A DNA stretch of 64,000 nucleotides from Dehalobacterium formicoaceticum. GTDB taxonomy: Bacteria > Bacillota > Dehalobacteriia > Dehalobacteriales > Dehalobacteriaceae. The notes under the pieces are model-generated. The model searched no databases and was not told where the DNA came from. It saw nothing but the letters and a program-made list of their open reading frames with translations. Below are positions 1 to 64,000 of this stretch, in pieces. The stretch is from contig NZ_CP022121.1 in NCBI RefSeq assembly GCF_002224645.1, positions 1,866,501-1,930,500 on the forward strand, read 5' to 3'. The first letter of the stretch is position 1. Each line of letters opens with the position of its first letter. A program made the translations under genes and the position numbers.

Positions 1-1242
1 AGGGCTTTTCCCCTGGCTCTGCAGCATGTTTTTGCCATGTTCGGCGCCACCGTACTGGTACCTTTTCTCACCGGATTATCACCGGCGGTCGCTCTTTTTA
101 CCTCGGGGATCGGTACCCTGATCTTCCATTTTTTCACCAAGGGTAAGGTTCCGGCTTATTTAGGATCCTCATTTGCCTTTATCGCGCCCCTGTTTTTGTT
201 TGTCACGGAGAAACATTCTTTGGGACAAGCCATGGGCGGCGCCATGATTGCCGGAATTGTCTATCTTATTGTTTATTTACTGATTAAGGCTTTTGGCACA
301 GATTTTATTCACCGTATTGCACCCAGTGTAGTGGTAGGGCCTGTTGTGATCATTATCGGATTGGCCCTGGCCCAGACTGCTGTGGGCGGCATGGCTTCCA
401 CCAACTGGGTGGTGGCAATTTTCACCCTGGCGATTACGGTGTTTTACAGCATTTTGGGGCGAGGCATGTTTGAAGTGATCCCCATTCTGATGGGTATTCT
501 TTCCGGTTATCTATTTGCCCTGGTCATCCAATACGGCGGTTTTCTACCCAAGCTTCAGGAACTGGGTCTGGCCGGCCCCGATCAGCTGATCAATGTGACA
601 CCGATTATTATTGCGGACTGGTTCTCAAATCCTACCTCGGCATATGCCCAGGATTTTGCCGGACAGCTCTTTTCTTTTGCCGGTTTTCATCTTCCAATCC
701 CGGAATTTACGGCAGTAGCGGTGCTGGCCATTGCGCCCGTTGCTTTTGTCACCATCATCGAAGATCTGGGACATATTTTTGTCATCGGTAATGTGACGGA
801 AAAGGATCTGATCAAGGATCCCGGATTCGACCGGGTACTGATGGGGAACGGTCTGGCTACGATCGTGGCGTCCATCTTTGGGGGACCACCCAGCACAACC
901 TACGGGGAAAATATTGGGGTCTTGGCAATCACCAAGGTATATAGTTCCTGGGTAATTCGTATCTCGGCCATCATCGCTATTTCTTTGAGCTTTGTGGGCA
1001 AGCTGGCTGCTGCCCTCAGCACCATCCCCACCTCTGTTATGGGCGGGATTTGCATCCTGCTCTTCGGGATGATTGCTGCCGCCGGGATTCGCACCATGAT
1101 TGAAGCAAAAACAGACTTATCTTCTACCCGCAATCTGATCATTGTGGCGGTGATTTTGATTCTGGGCGTAGGGACAGGCAAAGTCGGTTATGCTACCCTG
1201 GCCGGTATTTTTCTGAATTTAGTTTTACCGGAGAAATCATAA
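1..1242 (+). CDS. uraA: Uracil permease (NCS2 family), 5' end outside window
   Basis: Membrane uracil:cation symporter that feeds pyrimidine salvage. The reading frame is open from base 1, and the residues before the first Met (ending LALQHVFAM) match the conserved N-terminal part of UraA/PyrP. The gene therefore starts upstream of the window and the ATG at 37 is internal. Many hydrophobic helices are visible, as are the NCS2-type EDLGH segment and [11 protein letters not shown]. It lies 35 bp before pyrK, in a typical Bacillota pyr operon position. Uracil specificity is inferred from that context. Confidence 0.9.
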
Positions 1243-1277
1243 AGTGAATACTAATTAAAACTGAGAGGAATGGTGAA

Positions 1278-2075
1278 ATGTTTCAGATTTCTGCTCCAAT
1301 ACGTTCCCATCGTGCCCTGCGACCGGACATCTTTTTTCTGGAGCTAGAAGCTCCGTCTATAGCCGAAAAGGCACAGCCAGGACAGTTCGTACATATCAAA
1401 GTAAGTGAGGGTTTTGATCCCTTGCTCAGAAGGCCCTTCAGTTTGCATGAAATAAAGGGTCAAGAGGGAACACTGGGGGTTCTTTATCAAGTGGTGGGCA
1501 AGGGGACTAAACTCTTAAGTCAAAGACAGGCCGGAGAGGAGATTAATCTCTTGGGTCCCCTGGGGAAAGGCTTTTCCTTAAATTTTTCCGGAGATCATGG
1601 GGTGCTTTTGGGAGGCGGCATAGGAGTCGCCCCTCTTTTTCCCCTGGCAGAAAGCTTGATATCAGCCGGGAAAAAGGTCACCGTGCTTTTGGGGGCCAGG
1701 TCCGAAGGATTAATTTTAAGCAGGGAGAAGTTTTCTGGCCTGGGCTGCCGGGTGCTCGTGACCACAGATGATGGCAGCCTGGGGGAAAAAGGGAATGTGA
1801 TTGAACTTTTGAAAAAATATCTTACAGATCATCCGGTGGACTTTCTTTATGCCTGCGGTCCGGAAATTGTCCTGGCTCATGTGGATCGGCTGGGAGTCGC
1901 AAGAGGGATTCCCGGCGAGGTCTCCCTGGAGGCCATGATGGGATGCGGCGTAGGTGCTTGCCTCAGCTGTTCCTGCGCCCGAAAAGATGAAAATGAAACA
2001 GGGAAGAAATATGCCAAGGTATGCTCTGACGGACCGGTTTTTTCCTTTGGGGAGGTGCAGATTCATGGCCGTTAG
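1278..2075 (+). CDS. pyrK: Dihydroorotate dehydrogenase B, electron transfer subunit PyrK
   Basis: FAD- and [2Fe-2S]-containing subunit that passes electrons from the PyrD dihydroorotate oxidase to NAD+ in pyrimidine synthesis. The N-terminal half is a ferredoxin-reductase-type FAD domain (RRPFSLHE). The middle is an NAD-binding domain with [14 protein letters not shown]. Near residues 223-247 sits the cysteine cluster [13 protein letters not shown]...VC that holds the 2Fe-2S centre. The 265-residue length is normal. The ATG follows a GAGAGGA-type ribosome site, and the 3' end overlaps pyrD by 11 bp, which implies translational coupling. Confidence 0.95.
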
Positions 2076-2991
2076 TCTTAAGGTCAATATCGGCGGTTTA
2101 GAGATGCAGAACCCGGTCACCACCTGCTCCGGCACCTTCGGATTTGGGCCGGAATATGCTCCTTTTATGGATTTGAACCGGCTGGGTGCCATTACGGTAA
2201 AAGGAACAACCCTTGAACCCCGGCCCGGAAATGCGCCTCCGCGGTTGGTGGAAACTCCGGCGGGTATTTTAAATTCCGTGGGTTTGGAGAATCCCGGCGT
2301 GGATTCCTTGATCACAACAACCATGCCTTATTTAAGAAATTTTCAGGTACCGGTGATTGTTAATATTGCGGGAAATTCTTTGGAAGATTATCAGGAATTA
2401 GCAGCACGGTTGGAGGGGGTACCGGGGATTTCCGCTCTGGAAGTGAACATATCCTGTCCCAACGTAAAAAAAGGGGGCATGGCTTTTGGCACGGACCCCT
2501 GCGCTGCCCAAGACGTGATATCCGGCGTGAAAAAGAATACCTCCCTGCCCGTGATTGCCAAGCTTTCTCCCAATGTGACAGATATCGTTGCTATGGCTCA
2601 GGCGGCTCAGGCCGGAGGAGCAGATGCCCTTTCTTTGATTAATACCCTGCTGGGTATGGCCATTGATATTGAGCAAAGGAAACCGATTTTGGCCAATATC
2701 ATGGGCGGGCTTTCCGGACCGGCCGTGAAGCCGGTGGCGGTGCGTATGATTTGGCAGGTCAGTCAGGCGGTATCTTTGCCTATTATCGGAATGGGGGGGA
2801 TTACCAATTGGCAGGATGCGGTGGAAATGATCTTGGCCGGGGCTACCGGTGTGGCCGTGGGGACCGTTAATTTCATCAATCCCCGTGCCGCGATAGAGAT
2901 CATCCAAGGGATCGAAGGCTACCTGGAACAGCATGGCTATCAGGATGTGAATGAAATCGTCGGGCTGGCATGGAAAAGGCAGCAAGGGTAA
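2065..2991 (+). CDS. pyrD: Dihydroorotate dehydrogenase B, catalytic subunit PyrD
   Basis: FMN TIM-barrel enzyme that oxidises dihydroorotate to orotate; with PyrK it forms the NAD-dependent class 1B enzyme. The frame stays open further upstream, but ATG 2065 is chosen because GGAGGTG at 2051-2057 precedes it and the protein then starts [18 protein letters not shown], as in the family. The product is 308 residues. Visible motifs are [19 protein letters not shown], the active-site region [21 protein letters not shown] and the FMN-phosphate loop GMGGI. It overlaps the end of pyrK. Confidence 0.96.
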
Positions 2992-2994
2992 AGC

Positions 2995-3085
2995 AGAAAG
3001 CAGAATGTAGAAAGTAGAAAGCAGAAAGCAGAAGGCACAAAGCGGAAAATGGAAAGTAGACAAGGAAAGCAGAAGTTTAAGGAAA
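2995..3085 (+). repeat. Degenerate purine-rich tandem repeat between pyrD and pyrF
   Basis: About a dozen imperfect copies of a 7-8 base AGAAAGC/AGAAAGT unit fill the gap between the pyrD stop and pyrF. The strand is almost pure purine. It codes for nothing recognisable on either strand. It might arise by slippage, or act as a spacer or mRNA element. Nothing shows a function. Confidence 0.75.
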
Positions 3086-3115
3086 TATAGAAGTTCAAGG
3101 GAAAGGGTGTTGAAA

Positions 3116-3838
3116 ATGAAAGAAAAATTAATTGTTGCCCTTGATGTGTCAACTCGTGAGGAAGCCCTTCGTTTGGCGGAACAGCTATGGGACAAGGTCG
3201 GGGCCTTCAAGGTAGGGATGCAGCTCTATAATAGCGTAGGCCCGGATATTGTCAAGGATATTCAAGCCCTCGGAGGCAAGGTTTTTGTGGATTTAAAATT
3301 TCATGATATCCCCAATACCGTCAGTCAGGCCTCCCGGATCATTACGGGAAAAGGAGCCTTTATGTTTACCCTTCATGCCTCAGGCGGGAAGGAAATGATG
3401 GAAAAATCCGCCCTTGCCGTGCAGGAAACAGCTGCGGAGATGAAGATTACCAACCCCATTGTCCTGGCGATTACGGTTTTAACCAGTATCAGCCAGGAGG
3501 TTTTTCAAAATGAAGTAGGCATTCAAAGACCCATTGAAGACCAGGTGGTAGAATGGGCAAAATTAGCCCAAAATTCAGGGATTGACGGGGTGGTGGCTTC
3601 CCCCAAGGAAATTTCCGCTATCCGCAAGGCCTGCGGACCGGATTTTGTCATTGTCACCCCGGGCATCAGACCCCTCTGGGCTGCTTCCAATGACCAGAAA
3701 AGAATCATGACGCCAAAGGAAGCGGTGCAGCTGGGTGCTACATATTTGGTGGTTGGTCGTCCTATTACAGCCCAGGAAAAGCCGGGAGAAGCGGCTCAAA
3801 AAATCGTTGCAGAAATGGAGGAAGGGATTCATGCTTAA
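3116..3838 (+). CDS. pyrF: Orotidine 5'-phosphate decarboxylase
   Basis: Decarboxylates OMP to UMP, the last step of de novo pyrimidine synthesis. It starts MKEKLIVALDVSTREEAL and carries the catalytic block DLKFHDIPNTV. VTPGIRP and VVGRPIT follow near the C terminus, as in group 1 PyrF proteins. The length is about 240 residues. GTG 3107 and TTG 3110 are also in frame, but ATG 3116 is best placed behind GAAAGGG. The last 8 bases overlap pyrE. Confidence 0.95.
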   Translation: MKEKLIVALDVSTREEALRLAEQLWDKVGAFKVGMQLYNSVGPDIVKDIQALGGKVFVDLKFHDIPNTVSQASRIITGKGAFMFTLHASGGKEMMEKSALAVQETAAEMKITNPIVLAITVLTSISQEVFQNEVGIQRPIEDQVVEWAKLAQNSGIDGVVASPKEISAIRKACGPDFVIVTPGIRPLWAASNDQKRIMTPKEAVQLGATYLVVGRPITAQEKPGEAAQKIVAEMEEGIHA

Positions 3839-4409
3839 TCAGGAACAAGCTTTAGCAATATTTAAAAAATCAGGTGCTTTGCTGGAAGGCCATTTTTTGC
3901 TCACCTCCGGCAAACACTCTGACCGTTATGTCCAGTGCGCCCAGGTACTTCAGTACCCGGAGGATACATCCGCCTTATGTGAGGAAATTGCCCGCCGTTT
4001 CAAGGATGACCAAGTGGACCTGGTGATTGGACCTGCCATGGGCGGCATCTTGGTCGCCTATGAAACCGCCCGCCATTTAGGGGTGAAGAATATTTTTGCG
4101 GAACGGGAAAACGGCTCTATGACTCTGCGCCGAGGATTTTCCATTCAACCGGGACAAAGGGTATTGGTCGTTGAGGACGTCATCACCACCGGGGGATCTG
4201 TGCAAGAAGTGATTGATCTGGTTCAGGCACAGGGAGGTGTGGTTGTCGGCGTTGGCGTCCTGGTTGACAGGAGTGGCGGCAAAGCAGATTTTGGCGTACG
4301 AAAAGTTGGAGTTATTACCATGGAAGTTCCTGCCTGGGAACCGGAGAGCTGTCCTCTTTGCAAAGAAGGGACACCGGCAGTGAAACCGGGCAGCAGGGGG
4401 CTGAAATAA
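3831..4409 (+). CDS. pyrE: Orotate phosphoribosyltransferase
   Basis: Joins orotate and PRPP to give OMP. The PRPP-binding signature VLVVEDVITTGGS lies near residue 115, and the N-terminal LLTSGKHSDRYVQC matches the orotate-binding region. The gene encodes 192 residues from ATG 3831, which sits behind GGAGGAAGGG inside the end of pyrF. The C terminus carries SCPLC, which is seen in many clostridial PyrE proteins. The frame is open upstream, but an earlier start would lie deep in pyrF. Confidence 0.95.
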   Translation: MLNQEQALAIFKKSGALLEGHFLLTSGKHSDRYVQCAQVLQYPEDTSALCEEIARRFKDDQVDLVIGPAMGGILVAYETARHLGVKNIFAERENGSMTLRRGFSIQPGQRVLVVEDVITTGGSVQEVIDLVQAQGGVVVGVGVLVDRSGGKADFGVRKVGVITMEVPAWEPESCPLCKEGTPAVKPGSRGLK

Positions 4410-4470
4410 GCATAGACTAATGATTTTTGTTATTAATTAAATAAAGGAAAATAAGAGAATCCGTCGAATA

Positions 4471-4538
4471 TTAACTAAATGTTAATTAAATCTTAACATT
4501 TCTTAACAAATACGCATCAATATTCATCAAATCTTAAC
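4471..4538 (+). promoter_or_regulatory. Pho-box array (PhoP-type TTAACA repeats)
   Basis: Direct repeats TTAACT (4471), TTAATT (4482), TTAACA (4493) and TTAACA (4503) lie 11, 11 and 10 bp apart, with another TTAACA at 4533. This matches the one-turn spacing of PhoP binding sites in Bacillota (TTAACA-like hexamers with 5-bp gaps). It stands 50-115 bp before a phosphate transporter gene. Phosphate-starvation control is an inference. Confidence 0.7.
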
Positions 4539-4586
4539 AAAATTCGTGCAAAAAGATTCAGCAATGATTGAGGACGGAGGACAGAA

Positions 4587-6230
4587 ATGCAGGAACTGAT
4601 TTTCGGCCTGATTGGCGGAACTGCTTTATTGATGTATGGTGTTGATAAGATGGGAGACGGTCTGGAAAAGGCATCCGGTCCATTAATGAAAAAAATCTTG
4701 GCTGTTCTTACCGGTAATGTCTGGAGCGCTTTTTTGGTCGGAACCTTATTAACGGCATTGGTGCAAAGCAGTACCGCTATCACGGTGCTTACCGTTGGCT
4801 TTGTCAATGCCGGTCTCTTGAAGCTGCCACAGGCGGTAGGTATCATTTACGGCGCGAACATCGGTACAACCCTCACCGCTCAGCTGATGGCCTTCAGTTT
4901 TAAATTTAAATTAACGGATATCGCCCTGCCCGTTGTGGGCATTGGTTTTGCCCTATCATATTTTGCCCGCCGGGATGTTGTCAAGCATTTAGGGAATGCT
5001 TTGATGGGCTTCGGCTTGATGTTTCTGGGCCTGAAAATTTTAAATTCCGGGATTCCCATTATGAGAGAAAGTGAAACCCTGCGTTATTTCTTTGCTAACT
5101 ATGCTTCCATTCCGATAGTGGGAATATTTCTGGGCGCAGCGGCTACTGCCATGGTCCACAGCAGCAGTGCCACGGTGGGTCTGGTGATGGTTTTAGGCAT
5201 GGCAGGGATCTTAGATTTAAAGACGGCAGTTCTAATTATGCTGGGTGACAATATTGGGACGTGTATCACTGCCCAGCTGGCCAGTATGACGGGAAATATT
5301 CATGCGCGCCGTACAGCTTGGGCTCATACCATCTATAATATTTTTGGTGTGACTGTGGTGGCATTGATGCTGCCCTGGTTTTTGACGATTATCCATAGTT
5401 TCACCCAATACATGCAGCCGGGGGCAAATATCAGCGCCGAGATTGCCAACTCCCATACCCTTTTTAATATCTTCAGCGCCTTAGTCTTTCTGCCTTTGAC
5501 CAAGTATTATGTAAAGTTTCTGGAAACGGTCATTCGCGGCAGGGATGAAGGTACTTCCGTGCATCTGGATAAATTGCTTCTGGATACCCCGGTTGCGGCA
5601 ATTAAAGCAACCCAGTCGGAGATTATTCGGGCAGCTGAGATTACCCGTAAGATGGTGCTGAATGTTATGGATAGCTTTTATACCGGTGATACCGGTAAGT
5701 TTGCTCAGTTAAGACGGGATGAGGAAAAAGTCAATAAGCTTCAGCATGATATTACTGCTTATATGGTGGAATTATCCAAACGTCCCATGCATGAATCCCA
5801 ATCAATCATGATTCCTGCTCTGATCAACAGTATCAATCATTTGGAACGGGTGGGGGACCATGCGGAGAATTTTATTAGTCTCGCTACGTCAAAAAATGAG
5901 CGCCATCTTCAGTTTAGCGAGAAAGCGGTCCAGGAGTTAAAAGAGATGGAAACCGCCATTATGGAAATGTATGATAAGTCCATTCAGGCAGTGAATGAAA
6001 ACGATCCGACCATCGTTCTGGAAGTATATGAACTGGAAGAGAAAGTGGACGAAATCGCTGCCCTGCTAGTGCAAAAGCATATCCAGCGGTTGGAAGCGGG
6101 GAAATGTACTGTCGAAGCCGGTGTCATCTTTATTGATATCGTCAACTACCTGGAGAGAATTGCCGACCATGTCTATAAATTCTGCCGGGAAATTTCCGTT
6201 GAATTTAAAGAACCGAAGAAAATAGATTAG
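4587..6230 (+). CDS. Na+/phosphate cotransporter with C-terminal PhoU-like domain
   Basis: Membrane protein of the NptA/YjbB (Na/Pi-cotransport II) family. Two inverted repeats carry the substrate signatures ALVQSSTAITV (near residue 55) and AMVHSSSATVGL (near residue 190). The first 320 residues are hydrophobic helices. Residues of about 340-540 form a helical PhoU-like domain, with HLERVGDHAEN and YLERIADHVYKF marking its two repeats. The 547-residue length is usual. The ATG follows GGAGGACAG. The Pho boxes upstream suggest induction when phosphate is scarce. Confidence 0.9.
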   Translation: MQELIFGLIGGTALLMYGVDKMGDGLEKASGPLMKKILAVLTGNVWSAFLVGTLLTALVQSSTAITVLTVGFVNAGLLKLPQAVGIIYGANIGTTLTAQLMAFSFKFKLTDIALPVVGIGFALSYFARRDVVKHLGNALMGFGLMFLGLKILNSGIPIMRESETLRYFFANYASIPIVGIFLGAAATAMVHSSSATVGLVMVLGMAGILDLKTAVLIMLGDNIGTCITAQLASMTGNIHARRTAWAHTIYNIFGVTVVALMLPWFLTIIHSFTQYMQPGANISAEIANSHTLFNIFSALVFLPLTKYYVKFLETVIRGRDEGTSVHLDKLLLDTPVAAIKATQSEIIRAAEITRKMVLNVMDSFYTGDTGKFAQLRRDEEKVNKLQHDITAYMVELSKRPMHESQSIMIPALINSINHLERVGDHAENFISLATSKNERHLQFSEKAVQELKEMETAIMEMYDKSIQAVNENDPTIVLEVYELEEKVDEIAALLVQKHIQRLEAGKCTVEAGVIFIDIVNYLERIADHVYKFCREISVEFKEPKKID

Positions 6231-6275
6231 TCATTTAATTATTGAATCATTTAATCAGATAATCAGTTAATCAGA

Positions 6276-6322
6276 ATACCAGTCGAAAAGAAGTCATATC
6301 TTTTAGGCTGGTAATTTTCTTA
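6276..6322 (+). terminator. Stem-loop terminator after the Na/Pi cotransporter
   Basis: TACCAG (6277-6282) pairs with CTGGTA (6308-6313), and inside it AAAAGA pairs with TCTTTT. The stem is followed by ATTTTCTTATT. It lies between the transporter stop and the carbonic anhydrase. Confidence 0.55.
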
Positions 6323-6375
6323 TTAAAGGGTTAAAATACGAAGACAAGAAATTTTTTGATCAGGGAGGGGCAATC

Positions 6376-6945
6376 ATGTCATATATTGATGAAATACTGG
6401 CATTTAATAAGGAATTTGTCGAAAGCAAGCAATATGAAACTTTGGCTACGACAAAATTCCCCAATAAGAAAATAGCGGTACTTTCCTGTATGGATACCAG
6501 GCTTACGGAATTACTGCCGGCAGCATTGAACTTTAAAAATGGTGACATTAAAATCATTAAAAATGCCGGAGCGATGATTTCCCATCCCTTCGGCAGCGTC
6601 ATGCGCAGCTTATTAGTAGCTATCTATGAATTGGGCGTTCAGGAAATTATGGTCATCGGTCATTATGACTGCGGTATGCAGGGTCTTGGGGCATCCAAGT
6701 TGATCGAGAAAATGAAGGAGAGAAATATTTCCCAAGATAAAATCGATATGGTTCAATATGCTGGCATTGATCTCCATAAATGGCTGAAAGGCTTTGATGA
6801 CGCTGAAGCATCTGTCCAAGAAACCGTTCACATTATCAGAAAACACCCATTTATCCCGGCAGATGTTGGTGTTTATGGCTTTATGATGGATCCGGTAACC
6901 GGTAGACTTGCAAAGCTTGCGCCTGAAGTAGAGCGGATGGAATAA
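6376..6945 (+). CDS. Beta-class carbonic anhydrase
   Basis: Zinc enzyme that interconverts CO2 and bicarbonate. The zinc ligands of the beta class are visible: Cys38 in CMDTR (with the Asp40-Arg42 dyad), and His96 and Cys99 in HYDCGM. At 189 residues it resembles the compact Cab-type branch found in clostridia and methanogens. ATG 6376 follows GGGAGGGG. It appears to be monocistronic, with a terminator before it and a hairpin after it. Confidence 0.9.
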   Translation: MSYIDEILAFNKEFVESKQYETLATTKFPNKKIAVLSCMDTRLTELLPAALNFKNGDIKIIKNAGAMISHPFGSVMRSLLVAIYELGVQEIMVIGHYDCGMQGLGASKLIEKMKERNISQDKIDMVQYAGIDLHKWLKGFDDAEASVQETVHIIRKHPFIPADVGVYGFMMDPVTGRLAKLAPEVERME

Positions 6946-6960
6946 AAGCATAAATGAAAA

Positions 6961-6996
6961 AGTGAACTCGTTCAGCTAAAGCTGAACGAGTTCACT
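6961..6996 (-). terminator. Perfect 16-bp stem terminator overlapping the end of the nucleotidyltransferase gene
   Basis: Bases 6961-6976 and 6981-6996 are perfect inverted repeats around a 4-base loop. On the minus strand the stem is followed by TTTTT. The minus-strand stop codon (6976-6978) lies inside the hairpin. It may also stop carbonic anhydrase transcripts, although no T tract follows on the plus strand. Confidence 0.8.
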
Positions 6997-7324
6997 ATCT
7001 TGTTGAAGATCATTTGATTTTTCATATAAAACTATCCCTCCATGCTCAATTTCTTGAAGAATCAAGGAATTTGGTTCTATATGTGATTTATCAATTAAGT
7101 CTACATTCTTCCTCAAGATATTAACAAGATGCTCCAGTAATCCAACAAAATCTAGCCCTCGCAATCGTCCATCGGTATCAATATATAAGTCAATATCACT
7201 ATTGTTTGTTACATTATTTCTAGCGTAAGAACCAAATAAAACGGCTTTTTTTGACCGGATACGCCTTAAAAACGGGAATAGTTTTTTCTTGTACCTCTTT
7301 AAATGACATAATGTTCTCAGCCAT
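6976..7324 (-). pseudogene. MNT-type nucleotidyltransferase, frameshifted in an A7 run
   Basis: Small polymerase-beta-like nucleotidyltransferase. The signature LFGSYARNN followed by SDIDLYID is complete and matches the MNT/MntA group often found with HEPN proteins. A start at 7324 gives MAENIMSFKEVQEKTIPVF, a typical N terminus for this group. Its frame runs into an A7 run (minus strand; T7 at 7246-7252) and must lose one A to join the catalytic part. A longer frame from 7356 gives an untypical basic N terminus. No HEPN gene is adjacent. This may be a real frameshift, slippage on the A-run or a sequencing error. Confidence 0.7.
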
Positions 7325-7410
7325 TTAATACACACCTGCGTTCCCTTTTTCATCATATTTTATTAATTCACAAGATTGCATTTTTATTGTAGTACTCCAA
7401 TCCGGACTTT

Positions 7411-9192
7411 CTAATTCTGCTCATCTTGTTCTTGCTCTTGTTTCAGGGAGTCAGATTGCTCCGGGGTGACAAACAAGGTTTTTTGTTCAAAATAGATCAC
7501 CATCCCCGGTTTGGCCCCACTGGGTTTTTTCACCTGACTTACCAGGGTGTAATCCACAGGAACCTGGGCGGAATTTCGAGCCTTGCTGTGGTAAGCCGCT
7601 AGTCTCGCCGCCTCTTCAATGACGGCAAAGGGAATTTCTTCACCGGGCTTACGCCGGATAATTACGTGGCTCCCCGGAATATTCTTTGTATGCAGCCACA
7701 GATCATCTTTCCGAGCCATTTTTAAGGTTAATAAATCATTTTGTTTGTTATTTTTCCCTACTAAAATGGTATAATTGTCCTGTGTATAAAAGGTATGAGG
7801 CGGGGCTGGGGTGCTCTTGTTTTTTGGTTTCTTCCTGGTATGTTTTTCTTTGAGATAAGAGGCTTCCACCAGCTCGTTTCTGATTTCCTCCAGATCATTA
7901 GTGTTTTGAGACTGCTCCAGAGAGGTCAGCACGGAAAAAAGATAATCCAATTCCTCCTGGTTTTTTTCCATTTGTTTCTCAATTAATATCTTGGATGATT
8001 TCGCCTTATTATATTTTTTATAGTAGAATTGAGCGTTTTCCGCCGGTGAAAATGTGGGGTTCAGCGTCACCCGAAGGGTCTTTCCCGGTTCATACAGATT
8101 ATCCAGCACCGCTTCATCCATTCCTTTGGATAATTGATACATATTGGCAGTGATCAGATCTCCCAAGAGACGATAGTAGTCCATCTCCTCTGTTTCCAGC
8201 AGCTTTTCCCTTTGCAGGGCCAGCTTTTTTTCTACCCTTTCGGTTTCATTGCCCACAACCTTGATTAACTCTCTTTGCCGGGCGGAAAAAAGCTCACTTT
8301 GTTCCTGGCGCCTAAAAAAGAAATCCAGGGCTTCACTCATCTGGGGAAATTCCAGCGGGCGGTATTGACCAAATTGCAGGAGCGGGATAAAGGAAAAATC
8401 GATGGGCTTATCCCCATCCAGGGCCACATTGGGCTGAAACTGCTGATTGCTGAAAGGGGCGGTGATTTCATTTTGCGCCTGCCAAAGGCGAATTAATTCG
8501 TATTCTCCCAGCTCGTCTATGATCGTGCTTTCAGGCAGCTGGGCGCGATAAATGATCTCCTGGGCCAAAAGGGGCGAAAAACCGGCGAGAATCTGCACCA
8601 GTCCTTTCTTTACTTTGGTGTTTAAAGGCAAAGCCAGCAGGGTTTGAGCAAAAGTTTCTTCATTGATGGTAAAGGGATCCAGTTTCTGCTGTTCCGGAGG
8701 AGCGATATAAGTTCTGCCCGGTAAAACTTCCCGATGCCGGGAGACTAGATGGGTATATCTTTTAATGCCGTCCAGGACTGAATTATTCTCCGGGTCGATT
8801 AATAAGATATTACTGTGTTTGCCCATGATTTCAACGACCAGGGTTTTTTTGCTCAGTTGGCCGATTTCGTCGTAGGCTTCAACAGAAAGATGGAGCACCC
8901 GGTCCAGTCCCTGTTGTTCAATGGCGATGATGCGTCCGCCTTCCAGATGTTTTCTTAGCACCATACAGAACATGGGCGGGGTCATGGGGTTCTCTTTCGT
9001 ATCAGTGGTGAGGTGGATACGGCCTGCCAGTGGATGGGCCGATATCAATAATTGGTGGCTGTCGGCACCTTTGCGGATCTTAAAGAGCACTGTGTGCCGC
9101 TCCGGTTGATAGATTTTCACGATTTTACCAAAGATAATTTTATCCGTCAGTTCTTTTTGGATGGTGCACATAACTAAGCCGTCAAAAGGCAT
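7411..9192 (-). CDS. rqcH: RqcH, NFACT-family ribosome quality control factor
   Basis: Bacterial Rqc2 homologue. It binds stalled 50S-peptidyl-tRNA complexes and adds C-terminal alanine tails; older annotations call it fibronectin-binding protein FbpA. The N-terminal NFACT-N domain starts MPFDGLVMCTIQKEL. A long coiled coil spans roughly residues 280-430, and the C-terminal NFACT-R domain holds DDLWLHTKNIPGSHVI. The length is 593 residues. The start at 9192 is chosen because GGAGGG precedes it; an in-frame codon at 9207 has no ribosome site. Confidence 0.92.
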   Translation of the reverse strand: MPFDGLVMCTIQKELTDKIIFGKIVKIYQPERHTVLFKIRKGADSHQLLISAHPLAGRIHLTTDTKENPMTPPMFCMVLRKHLEGGRIIAIEQQGLDRVLHLSVEAYDEIGQLSKKTLVVEIMGKHSNILLIDPENNSVLDGIKRYTHLVSRHREVLPGRTYIAPPEQQKLDPFTINEETFAQTLLALPLNTKVKKGLVQILAGFSPLLAQEIIYRAQLPESTIIDELGEYELIRLWQAQNEITAPFSNQQFQPNVALDGDKPIDFSFIPLLQFGQYRPLEFPQMSEALDFFFRRQEQSELFSARQRELIKVVGNETERVEKKLALQREKLLETEEMDYYRLLGDLITANMYQLSKGMDEAVLDNLYEPGKTLRVTLNPTFSPAENAQFYYKKYNKAKSSKILIEKQMEKNQEELDYLFSVLTSLEQSQNTNDLEEIRNELVEASYLKEKHTRKKPKNKSTPAPPHTFYTQDNYTILVGKNNKQNDLLTLKMARKDDLWLHTKNIPGSHVIIRRKPGEEIPFAVIEEAARLAAYHSKARNSAQVPVDYTLVSQVKKPSGAKPGMVIYFEQKTLFVTPEQSDSLKQEQEQDEQN

Positions 9193-9425
9193 AAAATTTC
9201 CCTCCAAGAAAATAAATGATTCAAAAGATAGTATATCATAGGCGGAAATCCAATTCCAGGGTAATCAAAAGCAGTTAAAAAAATAATAAAAGCCGAGAAT
9301 TTATGCGAAAAGAAGAGGATTTTGATGGGTAGGAGTAGAATGATCAAGAGTATGGAAATAATAAGGGAGAAAACAAGCAAAACTTTCAATTGTTAGAGAA
9401 GGTTTCTGATGAAAGGATGACGGCT

Positions 9426-10304
9426 TTGGTAAGAAGTATGACCGGTTATGGCCGGGGTGCAGGGTCTTCCGCTAATCAAATGATTACGGTGGAAGCAAAA
9501 TCAGTGAATCATCGATATTTGGAAATTGTCGTGCGCATGCCAAAACAGCTCCTTCCTCTGGAAGAGCGCATTAAAAAACTGGTGCAGGAGAAAGTCACCC
9601 GGGGTCGGTTGGATCTGTTCCTGACCCTGGAGAAAACCGGGGATCAAAAAAATTTAGTCAAGGTTGACAAGGAAATAGGACTGGCGTATTATAAGGCCTT
9701 AAAGGAATTATCATCCCTTTGCCAGATTGGGGAAGAAATTAATTTAGCACAGCTGGCACAAATGCCGGGTGTTATTATGATCGAGGAAGAAAAAGAGGAT
9801 CTGGAAGCGATATGGCCGGGGATAGAAGAAGCCGTCATCCAGGCTTGTCAGGAATTGGTGACTATGAGGACTGGGGAAGGGGAGAAATTAGCCCTGGATC
9901 TCAAAAATAGGGGCAGGGACATTTTAGACTATGTCCGTCAGATCGAAGAGAGAAGTCCTTTGGTGGTTCAGGAATATCAGGAGAAATTGACCCAAAGAGT
10001 GCAGGAATTATTAGGAGAAATTCAGATTGATGAGAGTAAACTGGCATCTGAGGTCGCCTTTTTTGCCGATCGGGCTTCCATTACGGAAGAACTGGTGCGC
10101 TTGAAGAGCCACCTGAGTCAGATGAATTTATTTTTAGACAGCAACGATGCAGTAGGCCGGAAGCTTGATTTTTTAGTGCAGGAAATGAATCGGGAAATTA
10201 ACACCATCGGGTCGAAAGGGAATGATCTGGCCATTAATCGTGTCGTGGTAGAAGTAAAAAGCGAACTGGAAAAAGTCCGGGAACAGGTACAAAATCTGGA
10301 GTAA
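9426..10304 (+). CDS. yicC: YicC/YloC family endoribonuclease
   Basis: Member of the YicC family of RNA-degrading proteins. The N terminus, VRSMTGYGRG, is the family signature, and the C-terminal DUF1732 region ends INTIGSKGNDLAINRVVVEVKSELEK in the family manner (key block GSKGND). TTG 9426 is preferred because GAAAGG lies 9 bases before it and the protein then begins at the conserved motif. TTG 9390 and ATG 9417 are alternatives. It opens the yicC-remA-gmk-rpoZ-coaBC block and ends 18 bp before the next gene. Confidence 0.88.
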   Translation: MVRSMTGYGRGAGSSANQMITVEAKSVNHRYLEIVVRMPKQLLPLEERIKKLVQEKVTRGRLDLFLTLEKTGDQKNLVKVDKEIGLAYYKALKELSSLCQIGEEINLAQLAQMPGVIMIEEEKEDLEAIWPGIEEAVIQACQELVTMRTGEGEKLALDLKNRGRDILDYVRQIEERSPLVVQEYQEKLTQRVQELLGEIQIDESKLASEVAFFADRASITEELVRLKSHLSQMNLFLDSNDAVGRKLDFLVQEMNREINTIGSKGNDLAINRVVVEVKSELEKVREQVQNLE

Positions 10305-10322
10305 GAAACGGGGGTGAATTTT

Positions 10323-10637
10323 GTGGCTGTTCCAGAACTAACGAACGAGGATCGGAACAATGCCTTGGCGAAAGCCCAGGAGATGCGCAGCAAAAGGATG
10401 GAAATCAGGAAACAATTAAAATCAGGCCAATTAAAGCCGGCAGAAGTTTTAGATCATGCCGGGGATGATGTTGTTGCCCGTATGAGGGTGAAATATCTTC
10501 TGGAGTCTTTACCCAAAATAGGGAAGGTTACGTCCAGGAAAATCATGGAGGAAATCGGCATCGACGAATCCCGAAGAATACAAGGCTTAGGTCCGAAACA
10601 GAAGGCAGTCCTGCTGGAAAAATTAGATATTAAATAA
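10323..10637 (+). CDS. mihF: H2TH-type integration host factor (mIHF-like)
   Basis: Small nucleoid-binding protein related to the mycobacterial/actinobacterial integration host factor. It begins AVPELTNEDRNNALAKA and has the helix-two-turn-helix block LLESLPKIGKVTSRKIMEEI, then RIQGLGPKQKAVLLEKL. This closely follows the actinobacterial pattern. GTG 10323 sits 7 bases behind GGGGGTG; an earlier GTG at 10314 lies inside that ribosome site. It lies between yicC and remA. Confidence 0.85.
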   Translation: MAVPELTNEDRNNALAKAQEMRSKRMEIRKQLKSGQLKPAEVLDHAGDDVVARMRVKYLLESLPKIGKVTSRKIMEEIGIDESRRIQGLGPKQKAVLLEKLDIK

Positions 10638-10658
10638 AGAAAAGAGGAGGCGTGCAAG

Positions 10659-10940
10659 ATGGATATTAAGCTGATTAACATTGGCTTTGGGAATATTGTT
10701 TCGGCCAATCGGATTATCGCCATTGTCAGTCCGGAATCTGCACCGATTAAACGGGTGATTCAGGAGGCCCGGGATAAGGGTACCCTGGTAGATGCCACCT
10801 ATGGCAGAAGAACGAGAGCAGTGATCATCACTGATAGTGATCATGTGGTTTTATCGGCGGTGCAGCCGGAAACGGTGGCCAACCGCTTATCCAGCAAAGA
10901 CGAAATTTCAACTAATCAAAATGAGGAATCGGGGGATTAA
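10659..10940 (+). CDS. remA: RemA/DUF370 family DNA-binding regulator
   Basis: Small DNA-binding protein of the DUF370/RemA family, which in Bacillus activates extracellular-matrix genes. It begins [19 protein letters not shown] and contains [21 protein letters not shown], both hallmarks of the family. The length is 93 residues. A strong GAGGAGG site precedes the ATG. The stop lies one base before the gmk GTG. Confidence 0.92.
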
Positions 10941-10941
10941 A

Positions 10942-11568
10942 GTGCTTCCCTTAAAAGATAGAGGACTGCTGATAGTGATCTCCGGACCATCCGGTGTGGG
11001 CAAGGGAACGGTCTGTTCATACTTAAGACTGGAACATCCGGAATTAGCCTTTTCTATCTCGGCCACAACCAGACCTCGACGTAATAGCGAAGTGGACGGG
11101 GAGAATTATTTTTTCATGTCCCGGGAAGAGTTTATGGTACGGAGGGAAAATGGGGATTTTCTGGAATGGGCTGAGGTTTATGGAAATTTATACGGCACCC
11201 CCCGCTGGGCAGTGGAAGCAACCTTAGCCCGAGGGCAAGATGTAGTACTGGAAATTGACATCCAGGGGGCTTTAAAGGTCAAAGAAATTTTTCCGGAGGG
11301 CGTTTTTATTTTTCTCCTGCCTCCTTCCAAAGATGAACTGGAAAAAAGAATCAAAGGAAGAGCTCAGGACAGCCCGGATACCATCCGCTACCGGCTCTCC
11401 TGTGTGGATCAGGAGTTAGCCGTTATAAACGAGTATCAATATGCCATTGTTAATGGACAGGTGGAAGAGGCAGCTTCAGAAATCAAGGCGATTATATCGG
11501 CAGAAAAATGCCGTATCTCAAGATACAAGGAACTTGAGTATTGGAAGGGAGGGAACACTTGTGATTAA
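10942..11568 (+). CDS. gmk: Guanylate kinase
   Basis: Phosphorylates GMP to GDP with ATP. The P-loop GPSGVGKG lies at residues 15-22. The GMP-binding region ISATTRPRR...GENYFF follows, and the lid segment RIKGRAQDSPDTIRYRL comes later. GTG 10942 gives 208 residues, the usual size. An upstream ATG at 10921 is possible but lacks a ribosome site. It overlaps rpoZ by 8 bp. Confidence 0.94.
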   Translation: MLPLKDRGLLIVISGPSGVGKGTVCSYLRLEHPELAFSISATTRPRRNSEVDGENYFFMSREEFMVRRENGDFLEWAEVYGNLYGTPRWAVEATLARGQDVVLEIDIQGALKVKEIFPEGVFIFLLPPSKDELEKRIKGRAQDSPDTIRYRLSCVDQELAVINEYQYAIVNGQVEEAASEIKAIISAEKCRISRYKELEYWKGGNTCD

Positions 11569-11773
11569 ACCGTCTTTAGATGAATTAATGGAAAAGGTGG
11601 ATTCCAAATATACCCTGGTAGAGATTTGTGCCCAAATCGCCCGGCGCATTACAGAAGAGGAAATGGAACAGGAAAATAACCGTCCTAGGATGAATCCGGT
11701 CTCATCAGCCCTGTGGGAAATAGCTGACGGCTATGTTACCTGGGAACGGACGAAAACATCCGGGATAAAATAA
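11561..11773 (+). CDS. rpoZ: RNA polymerase omega subunit
   Basis: Small RNA polymerase subunit that helps assemble beta'. GTG 11561 follows GGGAGGGAAC and yields a 70-residue protein starting IKPSLDELMEKVDSKYTLV. ARRITEEE and the later NPVSSALWEI block fit clostridial omega. It overlaps the gmk end, the usual arrangement in Bacillota. Confidence 0.9.
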   Translation: MIKPSLDELMEKVDSKYTLVEICAQIARRITEEEMEQENNRPRMNPVSSALWEIADGYVTWERTKTSGIK

Positions 11774-11790
11774 AAATTGGAGGAATCATC

Positions 11791-12984
11791 ATGGCAGATG
11801 GGAAAACCATCGTCCTGGGTGTTACCGGTGGTATTGCCGCCTACAAGGCGGCAGATCTGGTGAGCCGTTTGGTCAAGGACAGATGCCAGGTTCATGTGAT
11901 CATGACCGAGGCAGCTACTCAGTTTGTCAGTCCCTTGACCTTTCGCACCCTCTCGGGCAACCCGGTATCAACAGATTTGTTTTCCGAACCGGGGACTTGG
12001 AACGTGCGTCATATTTCCCTGGCGGAAAAGGCCGATTTGATGGTCATCGCTCCGGCTACGGCCAATATCATCGGTAAGATCGCCCAAGGTATTGCCGATG
12101 ATATGCTTTCCACAACCGTTATGGCAGCACGATGCCCGGTGCTGATCGCACCGGCCATGAATGTCAATATGTATCTGAATCCTATTGTCCAGGAAAATAT
12201 TCGTTCCTTGGAAAAACACGGGTTTTATTTTATCGGACCGGCTGCCGGCCATTTAGCCTGCGGTACCCAAGGACAAGGACGCATGGTAGAGGCGGCGGTG
12301 ATCCAGGAAAAAATCATGGATCTGTTTCTGGGGAAGCATGATTTTGCCGGCAAGAAAATATTAGTTACCGCCGGTCCCACCAGAGAATATCTGGATCCGA
12401 TTCGCTTTCTGACCAATCGCAGTACCGGAACCATGGGCTATTCCCTGGCCAAAGCTGCGGCTTGCCGCGGGGCCGCAGTGCATTTAGTGACGGGTCCTAC
12501 CTGTTTGGCGGATCCCCTGGGCATAAAAATCACCAAGGTAGAGTCGGCCCGGGAAATGCAGGCGGCTGTGGAAGAGATCTTTCCGGAGATGGATATTGTG
12601 ATCAAAACAGCCGCGGTGGCGGATTATCGTCCGAAAATAACGGCCAATCAAAAAATCAAGAAAAAAGATGGGGACCTGTCCCTATCATTGGCAAGAAACC
12701 CTGATATTTTGCTGGAGCTGGGACGAAAGAAAAAACATCAGATTTTAGTGGGATTTGCCGCAGAAACAGAATCACTCTTGGAATATGCCCAGGAAAAAAT
12801 GATAGCGAAAAATTTGGATTTAATCGTGGCCAATAATATTAAGGAAGAGGGCGCGGGATTTGGCACCACCACCAATATTGTGACGATTATTACCAAAGAG
12901 GGCCAGATGCACCGATTACCCCAAATGACAAAGATTGATACAGCTCATGCTATTCTTGATCACCTTAGAATGCTGGCTGAATAA
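11791..12984 (+). CDS. coaBC: Bifunctional phosphopantothenoylcysteine decarboxylase/synthetase
   Basis: Two steps of coenzyme A synthesis. The N-terminal CoaC half is a flavoprotein with [11 protein letters not shown], the catalytic His74 in [12 protein letters not shown], and PAMNVNMY. The C-terminal CoaB half starts near residue 185 with [20 protein letters not shown] and carries AAVADYRP and the lysine-rich KIKKKDG. The length is 397 residues. The ATG follows TTGGAGGAA. Confidence 0.95.
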
Positions 12985-13003
12985 AATAAGGGAGATGACA
13001 TCC

Positions 13004-14194
13004 TTGAAGAAACTCTTTACCTCAGAGTCGGTCACAGAAGGCCATCCTGATAAAATGTGTGACCAAATATCAGATGCAGTCTTAGATGCGATTATTGAAA
13101 AAGACACCTATGCCAGGGTAGCCTGTGAAACTACTGCCAACACAGGTTTGATTTTAGTTTCCGGAGAAATCACGACCAAGTGTTACGTTGATATTTCCAC
13201 TATCGTCCGGGAAACGGTGCGGGAGATTGGTTATACTCGGGGGAAATTTGGTTTTGATTGTGATACCTGCGCTGTGCTCACCTCTATTAACGAACAATCC
13301 CCAGACATTGCCATGGGGGTAAACAAATCCTTAGAGGCAAAAACAGATGATGGAGAGAGTTCAGCTATGGATAGCCTTGGTGCCGGAGACCAGGGGATGA
13401 TGTTTGGTTATGCCACCAATGAGACTCCGGAATATATGCCCTTGGCCGTAAGTTTAGCCCATCGGCTAACGAAAAAATTATCCGAGATGAGAAAAAGCTG
13501 TGCGCTTTCTTACCTTCGTCCCGACGGTAAATCTCAGGTTACAGTGGAGTATGACAATGATAAACCGGTACGGATCGATACTGTGGTGGTTTCTACCCAG
13601 CATGACCCGGCGGCGTCTTTGGAATTGATCAGAGCGGATATTATTGAAAAGGTTATCAAAGTTGTGATTCCCCCGGAACTTCTGGATGAAAAGACCCGCT
13701 ACTATGTTAATCCCACCGGGCGCTTTGTAATCGGCGGACCCATGGGAGATGCCGGGTTAACGGGCAGGAAGATCATTGTTGATACCTATGGAGGTTACGC
13801 CCGTCACGGGGGCGGCGCATTTTCCGGGAAAGATCCCACCAAGGTGGACCGTTCCGCTGCTTATGGTGCCCGGCATGTGGCGAAAAATATCGTGGCCGCA
13901 GGTTTAGCAGAACGTTGTGAGATTCAGTTGTCCTACGCCATTGGGGTGGCCCAACCCATATCCATTGCTGTGGAAACATTTGGCACGGGGAAATTGGATG
14001 AAGAAAAAATGGTGGCCCTGATTCAAAAGCATTTTGACCTCACACCGGCAGGATTTATCAGAGAGTTGGATCTGCTGCGTCCTATTTATAAGCAAATTGC
14101 CGCCTATGGTCATTTTGGCCGTCCTGATCTGGATTTGCCCTGGGAACGTCTGGATAAGGTGGAAGCACTGAAGGAAGACGCAAAAAACATGTAG
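13004..14194 (+). CDS. metK: S-adenosylmethionine synthetase
   Basis: Makes SAM from methionine and ATP. It starts [16 protein letters not shown] and carries [12 protein letters not shown] and [16 protein letters not shown], both diagnostic. TTG 13004 gives the standard 396 residues and sits 9 bases behind AGGGAG; ATG 12995 overlaps that ribosome site. The gap to coaBC is too short for a SAM riboswitch and none is seen. Confidence 0.95.
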
Positions 14195-14250
14195 TCAGGG
14201 AACCAGCAGCCCGCAATAAAGATAAGAAGCGCACATTGCTTTCATTATTA

Positions 14251-14281
14251 AAAATAGCCTTGCAGGAAGGCTATTTTTTTT
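14251..14281 (+). terminator. Intrinsic terminator after metK
   Basis: AAAATAGCCTT (14251-14261) pairs perfectly with AAGGCTATTTT (14267-14277) around GCAGG, and an eight-T tract runs to 14281. Confidence 0.92.
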
Positions 14282-14353
14282 GATTCTATGATAATTATCC
14301 TTTGTCGGGAAAGAATAAGATCATCTAGAACATGAGAAAGGGAGGAAAAGAGG

Positions 14354-14521
14354 ATGTTTTTTAAAGGTAAAGCAGGGAAAAAGAGATTTTCCGAGCGAAT
14401 GCACCTGGTGAGCAATTTATTAGGTTCTGCCTCCAAGGAAAATTTGGATGGAATTTCTGAACCGACGGAAGCGGCCAAGGTGGAGGTTCCCGATCAGGTA
14501 AACTTGAAATCAGACGATTGA
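14354..14521 (+). CDS. Small hypothetical protein, 55 residues
   Basis: A short frame from ATG 14354 behind GGAGG (14341-14345), closed by TGA before a terminator. The product has a basic N terminus (FFKGKAGKKRFSER) and an acidic C-terminal half. I recognise no family. The ribosome site, the isolated position and the terminators on both sides support a real small gene. Confidence 0.5.
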   Translation: MFFKGKAGKKRFSERMHLVSNLLGSASKENLDGISEPTEAAKVEVPDQVNLKSDD

Positions 14522-14550
14522 TGATGATCGTCATATCGAAAAAAACGAAA

Positions 14551-14595
14551 AAAAACACCAGGGACAAAGGATCGGTTCATGTCTCTGGTGTTTTT
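14551..14595. terminator. Bidirectional terminator between convergent genes
   Basis: Bases 14551-14565 pair with 14581-14595 with one G-T wobble. The arms begin with A5 and end with T5, so both strands have a T tract. It separates the 55-residue ORF from the minus-strand zinc-ribbon gene. Confidence 0.85.
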
Positions 14596-14621
14596 CCAGT
14601 GCTGTTTTAATGCTGTTTTTT

Positions 14622-15032
14622 TTACAGTGCCTGGCCGCAGTTATTGCAGAATTTTGCTCCCGAAGCCGATTTTTGTCCGCAAGCGGGACAAGTAATCGTG
14701 GCTTCCCCGGTATCTCCCCCTGTCTCGGCAGGTGATTCATCTTCCTTGTGCAGCTTATCCTCACGGAGCTTTTCTTCAATGACCAGGATTTGGTTTTCCA
14801 ACTCAGCGATTTCTGCGAATACTTTGGCTAAATCTTCTTCGCTAGGGGGAACACTTTGCTTATGAGCGAAGTAAACCAGTTCACCGATGGCGGCTTTTTT
14901 GTCGGTGATGTCACCTTCCAGCTGGTTTTTCTGCAGTTTTAATTTCCCTATTTCCACTAAGTCGGCAGATTTGTTCCCGATAGATGTGGCCGTGTCCATT
15001 ACCGTTTCACTTAACTTTTTTAAAAAACTCAT
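14622..15032 (-). CDS. Coiled-coil protein with C-terminal zinc ribbon
   Basis: A 136-residue protein. It has an amphipathic helical N-terminal part, a coiled coil near residues 80-100 (EIAELENQILVIEEKLRE) and a C-terminal zinc ribbon, CPACGQKSASGAKFCNNCG. No enzyme motif is visible. The same CxxCG...FCxxCG ribbon appears at the N terminus of the next minus-strand gene, so the two may act together. A ribosome site (AAAGGTGG) precedes the start. Confidence 0.75.
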   Translation of the reverse strand: MSFLKKLSETVMDTATSIGNKSADLVEIGKLKLQKNQLEGDITDKKAAIGELVYFAHKQSVPPSEEDLAKVFAEIAELENQILVIEEKLREDKLHKEDESPAETGGDTGEATITCPACGQKSASGAKFCNNCGQAL

Positions 15033-15106
15033 AAGACAACCACCTTTCTGTTTTTATTGATTTATGTGTACCAAATGAATTACCTAACGTAATAGGGCGC
15101 CTTTAC

Positions 15107-16051
15107 TTATTTGTTACCGCCAAAGAAATCACCGATACCGATATTACCCAAAAGACTCCCCTCATCCTTGCTTCCTTTTTTGCCTTTCATGCTGGATAAA
15201 ACCAGACCGACAATCCGGTTGAAGGGAAGGGACTGGAGCCATACGGTGCCAGGTCCGGTCAAAGTAGCCAAAGCCAGTCCTTCGCCGCCAAAAAAGGCTG
15301 TTTTTACATTGGTGAACTCAATATTGTAATTAATTGTAGAAGTCATCGCCACCAGACAGCCTGTGTCCAGCCGCAAAGTTTCTCCCGGTTTTAATTCCTT
15401 TTTGGTAATGGTTCCCCCGCTATGAATAAAGATGTTTCTTTCCCCAATTAATCTTTGCATGATGAAGCCTTCTCCCCCAAAAAGAGCGACTCCAATATTT
15501 TTCTGAAAGGCAATTTCTATTTGGGTACCTTTCTCGGCACATAAGAAGCTATCCTTTTGACAGATGATTTGACCGCCGTATTCTGCCAGATTCAAGACAA
15601 TGATCTTGCCCGGATAAGGAGCTGAAAAGGAAACTTTAGCGGATACCTGCCCATGGTTGGTAAACATGGTCATAAAGAGACTTTCTCCCGTCAGGACGCG
15701 TTTGCCAGCGGAGAAAAGTTTACCCACCAGGTCTTTCCCTTCTTTGCCGGAACCGTCGCCGAAGATCGTTTCCATCTGGATGCCCTGCTCCATATACATC
15801 ATGGCACCGGCTTCAGCAATAATGGATTCACCTGGTTCCAAGTCAATCTCAACGAATTGCATTTCATGACCTTCGATGGTGTAAGACGCTCTGCCGTCCG
15901 GACGTTGAAAGGAGTCTCCTTGGGGCTGGGGTTGAGATAAGGGTTGAGGTTCAAAAGTTAGGGCAGGGGGGGTCAGTTTGTTGCCGCAGCTTTGACAAAA
16001 TTTGCTGCCATCAGGATTTTGAAAACCACAGTCGGAACAAAAGATGCTCAT
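15107..16051 (-). CDS. Zinc-ribbon AIM24 (TIGR00266/DUF124) family protein
   Basis: Begins with a zinc ribbon (MSIFCSDCGFQNPDGSKFCQ, then SCG), a proline-rich linker and an AIM24-type beta-sandwich domain from about residue 60 (EIDLEPGESIIAEAGAMMYM). Repeated glycine-rich turns such as FFGGEGL follow, and the C terminus is GDFFGGNK. The biochemical role of the family is poorly known. ATG 16051 is preferred over 16075 because AAAGGAGT stands just upstream. Its upstream region recurs at 16809-16888. Confidence 0.85.
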   Translation of the reverse strand: MSIFCSDCGFQNPDGSKFCQSCGNKLTPPALTFEPQPLSQPQPQGDSFQRPDGRASYTIEGHEMQFVEIDLEPGESIIAEAGAMMYMEQGIQMETIFGDGSGKEGKDLVGKLFSAGKRVLTGESLFMTMFTNHGQVSAKVSFSAPYPGKIIVLNLAEYGGQIICQKDSFLCAEKGTQIEIAFQKNIGVALFGGEGFIMQRLIGERNIFIHSGGTITKKELKPGETLRLDTGCLVAMTSTINYNIEFTNVKTAFFGGEGLALATLTGPGTVWLQSLPFNRIVGLVLSSMKGKKGSKDEGSLLGNIGIGDFFGGNK

Positions 16052-16069
16052 CTTTATACTCCTTTCCGA

Positions 16070-16149
16070 AGTCAAAATAAGGATTATTTTGCCATGACTT
16101 CCCTTGATATTAGATTATCACGCCTTTAAATATTGTCAATATTTTTTTA
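16070..16149 (-). repeat. Upstream-region repeat, copy A, with a promoter
   Basis: An 80-bp stretch before the AIM24 gene that recurs, about 90 percent alike by eye, at 16809-16888 in the same orientation. On the minus strand it holds TTGACA (plus-strand TGTCAA 16133-16138) and, 16 bases on, TAATCT, a plausible sigma-A promoter for the AIM24 gene. Confidence 0.75.
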
Positions 16150-16279
16150 GGTATCTGAATAAAAATCGGGAAACGAAAAAAACAGCAGGTATCTAAGTTT
16201 TATAAAAATGTGAATTTTGAGCACATTGGTTAGGTAAATCGGTGAGCTTTATTATTGTGTCTAATTTTTACGCAAACAA

Positions 16280-16308
16280 AAAACCGGGTTCATCTGGAAC
16301 CCGGTTTT
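16280..16308 (-). terminator. Terminator overlapping the end of the coiled-coil gene
   Basis: AAAACCGGGTTC (16280-16291) pairs perfectly with GAACCCGGTTTT (16297-16308). On the minus strand the stem is followed by a T tract. The minus-strand stop codon (16290-16292) lies within it. Confidence 0.88.
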
Positions 16309-16682
16309 CTCTTATTTAGAACCGCGATATGGATATCGTGGTTTTCTACCTTTTCTTCAATTATATTAAGACGAGTAATTATACTATCCAGCTTGTCGGA
16401 GTTTTGCTTATAACCGTCAAACAGGGCTTCGATCTTAGGCTTAAGCTCATTTTCCAATCTCACAATGTCATTTTTATTGGCTTTCTGGTCTAGTTTGTTA
16501 TTAAGCTCATCAAATTTATCATCAATTTTCTCAAATCTTTCATCGATTTTCCCAAATTTTTCATCGATTTTCTCAAATCTTTCATCGATTTTCTCAAATC
16601 TTTCATCGATTTTCTCAAATCTTCCTGAAAATTCGATGTACATCTTTTCAATTAGGGATAAGATCTTTTCATCGTTATTCAT
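16290..16682 (-). CDS. Heptad-repeat coiled-coil protein
   Basis: A 130-residue protein dominated by tandem seven-residue units of the type FEKIDER/FEKIDEK, about five copies near residues 17-55, then KFDELNNKLDQKANKND and a second helical part. At the DNA level the units are 21-bp near-identical repeats (about 16531-16625). It has no signal peptide or enzyme motif, so it is likely a rod-like oligomer. Met at 16682 is preferred because AAGGAG precedes it. A full copy of the AIM24 promoter region lies 127 bp upstream. Confidence 0.75.
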   Translation of the reverse strand: MNNDEKILSLIEKMYIEFSGRFEKIDERFEKIDERFEKIDEKFGKIDERFEKIDDKFDELNNKLDQKANKNDIVRLENELKPKIEALFDGYKQNSDKLDSIITRLNIIEEKVENHDIHIAVLNKRKPGSR

Positions 16683-16808
16683 CGCTATACTCCTTTTCTT
16701 AATCATCTACCAAAATTTAATAAAGCTAACAGCTTTTTCTGCTTGCAGTTGGCTAAAAAGGTTCTGAGTAAGTAATATGGACTGTATCTGAGTAAACCAC
16801 CTCTCTGG

Positions 16809-16888
16809 AGTCAAAATAAGGATCTTTTTGCCATGACTTCCCTTAATATTAGATTATCATGCCTACAAATATTGTCAATGTGTTTTTT
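16809..16888 (-). repeat. Upstream-region repeat, copy B
   Basis: Second copy of the 80-bp region at 16070-16149, including TTGACA-N16-TAATCT on the minus strand. It may drive the coiled-coil gene, whose start is at 16682. The matching copies suggest a past duplication of an AIM24-like locus. Confidence 0.7.
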
Positions 16889-17102
16889 TATAAAAGCAGC
16901 AGATATCTCTCATAATTGGCTCTTCTTTTAAATAAGTATAACAACCACCATATTGATGGATATTGCAATAAATATTGGAATCTGATAAGCTTATGCCAGA
17001 GTCCTGCATCCATATGTTTCCACATGAGGATCATGATTAATAAATATCACGGAATGATCATAAAAAAATGATCGTTTGAATGAATCCTGGGAGTGATACT
17101 AA
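16889..17102. other. Gene-free leader of the permease gene
   Basis: AT-rich, with GATCAT occurring three times between 17028 and 17070. I looked for a purine riboswitch and did not find the conserved pairing or loops. No ORF with a ribosome site is seen except the permease start, behind GGGAGTGAT. Confidence 0.5.
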
Positions 17103-18392
17103 TTGACACAAATGAAATTTAAGTACGGACTGGAAGACAAGCCACCTATTTTCCAATTAATCGCATTTGGCCTTCAGTGGCTGGCTATCACGGTGCCAAT
17201 AATTATTATCGTGGGTAAGATTGTGGCCGGGATAAGCGGAGGAAGCTCGGAGGAGCAAATTCTCTATTTGCAGCGGCTCTTTTTTGTGGTTGGTGTATCC
17301 CAATTAGTGCAGATACTTTTTGGACACCGCATGCCCTTAATCGTAGGACCGGCCACGGTCCTGTTAGTTGCCATCGGAGCAAGCCAGGGCTTCGGACAAA
17401 GCGTCATCGATACCTCCATTGTCATTAGCGGTTTAATCCTGGCCCTTTTAGCAGCTACGGGATTATTTGCCCGTTTAAGACAACTCTTTACGCCCCGGGT
17501 AGTGGCCACAATTTTAATATTAATTGCCTTTACCCTGACCCCGATGATTCTTAATCTGATTACCTCCACTTTTGGCACCATCAGTCCTTTTGAAAATCTA
17601 GTTTTCTCTTTACTTCTTTTGTTGGGCATTTTTGCGGCGAATAAATTACTGGCGCCAGGATTTTGGAAATCTACATTATTACTCTGGGTCATCATTTTAG
17701 GCAGTATCATTTATCTGTTGATATTTGGTGAGCACTTTTACATAGGGGAAGATACCAAAATTATTGCCGGATTTTTTCATAGTCTTTCTTTTGATTTTTC
17801 TGTCAATCCAGGTGTATTATTATCTTTTTTAATCTGTTTCTTAGCCCTTTCCGTAAACGACCTGGGCTCTATTCAGTCTGTGGGTGCAATGCTTCACACC
17901 GACCATATGGAAAAGAGAGTCACCAGAGGGATTACTTTAACGGGTCTGCTGAATGTCGGGGCAGGTTTATTTGGGGTAGTGGGTACTGTTAACTTCTCTT
18001 TAAGTCCCGGCGTAATTGCATCTACCGGGGTAGCCTCCCGGTTCACCCTGGTGCCTACAGCGCTGGGCTTGATGATCTTGGCTTTCCTGCCTAAAGCAAT
18101 TGCGTTTATGGGCAGCATACCTTCAGTTATTATTGGCACTACCATGATCTATATAATGTGTTCTCAAATTGCGGCTGGGCTGATGACAGCTTTTCATGCC
18201 CAGGAAGGTTTTGCCTTTGAGGACGGTCTGGTGATGGGACTTTCTTTAATGCTAAGCATTTTGATATCGTTTTTACCCCAAGATGTATTAATCACCTTCC
18301 CCTTGTTTCTGCGACCGGTTTTAGGTAATGGTTTTGTGGTAGGAGTAATTTCAGTCTTAATTATGGATCATATCATTTTTCGGAAAAAATAA
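17103..18392 (+). CDS. Xanthine/uracil-type permease (NCS2 family)
   Basis: Membrane nucleobase transporter. It has around a dozen hydrophobic helices over 429 residues, with VNDLGSIQSVGAML at the position of the NCS2 substrate helix and LPKAIAFMGSIPSVIIG further on. It is divergent from the uraA-type gene at the window start, so xanthine or another purine is the more likely substrate, by inference. The start is TTG 17103, 9 bases after GGGAG; ATG 17112 is the alternative. It stands alone. Confidence 0.8.
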   Translation: MTQMKFKYGLEDKPPIFQLIAFGLQWLAITVPIIIIVGKIVAGISGGSSEEQILYLQRLFFVVGVSQLVQILFGHRMPLIVGPATVLLVAIGASQGFGQSVIDTSIVISGLILALLAATGLFARLRQLFTPRVVATILILIAFTLTPMILNLITSTFGTISPFENLVFSLLLLLGIFAANKLLAPGFWKSTLLLWVIILGSIIYLLIFGEHFYIGEDTKIIAGFFHSLSFDFSVNPGVLLSFLICFLALSVNDLGSIQSVGAMLHTDHMEKRVTRGITLTGLLNVGAGLFGVVGTVNFSLSPGVIASTGVASRFTLVPTALGLMILAFLPKAIAFMGSIPSVIIGTTMIYIMCSQIAAGLMTAFHAQEGFAFEDGLVMGLSLMLSILISFLPQDVLITFPLFLRPVLGNGFVVGVISVLIMDHIIFRKK

Positions 18393-18577
18393 AAAAGCCG
18401 TGCTCGATAAACAATAAAACAAAGATTAATATTAAAAGTCAATTTACGAGGGGGAGTCATTTGAAATAAAAAGGTTATATACAGTGTATATAGGATATAG
18501 GATACTTGTTGACACTTCATAAGTTAAATAATTCACGTTCAAATATTAAAATTCACCCCGTGTTGTATCTTGGGGTA

Positions 18578-18769
18578 ATGAAAGGAATGATCAGTTTCAT
18601 GACTGAAAACAATGTTTAAATAGCAGATGCAGGGGCAGCCGGCTGGGTTGGCTATGCCATCGCCTCTTGGATGGCTTGGGCATCTTTATGTGGGTATGTT
18701 AGTGATAAAGCACTTCTTTATATGGCTGCTATCGCTTTAGTTAGAGGATTTGCTGAAAAACATAAGTAA
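18578..18769 (+). pseudogene. Small hydrophobic ORF broken by an in-frame TAA
   Basis: The frame from ATG 18578 reads through 13 codons to TAA (18617-18619), then stays open for 49 codons to TAA 18767. The downstream part (GAAGWVGYAIASWMAWASL...) is hydrophobic and protein-like, with a basic tail. It might have been a small membrane peptide. The family is not recognised. It lies just outside the prophage. Confidence 0.45.
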
Positions 18770-18802
18770 GTAAAATGTTAGCAAAACGGCATAGACACAT
18801 AA

Positions 18803-18839
18803 AATGGCAAGGAGTTCCAATTAGGAATCCCTTGCCATT
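18803..18839 (-). terminator. Original terminator of the tRNA-Thr gene, left of attL
   Basis: AATGGCAAGG (18803-18812) pairs with CCTTGCCATT (18830-18839), with a further short inner stem, and the minus strand continues TTTATG. Before prophage insertion this stem stood directly downstream of the minus-strand tRNA-Thr. Confidence 0.75.
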
Positions 18840-18848
18840 ATTGACTTT

Positions 18849-18897
18849 ATTGGAGCTGATGGCCGGATTTGAACCGGCGACCTGCGCATTACGAGTG
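18849..18897 (-). other. attL: 49-bp copy of the tRNA-Thr 3' part
   Basis: Identical to 57945-57993. It carries the tRNA-Thr 3' part from the anticodon stem to CCA but lacks the 5' part, so it is not a working tRNA. It marks the left edge of the prophage, 180 bp from the integrase stop. Confidence 0.92.
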
Positions 18898-19022
18898 TCT
18901 ATAACACTAGTTCTTATGAGACCAAATGAAATCATATGAGATGGTAGGAGACATGCGCCACAAGGGTTTCCGGTCTATTATCTGGTAAAACATAGATGCC
19001 GTCTGAAATGAGATTTATTAAA

Positions 19023-19046
19023 AATTGGGCACACAAAGGGCACACG
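19023..19046 (+). promoter_or_regulatory. Possible integrase arm-type sites (left)
   Basis: Two direct GGGCACA units (AATTGGGCACACAAAGGGCA, then CAC) lie between attL and the integrase gene. The same AATTGGGCACA and related GGCACAC units lie at 57877-57900 beside attR. The likely role is integrase arm binding, by analogy with tyrosine integrases. Confidence 0.5.
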
Positions 19047-19077
19047 GACTGCGCATTTTTTACGTGAAATGCGCAGG

Positions 19078-20367
19078 TCACCGGAAAAGACTTTCGAATT
19101 TTTCTACTGCATCGGCACCTTGCCCGGGCATTAAATGTCCATAAATATCTAAAGTGATTCTGATGGATGAGTGACCAAGGCGCTTAGATACGCGGTGGGC
19201 ATCGACACCGGCATGCAGCATCAGGCTGGCGTGGGTATGCCTCAGGCAGTGAAAGTTTAGCCTAGGTAATCCGATCTGCTCAAGATATTCCGGAAACCAT
19301 CCGGAAATAGTATCCGGGTGCATTGGCTTTCCGTCATCCTGGCAAAAGATAAGATCATCTTTACTATATTTTTCACCCCAAAACAATTTTGCAGCCGCCT
19401 GATCTTTCCTGTGCTCCTTTAGCACATTAACGACTTCATCTGATATATCAATTTTACGGCGGCTTTCTTTGGTTTTTGGTACTTTAAAAAATATGCCTTT
19501 TTCCGGGACATATGCCAGCGCACGAACGACCTTTAATGTTTTTTCTCTAAAGCTTACATCAGACCATTTTAGCCCAAGTAACTCCCCACGTCTTAACCCA
19601 GTGCGAATGGCAGTAAAAAGAATAGGGTAGTAGTCATTGTTTTTTACCCTCGTTTTTGGTATTATTTTACCGTGAGGATTAACCTTATTGTCAGGGGTGT
19701 TTTTAGCCGCTTCCAGCATGGCAGTTACCTCTGCCGATGACAAGACCTTAACAGTTTCATTGAGGTCACAATCATCATCGATGCTGTCTATGATCTCAGC
19801 GGGTGGCTTAGGGATCTCGACAGCATCAGCTGGATTAGTTAGTATTAACTGCTGTTTTAAGGCCGTGTCCAATGCTTTATGGATGACTCTATGATGATAA
19901 ACAATGGTGGCATGTGAGATGGGCTTATTTTCCTGATTTTCCTTTCTCGCTTCCTTTTTTATTTTCATTTTATTAGGCAACTGCCCTTCTTCAATTATCT
20001 CGCGGTAAAACCTTTGCAAATGAACAGGGCTTAATTTGGCTAAAGGGATAGCTCCCATCTTAGGGATAACCCTGCCAGTAATAATTTGTCTGTATCTTCG
20101 AAGTGTAGTTGGCGCGAGTCTTAACGAGCCATAATCATCAAGCCAGTTTCTCAGATATTCTCCTAATGTAATATTCTGTGTGTCAATATAAATACCATCT
20201 TCTACTTCTTGTTCTAGTTTTTTAAGTTCTTTTTCAGCAGCTCTGATCCCACCATTAAAAACGCGTTTAATTCTTTGCCTTTTTCCAGTACCGGGATTTT
20301 TTCCTGCTTCGACTGTGATTAACCATTCGTCCTTTTTGCCCCTATATGGGTTAATGGTTCCTGCCAT
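19078..20367 (-). CDS. int: Prophage tyrosine-type site-specific integrase
   Basis: Catalyses prophage integration at tRNA-Thr. It has an N-terminal arm-binding domain (residues about 1-65), a SAM-like core-binding domain (about 66-180) and a catalytic domain with Arg259 (TGLRRGELLGL), His373 and Arg376 (HCLRHTH), His399 (LGHSS) and the nucleophile Tyr409 (LDIYGHLM). At 429 residues it is slightly long; two lysine-rich insertions near 132-150 and 222-245 explain this. It points towards attL. A GGGGG site precedes the start. Confidence 0.95.
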   Translation of the reverse strand: MAGTINPYRGKKDEWLITVEAGKNPGTGKRQRIKRVFNGGIRAAEKELKKLEQEVEDGIYIDTQNITLGEYLRNWLDDYGSLRLAPTTLRRYRQIITGRVIPKMGAIPLAKLSPVHLQRFYREIIEEGQLPNKMKIKKEARKENQENKPISHATIVYHHRVIHKALDTALKQQLILTNPADAVEIPKPPAEIIDSIDDDCDLNETVKVLSSAEVTAMLEAAKNTPDNKVNPHGKIIPKTRVKNNDYYPILFTAIRTGLRRGELLGLKWSDVSFREKTLKVVRALAYVPEKGIFFKVPKTKESRRKIDISDEVVNVLKEHRKDQAAAKLFWGEKYSKDDLIFCQDDGKPMHPDTISGWFPEYLEQIGLPRLNFHCLRHTHASLMLHAGVDAHRVSKRLGHSSIRITLDIYGHLMPGQGADAVEKFESLFR

Positions 20368-20407
20368 GATACAACCCCCTTTTTTTTGTTTTCATAGAAC
20401 AAATAAG

Positions 20408-20451
20408 GCAAGAACATATGTTCTTGCTTGGTGTCGCCATCCCAACACCAA
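20408..20451. other. Two tandem palindromes between the accessory pair and integrase
   Basis: GCAAGAACATATGTTCTTGC (20408-20427) is a perfect 20-bp palindrome. It is followed at once by TTGGTG...CACCAA (20428-20451). Neither has a clear T tract. They may end the upstream operon or bind a regulator of int. Confidence 0.5.
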
Positions 20452-20454
20452 GGG

Positions 20455-21219
20455 TTAAGCACTTTCCCGCTCTAAGTAATCCTTGCCGTTCTTTTTAAAG
20501 TCCTCCAAATCAATAAATTGTTTGTCCGCAGCACTGGTTAATCTTGACCGGTCTTTTTTTGGTAATGCTTCAAAGTCTTCGTGTATCATAACACTTCTAA
20601 AGGAGCTCTTAGCTTTTTGAAATTCAAGACAACAAATAGTAGCTAATCTTGCTTTATTAAAGCCCTTAATCCCAAATAGATAAATGGGTTTTCCCCCTGT
20701 TGTTAAGGCATAATCTACTTCTAAGTCGTCCCTGTCTGGCAAAGGATTTACTGAAGCAACAGGATTGAACTGAAGGAGATCTTTAAAAACAAATTCTTTT
20801 AGCATTTCATAGAACAAACCTTGGACAACCTCATTTTTAAATTGTCTCATACTTGATACTTTGGCCACGGTTTGTGAAAATTGAAAAATGCCGGCGTATA
20901 AATTAGCAGGATCAATATCGGTATAGATTGTTCCGTTTTCGGTGATCAAACCATTTTCAGTTACAATTTTGTTGAATATCCGTTCTTTGTTAGGTGAATC
21001 TATGTCATAGGAATAAGACAAATGCATGAGAGTCATGCCAAAATCAGATATGCGTATTTTCCCATGATTTTCTTTTGATTCTTGAAGAAAGATATCAAGC
21101 ATATCACCATCTTCATGATAAAAGGGTGCAAAAAGCTGCATTATCCCAGGACGTTTTTCCCGGAAAGATATTTTGTTGTTGAATTGTTTTTTTAATAGGT
21201 CTAGATAAACTAGATTCAT
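20455..21219 (-). CDS. DUF1828/DUF1829-like protein of a two-gene accessory cassette
   Basis: A 254-residue soluble protein. Residues of about 25-85 (PFYHEDGDMLDIFL, then RISDFGMTLMHL) resemble the DUF1828 domain. The second half (YALTTGGKPIYLFGIKG...) fits a DUF1829-like alpha/beta part. It starts 3 bp after the partner gene, so the two are surely co-transcribed. No proven function is known to me. The position between cI and int, where temperate phages carry exclusion or toxin-antitoxin genes, suggests a defence or immunity role. The family name is from memory. Confidence 0.55.
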   Translation of the reverse strand: MNLVYLDLLKKQFNNKISFREKRPGIMQLFAPFYHEDGDMLDIFLQESKENHGKIRISDFGMTLMHLSYSYDIDSPNKERIFNKIVTENGLITENGTIYTDIDPANLYAGIFQFSQTVAKVSSMRQFKNEVVQGLFYEMLKEFVFKDLLQFNPVASVNPLPDRDDLEVDYALTTGGKPIYLFGIKGFNKARLATICCLEFQKAKSSFRSVMIHEDFEALPKKDRSRLTSAADKQFIDLEDFKKNGKDYLERESA

Positions 21220-21222
21220 TTT

Positions 21223-21723
21223 TTATCCCCCCTGTTCTGGGAAAAGAACTACTTGTTGATATTTCGGAAAATATTTTTCCCTATCTTGAATATTACAGTA
21301 TTCTAAAAAAAACACAAGAGCATCTTCAAATGTAGCGTACTCCTCTGTTACTTCGGCATACCTATCACTTTTTAATCCGGCATTAATATTATAATCTTTT
21401 GCTTGATGAATATGATAATTATAATGAGGTAGATCGGCTTCTATATCATTTATATGATCTCCATGGGGGCCGTTACAACGTAATAAACAAATTTTACCTG
21501 AACCGTCTTTCTGAATATAATCTAACCCGATAGTGAAATTTTCTTCAAACGCTTCATGCTTTCTCATGAATACATAAAATCTATGAATATCATCAATAGA
21601 TTTTATTTCTATATTATCTCTGTAGTGCCCGTTTTCTAAACATAGTTGCTTTTTAGGCTTAGTTATAATAGTTTTGGGGCATTTAATTAAAATATCAATT
21701 TCATTTTGAGTGAATTCTCGCAA
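21223..21723 (-). CDS. DUF6978-like protein, partner of the DUF1828-like gene
   Basis: A 166-residue soluble protein starting REFTQNEIDILIKCPK. It has two histidine-rich stretches, NGPHGDHIND and LPHYNYHIHQAKDY, followed by an acidic C-terminal helix. The pattern resembles a family (DUF6978, from memory) often found next to DUF1828 proteins. The start is TTG 21723 with AGGAG about 11 bases before. The His cluster could bind a metal. The role is unknown; it is probably one half of a two-gene prophage cassette. Confidence 0.5.
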   Translation of the reverse strand: MREFTQNEIDILIKCPKTIITKPKKQLCLENGHYRDNIEIKSIDDIHRFYVFMRKHEAFEENFTIGLDYIQKDGSGKICLLRCNGPHGDHINDIEADLPHYNYHIHQAKDYNINAGLKSDRYAEVTEEYATFEDALVFFLEYCNIQDREKYFPKYQQVVLFPEQGG

Positions 21724-21815
21724 TATGGCTCTGCTCCTCTCATATTCTATAACGTAAGAAGTACGAAATAATATGTCTATTATTGTTATATTTTGTCGAA
21801 ACGTCTGTGAACTAC

Positions 21816-21844
21816 AAAGACCCGCTCCACCTGGGCAGGTCTTT
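21816..21844 (-). terminator. Terminator of the cI gene
   Basis: AAAGACC (21816-21822) pairs with GGTCTTT (21838-21844), with a GC-rich extension inside. It overlaps the cI stop codon by two bases. Only a short T tract follows. Confidence 0.55.
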
Positions 21845-22598
21845 ATTTCTTTTGTAGCATTTCAATAATTTTTAGCTGCTGCTTAAGATTCTGCGGATCG
21901 AACCCCATGCCCACTGCGGTAGTAATCGCATCAGTCCAACCTTCATCAGCCAATTGCTTATTAACTAAGTGATCTCTGTATAGAGACAAAGAAGGGGCAT
22001 CTTTTATGACTTTTACAAGATGCCCGATTATTCGATGATTAGTTATTTTTATGTCAGCATAAGCCGGATTAGCAGCTCTAAGTAATGTATGCCCATTTTC
22101 CTGTATGTAATATTTCAGTGTCGCTTCCCAGTCCATGTCCTGGCTGCCGGCAGCTACGATCATCCCGTGAGAGGCGGCGTCAGCCTGGCGCATTAGGGCA
22201 AGATCCCCATCATGGATCCCTGCCCATGACATTGAGTCTCCCTTAACCCTCAGGGCATAATCAGCTATGATTTCAGATGATAGTTCTATCTCATATTCCC
22301 AGTTATCTTCAGCAAGCACCGGCAGCCCTGCATGGATGGTGCCCAGGACTGGGATTTTTAAAGTGGATAGCTTTTTGAGTTCAGATTCTGGGGTTGTGCG
22401 TCCCAAAAGATAATCGGTGCTCACATTAAAGAAATCGGCTATTTTTATTAGTATTTTATTGTCTGGTTCTCGCGTGCCTGTTTCATACTGACTTAAAGTA
22501 TTTTGAGCTATATTCAGCATACCAGATAATTCTTTTTGTGAATAACTACATTCATTTCTTAATTCTTTTATTACTTCTCCAACACTATCTTTGCTCAT
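21843..22598 (-). CDS. CI-like phage repressor (XRE helix-turn-helix plus S24 peptidase)
   Basis: Maintains lysogeny and can cleave itself on RecA activation. The XRE helix-turn-helix is at residues about 8-62 (YSQKELSGMLNIAQNTLSQY). The LexA-type domain has the cleavage pair Ala90-Gly91 (IHAGLP), Ser122 (GDSM) and Lys162 (ATLKYY), so it looks catalytically complete. A C-terminal tail of about 50 residues goes beyond the usual domain. ATG 22598 is chosen with GGGAG upstream; GTG 22610 overlaps that site. It is divergent from the Cro-like gene across three operators. Confidence 0.9.
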   Translation of the reverse strand: MSKDSVGEVIKELRNECSYSQKELSGMLNIAQNTLSQYETGTREPDNKILIKIADFFNVSTDYLLGRTTPESELKKLSTLKIPVLGTIHAGLPVLAEDNWEYEIELSSEIIADYALRVKGDSMSWAGIHDGDLALMRQADAASHGMIVAAGSQDMDWEATLKYYIQENGHTLLRAANPAYADIKITNHRIIGHLVKVIKDAPSLSLYRDHLVNKQLADEGWTDAITTAVGMGFDPQNLKQQLKIIEMLQKK

Positions 22599-22628
22599 TT
22601 CAAGACACACTCCCTTCTAGCACTAATT

Positions 22629-22725
22629 TATCACTCAATGAGATAAGAATAAAGCAATATTTAAAAAATATCTCAAAAAGAGTTGACAAACGCAAATATA
22701 TATATTAATATCTCATTAAGAGATA
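22629..22725. promoter_or_regulatory. Lysogeny switch: three operators and divergent promoters
   Basis: Three 17-bp palindromic sites of type TATCTC-N5-GAGATA lie at 22629-22645 (one mismatch), 22669-22685 (weaker right half) and 22709-22725 (perfect). Their starts are exactly 40 bp apart. Rightward promoter: TTGACA at 22683-22688 and TAATAT at 22706-22711 (17-bp spacer), overlapping sites 2 and 3. Leftward promoter: TTGAGA (plus-strand 22671-22676) and TTTATT (22648-22653), overlapping site 2. Confidence 0.85.
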
Positions 22726-22752
22726 TAAACAACTTGAAATGAGGTGACTGAT

Positions 22753-22974
22753 TTGAAGCAAAGGCAATGGCTCATAAATTTAAGAGGCGATAAAACCCAA
22801 CAAGAAGTAGCAAATAAAAGCAATATTTCCCAAAACCATTATAGCTGGATCGAAAATGGAGAAAGAAATCCATCAATAGAAACAGCAAAAGCTATAGCAA
22901 AAGTTCTAAGTTTTGAATGGATTAAATTCTTTAACGACAAGGAAGAAACTCCACAAGATTCAGAAGCAATCTAA
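22753..22974 (+). CDS. Cro-like XRE regulator
   Basis: A 73-residue single-domain helix-turn-helix protein (DKTQQEVANKSNISQNHYSW, then IENGERNPS). It is the first rightward gene beyond the operators and so the likely Cro counterpart to CI. TTG 22753 lies 6-7 bases behind GAGGTGA; the upstream GTG 22744 is part of that ribosome site. Confidence 0.8.
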   Translation: MKQRQWLINLRGDKTQQEVANKSNISQNHYSWIENGERNPSIETAKAIAKVLSFEWIKFFNDKEETPQDSEAI

Positions 22975-23017
22975 TCAATAACGGAAGGAAATTAAGCATA
23001 AAAAAGGGGGAAAAATC

Positions 23018-23248
23018 ATGTTGCTATATGCAATTTATACACCAAACGAAATAAATAGCTGGAACCGTGAGGAAGTTTTTGCTTTTGCTTCCGTTGAAAG
23101 ATTTATCGCAGGTATGAGGCTTGTAAATGAAATGGGAGAAAGCAAGGGAACGCTTAGACCGGTTACCAAAGAAGAAGCTAAAGAAATATCTTCTATAGCA
23201 ACATTATTCACAGTTTCGGATAAATCCCCAAATTTTCACAAGGGGTAG
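23018..23248 (+). CDS. Hypothetical early prophage protein, 76 residues
   Basis: Starts MLLYAIYTPNEINSWNREEV after AAAAAGGGGG. It is a small alpha/beta protein with an aromatic N-terminal half and no known motif. It lies downstream of cro in the early operon. The family is not recognised. Confidence 0.65.
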   Translation: MLLYAIYTPNEINSWNREEVFAFASVERFIAGMRLVNEMGESKGTLRPVTKEEAKEISSIATLFTVSDKSPNFHKG

Positions 23249-23261
23249 GGGGTGAGGGAGA

Positions 23262-23363
23262 TTGAAATTAGAGAGTATCTTTGGTTTTATTCTCGGATTC
23301 GTTGTTGCTGAAAGTTTTTATTACTTCTACCGCGCACATAAACGCAAACAAAGAAAACATTAA
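23262..23363 (+). CDS. Small membrane peptide, 33 residues
   Basis: TTG 23262 follows GGGGGTGAGGGAG. The product KLESIFGFILGFVVAESFYY plus a basic tail looks like a single-pass phage membrane peptide. It is fully antisense to the 3' end of the 23268-23678 minus-strand ORF, so only one of the two, or both as an overlapping pair, may be real. Confidence 0.45.
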   Translation: MKLESIFGFILGFVVAESFYYFYRAHKRKQRKH

Positions 23364-23678
23364 TAAGATGGCCGCAAAAGTTACTTGGAGTGTGGCTAAA
23401 AATGAATCATCCGGAGTAAAAATCCTCCATACCAAAAAGCCCATACCAGATGGGAAACAAGTATAAAACTGTTTAATTAATTTGTCCACGTAGTTTTTCG
23501 AACATGCTATAGATTCTGAATCATCATTATTCTTAATCCTACGAAAGACAAATTCAAGCCATTTTAAAATTATAGAGGCCACTATCCCGGCTATAACACT
23601 TAAAACAAAATTGTTAATTTTAATCACATCCTTATGCTGGATAAATTCGACAAAGGCGAAGGGAAACCTATCAAACAA
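23268..23678 (-). CDS. Putative membrane protein on the minus strand
   Basis: Up to 136 residues with an N-terminal membrane helix (NNFVLSVIAGIVASIILKWL), a short middle hydrophobic stretch and another helix (FAAILLMFSLFAFMCAVEVI), then a hydrophilic tail. The TTG at 23678 has no ribosome site, and an internal GTG before IKINNFVLSV is possible. It opposes the early operon. The family is unknown. Confidence 0.5.
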   Translation of the reverse strand: MFDRFPFAFVEFIQHKDVIKINNFVLSVIAGIVASIILKWLEFVFRRIKNNDDSESIACSKNYVDKLIKQFYTCFPSGMGFLVWRIFTPDDSFLATLQVTFAAILLMFSLFAFMCAVEVIKTFSNNESENKTKDTL

Positions 23679-23697
23679 AAAAAGGAGGCGGGGGAGG

Positions 23698-23850
23698 ATG
23701 GAATTAAAAATAAAAGCGAGAGTTGACCATTTGCAAGCGATTGAAGAAATTATTGAACGACTTGTCGAAATAGAAAAGAGGCACAGCTGCTGCTGTGCCC
23801 TAGAGATTAAAATTAACTGTTCTCCTGAGACTTATCAAGTGAAGAAATAG
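23698..23850 (+). CDS. Small early protein, 50 residues, Cys-rich C-terminal part
   Basis: ATG 23698 follows AAAGGAGGCGGGGGAGG. It has a helical N-terminal half (IEEIIERLVEIEKR), then HSCCCALEIKINC. Similar tiny prophage proteins of unknown role exist. The codons for the Cys triplet form one arm of a terminator for the opposite strand, and the 3' end overlaps the minus-strand gene at 23813-23980. Confidence 0.6.
   Translation: MELKIKARVDHLQAIEEIIERLVEIEKRHSCCCALEIKINCSPETYQVKK
23780..23799 (-). terminator. Terminator of the antisense small gene, inside a plus-strand gene
   Basis: GGCACAGC-TGCT-GCTGTGCC is a perfect 8-bp stem. On the minus strand it is followed by TCTTTTCTATTT. It lies 14 bases after the stop of the 55-residue minus-strand gene. 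Confidence 0.75.
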
Positions 23851-23980
23851 AAGTATATACGTCTTTAATCAACGATGCTAAATCATTACCAGTAAGAATA
23901 TTTGTGTTAGTCTTGCCAAACCAGGCAGATATAAAAGAATTGACGACCTCAACAGTTAGTTCCTTATCAGTTTTAGCCAC
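23813..23980 (-). CDS. Small minus-strand protein, 55 residues (MucR N-terminus-like pattern)
   Basis: GTG at 23980 follows AAGGGAGGTG, an excellent ribosome site, and a terminator follows the stop. The product AKTDKELTVEVVNSFISAWF...LASLIKDVYTSISSL resembles the N-terminal helical pattern of Ros/MucR-type proteins (ELT-x2-VV...DLx2LIxxVYxxI) without a zinc finger. This resemblance is weak. It lies antisense within the early region. Confidence 0.6.
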   Translation of the reverse strand: MAKTDKELTVEVVNSFISAWFGKTNTNILTGNDLASLIKDVYTSISSLDKSQENS

Positions 23981-23987
23981 AGTAAAC

Positions 23988-24049
23988 ACCTCCCTTCATT
24001 TGGTAGTCTGGACAATTACCGTTTTCGACAAAAGGGAGGAAAATCCTGT
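23988..24049 (+). repeat. Diverged direct repeat, copy 1
   Basis: Runs from a minus-strand ribosome site (CACCTCCCTT) through GACAATTACC and ends ACAAAAGGGAGGAAAATCCT. A diverged copy lies at 24337-24399. Both place a leftward and a rightward ribosome site back to back. Confidence 0.55.
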
Positions 24050-24133
24050 TAAAGTGGCTTTTGTCAGGGTAAGAGGTGGTTACCGGATTCATGCGGCTGT
24101 AGCTGTGAGTACGAGGAGGGGGAAGGCACGAGG

Positions 24134-24325
24134 ATGGGAAAAATCAAGAGAAGTGTTGAAACCAAAATGAGGAGGGTATGCCCAAATTGTGACAGGATAA
24201 GTGATAATGATGGGAATTTTTGTGAATTTTGCGGGATAAAAATTAGCGAAATATGTCCAACCTGTTGGCTGTACAATGATGGGCAACCCAGTAAATGTTC
24301 AAAAGAAAAATGCATCTCTATTTGA
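24134..24325 (+). CDS. Small zinc-ribbon protein
   Basis: A 63-residue protein with four CxxC-type knuckles (CPNCDRISDNDGNFCEFCG, then CPTC and two further cysteines in CSKEKC), so likely two zinc sites. ATG 24134 follows GGGGGAAGG. It resembles short phage zinc-ribbon proteins. The role is unknown. Confidence 0.65.
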   Translation: MGKIKRSVETKMRRVCPNCDRISDNDGNFCEFCGIKISEICPTCWLYNDGQPSKCSKEKCISI

Positions 24326-24336
24326 ACTCAATATTC

Positions 24337-24399
24337 ACACCTCCTTTCGTGAAATAGTACTTAGACAATTCCAATTTCAACAAAAGGGAGGAAAACCTG
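24337..24399 (+). repeat. Diverged direct repeat, copy 2
   Basis: Matches 23988-24049: CACCTCCTTTC, then TTAGACAATTCCAATTTCAA and CAAAAGGGAGGAAAACCTGT. The minus-strand ribosome site here leads only to a six-codon frame, so the leftward gene seen at copy 1 is missing. Confidence 0.5.
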
Positions 24400-24438
24400 T
24401 CAGGAAATTCATATAAAATTGAAGAGGGAGGGATGAAG

Positions 24439-24645
24439 ATGTCTCCCATACTAACGACAAAAGAAGCATGCGCCTATATGAAATGCGGTAAAAAGTTTTT
24501 ATACGATGAGGTAAAGGCAGGAAGAATTAGGGCCCGTATATGCGGACACGGGTACCGTTTCCATAAGGCTGAACTTGAGAGATATGTAATAAGTGGAGCT
24601 TTCATTAGGGAGTTTTACCTGAAGGGAGGTGAAGCAAATGACTAA
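24439..24645 (+). CDS. Excisionase-like helix-turn-helix protein
   Basis: Small MerR-like/HTH_17 DNA-binding protein (LTTKEACAYMKCGKKFLYDE, then the basic wing RICGHGYRFHKAELERYV). Such proteins serve as excisionases or early regulators. ATG 24439 is favoured because GGAGGG is 8 bases upstream; ATG 24433 touches it. It overlaps the next gene by 8 bp. Confidence 0.7.
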   Translation: MSPILTTKEACAYMKCGKKFLYDEVKAGRIRARICGHGYRFHKAELERYVISGAFIREFYLKGGEAND

Positions 24646-24823
24646 AGATCAACTTATTAGTAATCTTGAAAATTACGTAAACATTATTCGCAGATGCGAG
24701 GTTAAAGCCTTGGAAAGCCATGAAAAATTAAATGACCGATATTTCAAGGGAGTTGCAGATAATTATCATGATGAAATCGTAGATTTGGAGGATCTGATAA
24801 ATAGAGCGAAGGGGGAAGTGTGA
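24638..24823 (+). CDS. Hypothetical helical protein, 61 residues
   Basis: ATG 24638 follows GGGAGGTGA, inside the end of the excisionase-like gene. The product is one or two long helices (TKDQLISNLENYVNIIRRCE) with an acidic C terminus. The family is not recognised. Confidence 0.6.
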   Translation: MTKDQLISNLENYVNIIRRCEVKALESHEKLNDRYFKGVADNYHDEIVDLEDLINRAKGEV

Positions 24824-24843
24824 AAAGGAGGAGGTAGAGGCAG

Positions 24844-25467
24844 ATGGCGATTAAACAGAGCGGCCAGTATTATCGCAATGTCAATCCTAAACCGGTGCGC
24901 GACAAGAATAAGGAGTCAATTAACCCATTAAGCAGTGAAGCGATTTATTCGGTAAATTTTGAAACCGGGGAAGTACTTGGTGAGGTAGTCGGCATTACAA
25001 CAGATGAAAAGAGGATGAAAAAACGGGGTGATTCCGTGGCTAATTATTCCGGAGTAGAAGTAGCAAATATCCCCAAGGATGATTTTTTGAAAGCTTATAG
25101 GGAACATAGAACATATCGGAAGATAGGGAAGACACTAGGAATTTCTCAGGGAAGTGTATCCACCCTTTTTAAAATGTATGCCGACGATATTAGTATTTTA
25201 AAAAAACCCAAAGTTGCTTCGATTAATAAAGAATTTGAAAAGGAGGTTGATAAAATGATCGTTGAAATGAATACAACTGCCGTTGAGCCGACCATGCCCG
25301 AGGTGGAGCTGGTAAATCCGGAACCCTGGCCGGAGGAAGCGGATCAAGTGGATACACCTGACCGAAAAGATGTAAAAGCCGGGGACAAGATATCAGCTTT
25401 AGACGCGCTGGATTTTATGGAAGATTATAAAGAAGAGGTATACTCCGTTACAGAGATATTAGACTAG
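24844..25467 (+). CDS. Hypothetical DNA-binding early protein
   Basis: A 207-residue protein. The middle (residues about 82-115) reads FLKAYREHRTYRKIGKTLGI, then SQGSVSTLF, a clear helix-turn-helix. The C-terminal third is acidic and proline-rich. It starts after GGAGGTAGAGG. It ends at TAG, after which the same frame stays open for 37 more codons (next entry). Confidence 0.6.
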   Translation: MAIKQSGQYYRNVNPKPVRDKNKESINPLSSEAIYSVNFETGEVLGEVVGITTDEKRMKKRGDSVANYSGVEVANIPKDDFLKAYREHRTYRKIGKTLGISQGSVSTLFKMYADDISILKKPKVASINKEFEKEVDKMIVEMNTTAVEPTMPEVELVNPEPWPEEADQVDTPDRKDVKAGDKISALDALDFMEDYKEEVYSVTEILD

Positions 25468-25581
25468 GTTAAAAAAATCCATCCCCGGATCAGATTGCTT
25501 ATTGAAAGGCAGCAACGCGAAACAGAGAGGAAAATCGCTCAGATCGAGGATAAGCTGAGAAACATTGAGATTGTAATATGA
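25468..25581 (+). other. In-frame extension after a TAG stop, coiled-coil-like
   Basis: Directly after the TAG at 25465-25467 the same frame encodes VKKIHPRIRLLIERQQRETE and a further helical stretch up to TGA 25579-25581, which overlaps the next gene's ATG as ATGA. The sequence is protein-like, but there is no ATG, GTG or TTG near its start except TTG 25495, which lacks a ribosome site. It could be a separate small gene with an odd start, a nonsense-split C terminus, or TAG readthrough. Confidence 0.4.
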
Positions 25582-25727
25582 GTGGAAAAAGCAAAGTCTG
25601 TCAAATATGTCAACACTTTAGCAGCAAGATGGTCTGTGATATCTGGAATAAAAGAATGAACCCGCTTCTTGCTGCTTGTCAATATTTTGCAGAGCGGATA
25701 AGTTATTCTGATTACTTTAAAAAATAA
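25578..25727 (+). CDS. Small Cys-containing protein, 49 residues
   Basis: ATG 25578 overlaps the preceding TGA. The product SGKSKVCQICQHFSSKMVCD plus a later Cys looks like a short zinc-binding phage protein. The four cysteines include one CxxC pair. There is no known family. Confidence 0.5.
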   Translation: MSGKSKVCQICQHFSSKMVCDIWNKRMNPLLAACQYFAERISYSDYFKK

Positions 25728-25795
25728 AGCCGCTACTGAAGCGGCCAGAAAAAATTATCTAATAAAAATATAACAAAAAGGAGAGGGAAAATCAA

Positions 25796-26743
25796 ATGAA
25801 TATTATCCCAGCAGAACAAAGCGGTATTTTAATTCAAGATAGTGGCAGCAGTGCATTAGATATGGCCCGGAGGCTTGAGGAGACAAAAGCAAAATTAATA
25901 TTAACAAAGTCATTCTTTGAAAGTGTAATGGAAAAAGACGTTGATTATGGTACTATCCCGGGTACTCAGAAGCCATCTTTGCTTCAACCAGGAGCGGACA
26001 AGCTCAGCAATTTGTATGGGTTCTCTAAAATGATTGAAGAAAAGCAAGAAAAGAAGGATTATGACACAGGCCATTATGATGTAACGGTAAAAGTACGGCT
26101 GATCCACCGGGGATCGCAAATTATAGCTGGCGAAGGTGAGGGGAGCTGCAGTACATACGAATCAAAATACCGCTACCGCTGGGTACCGGAATGGGAGCTG
26201 CTCTCTAGTATTGATAAAGATTCATTGGACTATAAAGAGAAGATCGGCAAAAATGGTCAATTCAAAGTTTACCGTGTAGAGAACGAAGATCTTTTTAGCC
26301 AATGGAATACAGTTTTGAAGATGGCCACAAAAAGAGCCTTTGTGGCAGCGATACTTTCCGCTACGGGATTGAGCGGATTATTCTCCCAGGATGATGACGA
26401 TTTCAATTCATGGATCGCCGGCACCGGTAATGATGAGCGCGATAAGGGTAAGCGAAACAAAGGAAACCATGGAAATCATCCTACCGCTTCTGCTTCACAT
26501 GGCAAAAAGGATCAACCTAACCGGTTAGAGCAGCAGAAAAAGGCAATTATCGAGATTGGGAAAAACAGAGGCCTGAATGAAAATATGGTAGAGGACCTCT
26601 TCCATATCAAGCATGATAAAGCGCTTAATGACTTAACATCCGAGGAAGCGGGGCAATTTATTGTGTTTCTACAAAAAACGGACCCGGCAGAGCTAGTACT
26701 AGCATTTGCCAAATCAGAGCAAAAAGATGAGCAAGCCGAATAA
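25796..26743 (+). CDS. Phage recombination-associated protein, possible single-strand annealing type
   Basis: A 315-residue protein. Residues of about 20-210 carry LEETKAKLILTKSFFESVME, LLQPGADKLSNLYGF, GEGEGSCSTYESKYRYRW and KMATKRAFVAAILSATGLS, a layout that recalls phage annealing proteins (RecT/ERF/Rad52-like). A low-complexity linker leads to a C-terminal domain (AIIEIGKNRGLNENMVEDLF...LTSEEAGQFIVFL) of the type appended to many such proteins. It lies upstream of replication genes and ssb. The functional class is inference; I cannot name the family. Confidence 0.5.
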   Translation: MNIIPAEQSGILIQDSGSSALDMARRLEETKAKLILTKSFFESVMEKDVDYGTIPGTQKPSLLQPGADKLSNLYGFSKMIEEKQEKKDYDTGHYDVTVKVRLIHRGSQIIAGEGEGSCSTYESKYRYRWVPEWELLSSIDKDSLDYKEKIGKNGQFKVYRVENEDLFSQWNTVLKMATKRAFVAAILSATGLSGLFSQDDDDFNSWIAGTGNDERDKGKRNKGNHGNHPTASASHGKKDQPNRLEQQKKAIIEIGKNRGLNENMVEDLFHIKHDKALNDLTSEEAGQFIVFLQKTDPAELVLAFAKSEQKDEQAE

Positions 26744-26756
26744 CGAGGGGACACTT

Positions 26757-26981
26757 ATGAGGCACTTTAAAATGATACTAACTGAAGGAATGACGCATCG
26801 GGCAGTGATTATTGACACTCTTCCAGAATTGGAAGTATGGTTTAGCCTCGAAGGATTAGCATTAGATAAAATCATGTATTTAGGATCTTGCCGGCCGGCT
26901 GATCAAGGCAAAAGTCCGGAGCAATACATTAAGTGGCTGGAGTATATCGGCTACAAGGAAGTCAAACCTATTGGTGATTGA
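26757..26981 (+). CDS. Hypothetical protein, 74 residues
   Basis: ATG 26757 lies 7 bases behind GAGGGG; an earlier ATG at 26727 sits inside the previous gene without a site. It is a small alpha/beta protein (MRHFKMILTEGMTHRAVIID). No motif is recognised. It overlaps the next frame's start region. Confidence 0.55.
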   Translation: MRHFKMILTEGMTHRAVIIDTLPELEVWFSLEGLALDKIMYLGSCRPADQGKSPEQYIKWLEYIGYKEVKPIGD

Positions 26982-26998
26982 GATCGGAGGTAGTGAAG

Positions 26999-27322
26999 AT
27001 GAAAGTTGAAATGCGCAAGATTTTAACCTTTGTGCTGATCGCAACCCTATTATTTATTACCCTTCCCGGGATACTTGATTCTTATGCAAAGAGGCAGCAA
27101 TTACGAAAACCAGAGGGATACACCATATACACGATATACACCGTTCAGCAGGGTGATAGCTTATGGAAGATAGCAAAACACTACTACCCTGATATTGACC
27201 CCAGGACGGGTGTGCATTGGTTATTGGAAGCTAATTCTATGGGTAAGGCAAAAACTATTTACCCGGGAGACAGTCTCAATGTCCCGGTGTCAGATGGCGA
27301 TTTGCCGGATCCATTGGAGTGA
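26999..27322 (+). CDS. LysM protein with N-terminal membrane anchor (YneA-like layout)
   Basis: A 107-residue protein. A hydrophobic helix at about residues 8-25 (FVLIATLLFITLPGILDS) is followed by one LysM domain, YTVQQGDSLWKIAKHYYP to YPGDSLNVP, which binds peptidoglycan. The layout matches YneA-type cell division inhibitors of the SOS response. In a prophage it may delay host division or act on the wall. GGAGGT precedes ATG 26999. Confidence 0.7.
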   Translation: MKVEMRKILTFVLIATLLFITLPGILDSYAKRQQLRKPEGYTIYTIYTVQQGDSLWKIAKHYYPDIDPRTGVHWLLEANSMGKAKTIYPGDSLNVPVSDGDLPDPLE

Positions 27323-27350
27323 GTGCTATTAGTTTTGTTAGCAAGGATAA

Positions 27351-28097
27351 ATCATCTTTAACTACATAAGAGAAATCAATGCCTTTTACGATTGGCTCGA
27401 AACCAACTCTATATCTGACTCCTGTATTGTCTTATGGCATGCCTTAATGCACATCTGCAATAAAGCAGGATGGGTACCGGAGTTCGCTGTAGCCATATCT
27501 ACCCTGGAAGCCAAGACTGGGCTGAAGAAGGATGCGATTAACAGGGCGCGTCAAAGGCTGCAACAAGCTGGCAGAATATCATTCAGAAGCAGATCAGGAC
27601 AACAATCAGCACTTTACTCAATTGTTTTTTTTGAAAGTAATTGTGACGTTTTAAAAGACGCTAACCGCATCACAAACCGCGCGCAAACCGCGTCACAAAC
27701 TGCACCGCAAACCGCGTCTATTATTAAACTAAACGAAACTAATAATAATAATAAAAACGCGCGCGCGCGAGATGAATCGATTAACATTTTTGATCTGATC
27801 GAAAAAGAATACGGTCGCGCTTTAAGCCCAATCGAGAGTGATCTGATAATTTCATGGGAGAAAAATCATTCCCCTGAAATTATCAGGGAGGCTATTAAAC
27901 GATCGGTATTACGTGGTGTCTTTAATTTAAATTACTCAGATAAAATTTTACTCGAATGGGAAAAGGCAAATATTAAGACGATTCAAGGGATTGATGACTA
28001 TGAAAGTAAAAAACAGAAGCGGGGGAAAGCCCCGTCATCTAGTGTCAGAAAAATTGAATCGCCAAAGAAGGATATGAGTTTTCTGTACGAGTTGTAA
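27351..28097 (+). CDS. DnaD-like phage replication protein, no canonical start for the N terminus
   Basis: Replication initiation or helicase-loading protein. The N-terminal winged-helix part reads NYIREINAFYDWLE...LWHALMHICNKAGW...GLKKDAINRARQRL. The C-terminal DnaD domain starts near EKEYGRALSPIESDLI. ATG 27447 would cut off about 30 conserved residues. The frame is open from 27351 after TAA 27348-27350 but contains no ATG/GTG/TTG; ATC 27351 or 27354 follows AAGGA at 27343-27347. A non-standard start or a lost ATG is likely. The region linking the two domains contains the putative origin. Confidence 0.75.
   Translation: MIFNYIREINAFYDWLETNSISDSCIVLWHALMHICNKAGWVPEFAVAISTLEAKTGLKKDAINRARQRLQQAGRISFRSRSGQQSALYSIVFFESNCDVLKDANRITNRAQTASQTAPQTASIIKLNETNNNNKNARARDESINIFDLIEKEYGRALSPIESDLIISWEKNHSPEIIREAIKRSVLRGVFNLNYSDKILLEWEKANIKTIQGIDDYESKKQKRGKAPSSSVRKIESPKKDMSFLYEL
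27662..27770. other. Putative phage replication origin: iterons, AT-rich segment, CG tract
   Basis: Four CAAACYGC units start at 27673, 27684, 27696 and 27708 (11-12 bp steps), preceded by a related AACCGC. An AT-rich stretch with five AAT triplets (27717-27756) follows, then alternating CG (about 27757-27769). The layout mimics lambda ori inside gene O: iterons plus an unwinding region within the initiator gene, between its two domains. Confidence 0.55.
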
Positions 28098-28112
28098 GAG
28101 GGGGATAAGTAT

Positions 28113-28494
28113 ATACTCAATCGTATTGTATTAATTGGCAGACTGGTTAGGGATCCGGAACTCCGCTATACCCCAAATGGAGTAGCCGTTGCCACTTTTA
28201 CACTGGCAGTGGACAGGCTGCGGACTCAGGAAGGTGGGCCAAAAAGCTGATTTTATAAAAATTATTGCTTGGCAGAAACAAGCGGAAGCATGTGTTAGTT
28301 ATTTGGCCAAGGGCAAGGTCGCTGCTGTGGATGGACGTTTGCAGATCAGGAACTACGATGGGCAAGACGGACAGAAACGGTGGGTGGCTGAGGTTATTGC
28401 GGAGTCAGTTAGATTTTTGAGCCCTAAAGATGCTGTAGAAAATGAATTTATTGTAGGGGAAATAGATCACGCGGATGACGATCTGCCATTTTGA
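28113..28494 (+). pseudogene. ssb: Single-stranded DNA-binding protein, frameshifted, ATA at start position
   Basis: OB-fold SSB. The first frame reads [20 protein letters not shown] up to [13 protein letters not shown] and stops at TGA 28248-28250. The second frame continues [20 protein letters not shown] to the acidic tip DDDLPF. Removing one A from the A5 run at 28241-28245 restores the gene. The codon where Met is expected is ATA (28113), ideally spaced behind GAGGGG, and no ATG/GTG/TTG lies in frame upstream. Either two lesions or unusual decoding. Confidence 0.8.
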
Positions 28495-28541
28495 GAATGA
28501 TTACTATTCTGAAAGAGTCATAATGTAGAGGGGTGATAGAT

Positions 28542-28673
28542 TTGGCTTTATTAAAAGTGAAAATGTCGGTAGAAAATTACCTTCTTTTGATGGCTAAATG
28601 TAGGGTAGATATTAGCATTGAAGATGATGATGCAGCGGATGGCCAATCAATGTCTGCTCCGGGAAATTTGTAA
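28542..28673 (+). CDS. Small hypothetical protein, 43 residues
   Basis: TTG 28542 follows GAGGGGTGA. The product ALLKVKMSVENYLLLMAKCR ends in an acidic stretch. The family is unknown; the ribosome site and operon position support it. Confidence 0.45.
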   Translation: MALLKVKMSVENYLLLMAKCRVDISIEDDDAADGQSMSAPGNL

Positions 28674-28694
28674 TTTTGTGAAGGAGTGAGTCAT

Positions 28695-28868
28695 ATGCCT
28701 CGTAAGAATTCAAACGCCCGGCAGAGAGTGCAAAACAAGAAAATAAAAATAAAGCCTGATTTTTTCGTCGAAGTTGATATACCCAGTAAGCCATGGCGCC
28801 AGATGGATGACATTAGCCCGGGCTACGTAGTAGCCCGGGGAGAATTTAAAATTATCGAGAAAATTTAA
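28695..28868 (+). CDS. Small basic hypothetical protein, 57 residues
   Basis: ATG 28695 follows AAGGAGTGA. The N-terminal half is very basic (PRKNSNARQRVQNKKIKIK) and could bind nucleic acid. The second half is beta-like. A perfect 10-bp inverted repeat, CCCGGGCTAC-GTA-GTAGCCCGGG, at 28817-28839 lies in the codons for SPGYVVARG. Confidence 0.55.
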   Translation: MPRKNSNARQRVQNKKIKIKPDFFVEVDIPSKPWRQMDDISPGYVVARGEFKIIEKI

Positions 28869-28894
28869 TTATAAACGATTAGGTTGGTGATAAA

Positions 28895-29263
28895 ATGCTA
28901 GAAAAAGCAATTAATAAAATTAAGTCCGAAATGGACATAGACAAGAATAAAAATAATGTTTTTATGCAAACCGTAGGGAATTTTTTATTGCGATATTTGG
29001 AAAGCAACCCGGGTGCCGCAGAGAATATCATGCAGAATGATAAAACATTAGCAATGAGCATGGGCGCGATGAGAGCTGAGGCAAAAAAACATAAGCATGG
29101 GGATTTTGCCGTACTCACTGATCAGGAAGGATTCGCGGTTGTGTTAAAATATTATAATATTAACGGAACCCCTGTTCAGGCCACATCAGCAATCATAGCT
29201 CCCGCTCCGGAGCCGGTAAAGGAGGACACTAGTTTTAATATCCGCCTTGAAGACTTGCTATAA
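28895..29263 (+). CDS. PcfK-like / AcrIIA9-family protein (candidate anti-Cas9)
   Basis: A 122-residue protein. The layout LEKAINKIKSEMD, NVFMQTVGNFLLRYLESNP, then MGAMRAEAKKHKHGDFAVLT with DQEGFAVVLKYYNI fits the PcfK-like family, members of which include the Cas9 inhibitor AcrIIA9. The following gene is PcfJ-like, the usual partner. Inhibition of Cas9 is known for some family members only; here it is inference. The start follows GGTTGGTGA. Confidence 0.68.
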   Translation: MLEKAINKIKSEMDIDKNKNNVFMQTVGNFLLRYLESNPGAAENIMQNDKTLAMSMGAMRAEAKKHKHGDFAVLTDQEGFAVVLKYYNINGTPVQATSAIIAPAPEPVKEDTSFNIRLEDLL

Positions 29264-29279
29264 GGGGGGATAATGGCAA

Positions 29280-31196
29280 ATGCTTATAAAAAGAGAAATA
29301 GAGCGAACTGACATTCTAGAATTTCCGAATCCACCTCCTGTAGGGGGAAAAATGAGTGAATATGTTGCAGCGGTTCAGGTATTAAAATTAAAAAGATGCG
29401 GGGAAGTTTTGGTTATTGATGTTTTCCGAAGAGCTGACGAAGGGTTACTGTTCCGCTTTTTCTCGGACGGAAATACATTCTTGATTACCGAAAAGTGGCC
29501 AGTCGAAAGATGGGACAAGAGTCTCAGTATATTTTTGTATCTTGAGTATATTGAAGCTGCAGAAGGCGACATAGAACTTGCACATCAAATGTTAAAGGAT
29601 AAGCAACCGCCATGGTATTATACGTCCGGAATAAAAAACGAGATGACATCTTTTATCAGAGGTATAAATGAGAAAAAACAAGAGCAGACGATGGAAAGAA
29701 AATATTCCAAGATGACTGAGCATTTTAATATGTTCCCTGATTATCCTGATGATCTGGCAGATTATTGCGATACTAATGTCTTCCGCTACACTTATATTTT
29801 CTTAAGCAAGATTCAGAAAGGGAAAAGAGAAGCGGTATGTGGTCACTGTGGACATAAATTTTTTGTAAGCAAAGATGTAAAACCGGGACAAAATGGGATT
29901 TGCCCGGGATGCGAAATGGTTGCAGGATATCGTGCCATATGGGCCAAGGGCAGCTATAAAGAAAAAAGTAATATCTGCATCACTCATAAATTTAAAGGGC
30001 AGCTGCTGATCCGATGGACAAAAGTAGTCCGTACGTTTAATGACACGAAACCAATATATCATTTCGATGATTACTACAGAAATCTTTACCTCCACACCTC
30101 GGAAGGTCCGGTAATTTACGCTTACGATTACAAACCGGTTATACATTGGGGCGAAAACTGGTACCGCCAAAAGAATGGCTCTGTGCATTATGGGGAATCA
30201 TTCGTTTATACGAACAATCTAAAAGAGGTTTTTGGCGATTTTTATTACCATGTTGACTTGGAAGCGGGACTTAAAGATGCCGGCAGTTTATCATTCACAT
30301 CATTACTGGACAACCTCAAAAACATTCCAGCAGCAGAATATCTTTTTAAATTGGGAATGCCTGCTCTGGCGGCCAGATGTGACTGGTTAGAACCGGGTAA
30401 TCGTGCGGGGTTTTCAGAAGTGCTTGGTGTCAGCAAACAATATCTCCCGCTATACAGTAAATTTAACGTCACCATGCTTGAGCACAAAATTATTAAGGCG
30501 GCAAAGACATACGTTAGCGAAACAAACTTTGAAAAACTTCGTTTGCTTGCTCCAAAGACTACGGATTACAACGATATTGTGGATATTCTTAAAAACGTCT
30601 CTTTTGAACGATTTGTGAACTATTTTTCAAAACAAAAGGCTTTAAATAATGAGAAAGCGCTTCAATATATTTTAATATTATATAAGGATTATCTGAGCAT
30701 GTCGGAATCATTAAAAGTTGATATGTCACGAAAATCCGTATATTTTCCTAAAAACATCAAAGAGGCACACGATTTAATCTTATTACGGTTTAATAAGATT
30801 AAGTATGCAAAGGAAGATGAGACATTTAAGCAGAATTACGGAAAGCTTTATTATGGCATAAAAGAATACAAAAAAGGAGATTATTGCATCGTATTTCCAG
30901 CTTCGCGCAGTGATTTTATTGCTGAGGGGCAATCATTAAAACATTGTGTTGGCGTGGATAGATACTATCAAAATCATATAGCCGGCACCAAGATGATATT
31001 TTTTGTCAGGAGAGCAAGGGAACCAGAAAAACCATATTACACATTAGAAATTGATATGGAAAATTTAAAGATATTACAACTTTATGGATTTAGTGATCGA
31101 GCCGCTCCGCCAGAAGTAAATAAGTTCGCTAATGAATTTCTGAGTAGGCTGCCTGTTCGTAAAGATAATAGAATCCGAGTAGCTACCACGGCATAA
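29280..31196 (+). CDS. PcfJ-like protein
   Basis: A 638-residue protein. A zinc ribbon lies near residues 187-209 (CGHCGHKFF...CPGC). The conserved PcfJ domain at about 520-625 carries FPASRSDFIAEGQSLKHCVG, a basic stretch and LEIDMENLKILQLYG. First described on the conjugative plasmid pCF10, it is also common in phages and integrative elements; its function is unknown. It lies 17 bp after the PcfK-like gene. The start uses an AAGGGGGG site. It is the longest gene of the early region. Confidence 0.85.
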   Translation: MLIKREIERTDILEFPNPPPVGGKMSEYVAAVQVLKLKRCGEVLVIDVFRRADEGLLFRFFSDGNTFLITEKWPVERWDKSLSIFLYLEYIEAAEGDIELAHQMLKDKQPPWYYTSGIKNEMTSFIRGINEKKQEQTMERKYSKMTEHFNMFPDYPDDLADYCDTNVFRYTYIFLSKIQKGKREAVCGHCGHKFFVSKDVKPGQNGICPGCEMVAGYRAIWAKGSYKEKSNICITHKFKGQLLIRWTKVVRTFNDTKPIYHFDDYYRNLYLHTSEGPVIYAYDYKPVIHWGENWYRQKNGSVHYGESFVYTNNLKEVFGDFYYHVDLEAGLKDAGSLSFTSLLDNLKNIPAAEYLFKLGMPALAARCDWLEPGNRAGFSEVLGVSKQYLPLYSKFNVTMLEHKIIKAAKTYVSETNFEKLRLLAPKTTDYNDIVDILKNVSFERFVNYFSKQKALNNEKALQYILILYKDYLSMSESLKVDMSRKSVYFPKNIKEAHDLILLRFNKIKYAKEDETFKQNYGKLYYGIKEYKKGDYCIVFPASRSDFIAEGQSLKHCVGVDRYYQNHIAGTKMIFFVRRAREPEKPYYTLEIDMENLKILQLYGFSDRAAPPEVNKFANEFLSRLPVRKDNRIRVATTA

Positions 31197-31216
31197 CCTG
31201 GAAGGAGACAAGAGAT

Positions 31217-31891
31217 ATGGAAATAAAAACAACCCTTAATATCTATAGAAATGCAGAACAGATAGCTGCAGAGATAAATGGCATAAAAAAACAAACAAGA
31301 GCAATGCTACTGTATAACAGCATTGAAATAGGCAGACGCCTATGGGAAGCTAAATCATACGTTCCCCACGGGGAATGGGGAACGTGGCTCCAGGAGTCGG
31401 TAGAGTACTCTCCCAGTACGGCCCATAACCTTATGCGGATATTTGAAGAGTACGGTGCCGAGCAGCTGAGTCTTTTTGATAACAATGCAAAATCCCAAGC
31501 GCTTGGGAATTTGAGCTATACCCAGGCCGTGGCCCTGCTAGGAATCCCCCAAGAGGAGCGGGAAGAATTTATTAAAGATCACGATCTTGATAGCATGTCT
31601 ACCCGGGAGTTACAAAAGGCTATAAAGGAGCGGGATGAAGCTCTTAAAAAATTAGAAAATGCTAAAAAGACAGCTGAAGAGGTTTGCGAATCTAACTCAA
31701 AACTTATGGAGGAAAAAGAAAATTTAGAAACTAATGCTCGAATTTTGGAACAGATATTTTCGGATGTCCAGAAAAAATCAGAAACACTTCATGATACTTT
31801 AGAAAAAGAGCGTAATAAATCAAAAGAAGAAATATTAAGTGTCTGTGATGATTACAAAAATGCAGGAGCGGCTAAAACAAAGATAATGTGA
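31217..31891 (+). CDS. DUF3102 family protein with coiled coil
   Basis: A 224-residue protein. The N-terminal DUF3102 domain (SIEIGRRLWEAKSYVPHGEW, then STAHNLMRIFEEYG) is followed by a ParB-like helical region (LSYTQAVALLGIPQEEREEF) and a long coiled coil. It is typical of clostridial phages and plasmids; the role is unknown, perhaps DNA binding or partition. Relatives often have a longer C-terminal part, so it may be shortened here, next to the damaged recU. Confidence 0.75.
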   Translation: MEIKTTLNIYRNAEQIAAEINGIKKQTRAMLLYNSIEIGRRLWEAKSYVPHGEWGTWLQESVEYSPSTAHNLMRIFEEYGAEQLSLFDNNAKSQALGNLSYTQAVALLGIPQEEREEFIKDHDLDSMSTRELQKAIKERDEALKKLENAKKTAEEVCESNSKLMEEKENLETNARILEQIFSDVQKKSETLHDTLEKERNKSKEEILSVCDDYKNAGAAKTKIM

Positions 31892-31921
31892 AGCGGGAGA
31901 ATGAGAGGTTAAAAAGATTTC

Positions 31922-32402
31922 ATGAAGTCGGAAAAGCAAACGCCTAAAAACCGAATATATGCTAATAAGGGTGCCGTTTTTGAGCAAGAAATTATTATGA
32001 CCAATGCAAAGTATGAAACCAGAGGCATAGCCATGGTCCAAAAGATCAGTACGCCCTGGCAAGTGGTCCGAGATGGTTCCAGGATTATGTCGGCCGAAAT
32101 CAACTTTAGACTTCAGGGGTACGGTCCGGGGTGGGATTTCAATCAGTTTTGATTGTAAAGAGTCTGAGGATGAACGAGGACTCCCGCTTAAGCATATCCT
32201 TTGCTATATGAAGCTAATGGACAAACGGTATTTAATTTCTGGTCAGGCAGTGTTGAAATATTGGGACCGCTGGCAGCTGAACAAGGGTAAACGCGGTTAT
32301 AATTACATCGATGTAGCGGATATGATTGAAGTCCTGCCACGGAATGGAATAGTGCTGGATTATCTGGCTGGGCTGGAGGGAAGCGGTCAAACAAATACAT
32401 AA
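31922..32402 (+). pseudogene. recU: RecU-type Holliday junction resolvase, frameshifted and internally deleted
   Basis: The first frame has the RecU N terminus (NKGAVFEQEIIMTNAKYETR, then STPWQVVRDGSRIMSA). The second frame (from about 32094) continues KSTLDFRGTVRG...ISFDCKESEDERGLPLKHI, the catalytic core pattern of RecU. One base must be dropped near 32091-32097 to join them. After PLKHI the protein jumps straight to MDKRYLISGQAVLKYWDRW, so the middle strand and helix seem deleted. The gene is probably inactive. Confidence 0.75.
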
Positions 32403-32423
32403 GGAAATAAGGAGGCTTTTATT

Positions 32424-32705
32424 TTGAAATCAGCTACTTTTCAAGCCAAAGATGATATACGGTTAGATAGTTTTTTAAAAGTAAAACCTAACCTACTGGT
32501 GCGGGTTCCTATTATTGTAATCTATAATAATCCGGCAGATTATCCAGGGAAATTCGTTGCACGCCTTTGGGATGTTAATAAGCCCACACGCTACGCGGTA
32601 GTAAAAGATACTTTAGAGGAAGCTAGAAAAGCAATCCCTTATTTTATGTGGCGGATAGGTCGGGACGAAAAAGATGATCCCGTGATTGTTGAAATTTGGA
32701 TGTAA
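32424..32705 (+). CDS. Hypothetical phage protein, 93 residues
   Basis: TTG 32424 follows AAGGAGG. It is a small alpha/beta protein with VPIIVIYNNPADYPGKFVAR and VKDTLEEARKAIPYFMWRI. Similar small genes lie before late regulators in clostridial phages; no function is assigned. Confidence 0.65.
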   Translation: MKSATFQAKDDIRLDSFLKVKPNLLVRVPIIVIYNNPADYPGKFVARLWDVNKPTRYAVVKDTLEEARKAIPYFMWRIGRDEKDDPVIVEIWM

Positions 32706-32745
32706 TAAGATAATATGAGGAAAGATGCGAGGTGGAGGTGAGTAC

Positions 32746-33198
32746 TTGAATTACATCCGAGAAGCGGAAGAAAGGCTTAGATATTACCGGGAGCTTTATG
32801 CAAGTATTAGGCAAAATGAAAGGGATATTAGCAGGTTGATTGTCAAGGCTGGACCAAAACATTTGACGGCTATCGCCATTAGCGAGGCAGCCACTTCCGG
32901 TAATGGGCATGATGAGACGATTAATATCCTATATCAGATTCAGGTTTTGAGTGATATTAAATTAAAAACTGAAAAGGCAATGGATGAGGTTAATGCTATA
33001 ATTAAAGATATCAGCAAGGATGATGGGTGCGAACTATATGGGAAATTACTACATGATTGGTACATTGAACGCAAGCCTAAGGATCAGATAGGGGAAGAGA
33101 TGCATATTAGTGAGAGGCATGTCTATCGAATTAAGGATCGGGCGATAAGAAAATTCGCGGTGAGGTTATTTGGAATAGAGGCACTAAGGGCAATGTGA
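32746..33198 (+). CDS. ArpU/RinA-like late transcription regulator
   Basis: A 150-residue protein. Long N-terminal helices are followed by a sigma-70 region 4-like helix-turn-helix near the C terminus (QIGEEMHISERHVYRIKDRA). In Gram-positive phages such proteins switch on the packaging and structural operon, which begins about 1 kb downstream. TTG 32746 lies 6-8 bases behind GGAGGTGA; ATG 32725 overlaps that site. Confidence 0.75.
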   Translation: MNYIREAEERLRYYRELYASIRQNERDISRLIVKAGPKHLTAIAISEAATSGNGHDETINILYQIQVLSDIKLKTEKAMDEVNAIIKDISKDDGCELYGKLLHDWYIERKPKDQIGEEMHISERHVYRIKDRAIRKFAVRLFGIEALRAM

Positions 33199-33280
33199 TG
33201 TCAAAAACATGTCATGGTATGATTCGGATTAATAATATATTATGTTATTAATTAAAAGTTTACAGAGCACTTTGGATTTG

Positions 33281-33412
33281 TCAATATTGGTTCAGTAAAA
33301 AAGCGCAAGGATAAAATATTAGTTTAAATCGTTGGGCTGCTGCCGCTGCCCCTATTTCATTAGCTAGTTTTAGAGCTTCAATGCGTTCCTCTTTTGTGTA
33401 ACTTTTTGCCAT
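33281..33412 (-). pseudogene. Truncated IS3-type transposase OrfA remnant
   Basis: ATG at 33412 behind CAAAGGAG starts AKSYTKEERIEALKLANEIG, then AAAAAQRF, the helix-turn-helix start of IS3-family OrfA. After 29 residues the homology ends and the frame stops at 33281. No rest of the element is present. It marks an insertion and deletion that also seems to have cut the next plus-strand gene. Confidence 0.65.
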
Positions 33413-33531
33413 CCAAAATCGCTCCTTTGTATTTTTAGTATATCATTTCCTTGCGATTTTGGACTGCACTTTAATTATAGCACTCCACAATCTTTAGAGT
33501 TGATGGCAAAGAATTTTTTGGTCGATTAAAG

Positions 33532-33726
33532 GTGACCCAGTCAGAGGATCAAAAGATTATGGTTGGATCTGAATATAATTTTGATTTTTTAAACAGGGGA
33601 GATGTTGAGAAACTATCTAAATCCTTTATGAAGGAGAAAACCGTTTACGCATTAAAGGAGACAGTTTTTGATTCAGGAACATTAGAGACTAAAGTATCAA
33701 GACTAAGGATTATTGATATCGAATAA
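33532..33726 (+). CDS. Hypothetical protein, probably 5'-truncated
   Basis: The frame is open from 33481 (right after a TAG), and the protein-like stretch IFRVDGKEFFGRLKV precedes the first possible start, GTG 33532, which has no ribosome site. The gene probably lost its 5' end when the IS3 element at 33281-33412 entered. The C-terminal part ends RLRIIDIE. The family is unknown. Confidence 0.45.
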   Translation: MTQSEDQKIMVGSEYNFDFLNRGDVEKLSKSFMKEKTVYALKETVFDSGTLETKVSRLRIIDIE

Positions 33727-33816
33727 GGATGGAGCTATATCGAAAATTGTCGAAATTTTTATCAAGGAATGTTACTTCCTTTTGGCGAATTGTGTAGCAA
33801 AAAGGAGGTGTGCGTG

Positions 33817-34011
33817 ATGAATGGGATGGAAGAATTAACTAACATGATAGCGTTAGATAGTTTTAGGCTAGAAACAATTATTAGCTTATTGCTTGAAAAA
33901 GGTATTATTGGCAAGGAAGAATATGAAAATAAAATTTTTAGTTTTATTGAACGCGGTGAAGACGAAGAAGCTAAAGCTAGGTTTAAACAAATAATTAAAG
34001 AACAGTTTTGA
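33817..34011 (+). CDS. Hypothetical small acidic protein, 64 residues
   Basis: ATG 33817 follows AAAGGAGGTG. The product is all-helical (MNGMEELTNMIALDSFRLET). A terminator follows directly. The family is unknown. Confidence 0.6.
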   Translation: MNGMEELTNMIALDSFRLETIISLLLEKGIIGKEEYENKIFSFIERGEDEEAKARFKQIIKEQF

Positions 34012-34035
34012 AAAAGGAGCCTTCGGGCTCTTTTT
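34011..34035 (+). terminator. Intrinsic terminator before the packaging region
   Basis: GAGCC-TTCG-GGCTC (34017-34030) is flanked by A-rich and TTTTT (34031-34035) arms. It separates the early from the late operon. Confidence 0.85.
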
Positions 34036-34060
34036 CTATTTATTCGGCTGGGGCACAACG

Positions 34061-34075
34061 GCGGGGGAAACCCGC
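34061..34075. other. GC-rich hairpin before HNH, weak cos-site candidate
   Basis: GCGGG-GGAAA-CCCGC lies in a GC-rich gap (34036-34107) between the terminator and the HNH gene. Cohesive-end sites of HK97-like phages often lie near HNH and terS. Another perfect hairpin, TCCAAAAA-CT-TTTTTGGA (34451-34468), precedes terS. Only position supports either as cos. Confidence 0.25.
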
Positions 34076-34107
34076 TTCCGGGATCACTAAGGGATTGGGA
34101 GGGAACA

Positions 34108-34398
34108 ATGAACACTCCATTCTACAAAAAGCCACGGTGGAAACGTAAAAGAGCAAAGATACTTAAGCGCGATGAGTATATGTGCAGGGAATGCAAAAGA
34201 TATGGAAAGACTACTCCTGCTACTACGGTACACCATATTCATCCGCTTGATTCTTACCCAGAGCTTGCATTAGTGAGCAACAATTTAATAAGTCTATGTG
34301 CGACTTGCCATGACGCAATGCACGATCGCACAAGCAGGGAGCTTACGGGAGCGGGAGATCAGTGGATGCAAAGGGTATCCCCCCCATCCCAAAATTAA
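34108..34398 (+). CDS. HNH endonuclease of the packaging module
   Basis: A 96-residue nuclease. It has the pattern CRECKRYGKTTPATTVHHIH, then NLISLCATCHDAMH, so two CxxC zinc pairs and the HH...N...H catalytic set are present. Such genes beside terminase aid cos cleavage in HK97-like phages. GGGAGGG precedes the ATG. Confidence 0.9.
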   Translation: MNTPFYKKPRWKRKRAKILKRDEYMCRECKRYGKTTPATTVHHIHPLDSYPELALVSNNLISLCATCHDAMHDRTSRELTGAGDQWMQRVSPPSQN

Positions 34399-34480
34399 TA
34401 AAATAAATGCTGGGGACCGGTAAGGGGAACTCTTTCCAATAGAGCGGTCTTCCAAAAACTTTTTTGGAGAGGTGAGAGGC

Positions 34481-34828
34481 GTGGCAATTGCAGCGAAGGA
34501 AACTATTAAAAGAGCTACCATAAGGGATATGAAAAAATTAGGAACTCATAAACCTGAGTTTAACAGACTTATAGATATCTACGCAGAATTAGTCCATCAA
34601 TACCAAAGAGCCGTTGCGGATTTTGAGGAGAGTGGTTATCAATACGAAACTGAAACCGCTGCAGGTAACCCGAAGAAATCTGGGATTGTTAGTACGATGG
34701 AAAATTTACGCAAAGATATTTTGGCATACTCCGACCGGCTATGCCTCAATCCAAAATCCCTAGAAACGGTCACTGTTGAAGTCCCTAAGAAATCTAAATT
34801 GGCGGAAGCATTGAGTGGCCTTGGATAA
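34481..34828 (+). CDS. Phage terminase small subunit (P27 family-like)
   Basis: A 115-residue helical DNA-recognition subunit. It begins [20 protein letters not shown] and includes [19 protein letters not shown], with a C-terminal [12 protein letters not shown] segment typical of P27-type TerS. GTG 34481 follows GAGAGGTGA. It overlaps the large subunit by 14 bp. Confidence 0.85.
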
Positions 34829-36539
34829 AAAACATAAGAATTACGATGTTGTTGTTGAGTATGCCAAAAGTATTGTCGAAGGCCGAAAGATCGCATGTAT
34901 AGAACAAATTCAAGGATGCCAAAGATTTTATAGAGACTTAAAAAATCCCGATTATGAATTTAACCCGAAAGATGCAGAATTTGTTATCGGGATAATTGAA
35001 AAAACCTTCGTCCACATGCAGGGCGAGAGACTAGATGGCACACCACTTAGAGGGGAGCCTTTTTTATTGGAGCCGTTTCATAAATTCCAGGTGTATAACT
35101 TGCTGGGTTTTCATCACAAGGGAACGAGAATCCGTCGGTTTAAAGAAGGTTTTATTTATATCCCAAGAAAGAACATCAAAACATCTTTTGCTGCAGCTCT
35201 TGCTTGGGCGTTGGGATTATTAGAAAGAAAAAGCGGATCGAAGGTTTATATTACGGCGGCTGCTCTAAAACAATCCCTTGAGAGTTTTAATTTTATAAAC
35301 TTCAATCTTGATCAAATGGGGGAAAAGCAAAACTTCCGGGTGATTGACAATAACCAGGAGCACAGCATCCAGGGGGGCCTTGGTGATGGATCAATTTTTA
35401 TCCAAGCATTAGCCGCCAGCCCGGATAAGCAAGACTCTCTTAACTGCAACATAGGGATTGCTGATGAGATCCATGCTTATAAATCACCTAAGCAGTACAA
35501 CATCATCAAGGAGGCCATGAAGGCATACACCAATAAGCTGATGATAGGCATCACCACCGCCGGCGATGACATGACAAGCTTTTGTTATCAACGGCTCCAA
35601 TACTGCAAAAAGATCCTGGATGGTACCGTGAAGGACGAAGCTTGTTTTGTTTTTATCTGCAAAGCTGATCAGGACGAAAATGGCGATGTCGAATACACTA
35701 ACCCGCGGATCCACGAAATGGCCAATCCTGCTTATGGGGTTTCTATTCGGCCCCAAGATATTATGAACGATGCCATGCAAGCGCAGAATGATCCGCAACA
35801 GAGAAAAGACTTTTTTGCTAAGTCACTAAATGTTTATACATCGGCTATGAGGGCTTATTTCAACATTGAGGAATTTAGGGCTTCGGACCGAAAGTATAAC
35901 TGGACGCTGGCAGAATTAGCCCAGATGCCAATTACTTGGTTTGGTGGAGCTGACTTATCAAAACTTCATGATCTTACATCGTCAGCGCTTTATGGGTGTT
36001 ACCAAGACATTGATATAATCATTTCTCATGCCTGGTTTCCTGTAGTAGCTGCTCATCGGAAAGCAGACGAAGACAATATACCTTTATTTGGCTGGAAAGA
36101 TGATGGATGGCTTGATATGAGCAATAACCCAACAGTCAATCATGCCGAAATAGTAAACTGGTTTAAGTCCATGAGAACAAAGGGGCATAAGATTAAAGAA
36201 GTTGGTCACGACCGGAAGTTTTGCCGGGAATATTTCTTGGGCATGAAGCAGGCCGGCTTTTCGATAATTGACCAGCCACAGTATTTTTATAAAAAATCTG
36301 AGGGGTTCCGGAGGATAGAACAAAAAGCAAAAGACGGTAAATTGTACTATTTACACTCTGATGCTTTTGAGTATTGCGTCCAGAACGTTCGAGCGATAGA
36401 AAAGACCGATGACATGATCCAATACGAAAAGGTTATGCCTGAACAGCGGATAGATATTTTTGATGCCGCTGTTTTTGCGTGTGTAAGGATGTTAGAAAAC
36501 TTAGAGAAATCACAAAGGGCCAGGAAGTGGCTTGATTAA
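34815..36539 (+). CDS. Phage terminase large subunit
   Basis: DNA packaging motor and nuclease. The ATPase domain has the Walker A-like [14 protein letters not shown] (near residue 120) and Walker B IGIADEIH (near 212). The nuclease domain has [13 protein letters not shown] (near 376) and a C-terminal [11 protein letters not shown]. The 574-residue length is normal for the HK97/P27-linked group. GTG 34815 or TTG 34821 is the start; the ribosome site is weak, consistent with coupling to terS. Confidence 0.95.
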
Positions 36540-36556
36540 AGGTAGGTGGGGCTTAG

Positions 36557-37744
36557 ATGGGAAAATGGCGCATGAGCACAAAGATGAGAGATGCTCATGC
36601 AGAAAAAAGGAGCACAACGTCGTGGCTTTGCTCTGTTGATGCTTATAACATGCTGACAGCGGGGCCGTATACTCGGCTGGCTGATTGCCCTGAGGTACGC
36701 ATGTGTGCAAATGTTTACGCTGATCTCATTAGCAATATGACGCTATACCTGATGCAAAACACCGCTAAAGGCGATGTCCGCATCCGCAATGAGATGTCCA
36801 AAAAATTGGACATCGAGCCCAATAGACTAATGACCCGAAAAACATTTATGTATAACTTGGTTAACACGCTAATGCTGGCTGGGGAAGGGAATCAGGTTAC
36901 CTATCCAAGATTTAGAGATGACCTGATTGACAATTTAGAACCATTAAGACCATCCCGGATTAGCTTTATGGATACTGACGACGGCTATCTGATCAGGTAT
37001 GGCGATAAATATTTTAGCCCGGATGAGGTACTGCATTTTACTATTAATCCTGATTCGGATAGACCTTGGATCGGTACCGGGTACAAAGCGGTCTTAAAGG
37101 ACGTAATTAAAGGATTGCGCCAAGCTGGGGAGACAAAGCAAGCGCTCATGGAGAGCCCTGCACCATCTATCATCGTCAAGGTTGACGGATTGACTGAAGA
37201 GTTTGCGAGCAAAGAAGGCCGGCAAAAGCTATCATCCCAATATCTAGATAGTAGCGAGAATGGGAGGCCATGGTTTATCCCATCTGAAGCTTTTGAAATT
37301 GAACAAATCAAGCCATTGACATTAAACGATCTGGCAATTGCCAAAAACTTAGAGATTGACAAAAGGACGGTTGCCGGAATCTTCGGTGTGCCACCTTTTT
37401 TAGTTGGTGTCGGTGATTTTAACGCCGAGGAGTACAATAATTTCGTTGGATCCAGGATCATGTCGAAGGCGAAAGGAATTGAACAGGAACTGACACGAAA
37501 GCTGCTATATTCGCCTGATCTTTACTGGAAATTCAACTCCCGAAGCTTATACTCATACAGCTTAAGTGATATCATCTCAGCCGGAGGGGCCATGAATGAC
37601 CGGGGCGCCATGAGTAGGAATGAGTGGCGGGATTGGATTGGCATGTCACCCAGGGAAGACATGGAAGAGCTGCTTATGCTGGAAAATTATTTGCCGACCA
37701 ACAAACTGGGTGATCAGAAAAAGTTGAATGGGGGTGATGAATAA
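36557..37744 (+). CDS. HK97-family portal protein
   Basis: A 395-residue dodecameric portal through which DNA enters the head. YPRFRDDLIDNLEPLRPSRI, EVLHFTINPDSDRPWIGTGY and GVPPFLVGVGDFNAEEYNNF are typical of HK97 portals. It lies between terL and the protease, and its stop directly abuts the next GTG. Confidence 0.92.
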   Translation: MGKWRMSTKMRDAHAEKRSTTSWLCSVDAYNMLTAGPYTRLADCPEVRMCANVYADLISNMTLYLMQNTAKGDVRIRNEMSKKLDIEPNRLMTRKTFMYNLVNTLMLAGEGNQVTYPRFRDDLIDNLEPLRPSRISFMDTDDGYLIRYGDKYFSPDEVLHFTINPDSDRPWIGTGYKAVLKDVIKGLRQAGETKQALMESPAPSIIVKVDGLTEEFASKEGRQKLSSQYLDSSENGRPWFIPSEAFEIEQIKPLTLNDLAIAKNLEIDKRTVAGIFGVPPFLVGVGDFNAEEYNNFVGSRIMSKAKGIEQELTRKLLYSPDLYWKFNSRSLYSYSLSDIISAGGAMNDRGAMSRNEWRDWIGMSPREDMEELLMLENYLPTNKLGDQKKLNGGDE

Positions 37745-38320
37745 GTGAACCGAACGATTAGGCAGGCCCGGAGTTTGCAGACTCAATTCCGGGCGGTAGC
37801 TGCTGACGGTGAAAAATATATCGAAGGTTATTTTGCGGTTTTTGGATCCAACTATGAGTTATGGCCGGGAGCATCTGAGAGCATCGACCCACATGCTTTT
37901 GATGGTGCTTTGTCCGATGATATCAGGGGCTTAATAGACCACAAAACCTGGCTGGTACTTGGCAGAAATAAAGCTGGAACCCTTGAACTAAAGGTTGATG
38001 AGCGGGGGCTATGGGGGCAAATCAAGATCAACCAATCAGATGTGGATGCAATGAATCTTTATGCAAGAGTCGAGCGTGGTGATGTTGATCAGTGCAGTTT
38101 TGGCTTTGATATCTTGGAGGAGGAAACGGAGTGGAGAGATGATGGATCTATCCACTGGACGATTAAGAAAGTGAAACTTTATGAGGTCAGCTGCGTAACC
38201 TTCCCGGCTTATGAAGACACTTCCATTGCCGCCCGGAAAAATGATTATGACCAGATAAAAAACCGCCAAATACAAGTATGGCGGGAATCTATGAAAGTGA
38301 GGTTGAAAAAATGGCATTAA
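37745..38320 (+). CDS. HK97-family prohead protease
   Basis: A 191-residue serine protease that trims the capsid scaffold. It has EGYFAVFGSNYELWPGASE, the catalytic His of LIDHKTWLVLGR (near residue 65) and Ser of DQCSFGF (near 118). The GTG start follows GGGGGTGATGAATAA. It overlaps the capsid gene by 10 bp. Confidence 0.9.
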   Translation: MNRTIRQARSLQTQFRAVAADGEKYIEGYFAVFGSNYELWPGASESIDPHAFDGALSDDIRGLIDHKTWLVLGRNKAGTLELKVDERGLWGQIKINQSDVDAMNLYARVERGDVDQCSFGFDILEEETEWRDDGSIHWTIKKVKLYEVSCVTFPAYEDTSIAARKNDYDQIKNRQIQVWRESMKVRLKKWH

Positions 38321-40014
38321 AACAACTGATATTGAACAAGCGTATGTCAGACTTAAAAAGTCAGCTTGAAATTCTGAGGGCAAAAGACGCTGACTTTGCG
38401 ACAAGAAAGGCAGCTCTGGAGGTCCGCGAAACCGAGCTTGAAGTAGCAGTAAACGAAATCACTGAGGAAACACCGGAAGAAGATAAGGCTGTCGTTGATG
38501 AGTCTGTAGCTGCCTTTGAAGCTGATCAGGAAGCCCTTGGAACTGAGCAAGCCGAGAATGAAGTAGCAAAGAAAAAGCTGGAAGATGAAATCCAGACACT
38601 ACAAAAAGAGTTAGATGAAATCGATAGCCGAGCAAAAACGCTATCTGCAAAAACCGAAGAACAGGAAGAAAGAAAGGGTGATAAAAGAATGACGACCAGA
38701 ATTAACTTTTACGGCATGAACCATGCGGAGAGGGATGCCTTTTTTGCCCGCGATGATGTAAGAAACTTCATTGATGAAGTGCGAGCAATAAAAACGAGGG
38801 GTATCTCCAATGGAGGCTTGACCGTGCCGGACGACATGCTGGAAATCCTGCGTAACAATATGGAGCAGTACAGTAAATTAATTAAGTATGTGAATGTAAA
38901 ATCTGTTGGAGGTATCGCAAGACAAAATATCATGGGTGCAGCACCGGAAGGTATCTGGATGGAAGCTGAAGGAGAACTGAATGAGCTGGACATGACGCTT
39001 AATCAGATCGAGGTTGACGGTTACATGGTCGGTGGGATCATCTGGGTACATAATAATTTGCTAAAAGACAGCGACATTGCCCTTGGAAGCGAGATTATGG
39101 ACCAACTCGGCAAAGCGATCGGCAAAGGTGTTGACAGAGGGGTCCTCTTTGGTACCGGTGTTAAGATGCCTCTTGGCATTGTTACCCGACTGGCCCAGAC
39201 ATCTGCTCCATCTGACTGGGGAACTTATGCTCCTGCTTGGACTGATCTGCATAGCACAAACATCAAAAAACTTAATATCAACGGCGCAACGGGCGCGGGA
39301 TTTTACGCTGACCTGATCGCAGCTCTTGGTATTGCCAGCCCCGCATATTCTGATGGTCGCGTATTTTGGGTGATGAACCGCAAGACACACATCAATATAA
39401 TGACTAAGGCATTAGCGTTTGATGCGGGGGCAGCTCTCGTGGCTGGTGTAAGTAGTCAGATGCCTATTTTAGGGGGCACTATCGAAGAATTAGAAATCGT
39501 GGGTGATAATGAGATAATCGGCGGCTTTGGATCCTTATACTTGTTAGCCGAAAGAGAAGGATCCGCGGTTGAAAGTTCGGAGCATGCAAGATTTGTTAAG
39601 AATCAGACCGGATTTAAGGGTTATGCCAGATATGACGGAATGCCGGTATTTGGGGAGGCTTTTGTGATGGTATCATTCGACGAAACAGATGCGGCAACAA
39701 GCAGTACATTCCATGTTGACTATGCCAATGTTGATATCGGTACTTTGGCAGTGACTTCTGCTGCGTCTGCAACTAAATCCGGAGACACCATCATTACAGT
39801 TGCTGGAAAGGAAAGCTCTGGCACTACACTGGCTTATAAAGTGGCAGGTAAGGCCATCAGTGTTAGTAACGGATCTAAACTTGTTGGCTTTACAGCTTGG
39901 GATGGTGACGATGAGATCACCGCTGCAACCGGAACGATTATTACGGTGGTTGAGCTTAATGATGATAACAGAGCAATTAAGGTAGGTAGCTGTTCTGTTG
40001 TAGCTAAAGCTTAA
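38311..40014 (+). CDS. HK97-type major capsid protein with scaffold region and extra C-terminal domain
   Basis: A 567-residue precursor. Residues 1-125 form a charged coiled-coil delta (scaffold) region, removed by the protease. The HK97 fold runs from about 140 to 465 (RGISNGGLTVPDDMLEILRN; MPVFGEAFVMVSFDET). A beta-rich, Ser/Thr/Gly-rich domain of about 90 residues follows, absent from minimal HK97 capsids, and may decorate the shell. ATG 38311 is chosen over 38278. An in-frame ATG at 38689 coincides with the scaffold/shell border. Confidence 0.9.
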   Translation: MALKQLILNKRMSDLKSQLEILRAKDADFATRKAALEVRETELEVAVNEITEETPEEDKAVVDESVAAFEADQEALGTEQAENEVAKKKLEDEIQTLQKELDEIDSRAKTLSAKTEEQEERKGDKRMTTRINFYGMNHAERDAFFARDDVRNFIDEVRAIKTRGISNGGLTVPDDMLEILRNNMEQYSKLIKYVNVKSVGGIARQNIMGAAPEGIWMEAEGELNELDMTLNQIEVDGYMVGGIIWVHNNLLKDSDIALGSEIMDQLGKAIGKGVDRGVLFGTGVKMPLGIVTRLAQTSAPSDWGTYAPAWTDLHSTNIKKLNINGATGAGFYADLIAALGIASPAYSDGRVFWVMNRKTHINIMTKALAFDAGAALVAGVSSQMPILGGTIEELEIVGDNEIIGGFGSLYLLAEREGSAVESSEHARFVKNQTGFKGYARYDGMPVFGEAFVMVSFDETDAATSSTFHVDYANVDIGTLAVTSAASATKSGDTIITVAGKESSGTTLAYKVAGKAISVSNGSKLVGFTAWDGDDEITAATGTIITVVELNDDNRAIKVGSCSVVAKA

Positions 40015-40032
40015 TCCGAAAGGGTGAGTTAA

Positions 40033-40308
40033 ATGGACGCATCAATTACGGTGGCTTTGGTCAAAGAGAGATTGGGTATAAAGTCAAATGTACGCGATAC
40101 TTATCTGACCGCCATTGTTGACGGCGTACTTAAGGAGCTTGAAGATGAGAAAGGGTTAGCACTTGATGACGCTAACCCTTATCATTTAATGTTTACTGTT
40201 GACTACGCGACATGGCGGTATCAGAGCAGGGACAAAGATACCGGGATGCCAAGACATCTGCAATACAGGCTGCATAATCTATTTATCCATGCGAGGGATG
40301 TAGACTGA
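40033..40308 (+). CDS. Head-tail connector protein (gp6-like)
   Basis: A 91-residue, mainly helical protein (ITVALVKERLGIKSNVRDTY) that matches the phage gp6/gp15-type connector ring. GGGTGAG precedes the start, and its stop overlaps the next ATG. The position after the capsid supports the call. Confidence 0.8.
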   Translation: MDASITVALVKERLGIKSNVRDTYLTAIVDGVLKELEDEKGLALDDANPYHLMFTVDYATWRYQSRDKDTGMPRHLQYRLHNLFIHARDVD

Positions 40309-40610
40309 TGACGTATGATTATGAATTAACTCTGATTAATCAGACATACCAGCAAAGCGATTCAGTAGGAAATCAAATCCCCGATGAGACTAAGACAACC
40401 GTTCTTTGTGACGTAAAATCAGCCGGGAGAAGTGAGTTTTATAATGCCGCAGTAGTTAATTTTAAACCCGAAAAGGTATTTATCATGCACGGTTATGAAT
40501 ATAACGGGGAAAGGTTAGTTGAGTTTGAGGGGGTACGTTATCATGTAATCAGGACCTATCAGGTAGATTTTGAGGAAATTGAACTGATATGTGAGAGGAG
40601 GATAAAATGA
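40308..40610 (+). CDS. Head-closure / head-tail adaptor protein
   Basis: A 100-residue beta-rich protein (YELTLINQTYQQSDSVGNQI, then TTVLCDVKSAGRSEFYNA) that fits the SPP1 gp16/DUF3599-like head closure group. It overlaps the connector by one base. Confidence 0.75.
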   Translation: MTYDYELTLINQTYQQSDSVGNQIPDETKTTVLCDVKSAGRSEFYNAAVVNFKPEKVFIMHGYEYNGERLVEFEGVRYHVIRTYQVDFEEIELICERRIK

Positions 40611-41003
40611 TTGAGTAAGATTAGTATTAATAAATTAGCAAAAGAGATTGCAAGTGAGTTAGAAAAATATTCCTCTAACATCGTGGAAAAAATTGATGTA
40701 TCCAGTGAAAAGATTGGGAAGAAAGCAGTTAAGGCGTTAAAAGATACATCACCTAAAGACACAGGTGACTATTCAAAAAGCTGGCGCATGTCGAGTATCG
40801 AAAAAGGTAAGGGGTCACAGATCACGGCGCGAAGGATTATACATTCAAAAGAGCCTTTTTATCGGCTGACTCATTTACTGGAACACGGGCATGCGAAAGC
40901 AAATGGAGGGAGGGTTGAGGGACGGCCGCATATTGAACCGGTAGAAAGGATGGTTGTCGAGGAATTTGTCAGTGAAGTTGAGGGGGTGATAAAGAATGGT
41001 TGA
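40611..41003 (+). CDS. HK97 gp10-like tail/neck protein
   Basis: A 130-residue protein with KALKDTSPKDTGDYSKSWRM and the C-terminal HLLEHGHAKANGGRVEGRPH, the hallmark of the HK97-gp10 family (neck or tail completion). The TTG start follows GAGAGGAGG. It overlaps the next gene by 8 bp. Confidence 0.85.
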   Translation: MSKISINKLAKEIASELEKYSSNIVEKIDVSSEKIGKKAVKALKDTSPKDTGDYSKSWRMSSIEKGKGSQITARRIIHSKEPFYRLTHLLEHGHAKANGGRVEGRPHIEPVERMVVEEFVSEVEGVIKNG

Positions 41004-41301
41004 TCTATATTCTTTGTTGCAGGAAACCGGAATGCCTGTAGCTTATCACCATTTTAAAGAGAAACAAACACCGCCCTATCTTGTCTATATGTTCGATGAA
41101 TCAGATAATTATGAAGCAGATAACAAGACGTATCATGCGATTAACCATTACAAGGTCGAATTATATACCGTGATAAAGAGCCCGCTAATTGAAGGATCAG
41201 TTGAGGCTCTTTTTGATGCTAATGAAATCATTTATGAAAAGCTGGAAGCTTACATCGAAAGCGAAGACCTGTATCAAGTGTTTTATGATATAACAATTTA
41301 A
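40996..41301 (+). CDS. Tail terminator-like protein
   Basis: A 101-residue protein in the tail-completion position. The pattern GMPVAYHHFKEKQTPPYLVY and YKVELYTVIKSP resembles small minor-capsid/tail terminator proteins of clostridial siphophages. The specific role rests on position. Confidence 0.7.
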   Translation: MVDLYSLLQETGMPVAYHHFKEKQTPPYLVYMFDESDNYEADNKTYHAINHYKVELYTVIKSPLIEGSVEALFDANEIIYEKLEAYIESEDLYQVFYDITI

Positions 41302-41324
41302 ATTAAAATCGGGAGGAATGTCAA

Positions 41325-41891
41325 ATGGGTAATAAAGTAAAATACGGTTTAAAGAACGTGCATTATGCGCCAATTACAGATACAGCTGGCGTGATAACTT
41401 ATGGTGTTCCGGTAAAGATCCCAGGAGCGGTCAATTTGGTAGCAAACCCACAAGGTGATAAGTCTGAGTTTTATGCTGATGACATTGCTTATTTTGTTCA
41501 GAATGCCAATAACGGCTATGAAGGCACCTTGGAATTGGCCTTAATCCCGGATCAATTTAAAAAGGATTGCCTGGGCTACAAGGAAGATGAAAACGGGGTG
41601 TTATTTGAAGATACTTTTGCCGTGGCAAAGCCTTTTGCGCTTTTGTATGAATTCAACGGTGACGCAAATGCAATCAGACATGTATTTTATAACGTTACTG
41701 CTGCCAGACCTAATGAGGAAGGCACGACCAAAGGACAGACCATTGAGGTCAAAACGGAAACCCTGGCTATTACCGCCAGCCCCGCGATTGATACGGGGTA
41801 TGTTAAAGCGAAGGCAGAACCTGCACAAGCTGTGGCTTATGAAGCTTGGTATACTAATGTGTATGAATTTGAAGCGGTTATTACACCTTAA
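41325..41891 (+). CDS. Major tail protein (phi13-like)
   Basis: A 188-residue tail tube subunit. It starts GNKVKYGLKNVHYAPITDTA and has KIPGAVNLVANPQGDKSEFY and NNGYEGTLELALIPDQF, all characteristic of the phi13-type tail protein. GGGAGGAATG precedes the ATG. Confidence 0.9.
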   Translation: MGNKVKYGLKNVHYAPITDTAGVITYGVPVKIPGAVNLVANPQGDKSEFYADDIAYFVQNANNGYEGTLELALIPDQFKKDCLGYKEDENGVLFEDTFAVAKPFALLYEFNGDANAIRHVFYNVTAARPNEEGTTKGQTIEVKTETLAITASPAIDTGYVKAKAEPAQAVAYEAWYTNVYEFEAVITP

Positions 41892-41908
41892 TTGGAGTTG
41901 ATTTGTTA

Positions 41909-42256
41909 ATGGAAAAAATATTAACAATAGACGGGCGCCAGGTGAAGTTTAAATCCACCGGCGCCTTTCTGTTAAAGTACAAAGCGCAATTTGGAAGGGA
42001 TGCTCTGCAAGATCTTTATAAGCTGCAAACCGCTATCGATAAAAACAATGAAATAATCAATGTTGAGGCGCTTGACCTGGAAGTAATGTATAATATCGCG
42101 TGGAGCTTGGCAAAGACGGCGGATCCATCCTTGCCCCCGCCAATTGAATGGTTGGATACTTTTAGTGAATTTCCGCTCAATGACATCATCCCTGAGCTTC
42201 AGGAAATGATCCAAAGATGTTTATCCAGCACGGTATCAAGTAAAAAAAAAGCGTAG
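41909..42256 (+). CDS. Tail assembly chaperone (gpG-like)
   Basis: A 115-residue chaperone starting EKILTIDGRQVKFKSTGAFL, with YKAQFGRDALQDL. It ends in a lysine run encoded by A9 (42242-42250) just before TAG. Its 3' end is the -1 frameshift site that yields the longer gpGT product. It lies between the tail tube and tape measure genes, as in lambda-like tails. Confidence 0.85.
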   Translation: MEKILTIDGRQVKFKSTGAFLLKYKAQFGRDALQDLYKLQTAIDKNNEIINVEALDLEVMYNIAWSLAKTADPSLPPPIEWLDTFSEFPLNDIIPELQEMIQRCLSSTVSSKKKA

Positions 42257-42462
42257 ATGATGATGAGACCTCTTTTGAGCTGACCACGGAAACACTGATG
42301 CTCCGGGCAATTGAAAGAGGTCTAACTTTACGTGATTTTGAGGATCTAACCTTTGGAACGATAGCAGGCTTTATCATCACTTATAATAATGAACATCTTA
42401 AAGATAATGAACGCATCGATATAGTGCGAGATGCGGCCCAGGCAGACTTTGATAATTTTTGA
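42242..42462 (+). CDS. Frameshift extension of the tail chaperone (gpT part)
   Basis: A -1 shift on the A9 run leads into a frame reading SVDDDETSFELTTETLMLRA, then IERGLTLRDFEDLTFGTIAG and on to TGA 42460-42462. It has no start codon with a ribosome site of its own. Length, position and content fit the gpGT extension of siphophage tail chaperones. Confidence 0.85.
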
Positions 42463-42476
42463 TTGGAGGTGGAATC

Positions 42477-43727
42477 GTGGCGGGAACGATCAAGGGGATT
42501 ACTATTGAGATCGGCGGGAATACTCAGCCGTTAAATAAAGCATTAGAAGGCGTAAACAAAAAAACACGAGATCTCCAATCAGAACTCAGAAGCGTTGACA
42601 AATTGTTGAAGTTTGACCCGAAAAATGTTGAGCTTTCGGCACAAAAACAGGATTTATTAACTAAGTCAATTGACAACACCAAGACAAAGCTTGAAACATT
42701 AAAGGCCGCTGAAAAACAGGTTCAGGATCAGTTTAACCAAGGTAAAGTCAGCGAGGAGCATTACCGTCTGATCCAGCGGGAAGTTATCGCGACGGAACAA
42801 AACCTAAAAAAACTTGAGGGGCAATTAAAAAGCATTGGCCCTGTATCGAAAGGCAATCTGCAAGTAATCCAGGATAGTCTTGCGGAAGCTGCTAAAGAAA
42901 GTGATAAACTTTCAAATGAACTGGTAGACGTAAATCGCATGCTAAAGCTGGATAGTAAAAGCCCGGAACTGCTGGCGCAAAAACAAAAGGTACTAACGGA
43001 ATCTGTTAAAAATACTAAAGAGGAACTAAACCTGCTTAAGAAGGCCGAGCAGGAAGCCCAGGCCCAATTTGCCAAGGGCGATATGGGTGGGGACCAGTAC
43101 AGGGCAATCCAGCGGGAAGTTATCGGGACAACACAGAAATTAAAGGAGCTGGAGGGGCAGCTAAGCAACACAAGCAGTAAGTGGAAAGAAGCAGGTGCAA
43201 ATATCGGGAATGCCGGTGAAAAAATGAAGAACATCGGCAGTACGATGAGTACGAGAGTCACCGCCCCTATCGTTGCCGGTGCAGTAGCGGCGGTGGAAGG
43301 AACCCGGGAATTAAGAGAGGACTTGGCAAAACTTGAAACAAACGCTGCGCAGGCCGGGTCAGGGGTTGAGGAAACCCAAAAGGCATTAAGAAATCTTAAC
43401 ACAGTATCCGGGGAAACGGATAGTAATGTGGAAGCGCTGTCAAACCTCATGCAAGCAGGCTTCACTAACAACAATTTGCTTGAGGCTGTGGACGCATTAT
43501 CCGGTGCAGTGATTAAATTCCCAGACACCCTTAAAATAGAAGGATTAGCTGATGGGTTACAGGAAACCCTTGCCACAGGTGAGGCGATCGGTCCTTTTGG
43601 GGAATTGCTGGAACGCATGGGCGTTGATCTGGATACTTTTAACGAAGGGTTAACAGCCGCTAGTGCGAGCGGGGAAGAACAAAATTACATTTTACAGCAA
43701 TTGGCGAGTTTAGGCCTAGCTGATGTG
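42477..43727 (+). pseudogene. Tape measure protein, N-terminal part, interrupted by IS21-type element
   Basis: Sets tail length and holds other tail proteins. It begins AGTIKGITIEIGGNTQPLNK. Two repeated segments of about 120 residues follow, each with an LKFDPKNVEL/LKLDSKSPEL block and an IQREVI-x-T block. The frame is cut after LADV, where the insertion begins. Joined to 46406-47287 it would give about 710 residues. GTG 42477 follows GGAGGTGG. Confidence 0.9.
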
Positions 43728-43931
43728 TGTATTTGTCAACTTAAAATTAGGCCATATAGTCATTTAATTTTCGGCCACTAAGAAAAAAAAATTTAGTCGT
43801 TTCATAAGCATATTTAGTTTTCAAAGAGCATTGTTTCACGATGAATGCTAACGCGCTATCGCTTGTTACATCCTGTATAAATGTTTATCAAAAACATGAT
43901 AAACCTTTATACAGGGTTATTGTTTTTTTCT

Positions 43932-44711
43932 TCATGCCAGTTGCTGTTGTTGTAACCACTCCTTCGTTTCTTTCATGCGGTACGAGTTTCCATTCATGTT
44001 GACGATGTATGACTGATGCGTCAACCGGTCAATCATGGCCGCCGTCATCACGGGATCCTGAAAAATTTCACCCCATCGTTCGAAGGATAAGTTGGTTGTG
44101 ATGATTGTCGATTTGCGACCAGCCCTCAGCGACAAATGGGTAAACAATAATTCAGATCCTTCCTTATCAAAAGATATATAACCCATTTCATCGGCAATAA
44201 CCAAATCATATTTTTCAAAGCGGTTCTGGAAGGCTCGAAGAGTTTGCTCTGCTCGGCATTCTTTAATCCGGTTAATGAGGAGGGGAACAGTTGTAAACCA
44301 TACTTTATATCCCTCCAGGCAGGCCTTTAAGCCTAGCCCAATACTCACATGCGTCTTGCCTGTTCCCGGGTTCCCCGCCAGAATAATGTTGCGCCCCTCC
44401 TGAATAAACTCTAATGTTTTCAGCTGCTTTAACTTCTTTTGGGCATCATCTGGCAAATCCGCGATGACCAAATCTTCAAGGTACTTTTTATGTGTAAATT
44501 CAGCCAGACGAATGCGATTATGCCGCGAGGCTTCCCGACGAGCATCACATTCCTTCTCCAGTAACTGCGCCAGAAATGCTTCATAACTGGCATCCTGCTG
44601 CGTTGACTCCCGAACTTGCTCATCCAAATGCTTACGAATCATAGGGAGTCTCAGTTCTTTGCTATATTCCAATATCGCTTCCTTAAACGCCTTGCGCGGC
44701 GCGTTACTCAT
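43932..44711 (-). CDS. istB: IstB-like ATP-binding protein of the IS21 element
   Basis: AAA+ helper that controls target choice for IstA. It has Walker A GNPGTGKTHV, Walker B DLVIADEMGYI and the C-terminal DRLTHQSYIVNMNGNSYR. The 259-residue length is usual. Its ATG overlaps the istA stop as ATGA, the standard istAB coupling. The gene looks intact. Confidence 0.95.
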   Translation of the reverse strand: MSNAPRKAFKEAILEYSKELRLPMIRKHLDEQVRESTQQDASYEAFLAQLLEKECDARREASRHNRIRLAEFTHKKYLEDLVIADLPDDAQKKLKQLKTLEFIQEGRNIILAGNPGTGKTHVSIGLGLKACLEGYKVWFTTVPLLINRIKECRAEQTLRAFQNRFEKYDLVIADEMGYISFDKEGSELLFTHLSLRAGRKSTIITTNLSFERWGEIFQDPVMTAAMIDRLTHQSYIVNMNGNSYRMKETKEWLQQQQLA

Positions 44712-46288
44712 GCAACGTCCTCCTTTGCTTTTGGTGTATGGGTATCAAACATGTCATCGTACATGCGAAGCTGCTGTGCTGACCGCTCTACAATCTCTTT
44801 TCCCGTTTTCGAGAGATTTGGTTGAACAACAGGCATCGCGTCACGATTCCTAGCACAAAGCACTTTAATTTTATCCGTAGTCACTTGAGCCGGATGAATT
44901 TTCTCCAGCTCCCGAATAGCTTGCTCGACTTCCGCAAATGGGACATCGTCTCGAATATATTGCAATAGCTGTATAAATTCCTTGTCTTGTTTGGTATAAT
45001 ATGTTTCGTATATTTCTTTTATCCTTTTAGGAGCCTGCTGCCATGCCGCACTACCGGCAAATGCACCAGGTTTTTTCCTTAGCGTATCCAAATAATGATT
45101 CAGATCAAGCCGCCACTCGTGGTTGCCGGTTAATCGCACATGCTCCGCTACCAAGGATTCCTGATGGAAGCATCGCACCCGGGTCGCATATGCTTTAATC
45201 ATGATCGATTCACCTACCAAATGATCCGGTACTGAGTAACGATTCTGATCAACGATGATGGTGGAATATTTGTTCACCCGTCCATAAATCACGCGAGCTG
45301 CATCAAATGGTGGAAGGGTGGGCAGCAATGCGGGGCGCTCTTCTTCCAATCGTTCCTCCGCCGTCTGGCCGTTGTACTCATCATGGGACTTACGATTACG
45401 CTTAGTGCACACATCCTGCAAATATTGATTTGCCTCCTCCAGGGATTCAAATTCGTCCCGAAAAGCGAAGGCTTTTCGGCGAACGACCTCGACGCTTCGC
45501 TCCACATGACCTTTTTCGTTGCCCTTGCGAATATTGCAAAACCGATACTGAAAACCATAGTAGAGCGACAATTGAAGCAATCCTTGCGTCGGCTCCTTCT
45601 CCGTTCCAATAAACCTTTTCACCGCGACTTTCATGTTATCGTACACCATGGTACGATACACTTGGCCGATATGCTGGAAAAACAGGGCGTGTGCTTCCTG
45701 AAAACACTCTGTTGTTTGTTTGGTGAACAGATAAGCAAAGCGATAGTTCCCGTAAGCCGTTGTGAATACGGCCATCTGAAAAACTTGAAATTTTCCATTA
45801 ATTTTTAGTTTAACCTCACCCCAATCAAATTCGCAAATGTCTCCAAGTTCATACAGAGCCTTAATAAACGCTTCCTTTGGTTTCCGTTCCAAGCTTCTAA
45901 TGGTTCGAAGAACGGTACTGTAACTTAGTTGAGTACCCTCGGCTTCCAGTGCTTCAAAGATATCAATGGCTTTTTTTTGCTGCTTGTGCCGCCCCTGATT
46001 TCGCTTAGTTTCATTCTCGTCAAGATAGAACTGGATCCTGTTCACAACCTCGTCAGTCATTTTTCTTTTGGGTCGAATGCCCACAGTATACTTGGGGGCA
46101 GAAGTGAGGGTGTCGACTAGTGCCTGGATATCTGCCGACCCGCTCGACAATAATTGCTGTCTCCCTTCCTCATATTGTCCAATGTACTTTCCTACGGTGT
46201 CCCGATTGATCCCTGTTATTTTCGCAATTTCCCGGCGCGATTTCCCTTCATGAATATGCATCATTAAAATTTGTTGCTTGATGTTCAT
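44708..46288 (-). CDS. istA: IstA transposase of the IS21 element
   Basis: DDE transposase. The N-terminal helix-turn-helix is GKSRREIAKITGINRDTVGK. The RNase-H-like core begins CEFDWGEVKLK (first Asp), continues YDNMKVAVKRF (second Asp) and has EKGHVERSVEVVR (Glu), so the catalytic triad seems complete. The C-terminal Mu-like beta-barrel part follows. The length is 526 residues from Met 46288 with GGGAGAG before it. It is likely active. Confidence 0.94.
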   Translation of the reverse strand: MNIKQQILMMHIHEGKSRREIAKITGINRDTVGKYIGQYEEGRQQLLSSGSADIQALVDTLTSAPKYTVGIRPKRKMTDEVVNRIQFYLDENETKRNQGRHKQQKKAIDIFEALEAEGTQLSYSTVLRTIRSLERKPKEAFIKALYELGDICEFDWGEVKLKINGKFQVFQMAVFTTAYGNYRFAYLFTKQTTECFQEAHALFFQHIGQVYRTMVYDNMKVAVKRFIGTEKEPTQGLLQLSLYYGFQYRFCNIRKGNEKGHVERSVEVVRRKAFAFRDEFESLEEANQYLQDVCTKRNRKSHDEYNGQTAEERLEEERPALLPTLPPFDAARVIYGRVNKYSTIIVDQNRYSVPDHLVGESIMIKAYATRVRCFHQESLVAEHVRLTGNHEWRLDLNHYLDTLRKKPGAFAGSAAWQQAPKRIKEIYETYYTKQDKEFIQLLQYIRDDVPFAEVEQAIRELEKIHPAQVTTDKIKVLCARNRDAMPVVQPNLSKTGKEIVERSAQQLRMYDDMFDTHTPKAKEDVA

Positions 46289-46399
46289 TGTGATCATCTC
46301 TCCCAGCCCCTACCTGTTGAATTTCCTCTCAAGTAGGTTAATCTATTGTGGCCGGTTTTTCAATGACTACGGTGGCCTACTATTAGATTACCATAGACA

Positions 46400-47287
46400 G
46401 ATGTGAATGCCGCTTATAATGAATTTAATAAAGAATTAGTTGATAGCGCTAATGCGCAATTTGACTTACAAATGGCCATTGCGGAGCTGGGAGAAACCCT
46501 TACGCCGGTTATAACTAAAATTACTGAGTTGACAGCGGGATTGTTGTCCTGGTTTAACGATTTATCTCCGGAAACTCAAAATTTTATTGGTATGATTGTA
46601 TTACTTGTTGCGGCAGTTGGACCTGCCTTAATGGTTTTTGGTCAGATCGCGATGGGGGTAAGTTCCCTGATTGGTATCTTTGGCGCGGGCGGTGCCGCGG
46701 CCGGCGTATTAAGCGCGGCCTTCGGACTATTGACGGGCCCGGTCGGTCTGGCAGTGGCAGCCATCGCTTTGCTGGTTGGAATAGGTGTTGCATTATATGA
46801 AAACTGGGATGAAATTAAGGAGGGTGCGGCGGCTCTTTGGGATGGCCTGAAAGGCATTTGGAGCGGCATCGTTGATACGGTAAAAGGAGCTATTGACAAG
46901 ATCCAGGGCTTTTTTAAATTTGAGTGGTCTTTGCCGAAAATAAAGCTGCCGCACTTTGATATACAAGGTAAGTTTAGTCTTAATCCGCCCAGCGTGCCGT
47001 CATTTGGTGTGAAATGGTATAAGGAAGGAGGGATATTTGATAAACCTTCGCTGATCGGAGTTGGTGAGTCTGGACAAGAGGCAGTGATCCCGATTGAAAA
47101 GCTGGATGGAATTATAGCAAGCGCACTAGAAAAAGTAATCGGGAGTATTGGGCAGCGGCAGGACGGCGGCAGTATTGCTCTTCAGGTGGGCACATTAATC
47201 GCTGACGATTACAGTCTTAAGCAGCTGGAAAGAAAATTAAAAGGCATGAGGATTGTGGAAGATGTGAGGGTGGGTGCTACGCGATGA
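46400..47287 (+). pseudogene. Tape measure protein, C-terminal part after the insertion
   Basis: Continues the interrupted gene: [20 protein letters not shown], a strongly hydrophobic stretch ([19 protein letters not shown]) typical of tape measures, and the C-terminal [20 protein letters not shown], then IPIEKL. GTG 46403 could act as a start but has no ribosome site. It overlaps the next gene by 4 bases. Confidence 0.9.
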
Positions 47288-47616
47288 AATTAAACGGATA
47301 TGATATACCCGCACCTATCACGATGTCAATAGATCCTTTCGAGATTGCCAAAGTTAACCGGACAGCGAGCGGAAAGTATGTCAAGGATGTAATAGCCATA
47401 AAAAACAAATACAGCCTGTCCTACAAGGGCTTAAAGCCAGAAAGTATGGCTGTCTTTAGAAGCGCCTATGAAGCGGGAGAGGCGGTTGATTTTATTTATA
47501 ACGATGATAAAGGCGAGCATATCGTTTCGGTTTACATTACTGCATTAACCAAGGACATACCAAAGTATCATAGTGATTTAGCGCAAAACGTTAATATTAC
47601 TTTGGAAGAAGAATAA
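47284..47616 (+). CDS. Small tail protein (DUF6711-like)
   Basis: A 110-residue beta-rich protein ([53 protein letters not shown]). It follows the tape measure where small distal-tail proteins lie. The ATG overlaps the previous stop. The family name is from memory. Confidence 0.7.
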
Positions 47617-47629
47617 GGGGGGTGGTGAA

Positions 47630-48961
47630 GTGATTAGTGTATCAGAAGCTTATAAGGCCGCCATTGACGCGAATCGCAGACATATTATCCCTAAAGTACT
47701 GGTTTATTTTAATACAATCCCTGCGGAATTTTCGGGGGATGAAGTTATCTCCCTAAACTTGCTGGAAGAAGCAAGAGCGGAAACCGGTAATCCCCTGGGA
47801 GCGGTATCGTCAAATGAATTAACTATTACTTTAGATAATACAAACCATCACTTCACGCCAACAAATACAGCAAGCCCATACTACAACCGACTTAAGCCGA
47901 ATGTAAAAATTGAAGCTTTTTTAGCTTTAGAAATTACTACCGGGGTTTATGAAGATATACCGCTAGGTATTTTTTATACGGCAGAATGGAAAGAGGGAAC
48001 TGTAACGGGGTATGATGCTTTATGTGCTCTTGGCGCCATGGACGTTCCGATGGTCAAGCCAAGGGAAGACACGACAATAGGCACTATGTTTGCCGATCTG
48101 TTTGAAGCGCTTGAAGTAGACAGTTTTTATGTTGATCCAAGGTTAATCCAATCTGTAAGCATCGGATGGCTGCCGAAAGGGTCGGTTAATCAAGCACTGC
48201 AATTGTTATGTGCTGCCGGTAATTGTTTTGTAAACGTGGACCGTTTTGGTAGAATTAAAGCGCAAAAGAATACCCCATCCGGTGTGGCAGTTGCGACATT
48301 AAAGGACTCTAATCAGATTTTACATGCCGAAAACCCTCAGAAGTATTTGGGTATCTATAATGCTATAAAGCTGACTTACTCTGGGGTTCGAATGGGACGT
48401 AAAAGAGAAGAAATTTTAAAGATCGAGGACGCAGAGATTGAATCCGGTACAAGCGTATTGGACAAAACAGACTTTTCCGGCGGCCCAATTGGGCAGGTAG
48501 AAAAAGTGACACTGCTCAAGCCGGAAGAATGTTACATGTCCACAGTGGCCTATGATGCCTGGTCAATTATCATCAATACGGAAAACCCCGGGGAGGACGA
48601 AAAGCTTGACATAACGGTAACCGGCTTCCCAATCACCGTGAAGACGCGTCACAGGGAAGTAATTAATGAGGCATTGGTGGCGGATTGGGGCCGGAAAGAG
48701 CTGCAAGTCGAAAACTACCTGTTGCAGCATAGGACAGTAGCCCAGGAGTATGCTGAAGAAATACTATCTATCATGAGTGATCCCTTTAAAAACTTTTACC
48801 TCGATGTAAGGGGGAATCCTGCACTGGAAATTGGTGATGTCGTAACAGTAGATGATCCAACAGACAGGATTCCGTTAACGAATATTGTGATTGAACGGAT
48901 TGAATTGGCTTATGATGGGGGTCTATCCGGAACAATCGAAGGCAGTAGGACGATCTTATGA
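47630..48961 (+). CDS. Tail hub / baseplate-type protein (DUF5048-like)
   Basis: A 443-residue protein with an N-terminal ISVSEAYKAAIDANRRHIIP segment, GNPLGAVSSNELTITLDNTN, and a C-terminal domain ending SGTIEGSRTIL as in clostridial tail-associated hub proteins. It lies in the Tal/hub position after the distal tail gene. GGGGTGG precedes the GTG start. The exact structural role is inferred. Confidence 0.75.
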   Translation: MISVSEAYKAAIDANRRHIIPKVLVYFNTIPAEFSGDEVISLNLLEEARAETGNPLGAVSSNELTITLDNTNHHFTPTNTASPYYNRLKPNVKIEAFLALEITTGVYEDIPLGIFYTAEWKEGTVTGYDALCALGAMDVPMVKPREDTTIGTMFADLFEALEVDSFYVDPRLIQSVSIGWLPKGSVNQALQLLCAAGNCFVNVDRFGRIKAQKNTPSGVAVATLKDSNQILHAENPQKYLGIYNAIKLTYSGVRMGRKREEILKIEDAEIESGTSVLDKTDFSGGPIGQVEKVTLLKPEECYMSTVAYDAWSIIINTENPGEDEKLDITVTGFPITVKTRHREVINEALVADWGRKELQVENYLLQHRTVAQEYAEEILSIMSDPFKNFYLDVRGNPALEIGDVVTVDDPTDRIPLTNIVIERIELAYDGGLSGTIEGSRTIL

Positions 48962-49305
48962 CCGTTGTGTATTCTCGTAGTAAACTACGAAATAGCAATG
49001 CCGAATCCGGGACATTGGAATACTGGGAATACCTTAATGTAGCAGTAGTACCGGGAGGCCAGGAAGATAGCACTTTTTGCTTTCAGATTGCATCAACGGG
49101 ATCTATGAAACAGTCTGTATCGTCAAATACCCAACCGCCTGATGTGAAAGTAGGCGGTTTCTTCCTGCCCGAATATCCGACAACAGAACCAGAAAAAAAA
49201 GTATTCATGAAGGTAATTCATCACTACGGCGATAACAGTAAAGATGAACATCTGATACCCTGCGTCGAAGCTGCCGGCGGGGTAGTTGAAGAGGTGACCG
49301 TCTGA
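48958..49305 (+). CDS. Hypothetical tail-module protein, 115 residues
   Basis: Overlaps the previous gene by 4 bases (ATGA) and the next by one. It is beta-rich (TVVYSRSKLRNSNAESGTLE) and perhaps a small baseplate piece. No family is recognised. Confidence 0.65.
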   Translation: MTVVYSRSKLRNSNAESGTLEYWEYLNVAVVPGGQEDSTFCFQIASTGSMKQSVSSNTQPPDVKVGGFFLPEYPTTEPEKKVFMKVIHHYGDNSKDEHLIPCVEAAGGVVEEVTV

Positions 49306-49862
49306 TGGCATTTGTATGGTTTGATAGTGACTTGCATGGATTACCCATAGTTTGGACAGCAATAGAGGCTATATGTGAGGTAGACCTAGACCAGGAGCTG
49401 CTGTCCTCTGACTTCGAGGTGCTGACAGTAGGCCTGGAAGGGTATGGATACTTTGATAATCTGTTTTTTAGCCGAAATAGGACGAATGAGATTATAAATG
49501 GTTCAGATGTGATGAATTTGCTCATAGAGCCATCATCTGGAGAATTTGAAATACCTGTATTCGCCAGCGTGAAAGAAGATTGCACTATTGTTGCGGCGCA
49601 TATTGTCCCTCACGAGAATATAACCGGTGATGATAATGACTATTGCCAATTAAAGTTGGTGAACAAGACTCAGAATAAATTGCTGGGGACCAAGACCTTT
49701 AAATTGGGCAATGATGCAAATGCTTTTGAAATGACCACCATGGGCGGCATAATGGAAGAGATTATGGACTATGGAGATGTAGTCGCCTTCGAGAAAGAAG
49801 ATTTTGGCAGCGGCATATCTTTACCTCTGCTGCTTTTGGTTATTGAATGGAATCTGGCATAA
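49305..49862 (+). CDS. Hypothetical tail-module protein, 185 residues
   Basis: It starts on the previous stop (TGATGG). It shows a beta-strand pattern (LGTKTFKLGNDANAFEMTTM near residue 130) of phage baseplate proteins without a firm family match. Co-transcribed with the tail genes. Confidence 0.65.
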   Translation: MAFVWFDSDLHGLPIVWTAIEAICEVDLDQELLSSDFEVLTVGLEGYGYFDNLFFSRNRTNEIINGSDVMNLLIEPSSGEFEIPVFASVKEDCTIVAAHIVPHENITGDDNDYCQLKLVNKTQNKLLGTKTFKLGNDANAFEMTTMGGIMEEIMDYGDVVAFEKEDFGSGISLPLLLLVIEWNLA

Positions 49863-49908
49863 CACGTATTTATGCATAATAAAATACATTCGGAGAGGAG
49901 GCTAGATT

Positions 49909-52533
49909 ATGCCGTGGACACGCATTAGAGTACGAGATCAATATCTCTCATCTTTCGCTAATGATTCAATAATACAATTTCCTTTATTCCGCCATCCAAA
50001 TTATTTTCCTGATATACCACAAAGCGAGAATTATCAAACGCTTTTTTTAAATAACAAATTATATGGTATAAAACGCGTTGATTCCTCAACATACTCAACG
50101 ATAACCATCACATGTTATAATTTTACGAATTACGACATCTTATGGCAGAAAACTAAAACGGTCCGTTTAGGAGCGCTCTATTATTATTCGACAGCCTTAA
50201 CAAATGAAGGGGATATATTGATTTATTGTGAAGACCCTTCAAATAACATATATATACAAAGACTGTCTGGGATAGATGGAACTGTATTATGGACCGCAGG
50301 TAATTTGGGATCACTTCATAATTATACGTATGATAGCGTAAGCAATGCTATTTTCTTCAATATGTATGATAGCAATGACCCGGATCCATTGGGACCTTAT
50401 TTTAGGATAAGGATGGATGCGGTAACCGGGCAAATTGATTACAAAATACCTTATGATTATAATTATGAAGGAGATAGTGTTCAGCCCTTAATATCTGAGG
50501 GGGAATGCATAGTCACTCCTTGGGGGCGATGTATTCGATTTGGGCACCGGTACGAACCAGGTAACGAAGTTGCTTTCCTTTCGGGTGTTGATATTAATTC
50601 AGGTCAGCTGTTATGGAGCCGACAAGTAAGGCAATACAGTAAAATTTTAGGGCTAGATGCAAGTAACCAGCATGTTTATTTTCTTTCCCCACCTTCAGTC
50701 TTATCTACTATAGATCTTTATGGTAATACTATTAACGAGACTGATGGTCAAATTTATGCCTTTGATAATTTAGGAGAGCTTGTATGGCCGGCGCCATCGA
50801 TAATACCGACAACGTCCGTAAATATGAGCGTGGTTTGCTGGGCTGCAGACGAAGAATACATTTATACTTCTTGGTCTACCGGAACCCCTAATATTCTGGT
50901 GAAAACCAGAAAAAGCGACGGTGCCACAGTTCAAAGATTTGAAGATACTGAAACTCTGGTAGTTAGGGATATGGTTTTATTTGTGTCGGCCGGTGTAAAG
51001 TATCTTGCCGTACTTCGAAACCATCGTTTATACAGTACCCCCATTCGAATTGATATTTTAGATGTAAACGATCTTAGTATTGTAGTTCAAACGCTTGGAG
51101 TCAATAGCCCTTCTCCCGGTTATGGTGCGTATCTCCTTGCTGAGGGAGATGCTCTATACGCTCAAGTTAGTTCCCGGTTAACCAAATACAGCAAAATCAA
51201 TCCTGCGGTATCTTATTATTTAGAGTTACTTAATGCATTCAGCGTTACTCCAAATGATACACAATACTCCCTAGAATATAATGAAGTACAGTTAGGCAGC
51301 AAGCTAAGATTTCAATTTAAAGATGACGTTGATATTGAATCTATTACAAAAGAGACACTGAAGATCCAGCACAGATATACTACGGAACAGGCCCCCTATG
51401 TTTGGCGTGAAGGGGAAGGGACCTTATTAGAACTGATTAGTGCGGAGGACGATAAGGCTCAAAGTATTGATTTATCGGCCCTTGGATTTAATCTAATGTT
51501 TAACAACATTATTAGATCTACCTTATACGTGGGCACTAACGGTATTATGGGATTCGATGATACAGTGAGTTACGACTATGGGAGTGCCTTACCTCATGCG
51601 AGTCATGAAACATTAATCTGTCCTTTCGCGGGAGATTTTGAGGGCGTCCCTGATGTAACCCGTATTACTTATTGTGTCAAAGCTACTAGCCCCAGGGAGT
51701 TAGTTATTACATGGGAAAATACTTTTTTCTATGGGAAAAATGACACAATAGAAAAAGGATTAACTTTTCAGTGTGTATTTGTTGAATACACAAATACAAT
51801 TTATTTTAATTATAAAGATGTCCTTGTAGGCGATGCGACTAAGGACTACGGGAACGGACGCACTATAGGTTTTCAAAATGCTAATAATCCAGAAAGTATA
51901 GGATTATTTGTTAGGGGGTTAGATAATCCTTCTGTTCATAATGAAAGAGCCATAAAACTAAATTCTAATATAACCTATCATAATGTAGAAAACTTTTTGG
52001 CTATAACCGTCCTGCCTACATCTGATCCCAAAATAGTGGATATAGTTATTCCTGAACTAAAAAGTAAAAGTGTATACACTGTTACTTTAACGCAGGGAAT
52101 ATTTTCACCTGTTATGGGCTATTTAAACAAAGAATATAGATATACTGTTTTTTCTGATGTGTCACTAGGTAGTTCAGCCATTACCCCTTTTGAGTGCAGC
52201 CCCCCGCAATTACTGGAACCTTTTCAGGCTACAAGCGCCAAATGCCCGATAGTATTTTCTTGCCCGACTCCGGCGGGAGTGGATCCTCAATGGCTATTAC
52301 ACTTCGCAGTACGAGCTTATGCAGACGAAGCGGGAACGCAATTAATATCAGAGGTACTGTCAACAGCTGCTCCATGGGAATTTTTAATTTCGGTAGACAA
52401 TGCAACATGGCAACCTTTCCCCGGCGCGGGTGTGCCTCCGGAGATGTATGGGTGTAGGATTAAAGTAATGGCAGATTTAGGGCCTAGGACGGGGGTGTGG
52501 ATTAAACTGAGCGTGGGCGCAGAAGAATCTTAG
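49909..52533 (+). CDS. Large tail/fibre protein with beta-propeller and NIDO-like region
   Basis: An 874-residue protein. Residues of about 20-430 contain PQQ-like beta-propeller blades (GTVLWTAGNLGS; GQLLWSRQVRQYSKILGLDA; TDGQIYAFDNLGELVWPAPS). Residues of about 450-500 look like an SbsA-type Ig domain. Residues of about 525-680 (YVGTNGIMGFDDTVSY; GRTIGFQNANNPESIGLF) resemble a NIDO-type module. Probably involved in host binding. GGAGAGGAGG precedes the ATG. Confidence 0.7.
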   Translation: MPWTRIRVRDQYLSSFANDSIIQFPLFRHPNYFPDIPQSENYQTLFLNNKLYGIKRVDSSTYSTITITCYNFTNYDILWQKTKTVRLGALYYYSTALTNEGDILIYCEDPSNNIYIQRLSGIDGTVLWTAGNLGSLHNYTYDSVSNAIFFNMYDSNDPDPLGPYFRIRMDAVTGQIDYKIPYDYNYEGDSVQPLISEGECIVTPWGRCIRFGHRYEPGNEVAFLSGVDINSGQLLWSRQVRQYSKILGLDASNQHVYFLSPPSVLSTIDLYGNTINETDGQIYAFDNLGELVWPAPSIIPTTSVNMSVVCWAADEEYIYTSWSTGTPNILVKTRKSDGATVQRFEDTETLVVRDMVLFVSAGVKYLAVLRNHRLYSTPIRIDILDVNDLSIVVQTLGVNSPSPGYGAYLLAEGDALYAQVSSRLTKYSKINPAVSYYLELLNAFSVTPNDTQYSLEYNEVQLGSKLRFQFKDDVDIESITKETLKIQHRYTTEQAPYVWREGEGTLLELISAEDDKAQSIDLSALGFNLMFNNIIRSTLYVGTNGIMGFDDTVSYDYGSALPHASHETLICPFAGDFEGVPDVTRITYCVKATSPRELVITWENTFFYGKNDTIEKGLTFQCVFVEYTNTIYFNYKDVLVGDATKDYGNGRTIGFQNANNPESIGLFVRGLDNPSVHNERAIKLNSNITYHNVENFLAITVLPTSDPKIVDIVIPELKSKSVYTVTLTQGIFSPVMGYLNKEYRYTVFSDVSLGSSAITPFECSPPQLLEPFQATSAKCPIVFSCPTPAGVDPQWLLHFAVRAYADEAGTQLISEVLSTAAPWEFLISVDNATWQPFPGAGVPPEMYGCRIKVMADLGPRTGVWIKLSVGAEES

Positions 52534-52582
52534 TGGGGTTTAAAAACAAGCGATTCAATAGCAGTATGAAGGAGGTTGTCGA

Positions 52583-52903
52583 TTGAAATCTTTAGGCAAA
52601 ATAAAACGCGGCGATACGTTTTCATTTACCGCCGAACTAAAAGACAACGTAACAGGTGATGTTTTAACAGGCATAGCGGATAAATTAAGATGCCAATGCC
52701 GCACTAATGGAACGCACAAGCTGATAGACGAAATGGTTATAGCAGAAATAACCCCCGGAACGTATCTATTCTCTGCTGGCCAGACCGATGATTGGGGGGC
52801 TGGTTTTAGATTGCTTTTAGACATAGAATATACCTATGACAATGTAGTTTCATCAAGCGAAACCTTCTTTGTAGATGTGGAGGCTGATATAACCCATGGC
52901 TGA
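52583..52903 (+). CDS. BppU-like baseplate upper protein N-terminal domain
   Basis: A 106-residue protein: LGKIKRGDTFSFTAELKDNV, then PGTYLFSAGQTDDWGAG. It resembles the Ig-like N-terminal part of siphophage baseplate proteins that hold receptor-binding proteins. The TTG start follows GAAGGAGG. It overlaps the next gene by 8 bases. Confidence 0.65.
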   Translation: MKSLGKIKRGDTFSFTAELKDNVTGDVLTGIADKLRCQCRTNGTHKLIDEMVIAEITPGTYLFSAGQTDDWGAGFRLLLDIEYTYDNVVSSSETFFVDVEADITHG

Positions 52904-53357
52904 TATACTGCTTACGATAAATGCATCTGCAATGCCCATGAACATAGGTGATATACGCATAGGTTTGCCCGGTCTGCCTGGTCCAAAAGGGGATCCAGGG
53001 GAGCCGGGCCCACCAGGAGATCCCGGAGATAAAGGGGACAAAGGTGATCCTGGTGATACAGGGGCTGTCGGGAAGTCTATTGAGTTTTTATGGAATGGCA
53101 CCCAGCTGGGCATAAGAGTTGTGGGAACTGCCGAATATACCTTTGTTGATTTAAAGGGGGCTCCGGGGGAGCTTGGCGCAAAAGGTGATAAAGGAGATCC
53201 CGGAGCGCAGGGTGTTCCTGGTATCGACGGCGTTAATGGTACTAACGGCTATACTCCTGTACGCGGGACTGATTACTGGACTTCTGCAGATGTAGCTGGT
53301 ATGGAATCTTATATCAATAACTATATCGATGTAGTTATTTTAGGAGGTACTTCTTAA
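52896..53357 (+). CDS. Collagen-like tail fibre protein
   Basis: A 153-residue protein with two collagen-like Gly-X-Y tracts: residues about 25-53 (GLPGLPGPKGDPGEPGPPGD and on) and about 90-115 (GAPGELGAKGDKGDPGAQGV). Between them lies a beta segment (KSIEFLWNGTQLGIRV). The C terminus is helical. It is likely a trimeric fibre shaft. Confidence 0.8.
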   Translation: MADILLTINASAMPMNIGDIRIGLPGLPGPKGDPGEPGPPGDPGDKGDKGDPGDTGAVGKSIEFLWNGTQLGIRVVGTAEYTFVDLKGAPGELGAKGDKGDPGAQGVPGIDGVNGTNGYTPVRGTDYWTSADVAGMESYINNYIDVVILGGTS

Positions 53358-55222
53358 TGGCATATGAAACTGTAGCGGATTTATTTAAAGGCATTGGTGA
53401 TGCAATTCGCCAAAAAGATGGTACATCTGCCTTAATTAATCATCAGGATATGCCTGGCAGGATTGCGGCGATTTCTGGGGGAGGCACTAACCAAAGCGAA
53501 ATCCTTACTATGCCTGTGCTTAATCTCAGCACTACCTACCATGGGATTAACGGTATCCTCCTACGGTGGACACCACCTGAAAATGCGGGGCAACGAATCG
53601 CTTTTAAGAAAAATGGCTTACCGTCTCTTCCTATTACTGAAGATTTTATTGATGTTTCGTCAACAACAAAAGAGTATATTCTTACTGACCTTGAGGTCGA
53701 TACGCCATATGGGTTGTGGGTACTTACAAAAAACGAAAACGGCATTTTCCAAACAACTCAACCCCGAAATAATTACAAAATGTTTAAAACTAACGGCTTT
53801 TTAGATACGTCTGTCTTAGAAATCCCTCCCCCTTCCGGTTTGAATGCAGCTACAACGCTATATGCTTTTCGTGCCAGGAATGGAGATACATATATCAGCG
53901 GTAATAATAGTTCTGCGCTGGGAATTTACAAACTCAACATTGCTACTAATATCTGGGACATGGTTCATAGCTCAAGCAATAGTTGGCAATATTGGTTTGA
54001 GAGCTCATCAGGAGAAATATTTGTTTCATCTGTTTCTGGTACAGGGATTTTAAAATGGAATGGTGCAGCTTTTGTTAATGTTTATAACACAAGCTATAGT
54101 TGGCAATATTGGTTTGAGAGCTCATCAGGAGAAATATTTGTTAGTTCATCTGTTTCTGGTACAGGGATTTTAAAATGGAATGGTGCAGCTTTTGTTAATG
54201 TTTATAACACAAGCTATAGTTGGCAATATTGGTTTGAGAGCTCATCAGGAGAAATATTTGTTTCATCTTTTTATGGTACAGGGATTTTAAAATGGAATGG
54301 TGCAGCTTTTGTTAATGTTTATAACACAAGCTATAGTTGGCGATATTGGTTTGAGAGCTCATCAGGAGAAATATTTGTTTCATCTGTTTCTGGTACAGGG
54401 ATTTTAAAATGGAATGGTGCAGCTTTTGTTAATGTTTATAACACAAGCTATAGTTGGCAATATTGGTTTGAGAGCTCATCAGGAGAAATATTTGTTTCAT
54501 CTGTTTCTGGTACAGGGATTTTAAAATGGAATGGTGCAGCTTTTGTTAGCATTTATAGCTCAAGCAATAGTTGGCGATATTGGTTTGAGAGCTCATCAGG
54601 AGAAATATTTGTTAGTTCATCTGTTTCTGGTACAGGGATTTTAAAATGGAATGGTGCAGCTTTTGTTAATGTTTATAACACAAGCTATAGTTGGCAATAT
54701 TGGTTTGAGAGCTCATCAGGAGAAATATTTGTTTCATCTGTTTCTGGTACAGGGATTTTAAAATGGAATGGTGCAGCTTTTGTTAGCATTTATAGCTCAA
54801 GCAATAGTTGGCGATATTGGTTTGAGAGCTCATCAGGAGAAATATTTGTTAGTTCATCTGTTTCTGGTACAGGGATTTTAAAATGGAATGGTGCAGCTTT
54901 TGTTAATGTACTTGCAACCGGTAATACCTACTCATATAGGTACGAAAAATCCACGGAGATCATTTTTGTCAGCACATCAGCAACAACATACCCGCAGGTA
55001 GTCTACAATAAGGCAGCCGGAACAGCTATTGCCAGTAGCAGCCTACATGGTGGTTTGTTTTTTGGTGTCTTACCTCGATTTTTAAACGCTGCACATAAGA
55101 AACTGTATACCCTAACAGACAGTTTTGACTTATTGGGTGCGTATTCAGCGGTTGCAAACAACGATGTGAATTATGCGTATGCGATAAGCGCGGAAAATGA
55201 TTATGTTTTACTTAATTTTTAG
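53357..55222 (+). CDS. Tail fibre protein with eight long tandem repeats
   Basis: A 621-residue protein. Its N-terminal part (DLFKGIGDAIRQKDGTSALI) is typical of phage fibre proteins, followed by a fibronectin-III-like region (about residues 55-150). Residues of about 209-523 hold eight 39-40-residue repeats (SWQYWFESSSGEIFVSS...GTGILKWNGAAFVNVY), probably beta-propeller blades. It ends in a unique C-terminal part. The start overlaps the collagen gene by one base. It is likely the adhesin that meets the cell surface. Confidence 0.75.
   Translation: MAYETVADLFKGIGDAIRQKDGTSALINHQDMPGRIAAISGGGTNQSEILTMPVLNLSTTYHGINGILLRWTPPENAGQRIAFKKNGLPSLPITEDFIDVSSTTKEYILTDLEVDTPYGLWVLTKNENGIFQTTQPRNNYKMFKTNGFLDTSVLEIPPPSGLNAATTLYAFRARNGDTYISGNNSSALGIYKLNIATNIWDMVHSSSNSWQYWFESSSGEIFVSSVSGTGILKWNGAAFVNVYNTSYSWQYWFESSSGEIFVSSSVSGTGILKWNGAAFVNVYNTSYSWQYWFESSSGEIFVSSFYGTGILKWNGAAFVNVYNTSYSWRYWFESSSGEIFVSSVSGTGILKWNGAAFVNVYNTSYSWQYWFESSSGEIFVSSVSGTGILKWNGAAFVSIYSSSNSWRYWFESSSGEIFVSSSVSGTGILKWNGAAFVNVYNTSYSWQYWFESSSGEIFVSSVSGTGILKWNGAAFVSIYSSSNSWRYWFESSSGEIFVSSSVSGTGILKWNGAAFVNVLATGNTYSYRYEKSTEIIFVSTSATTYPQVVYNKAAGTAIASSSLHGGLFFGVLPRFLNAAHKKLYTLTDSFDLLGAYSAVANNDVNYAYAISAENDYVLLNF
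53981..54925 (+). repeat. Eight tandem 117/120-bp repeats in the fibre gene
   Basis: Unit starts are near 53981, 54098, 54218, 54335, 54452, 54569, 54689 and 54806. Units are almost identical, and differences fall at a few fixed spots: Gln/Arg after SW, an extra Ser codon, VSG or FYG, and NVYNTSY or SIYSSSN. Confidence 0.93.
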
Positions 55223-55237
55223 ATCAGGAGGTGAAAC

Positions 55238-55330
55238 GTGGAGTTCTTCACGTGCAATAATCTTCAATGCGAAAACAACATTTACGGCAAGTGCTTTAAG
55301 AAAAAAGCAGATTGCGAGCAGAAGGGCTAA
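55238..55330 (+). CDS. Cys-rich small protein, 30 residues
   Basis: GTG 55238 follows AGGAGGTGA. The product EFFTCNNLQCENNIYGKCFK plus a last Cys has four cysteines. It lies between the fibre and the holin gene. No family is recognised. Confidence 0.5.
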   Translation: MEFFTCNNLQCENNIYGKCFKKKADCEQKG

Positions 55331-55376
55331 AGAGGCTCTTCTTTTTATTTTATAACTTAGTATAAGGAGGTCAGGA

Positions 55377-55766
55377 ATGGATTTAAAGCTGGATACAGTG
55401 GCATCAGGTTTTGCGATATTCGCTACATTTATTTTTGGGGGGTGGGACAAATTGCTCTCTGCTTTAGTCGTACTAGTTGTACTGGATTACTTGACCGGAA
55501 TATTCGCGGCTGGAATCGAGGGCAAATTAAACTCTACAACCGGTTTAAAGGGTATCGCCAAAAAAGTATTTATATTGATGGTGGTTGCTCTGGCGGTGCA
55601 GATCGATTGTGTTAACGCCGGAGATGGTACTATTAGGGCTTTGGTGATTTACTTTTTCTTGGCAAATGAGGGGCTGAGTATTATGGAAAATGCAGGCCGG
55701 GCAGGATTGCCGATGCCGAATGGACTGATAAAGGCATTAGAGGTACTAAAAGATAGGAAGGGGTAA
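55377..55766 (+). CDS. Phage holin (toxin secretion/phage lysis family)
   Basis: A 129-residue membrane protein. It has several hydrophobic helices with the marker LLSALVVLVVLDYLTGIFAA, then LKGIAKKVFILMVVALAVQI and a C-terminal IMENAGRAGLPMPNGLIKAL, typical of the phi29/TIGR01593-type holin family. It lies 3 bp before the lysin. TAAGGAGG precedes the ATG. Confidence 0.92.
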   Translation: MDLKLDTVASGFAIFATFIFGGWDKLLSALVVLVVLDYLTGIFAAGIEGKLNSTTGLKGIAKKVFILMVVALAVQIDCVNAGDGTIRALVIYFFLANEGLSIMENAGRAGLPMPNGLIKALEVLKDRKG

Positions 55767-55769
55767 AAG

Positions 55770-57275
55770 GTGGATAAGGTGGATAAGGTATTAGATCAGC
55801 TAAACATACCGCCACAGTGGAGCAATACTACAGGTAAGGGGGTTAGATACGCTGTACTGGATTACGCCCCAGGTAATGTAATAGTCACCCCGGTCAACTC
55901 TTTTAGTGCTATTCACTATCATTCCTATTCTTGTCAGTATATCATTCAAAAAATTGCACCTAATGCCAAAGGCTTTGGGATTAATGTATTGAGTAAAGCG
56001 TCAGAAGGCAGCTGGCAGATGCAAGACGCGCTTAGATGGTGCTTGGAGAACGACATAGCTGTAATTAATATGTCATTAAGTGGTATTAGAACGCATGAGA
56101 GAATAGCATTAATCAAGAAACTGATTAATAAAGGTACAGTCATTTGCGCCGCTGCCGGCAATGATGGCAAAGAGAAACTTAATTTTCCTGCCGACCAGCC
56201 CGGGGTAATATCCGTTGGGGCATATGTAGCAAGCACTGGGGAATGGTGGGGAGTGTCGAATTCGGGACCTGAGATTGAAATTATTGCTCCTACATATGTA
56301 GATATACCCCACTGGAATAAAGAAAAGCCAGCTATAAATTTTAACGGAACAAGCTGCGCCACTCCTGCCATATCGGGGGTGGCTTGTTTATGGAAAGAAA
56401 TATTCCAGACAGGCAACGCTTATGACTTCAAAGACTTTCTAAAAACATGGGCAGAGGATTATGGAGATCCGGGATTTGATAATAAAACTGGTTATGGCAA
56501 ATTTAGATTCCCGGGACCAGATCAATGGATTACAGAGGAGGAGAGGATGAAGGATATGGCTAAAAGAATATTTATTGACCCAGGCCATGGCGGAAGTGAT
56601 CCCGGGGCGGTCGGCAGAATCAGAGAAGCTGATTACGCCCTGCAATATGCACTGGCATTGGGCGAGGAACTGACCAAACAAGGGTTCGTGGTGGACTATT
56701 CCCGGACTACGGATCTATCCGTGCCCCTGAGTATTCGCGGTCCAGCGGCAAATCGCGCAAGGGCGGATTATTTTATTTCTACCCATTTTAATGCCGGAGG
56801 AGGTATTGGTATCGAGACTTTTGCCCTTGCGCCGGGGGGACAAGCAGAGAAACTGGCCAACGCGGTGCAGGATTCCCTTGTGATCCACACCGAGATGAAA
56901 AATCGCGGAGTCAAGTTTGCTAATTTCCAGGTGCTCAGGGAAACGAGTATGCCAGCTATATTGATCGAGGGCGGATTTGTAGATAGCACAGATGCCGATC
57001 AGATCAAGACGGAAACTAATAAACAAAACTTTGTTCGGGGTGTATCTAAAGGCCTGTTTGCCTTTTTGGGAGTGCAGAGGAAAGAGGAGGTAAATCACAT
57101 GGGTAAATTTAAAGATGTTGATGATAAGAAGTGGTATGCTGCCAGCGTAGATAAGGCTGCAGAGCTAGGGCTCATGAACGGAACTTCGGCCGACAAATTT
57201 GAGCCTGAAAAATCACTTACAAGAGCAGAACTCGCCGCTGTTGCTGTTAGAATATACGATAAGCTCAATAAATAA
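55770..57275 (+). CDS. Trimodular lysin: subtilisin-type protease + amidase_3 + SLH domain
   Basis: A 501-residue protein. Residues about 20-250 form an S8 subtilase with Asp31 (YAVLDYAPG), His49 (IHYHSYS), Asn131 (AAAGNDG) and Ser195 (GTSCATPA), so the catalytic set looks whole. Residues about 263-435 form an N-acetylmuramoyl-L-alanine amidase (FIDPGHGGSDPGA, STHFNAGG, LIEGGF). The last 58 hold one SLH domain (FKDVDDKKWYAASVDKAAEL). It follows the holin, so it is the endolysin. Strong ribosome sites precede in-frame ATGs at both joints (56547/56556 and 57099). A protease in an endolysin is unusual. Confidence 0.88.
   Translation: MDKVDKVLDQLNIPPQWSNTTGKGVRYAVLDYAPGNVIVTPVNSFSAIHYHSYSCQYIIQKIAPNAKGFGINVLSKASEGSWQMQDALRWCLENDIAVINMSLSGIRTHERIALIKKLINKGTVICAAAGNDGKEKLNFPADQPGVISVGAYVASTGEWWGVSNSGPEIEIIAPTYVDIPHWNKEKPAINFNGTSCATPAISGVACLWKEIFQTGNAYDFKDFLKTWAEDYGDPGFDNKTGYGKFRFPGPDQWITEEERMKDMAKRIFIDPGHGGSDPGAVGRIREADYALQYALALGEELTKQGFVVDYSRTTDLSVPLSIRGPAANRARADYFISTHFNAGGGIGIETFALAPGGQAEKLANAVQDSLVIHTEMKNRGVKFANFQVLRETSMPAILIEGGFVDSTDADQIKTETNKQNFVRGVSKGLFAFLGVQRKEEVNHMGKFKDVDDKKWYAASVDKAAELGLMNGTSADKFEPEKSLTRAELAAVAVRIYDKLNK
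56534..56558 (+). promoter_or_regulatory. Internal ribosome site and start for amidase+SLH product
   Basis: GAGGAGGAGAGG (56535-56546) lies just before in-frame ATG 56547 and 10 bases before ATG 56556, exactly where the amidase domain begins (MAKRIFIDPGHGG). It could yield an amidase-SLH protein alone. Confidence 0.5.
57084..57101 (+). promoter_or_regulatory. Internal ribosome site and start for the SLH domain alone
   Basis: GAGGAGGT (57084-57091) stands 7 bases before in-frame ATG 57099, which opens the SLH module (MGKFKDVDDKKWY). It could yield a free 58-residue wall-binding unit, as described for some other endolysins. Confidence 0.5.
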
Positions 57276-57834
57276 GGAGGTGATCCTTATCTACGGCAGG
57301 CTAACCCCCTGCTATTAATATAAGAAGGAAGACTTAGAATACACCCCAAGAGTATCAGGAAACTAAAAGATAAAATCCGAGAAATCACCGGACGGAGTAA
57401 CGGTATGGGGGTGGAGACGAGAAAAACCAGACTGAACCAAGTGGTTAGAGGCTGGATGAACTACTTCAAATTGGCAGATGCAAAGAAACTAATACAAGGA
57501 TTGGATGAATGGATTAGAAGTCGCATACGGATGGTGACATGGAAACGATGGAAGAAAATCAGCACACGATTTGGAAATCTCAAAAAGCTAGGAGCTAAAA
57601 ATGAACAAGCATGGATGTGGGCAAACACAAGAAAAGGCTATTGGCGTACTGCCCATAGCCCAATTTTGTCACGAACATTATCCAACGAGAGATTCAAACG
57701 TGCCGGTTACATTAGCTTGATGGAATGTTACTCTGCAAATTAACGTGTAAACTGTGGAAGCGCCGTATACCGAACGGTACGTACGGTGCTGTGGGAGGTC
57801 GGCTGACCAAATAATGGTCAGCCTCCTACCCGAT
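57276..57834 (+). mobile_element. 5'-truncated group II intron with domains V and VI
   Basis: Contains the C-terminal maturase fragment and then a domain V hairpin (about 57759-57790, CGTATAC...GTACGTACGG) and a domain VI stem (GGCTGACC-AAATAAT-GGTCAGCC, 57801-57823), closing at CCTACCCGAT (57825-57834), a usual intron 3' end. Domains I-IV and the reverse transcriptase are missing, so it cannot splice or move alone. Its left edge is uncertain, near the lysin stop. Confidence 0.8.
57327..57743 (+). pseudogene. Group II intron maturase, C-terminal fragment
   Basis: After TAA at about 57324 the frame reads GRLRIHPKSIRKLKDKIREI, then GVETRKTRLNQVVRGWMNYF and IRSRIRMVTWKRWKKI, the maturase-specific X/DNA-binding part. 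It ends RAGYISLMECYSAN. The reverse transcriptase domain is absent. ATG 57405 has no ribosome site, so this is a relic. Confidence 0.85.
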
Positions 57835-57845
57835 CGGTTTTGTTC

Positions 57846-57903
57846 GTGTGCCAATAAAACTTTTGAATTTAAAAAAAATTGGGCACATATTTGGCACACA
57901 AAC
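57846..57903. promoter_or_regulatory. Possible integrase arm-type sites (right)
   Basis: AATTGGGCACA (57877-57887) and TTGGCACACA (57891-57900) are direct units, and GTGTGCCAA (57846-57854) is inverted. They match units at 19023-19046 beside the other prophage end. Confidence 0.5.
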
Positions 57904-57910
57904 AAAAATC

Positions 57911-57931
57911 CGGGTTCAATAAGAACCCGGA
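57911..57931 (-). terminator. Phage-supplied terminator behind the restored tRNA-Thr
   Basis: CCGGGTTC-AATAA-GAACCCGG is a perfect 8-bp stem, followed on the minus strand by ATTTTTG. It replaces the original tRNA terminator, now displaced to 18803-18839. Confidence 0.75.
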
Positions 57932-57944
57932 AACCATTGATACT

Positions 57945-57993
57945 ATTGGAGCTGATGGCCGGATTTGAACCGGCGACCTGCGCATTACGAGTG
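57945..57993 (-). other. attR: 49-bp core within the tRNA-Thr gene
   Basis: Identical to attL (18849-18897). It lies in the 3' two-thirds of the intact tRNA-Thr, so integration leaves the tRNA working. It marks the right edge of the prophage. Confidence 0.92.
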
Positions 57994-58022
57994 CGCTGCT
58001 CTACCAACTGAGCCACATCAGC
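57947..58022 (-). tRNA. tRNA-Thr (anticodon CGT)
   Basis: Minus strand, 76 nt with encoded CCA. Acceptor stem GCTGATG/CATCAGC, D arm GCTC...GAGC, anticodon stem GCGCA/TGCGC with loop CTCGTAA (anticodon CGT), T arm GCCGG-TTCAAAT-CCGGC. It is the prophage integration target. Confidence 0.95.
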
Positions 58023-58269
58023 AGGATTACAAAGGTTATTTTACCTTCTAAACGAAATTAAGTCAAGAAAATATCTGGTTTAGGGCAAATTTTCAACATT
58101 TTCCGAAAGCATCGTTGTCGCAATCATAATCAATATTATTTAATAGTGAGAATTAATAATATTTGTCTTCTTATGACTCAAATGTGTTTAATTATGATAC
58201 AATTAAAGCAATAAATGAAATTTTAAGAGGTATTTAAAATATTAAAACTTTCCAAGGAGAGTAGGTTAT

Positions 58270-60249
58270 ATGGTACAAAAGGTAAAAAGTTATAATGAGA
58301 ACCTTCAAAAAGAGCTGTTGAAGGGCTGGGAAGACTTCGTTCATTATGGCAAGGAAGATGAAAGCGTCCGGCCTGTTGTTCTTCAATCATGGAAACGTTG
58401 CCTCGCGCAAAGAACGGATCCTTTCATCGATGAAATTGCCAGAATCCTTACACCGGAGGAGTTTGCTCTGGTAGAAGCAAGGAAAGAGAAGTTAATCAGA
58501 ATTGCGCGTCCTTTTATTAATTTGCTTTATCAATATGTGGCGGGCACTGGATTTGTCATTTTTCTTTCCGATGAATAAGGTGTCGTCCTGTTGTTAACAG
58601 GTGATGAAGAAATACTGCGCATCAATCGTAAAATTAATCTGATGGAAGGCGCTATTTGGACAGAGCAGGAAGCGGGAACAAACGCGGTGGGCACAGCAAT
58701 TATTGAACAAAGACCTATGCAAATCGTGGGTGGAGAGCATTTTTGCACCATTCATCACGGGATCACTTGTTCGGGAAGTCCGATTTTTGGTGTGGATGGT
58801 GAGTTGGAAGGCGTGATCAATATGTCTGCCAATTCGGAAAATGTTCATCCCCATACCCTGGGTATGGTTGTGGCTTCAGCAAAGGCGATCGAAAACCAGT
58901 TAAAAATTGAAAAGGCCATGGAAGAAATCAGCAATGCCAATATCATTTTGAACAGTACCTTGGAAAGCGTGCCCCAAGGGATCTTGAATGTGAGCGTCAG
59001 AGGTGAGATTAATCAATTAAATAACAGGGCCAGAAAATTATTATTAATCAAAGAAGAGAACGTGATCGGTATGCTTTTAAAAGACACCATTCCCTGTATG
59101 GTGAACGTTGCCAAATCAGTACAAAAAGGATTGGCAGATACTATGGAGGTTACCTGTGAAGATGGCGACGCAATGGAAAACCTGAATATCACAATCCATC
59201 CTTATTATAACAATCGCAAGGAATACGAAGGTTCCATCTTGATCGTTCAAAAAAGGGAACGGGTTTTTGATCTGGTTAATAAAATCACCGGGGCGCAAGC
59301 GGAGTTTAGTTTTAAATCGATTATCGGGAAAAATGAAAATTTCATGAAAGCCAAGGAAATTGCCGCTACAGCAGCAACATCAAATTCCACGGTGCTGCTT
59401 TTAGGAGAAAGCGGAACCGGCAAGGAGTTATTTGCCCAGGCAATCCATAATGCCAGCAAGAAAAAAGGTCCTTTTATTGCGGTGAATTGCTCGGCAATTC
59501 CCAGAAGCTTGATTGAAAGTGAACTTTTCGGTTATGAAGCAGGAAGCTTTACCGGTGCTAATCGAAACGGCAGACCGGGGAAATTTGAACGGGCCCAGCA
59601 TGGGACAATCTTTTTGGATGAAATCGGAGATATGCCCCTGGATTTACAGGCCATTCTCCTGAGGGTTCTGCAAGAGAAAGAAATTGTACGGGTCGGCGGC
59701 TACCGTCCCATCCCCATCGATGCCCGGGTTATTGCCGCCACAAATCAGGATTTAGTCAATCGCGTCAAAGAAGGCGCCTTTCGTGAAGATCTGTTTTTCA
59801 GATTAAATGTCATCACCGTGAATATTCCTCCTTTAAGAGAAAGGAAAGATGATATTCCCTTGTTGGTGGGAGCCTTGCTGCCCCAGGTGACCAAAAATTC
59901 CCAGAAAAACATTACCAGTATTTCAACGGGGGCCATGCGTGCCTTAAAAGCATATGATTGGCCGGGTAATGTTAGAGAGTTGGAAAATGTCTTAGAGCGA
60001 AGCGTCCTGTTAGCGGAAGGAAACCAATTATCAGTGAATGATTTACCCAAAAATGTTTTGGATCTGACCCATCAAATCGAGGAACGCACCACAAAGGTTA
60101 TTACCTTACAAGAGGCAGAAAAAATGGCCATCAGTCATGCCCTGGAACAGAAAAAGAGTATTGTGGATGCATCAACTGCTTTGGGTATCAGCAGAAGTAC
60201 TCTTTACCGCAAAATGAAAGAATATGGCTTAGATCAAATGGAGATGTAG
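58270..60249 (+). pseudogene. AcoR-like sigma-54 activator with in-frame TAA
   Basis: Enhancer-binding activator with an N-terminal GAF-like sensor, a PAS-like middle (ILNSTLESVPQGILNVSVRG), an AAA+ domain (Walker A GESGTGKE; ESELFGYEAGSFTGA, with Ser in the GAFTGA loop; Walker B TIFLDEIGDM) and a C-terminal Fis helix-turn-helix (STALGISRSTLYRKMKEYGL). TAA at 58576-58578 cuts the GAF part after FVIFLSDE; the same frame resumes GVVLLLTGDEEIL. TTG 58591 has a poor ribosome site. It is likely a nonsense mutant, a readthrough gene or a sequencing error. It sits upstream of the operon it probably controls. Confidence 0.88.
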
Positions 60250-60276
60250 TTTTTTAAAACAGATTATCTATTGAAG

Positions 60277-60339
60277 ATGATCAATGTGTAGTGATTTGAT
60301 ACATGATCATGCCGGTTTGAATTATTTTGGGACATGATC
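60277..60339. promoter_or_regulatory. Putative enhancer sites for the sigma-54 activator
   Basis: ATGATC occurs at 60277, 60303 and 60334, the last two as ACATGATC, 31 bp apart, within partial palindromes (GGGACATGATCCC at 60330-60342). They lie 120-180 bp upstream of the -24/-12 promoter, a usual enhancer distance. Confidence 0.45.
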
Positions 60340-60351
60340 CCTTTATTTTTT

Positions 60352-60384
60352 GTGCCTGTTGACGATTTATCAGTCAGCAGGCAC
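60352..60384. other. 12-bp stem-loop between activator and promoter
   Basis: GTGCCTGTTGAC (60352-60363) pairs with GTCAGCAGGCAC (60373-60384), with one wobble. No T tract follows on either strand. It could end the activator transcript or bind a regulator. Confidence 0.5.
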
Positions 60385-60453
60385 AACTTACATGTGGGAT
60401 TATTCACGTAAACCCCCGGTTGGCTGTGATGTTATATAACCTGACTCTTAGTA

Positions 60454-60471
60454 TTGGCATAAATCTTGCTT
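60454..60471 (+). promoter_or_regulatory. Sigma-54 (-24/-12) promoter
   Basis: TTGGCATAAATCTTGCTT fits the consensus TTGGCAC-N5-TTGCA-type element with GG and GC exactly 10 bases apart. It stands 77 bp before the first methyltransferase gene and behind a sigma-54 activator gene. Confidence 0.8.
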
Positions 60472-60547
60472 ATTAAATTATTATGATGAATTAGACTGTT
60501 TTCCAATATGAAAAGCTGATAAAAATAATAAGGAGTGATCATTAGTA

Positions 60548-61906
60548 ATGACTTTGACAGGAAAAGAAATGATATACAAGGTTTTGCAGCATGAAGAAGT
60601 ACCTCGTCCCGGTTGGATTCCTTTTGCCGGTGTGCATGCCGGATTTTTAAAGGGTTATGATGCCACGGAGGTTTATACCGATGCGAATAAGCTCTTTGAT
60701 TCTTTGATGGAAGTTAATAAAGTATACAGTCCGGACGGTCAAGTCTTGCTTTTTGATCTGCAGTTGGAAGCGGAAATTTTAGGTTGTACTGTCAGATTTG
60801 AAAAAAACGGTCCTCCTTGCGTTATGGACAGCCCTTTGGCAGATACCGATGAAATTCCTACTAAAATGATTTCCAAGGAAGATGGCCGTTTACCCCTGGT
60901 CATTGACGTAACCCGGCGCATTAAAAAAGAAATCGGAGATACAACGGCACTCTATGGCCTGTTCTGCGGACCTTTTACCCTTGCTTCTCATTTGCGGGGT
61001 ACCAAGTTATTCCGGGATTTGAAAAAGAATCCGGACTATGTAGAAAAAATCATGGCTTATTGTACCGAAATCTCCCTTCAGATGGCCCAGCTGTACTTAG
61101 ATGAGGGTGTTGATGTCATCGTTCCCGTTGATCCTGTCGTATCACAAATATCGCCCCCCGTTTTCAGCAAATTTTTATCCGGACCTTACAAAAGAATCTT
61201 TGACTATATTCGGGAAAAAGGTGCTTTTTCATCCTTCTTTGTCTGCGGTAATGCCACCCATATTATTGAGCTGATGTGCCAAACCGGCCCGGATTCTCTT
61301 TCCATTGACGAGAATGTTAATCTTCCGGAGGCAAAGAAAATTACCGATAAATATAATATCGTCATGGGCGGGAACATCCCCTTAACGACTATTATGCTTT
61401 TTGGTAATCAACAGGATAATATTAAGGCCACGATTGACCTGATCGACTCCATTGACGTCAATAACAAGAATTTGATCATTGCTCCCGGCTGCGACATGCC
61501 TTACGCCACACCTATCGAGAATACCATTGCCGTATCCCATGCCGTGCTCCATACGGATAAAGCCCGTGAATTGGTGGCCAATTATGAATTAAGCGATATC
61601 GATGTGGAAGTGGAGCTGCCTGATTATGAAAACCTGAAAAAACCCATGATCGAAGCTTTCTTGCTTGACCCCACGGCCTGTGCTGCCTGTACCTATATGT
61701 GGGCTGTTGCCGAGGATGCCCAGAAGCATTTCGGCGATAAAATTGATGTGGTGGAATATCGTTATAACAACCTGGAAGATATTGCCCGCACCAAGAAGAT
61801 GGCTGTTGCCCAGCTGCCCAGCCTTTATCTGAACGGAAAATTATTATACTCATCCATTATTCCCAATCTGGATGAATTGATTGTACAAATTGAGGAAGCA
61901 ATGTAA
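60548..61906 (+). CDS. MtaA/UroD-family methyltransferase fused to a thioredoxin-like domain
   Basis: A 452-residue protein. Residues 1-345 form the UroD/MtaA-type barrel (EVPRPGWIPFAGVHAGF; CGPFTLASHL; VDENVN-type region; PGCDMPYATPIENT). The usual zinc motif HxC is FVC here (SSFFVCGN), with the later Cys kept. Residues about 365-452 (MIEAFLLDPTACAACTYMWA...LPSLYLNGKLLYSS) look like a thioredoxin/glutaredoxin-like fold with CAAC. It probably moves methyl groups between a corrinoid protein and a thiol or other acceptor. It is the first gene behind the sigma-54 promoter. Confidence 0.82.
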   Translation: MTLTGKEMIYKVLQHEEVPRPGWIPFAGVHAGFLKGYDATEVYTDANKLFDSLMEVNKVYSPDGQVLLFDLQLEAEILGCTVRFEKNGPPCVMDSPLADTDEIPTKMISKEDGRLPLVIDVTRRIKKEIGDTTALYGLFCGPFTLASHLRGTKLFRDLKKNPDYVEKIMAYCTEISLQMAQLYLDEGVDVIVPVDPVVSQISPPVFSKFLSGPYKRIFDYIREKGAFSSFFVCGNATHIIELMCQTGPDSLSIDENVNLPEAKKITDKYNIVMGGNIPLTTIMLFGNQQDNIKATIDLIDSIDVNNKNLIIAPGCDMPYATPIENTIAVSHAVLHTDKARELVANYELSDIDVEVELPDYENLKKPMIEAFLLDPTACAACTYMWAVAEDAQKHFGDKIDVVEYRYNNLEDIARTKKMAVAQLPSLYLNGKLLYSSIIPNLDELIVQIEEAM

Positions 61907-62700
61907 TGACCGAGCAAAAACCCATTCAACTGTTTTTGGTGACAGGTTTTTTAGGGTCGGGCAAAACTACATTAATGAATAATATTTTAGATGACCTGGC
62001 GGCAAGGAATATCAAAGCCGGTGTGATCGTGAATGAATGGGGACAAGTAGGTATTGACGGCAGTTTGTTTCATGACCATGGCTTCGAAATTCAGGAATTG
62101 AATAACGGGCAGATCTTTTGCAGTTGTTTGGCCGGTAATTTTGTGGATGCCCTGGTCCGGTTTGCCGATTATCCTTTGGACTACCTTTTGGTGGAAACCT
62201 CCGGGATGGCCAATCCCCAGCCGATCCGTCAGATGCTGAAGGAAATCAGGAGCCAGACGGGAGAGCGCTATGATTATCGGGGTACCTTGAACCCCAATGC
62301 ACCTATCGTTGAAACCAGTTTTACTAAAGTGGAAGGACTTTTGGATCTTGATCTTATGAATCAGGAAAGGAGCCTGGCGGTGCGGCGCAGCGTGAAGACT
62401 CCTTATAAAAGACCGGTTCATTATGTGGTATCTACGAAAGAGAATGTTGACCCGGCACAAGCAGCAGAATTTGCCAAAAGGCTTTTAAATCATGCCTTTC
62501 GCATCAAAGGTTTTATTCATAACGGGGGGGAAGGCTGGTTCTATTTGGATGCAGTGAATGACCAGGTGGAAATCAAGCCGGTTCAGGCCAAAGGCAATGA
62601 AACAAAAATAGTCGTTATTTCCAAGGTATGGGAAGAAATTTTGCCCCAAATTGAGTCGGCGTGGCAGGAAACATGCGGGGTGCCTTTTGAAATTAAATAA
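61906..62700 (+). CDS. CobW/G3E-family GTPase, apparently lacking the G4 region
   Basis: A 264-residue P-loop GTPase-like metal or cofactor chaperone. It has Walker A GFLGSGKTT, VNEWGQVGIDG, the metal motif reduced to FCSCLAGNF (instead of CxCC), and LVETSGMANPQPI. After RYDYRGT the sequence jumps directly to LNPNAPIVETS, so the stretch that normally carries VDA and NKxD is missing. Family members are usually over 300 residues. The start overlaps the previous stop (TAATGA). It probably served corrinoid or metal insertion for the methyltransferases. Confidence 0.8.
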   Translation: MTEQKPIQLFLVTGFLGSGKTTLMNNILDDLAARNIKAGVIVNEWGQVGIDGSLFHDHGFEIQELNNGQIFCSCLAGNFVDALVRFADYPLDYLLVETSGMANPQPIRQMLKEIRSQTGERYDYRGTLNPNAPIVETSFTKVEGLLDLDLMNQERSLAVRRSVKTPYKRPVHYVVSTKENVDPAQAAEFAKRLLNHAFRIKGFIHNGGEGWFYLDAVNDQVEIKPVQAKGNETKIVVISKVWEEILPQIESAWQETCGVPFEIK

Positions 62701-62742
62701 TTTTACAGCTGCTTTTTATATATAAAATAAGACAAATTATTG

Positions 62743-62778
62743 AGTGAGATGGGTTTATATAGCTATATCCATCTCACT
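62743..62778. other. Intercistronic stem-loop
   Basis: AGTGAGATGG (62743-62752) pairs perfectly with CCATCTCACT (62769-62778) around an AT-rich loop. No T tract follows. It may protect or process the mRNA between the GTPase and the second methyltransferase. Confidence 0.6.
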
Positions 62779-62824
62779 TGTATCATAGCAAGAAAAATTC
62801 TAATACAAAGGGAGAGATTATTTA

Positions 62825-63877
62825 ATGAAAGAAATGACACCAACGGAGAGAATGATTGCAACCTTAGAACACAAACCGGTGGACCGTGTCCCGGTAATGA
62901 TTCTTCTGGGAACTACCTGGACGATTAACAGAGCAGGAATTTCTTATGATGATTATTACGGGATGGAAGATTTAGGCGTAGAAATGACGGTTAAGGCTTT
63001 TGATGATATAAAAAGCGAAACAGTTTCCGTGGGTAATTGGACGGGATGGCTGAAAGCATTCGGCTGCCCCACGATCACGTCACAACCGTGTAAAGACGTG
63101 ACTGTTGAAGAGGCCTTTACCGATGTTAAAACTGAAATACCAAAGTTAGACAAATCTAAAATCAGACAACAATTAGAAGAATGCGAACTGATTCAAAAAA
63201 TATTACAGCAAGCAGCGGGTGTTAAAAAAGCCGTAGGCGACAGGAAATTTTTGTCTGCTGCCATTACAGGTCCTTTTACAGCCGCCGGTTTATTGGTGGG
63301 CATCAAGGATTTAATGAAATTAGTTGGCAAAAAAAATCCCTTGGCTGATGAGCTCTTAGATTATATGTCAACTGCTTGTGCGGAATATGCCAATATGCTG
63401 ATTGAAAACGGTGTTGATATCATTTTTATCTGTGATCCGTCGTCCAGTGGTGATATGATTGGTCCCAAGCAATTTGATGCTTATTCTGTACCGGCGATGA
63501 AACAGTTTAATGACCAATTACGTAACTGTAAATATTTCTTCCTGCATATGTGCGGCAAAACAGATATGAGAATTCCCGAAGTAAAGAAATTGGGCTTTGT
63601 CGATGCTTACTCCATTGATTCTCCGGTAGATTTGAAATATGCTCTGGAGGTGGCAGGGGATGAGTTGACAATCATGGGGAATATGAATACGGTAGACGAT
63701 ATGTTATTTGGCACCCCGGAACGTTGCTATGATGAAGCTTATAAAAGAATTGAACTGGCTGGATTAAATGGGGGCTATATCTTAATGCCCGGATGCGATA
63801 TTCCGGCCAAAACTACCATCGAGAATCTTCTTGCCATGACCAGGGCATCTGAAGATTACGCAGCCAAGCACAAGTAA
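62825..63877 (+). CDS. MtaA/MtbA-like methyltransferase (UroD family)
   Basis: A 350-residue barrel enzyme. It starts KEMTPTERMIATLEHKPVDR and has AAITGPFTAAGLLVG, the zinc motif HMCG (FFLHMCGKTD), SIDSPVDLKYAL and PGCDIPAKTTIEN, so the His-Cys-Cys zinc set of corrinoid:thiol methyltransferases is complete. It probably moves a methyl group from a corrinoid protein to coenzyme M-like or tetrahydrofolate carriers; the substrate is not shown by the sequence. GGGAGAG precedes the ATG. Confidence 0.87.
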   Translation: MKEMTPTERMIATLEHKPVDRVPVMILLGTTWTINRAGISYDDYYGMEDLGVEMTVKAFDDIKSETVSVGNWTGWLKAFGCPTITSQPCKDVTVEEAFTDVKTEIPKLDKSKIRQQLEECELIQKILQQAAGVKKAVGDRKFLSAAITGPFTAAGLLVGIKDLMKLVGKKNPLADELLDYMSTACAEYANMLIENGVDIIFICDPSSSGDMIGPKQFDAYSVPAMKQFNDQLRNCKYFFLHMCGKTDMRIPEVKKLGFVDAYSIDSPVDLKYALEVAGDELTIMGNMNTVDDMLFGTPERCYDEAYKRIELAGLNGGYILMPGCDIPAKTTIENLLAMTRASEDYAAKHK

Positions 63878-63900
63878 TACTTGTTTAATGCTCATATTTT

Positions 63901-63960
63901 AATGGCATCATATTTTCCATTTTTCTTCATGCAAAAATACGGAAACTGTGATGCCATTTT
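63901..63960 (+). terminator. Long stem-loop after the methyltransferase operon
   Basis: AATGGCATCA (63901-63910) pairs with TGATGCCATT, ending near 63958. Inside it TTTTCC and ATTTTT find partners GGAAA and AAAAAT. It ends in TTTTAC. The T tract is short. Confidence 0.6.
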
Positions 63961-64000
63961 ACTATCTATAAGGGATATTGATCACAAACAACCTATTCAA

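What the first reader, a model, noticed from the sequence alone, without database searches (positions are those of the whole stretch)
55770..57275. Endolysin that joins a subtilisin-like protease to an amidase and an SLH anchor
All catalytic residues of both enzymes are visible. A protease in a phage lysin would make sense if the host wall is covered by a protein S-layer: the SLH module binds wall polymer, the protease opens the S-layer and the amidase cuts peptidoglycan. I know of no well-described lysin with this architecture.
Basis: partly seen in the sequence, partly recalled or inferred. Interest (0 to 1): 0.72.

Follow-up and report, generated by a model that had tools for sequence, protein, structure and literature searches.

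The report
Prophage lysin with built-in subtilisin protease
A prophage in the bacterium Dehalobacterium formicoaceticum carries a three-part lysis enzyme that joins a protein-cutting domain, a wall-cutting domain and an S-layer-type anchor, and related protease modules recur in the lysis genes of other phages whose hosts have S-layer-type surface proteins, which suggests that some phages bring a protease to break through the host's protein coat.

Summary
Gene 55770-57275 (501 aa) has Peptidase_S8, Amidase_3 and one SLH domain. All catalytic residues are present, and a confident AlphaFold model of the protease part matches subtilisin over 234 residues (Z 30). The gene lies directly after a holin, inside a 39-kb prophage bounded by a 50-bp repeat in tRNA-Thr, and has no evident signal peptide, so it is almost certainly a holin-dependent endolysin. 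The host is Dehalobacterium formicoaceticum DMC (identical genome length). Published proteomics finds S-layer proteins among its most abundant, and its genome carries csaB.

The fusion is not a one-off. I found about 20 related compact phage subtilases. Most carry their own wall anchor and sit beside a holin or peptidoglycan hydrolase. Five others are fused to one: Amidase_2 four times, glucosaminidase (plus SLH) once. His, Ser and the oxyanion Asn are invariant in 21 aligned rows, and the acidic residue is Asp or Glu.

An amidase-SLH endolysin (LysBT1, 2025) is already described. I found no paper on a protease module in a lysin. What remains inferred is the substrate: S-layer proteins are the best guess, untested. 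I rate it a new variant of a known kind.

The parts
55770..57275 (+). Three-domain endolysin gene, 501 aa, GTG start with purine-rich ribosome site just upstream
55770..56519 (+). Peptidase_S8 (subtilisin) domain, residues 1-250; D31 55860-55862, H51 55920-55922, oxyanion N131 56160-56162, S195 56352-56354
   Evidence: Pfam; alignments; AlphaFold model; fold match
56568..57056 (+). Amidase_3 domain, residues 267-429 (H273, E286, H339, E400)
   Evidence: Pfam; PDB sequence matches 4rn7, 1jwq CwlV; motif positions
57105..57236 (+). Single SLH domain, residues 446-489 (W455, GLMNG, TRAE)
   Evidence: Pfam; match to Sap S-layer protein SLH 6bt4
55377..55766 (+). Holin, Phage_holin_4_1, ends 3 bases before the lysin start
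   Evidence: Pfam E 5e-40
18848..57993 (.). Prophage, outer bounds including both att repeats; siphovirus-type genes
   Evidence: att repeat; integrase, terminase, portal, head protease, capsid, tape measure by PHROGs
18848..18897 (.). attL copy of the 50-bp direct repeat
57944..57993 (.). attR copy of the 50-bp direct repeat, lying in tRNA-Thr
57947..58022 (-). tRNA-Thr(cgt), integration target
19078..20367 (-). Integrase next to attL
   Evidence: PHROG 1, 255 bits

Best explanation
The gene is the holin-dependent endolysin of a prophage, with an added protein-cutting module. Steps: (1) it is made in the cytoplasm late in the lytic cycle, without export signal; (2) the upstream holin opens the membrane; (3) the SLH domain docks on the pyruvylated secondary wall polymer that also holds the host's S-layer proteins, perhaps as a trimer as LysBT1 does; (4) Amidase_3 cuts peptidoglycan; (5) the subtilisin domain, held at the same anchor sites, cuts the S-layer and other SLH-anchored surface proteins, so that the protein coat gives way and progeny are not caged in it. 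Shown here: domains, intact catalytic residues, predicted fold, prophage and holin context, recurrence of wall-anchored subtilases in phage lysis regions, host csaB and SLH proteins. Inferred: late expression, enzyme activity, SLH ligand, and above all the protein substrate.
For: Domains and residues. Subtilisin fold with high confidence. Holin gene 3 bases upstream; prophage ends defined by a 50-bp repeat in tRNA-Thr; phage structural genes. Host genome length 3,766,545 equals that published for D. formicoaceticum DMC. S-layer proteins are in the top 10% of its proteome (PMC10327494). csaB matches at 302 bits, Omp85 absent, so a single-membrane cell, 34 SLH matches. Related compact subtilases in other phages have an SLH or Cu_amine_oxidN1 domain at the C-terminus and lie beside lysins or holins; within 2.5 kb of a peptidoglycan hydrolase in 14 of 19 against 5 of 80 ordinary phage subtilases. 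Five other lysins fuse the same kind of protease to a wall hydrolase. His/Asn/Ser invariant in 21 rows. All seven other host genomes checked encode SLH proteins. Separate proteases carrying their own wall anchor argue that the protease works at the wall.
Against: No activity or substrate data. The acidic triad residue is Glu in about half of the relatives and Gly in the Tepidibacter protein L053, whose His also aligns unsurely, so activity is not certain across the set. The window's S8 domain is a long branch, only 21-28% identical to the compact set, and falls weakly nearer ordinary subtilases. SLH proteins are common in this phylum, so SLH in every host is weak evidence for S-layer targeting. 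Nothing explains how an apparently prodomain-free protease is kept from harming the phage inside the cell. The prophage tape-measure gene is interrupted, so this copy may no longer make phage.
Confidence: 0.58

Rival explanations
1. The protease mainly frees phage progeny: it trims S-layer and surface proteins from debris, including possible phage receptors, so released particles are not trapped. Lysis itself would not need it.
For: Same domain and context evidence as the main model. Surface S-layer proteins can be phage receptors (general knowledge, e.g. C. difficile SlpA).
Against: No receptor is known for this phage. Adjacency to holin and hydrolase fits lysis at least as well.
Confidence: 0.15
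2. The protease is a self-processing or timing device: it cuts the linker near residues 251-266 and sets the amidase-SLH part free, or trims another phage protein.
For: Protease and amidase are joined by a short linker. Proteolytic activation of wall hydrolases is known elsewhere, such as Csp proteases acting on SleC (general knowledge).
Against: In many phages the protease is a separate gene with its own wall anchor, which a self-cutting role does not need. Partners are of unrelated classes (Amidase_2, Amidase_3, Glucosaminidase, M23, M15).
Confidence: 0.12
3. The S8 domain is catalytically weak or dead and serves as a binding or spacer module.
For: The motif around the His is unusual (HSYSCQY instead of HGTHVAG). 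One relative has Gly in place of the Asp.
Against: Asp or Glu with His, Asn and Ser kept in 21 of 21 aligned rows at about 25% identity; subtilisin-like model with the residues in place.
Confidence: 0.1
4. Host wall enzyme unrelated to lysis.
For: SLH domains are common in host surface proteins and Amidase_3 is common in host wall enzymes (general knowledge).
Against: Inside an att-bounded prophage, directly behind a holin, no evident signal peptide, and no second full-length copy in the genome.
Confidence: 0.02

Closest known systems
LysBT1, endolysin of Brevibacillus thermoruber prophage PBT1 (PMC12285257)
   Same: [quoted passage not shown] host has an S-layer protein
   Different: LysBT1 has no protease domain, and its amidase has a fold like XlyA, PlyL and T7 lysozyme (Amidase_2 type), not Amidase_3
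Moorella phage MTATph1 endolysin WPA89524.1
   Same: Amidase_3 plus SLH, 37% identical over residues 263-501
   Different: No protease on the same protein; a separate S8 protease gene lies about 38 kb away in the phage
Subtilisin BPN' and relatives (family S8)
   Same: Fold, catalytic Asp/His/Ser and oxyanion Asn
   Different: No evident signal peptide or prodomain; the loop after the His helix is missing, as in calcium-independent designed BPN' (1suc); joined to a wall hydrolase and anchor
Mycobacteriophage LysA/LysB (from general knowledge)
   Same: A lysis enzyme added to open a host-specific layer outside peptidoglycan
   Different: LysB is a separate esterase acting on a lipid layer; here the extra enzyme is a protease, fused in the window

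Membership tests
Holin-dependent phage endolysin | Encoded in a phage genome, next to a holin | tested here: met
   Att-bounded prophage; Phage_holin_4_1 ends 3 bases upstream
Holin-dependent phage endolysin | Peptidoglycan hydrolase domain with catalytic residues | tested here: met
   Amidase_3 136 bits; H273, E286, H339, E400 by motif
Holin-dependent phage endolysin | No signal peptide or signal-anchor | tested here: met
   No hydrophobic stretch in the first 45 residues (best 15-residue mean 1.07); no dedicated signal-peptide program was run
Holin-dependent phage endolysin | Lyses host cells when released by holin | not testable with these tools
   Needs experiment
Peptidase family S8 (subtilases) | Sequence above the Pfam cut-off | tested here: met
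   91 bits vs 21.8
Peptidase family S8 (subtilases) | Asp-His-Ser triad and oxyanion Asn | tested here: met
   D31, H51, S195, N131 align with ordinary subtilases
Peptidase family S8 (subtilases) | Subtilisin fold | tested here: met
   AlphaFold model, Z 30 to subtilisins
Peptidase family S8 (subtilases) | Proteolytic activity | not testable with these tools
   Needs purified protein
SLH-anchored wall proteins | SLH repeat with polymer-binding motifs; csaB in host | tested here: met
   44 bits, W455 and TRAE; csaB 302 bits
LysBT1-type SLH endolysins | Amidase plus C-terminal SLH as the whole protein | tested here: not met
   Has an extra N-terminal protease and a different amidase family (against PMC12285257)
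Compact lysis-region subtilases defined here (WHxxG motif, anchor, beside lysin) | Short loop after the His helix and N-terminal WHxxG[YF]TGKG motif | tested here: inconclusive
   Short loop shared, but the motif is QWSNT-TGKG and the domain is a long branch nearer ordinary subtilases, 86/83 support

The most novel reading that the evidence does not exclude
Phages of S-layered single-membrane bacteria use a dedicated lysis step not listed in current lysis models: a wall-anchored subtilisin that opens the protein coat, encoded beside the holin and endolysin or fused to the endolysin on several separate occasions, with a lineage whose triad is Ser-His-Glu instead of Ser-His-Asp.
Probability: 0.45. 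Interest if true: 0.8.

Novelty: new variant of a known kind. Interest (0 to 1): 0.66.

Why it matters
Lysis models name enzymes for membrane, peptidoglycan, outer membrane and mycolic layers, but I found none in the papers searched for bacterial protein S-layers, which cover many bacteria. A recurrent protease module in lysis regions would fill that gap, and fused forms give ready-made enzymes for opening S-layered cells, where the S-layer can hinder endolysins applied from outside.

Tried and rejected
Single-protein scans of viral and genome contigs with the whole protein or with the amidase-SLH half gave no relatives: the tool builds few peptide patterns from one sequence. Alignment queries worked. 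No phage or plasmid record held a place covering 80% of the protein. A search centred on another genome's phylum returned the same genomes. XhlA by eye in L225 and L226 was not confirmed by Pfam and is not claimed. SLH-like tails by eye in L222 and L233 were not confirmed and are not claimed. A CWB2 anchor in L223 is partial and below cut-off. A dead Ser in the Tepidibacter protein was an alignment error by eye; only its Asp is clearly lost. Literature: ten searches found LysBT1 and no protease-bearing lysin; subscription papers are not held, so absence is not proof. Host wall enzyme was rejected on location.

Full report
WHAT IS THERE. The ORF at 55770-57275 encodes 501 residues. Pfam gives Peptidase_S8 (59-243), Amidase_3 (267-429) and one SLH (446-489), all well above cut-off. 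PHROGs calls the middle part endolysin and the first part protease. The S8 Pfam match starts after the Asp, so I checked the triad by alignment: D31, H51, N131 and S195 line up with the catalytic and oxyanion residues of ordinary phage and Bacillus subtilases. The amidase zinc and catalytic residues (H273, E286, H339, E400) and the SLH Trp and TRAE motifs are present. Nearest solved amidases are 4rn7 and CwlV 1jwq; the SLH matches the S-layer protein Sap.

FOLD. AlphaFold2 on residues 1-251 with 21 aligned rows gives pLDDT 88.3 and pTM 0.89. D31 ends a strand, H51 starts a helix, S195 lies at the start of the long helix. Foldseek and VIA-align place it on subtilisins (E about 1e-18; Z 30, 2.3-2.4 A over 230-234 residues), the top Foldseek hit being the calcium-independent design 1suc. 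The loop after the His helix is short in the window protein and in its phage relatives. From general knowledge, deleting that loop in BPN' lets it fold without a prodomain; this would fit a protein with no prodomain visible, but it is inference.

CONTEXT. The holin (Phage_holin_4_1) ends at 55766, 3 bases before the lysin. A perfect 50-bp repeat at 18848 and 57944, the latter inside tRNA-Thr 57947-58022, marks the prophage ends. Integrase, terminase, portal, head protease, capsid and tape measure are found between them. The N-terminus is not hydrophobic. The genome has no other full-length match. So the gene is a phage lysis gene.

HOST. The genome length of 3,766,545 equals that published for Dehalobacterium formicoaceticum DMC, a Gram-positive anaerobe (PMC5597755). 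[quoted passage not shown] I found csaB (302 bits), 34 SLH matches and no Omp85.

RELATIVES. Starting from weak matches, I collected related compact phage subtilases. Fused to a wall hydrolase: L218 (also L075/L095, Thermoanaerobacterales MAG; S8, Amidase_2, Cu_amine_oxidN1; prophage tail genes upstream, holin downstream), L223 (holin_4_1, then S8 plus Amidase_2), L222 (Anaerovorax MAG; Amidase_2), L233 (Amidase_2 weak, below its cut-off, holin upstream), L244 (S8, Glucosaminidase, SLH, then holin_4_1). L244 has the same plan as the window with another kind of wall hydrolase. Separate genes beside lysins: L053 Tepidibacter phage-plasmid (S8-SLH, XhlA, holin, M15 as annotated), L061/L214 and L063 (M23), L216 (Amidase_2), L225, L226 and L245 (Amidase_2), L228 (M15, holin), L230, L232, L234 (M23). 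L101 is an ordinary S8 with a Cu_amine_oxidN1 anchor directly before an Amidase_3 with the same anchor.

HOW STRONG. A hydrolase lies within 2.5 kb (or in the same gene) in 14 of 19 family loci against 5 of 80 ordinary phage subtilase loci (Fisher p 3e-9). Caveat: the hydrolase profiles were seeded partly from family loci, which favours the family, and loci are not independent. Within the control set, three of the four anchor-bearing proteases are near an amidase against two of 76 others, a small sample. His, Asn and Ser are invariant in 21 rows; the acidic residue is Asp or Glu in all 21, with Gly in L053. On a tree, fused forms need six changes of state (gains or losses), and well-supported branches force at least five, so fusion or splitting happened repeatedly. 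The window's own S8 domain is a long branch, weakly nearer ordinary subtilases (86/83), so it may be a separate recruitment rather than a member of the compact set.

GLU LINEAGE. In 12 of the rows the triad Asp is Glu in ungapped register, clustered on the tree. A model of L233 keeps the subtilisin fold. Whether Ser-His-Glu works here is untested.

MECHANISM. Best reading: holin release, SLH docking on the polymer that anchors S-layer proteins, amidase cutting of peptidoglycan, protease cutting of the protein coat. The last step is inference, resting on the anchor type, the host's S-layer proteins and the separate wall-anchored proteases. Self-processing is less likely because separate proteases carry their own anchors and partners vary in class.

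KNOWN OR NEW. LysBT1 (PMC12285257) is an amidase-SLH endolysin without protease. A 2025 survey of viral lytic proteins has no mention of subtilase or SLH (PMC12596118). Ten literature searches found no protease-bearing lysin. Hence a new variant of a known kind.

Noticed in passing
window 43932-46297: A two-gene insertion (IstA/IstB-like by eye) on the minus strand splits the tape-measure gene (halves 42459-43781 and 46403-47287 both match tape-measure PHROGs), so this prophage is probably defective.
   Followed up: partly
window 57405-57743: A group II intron maturase C-terminal fragment lies between the lysin and attR.
   Followed up: no
window 52896-53357: Collagen-like Gly-X-Y repeat protein in the tail region.
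   Followed up: no
window 53357-55222: Tail-region protein with near-identical tandem repeats of about 40 residues (WQYWFESSSGEIFVSS...), no PHROG match.
   Followed up: no
L225, L226, L227, L228, L229, L230, L232, L233, L222, L218, L244, L245: Triad Asp replaced by Glu in ungapped register in a lineage of phage subtilases.
   Followed up: partly
L053:3971-4972: Tepidibacter phage-plasmid protease with SLH in a lysis cassette has Gly at the Asp position, so it may be inactive.
   Followed up: partly
L057:3500-4711: A virus assigned to archaeal Methanofastidiosa carries an S8 protease; role unknown.
   Followed up: no
L098:2539-3450: An orphan compact S8 plus Cu_amine_oxidN1 gene among chromosomal genes, no phage gene nearby.
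   Followed up: no
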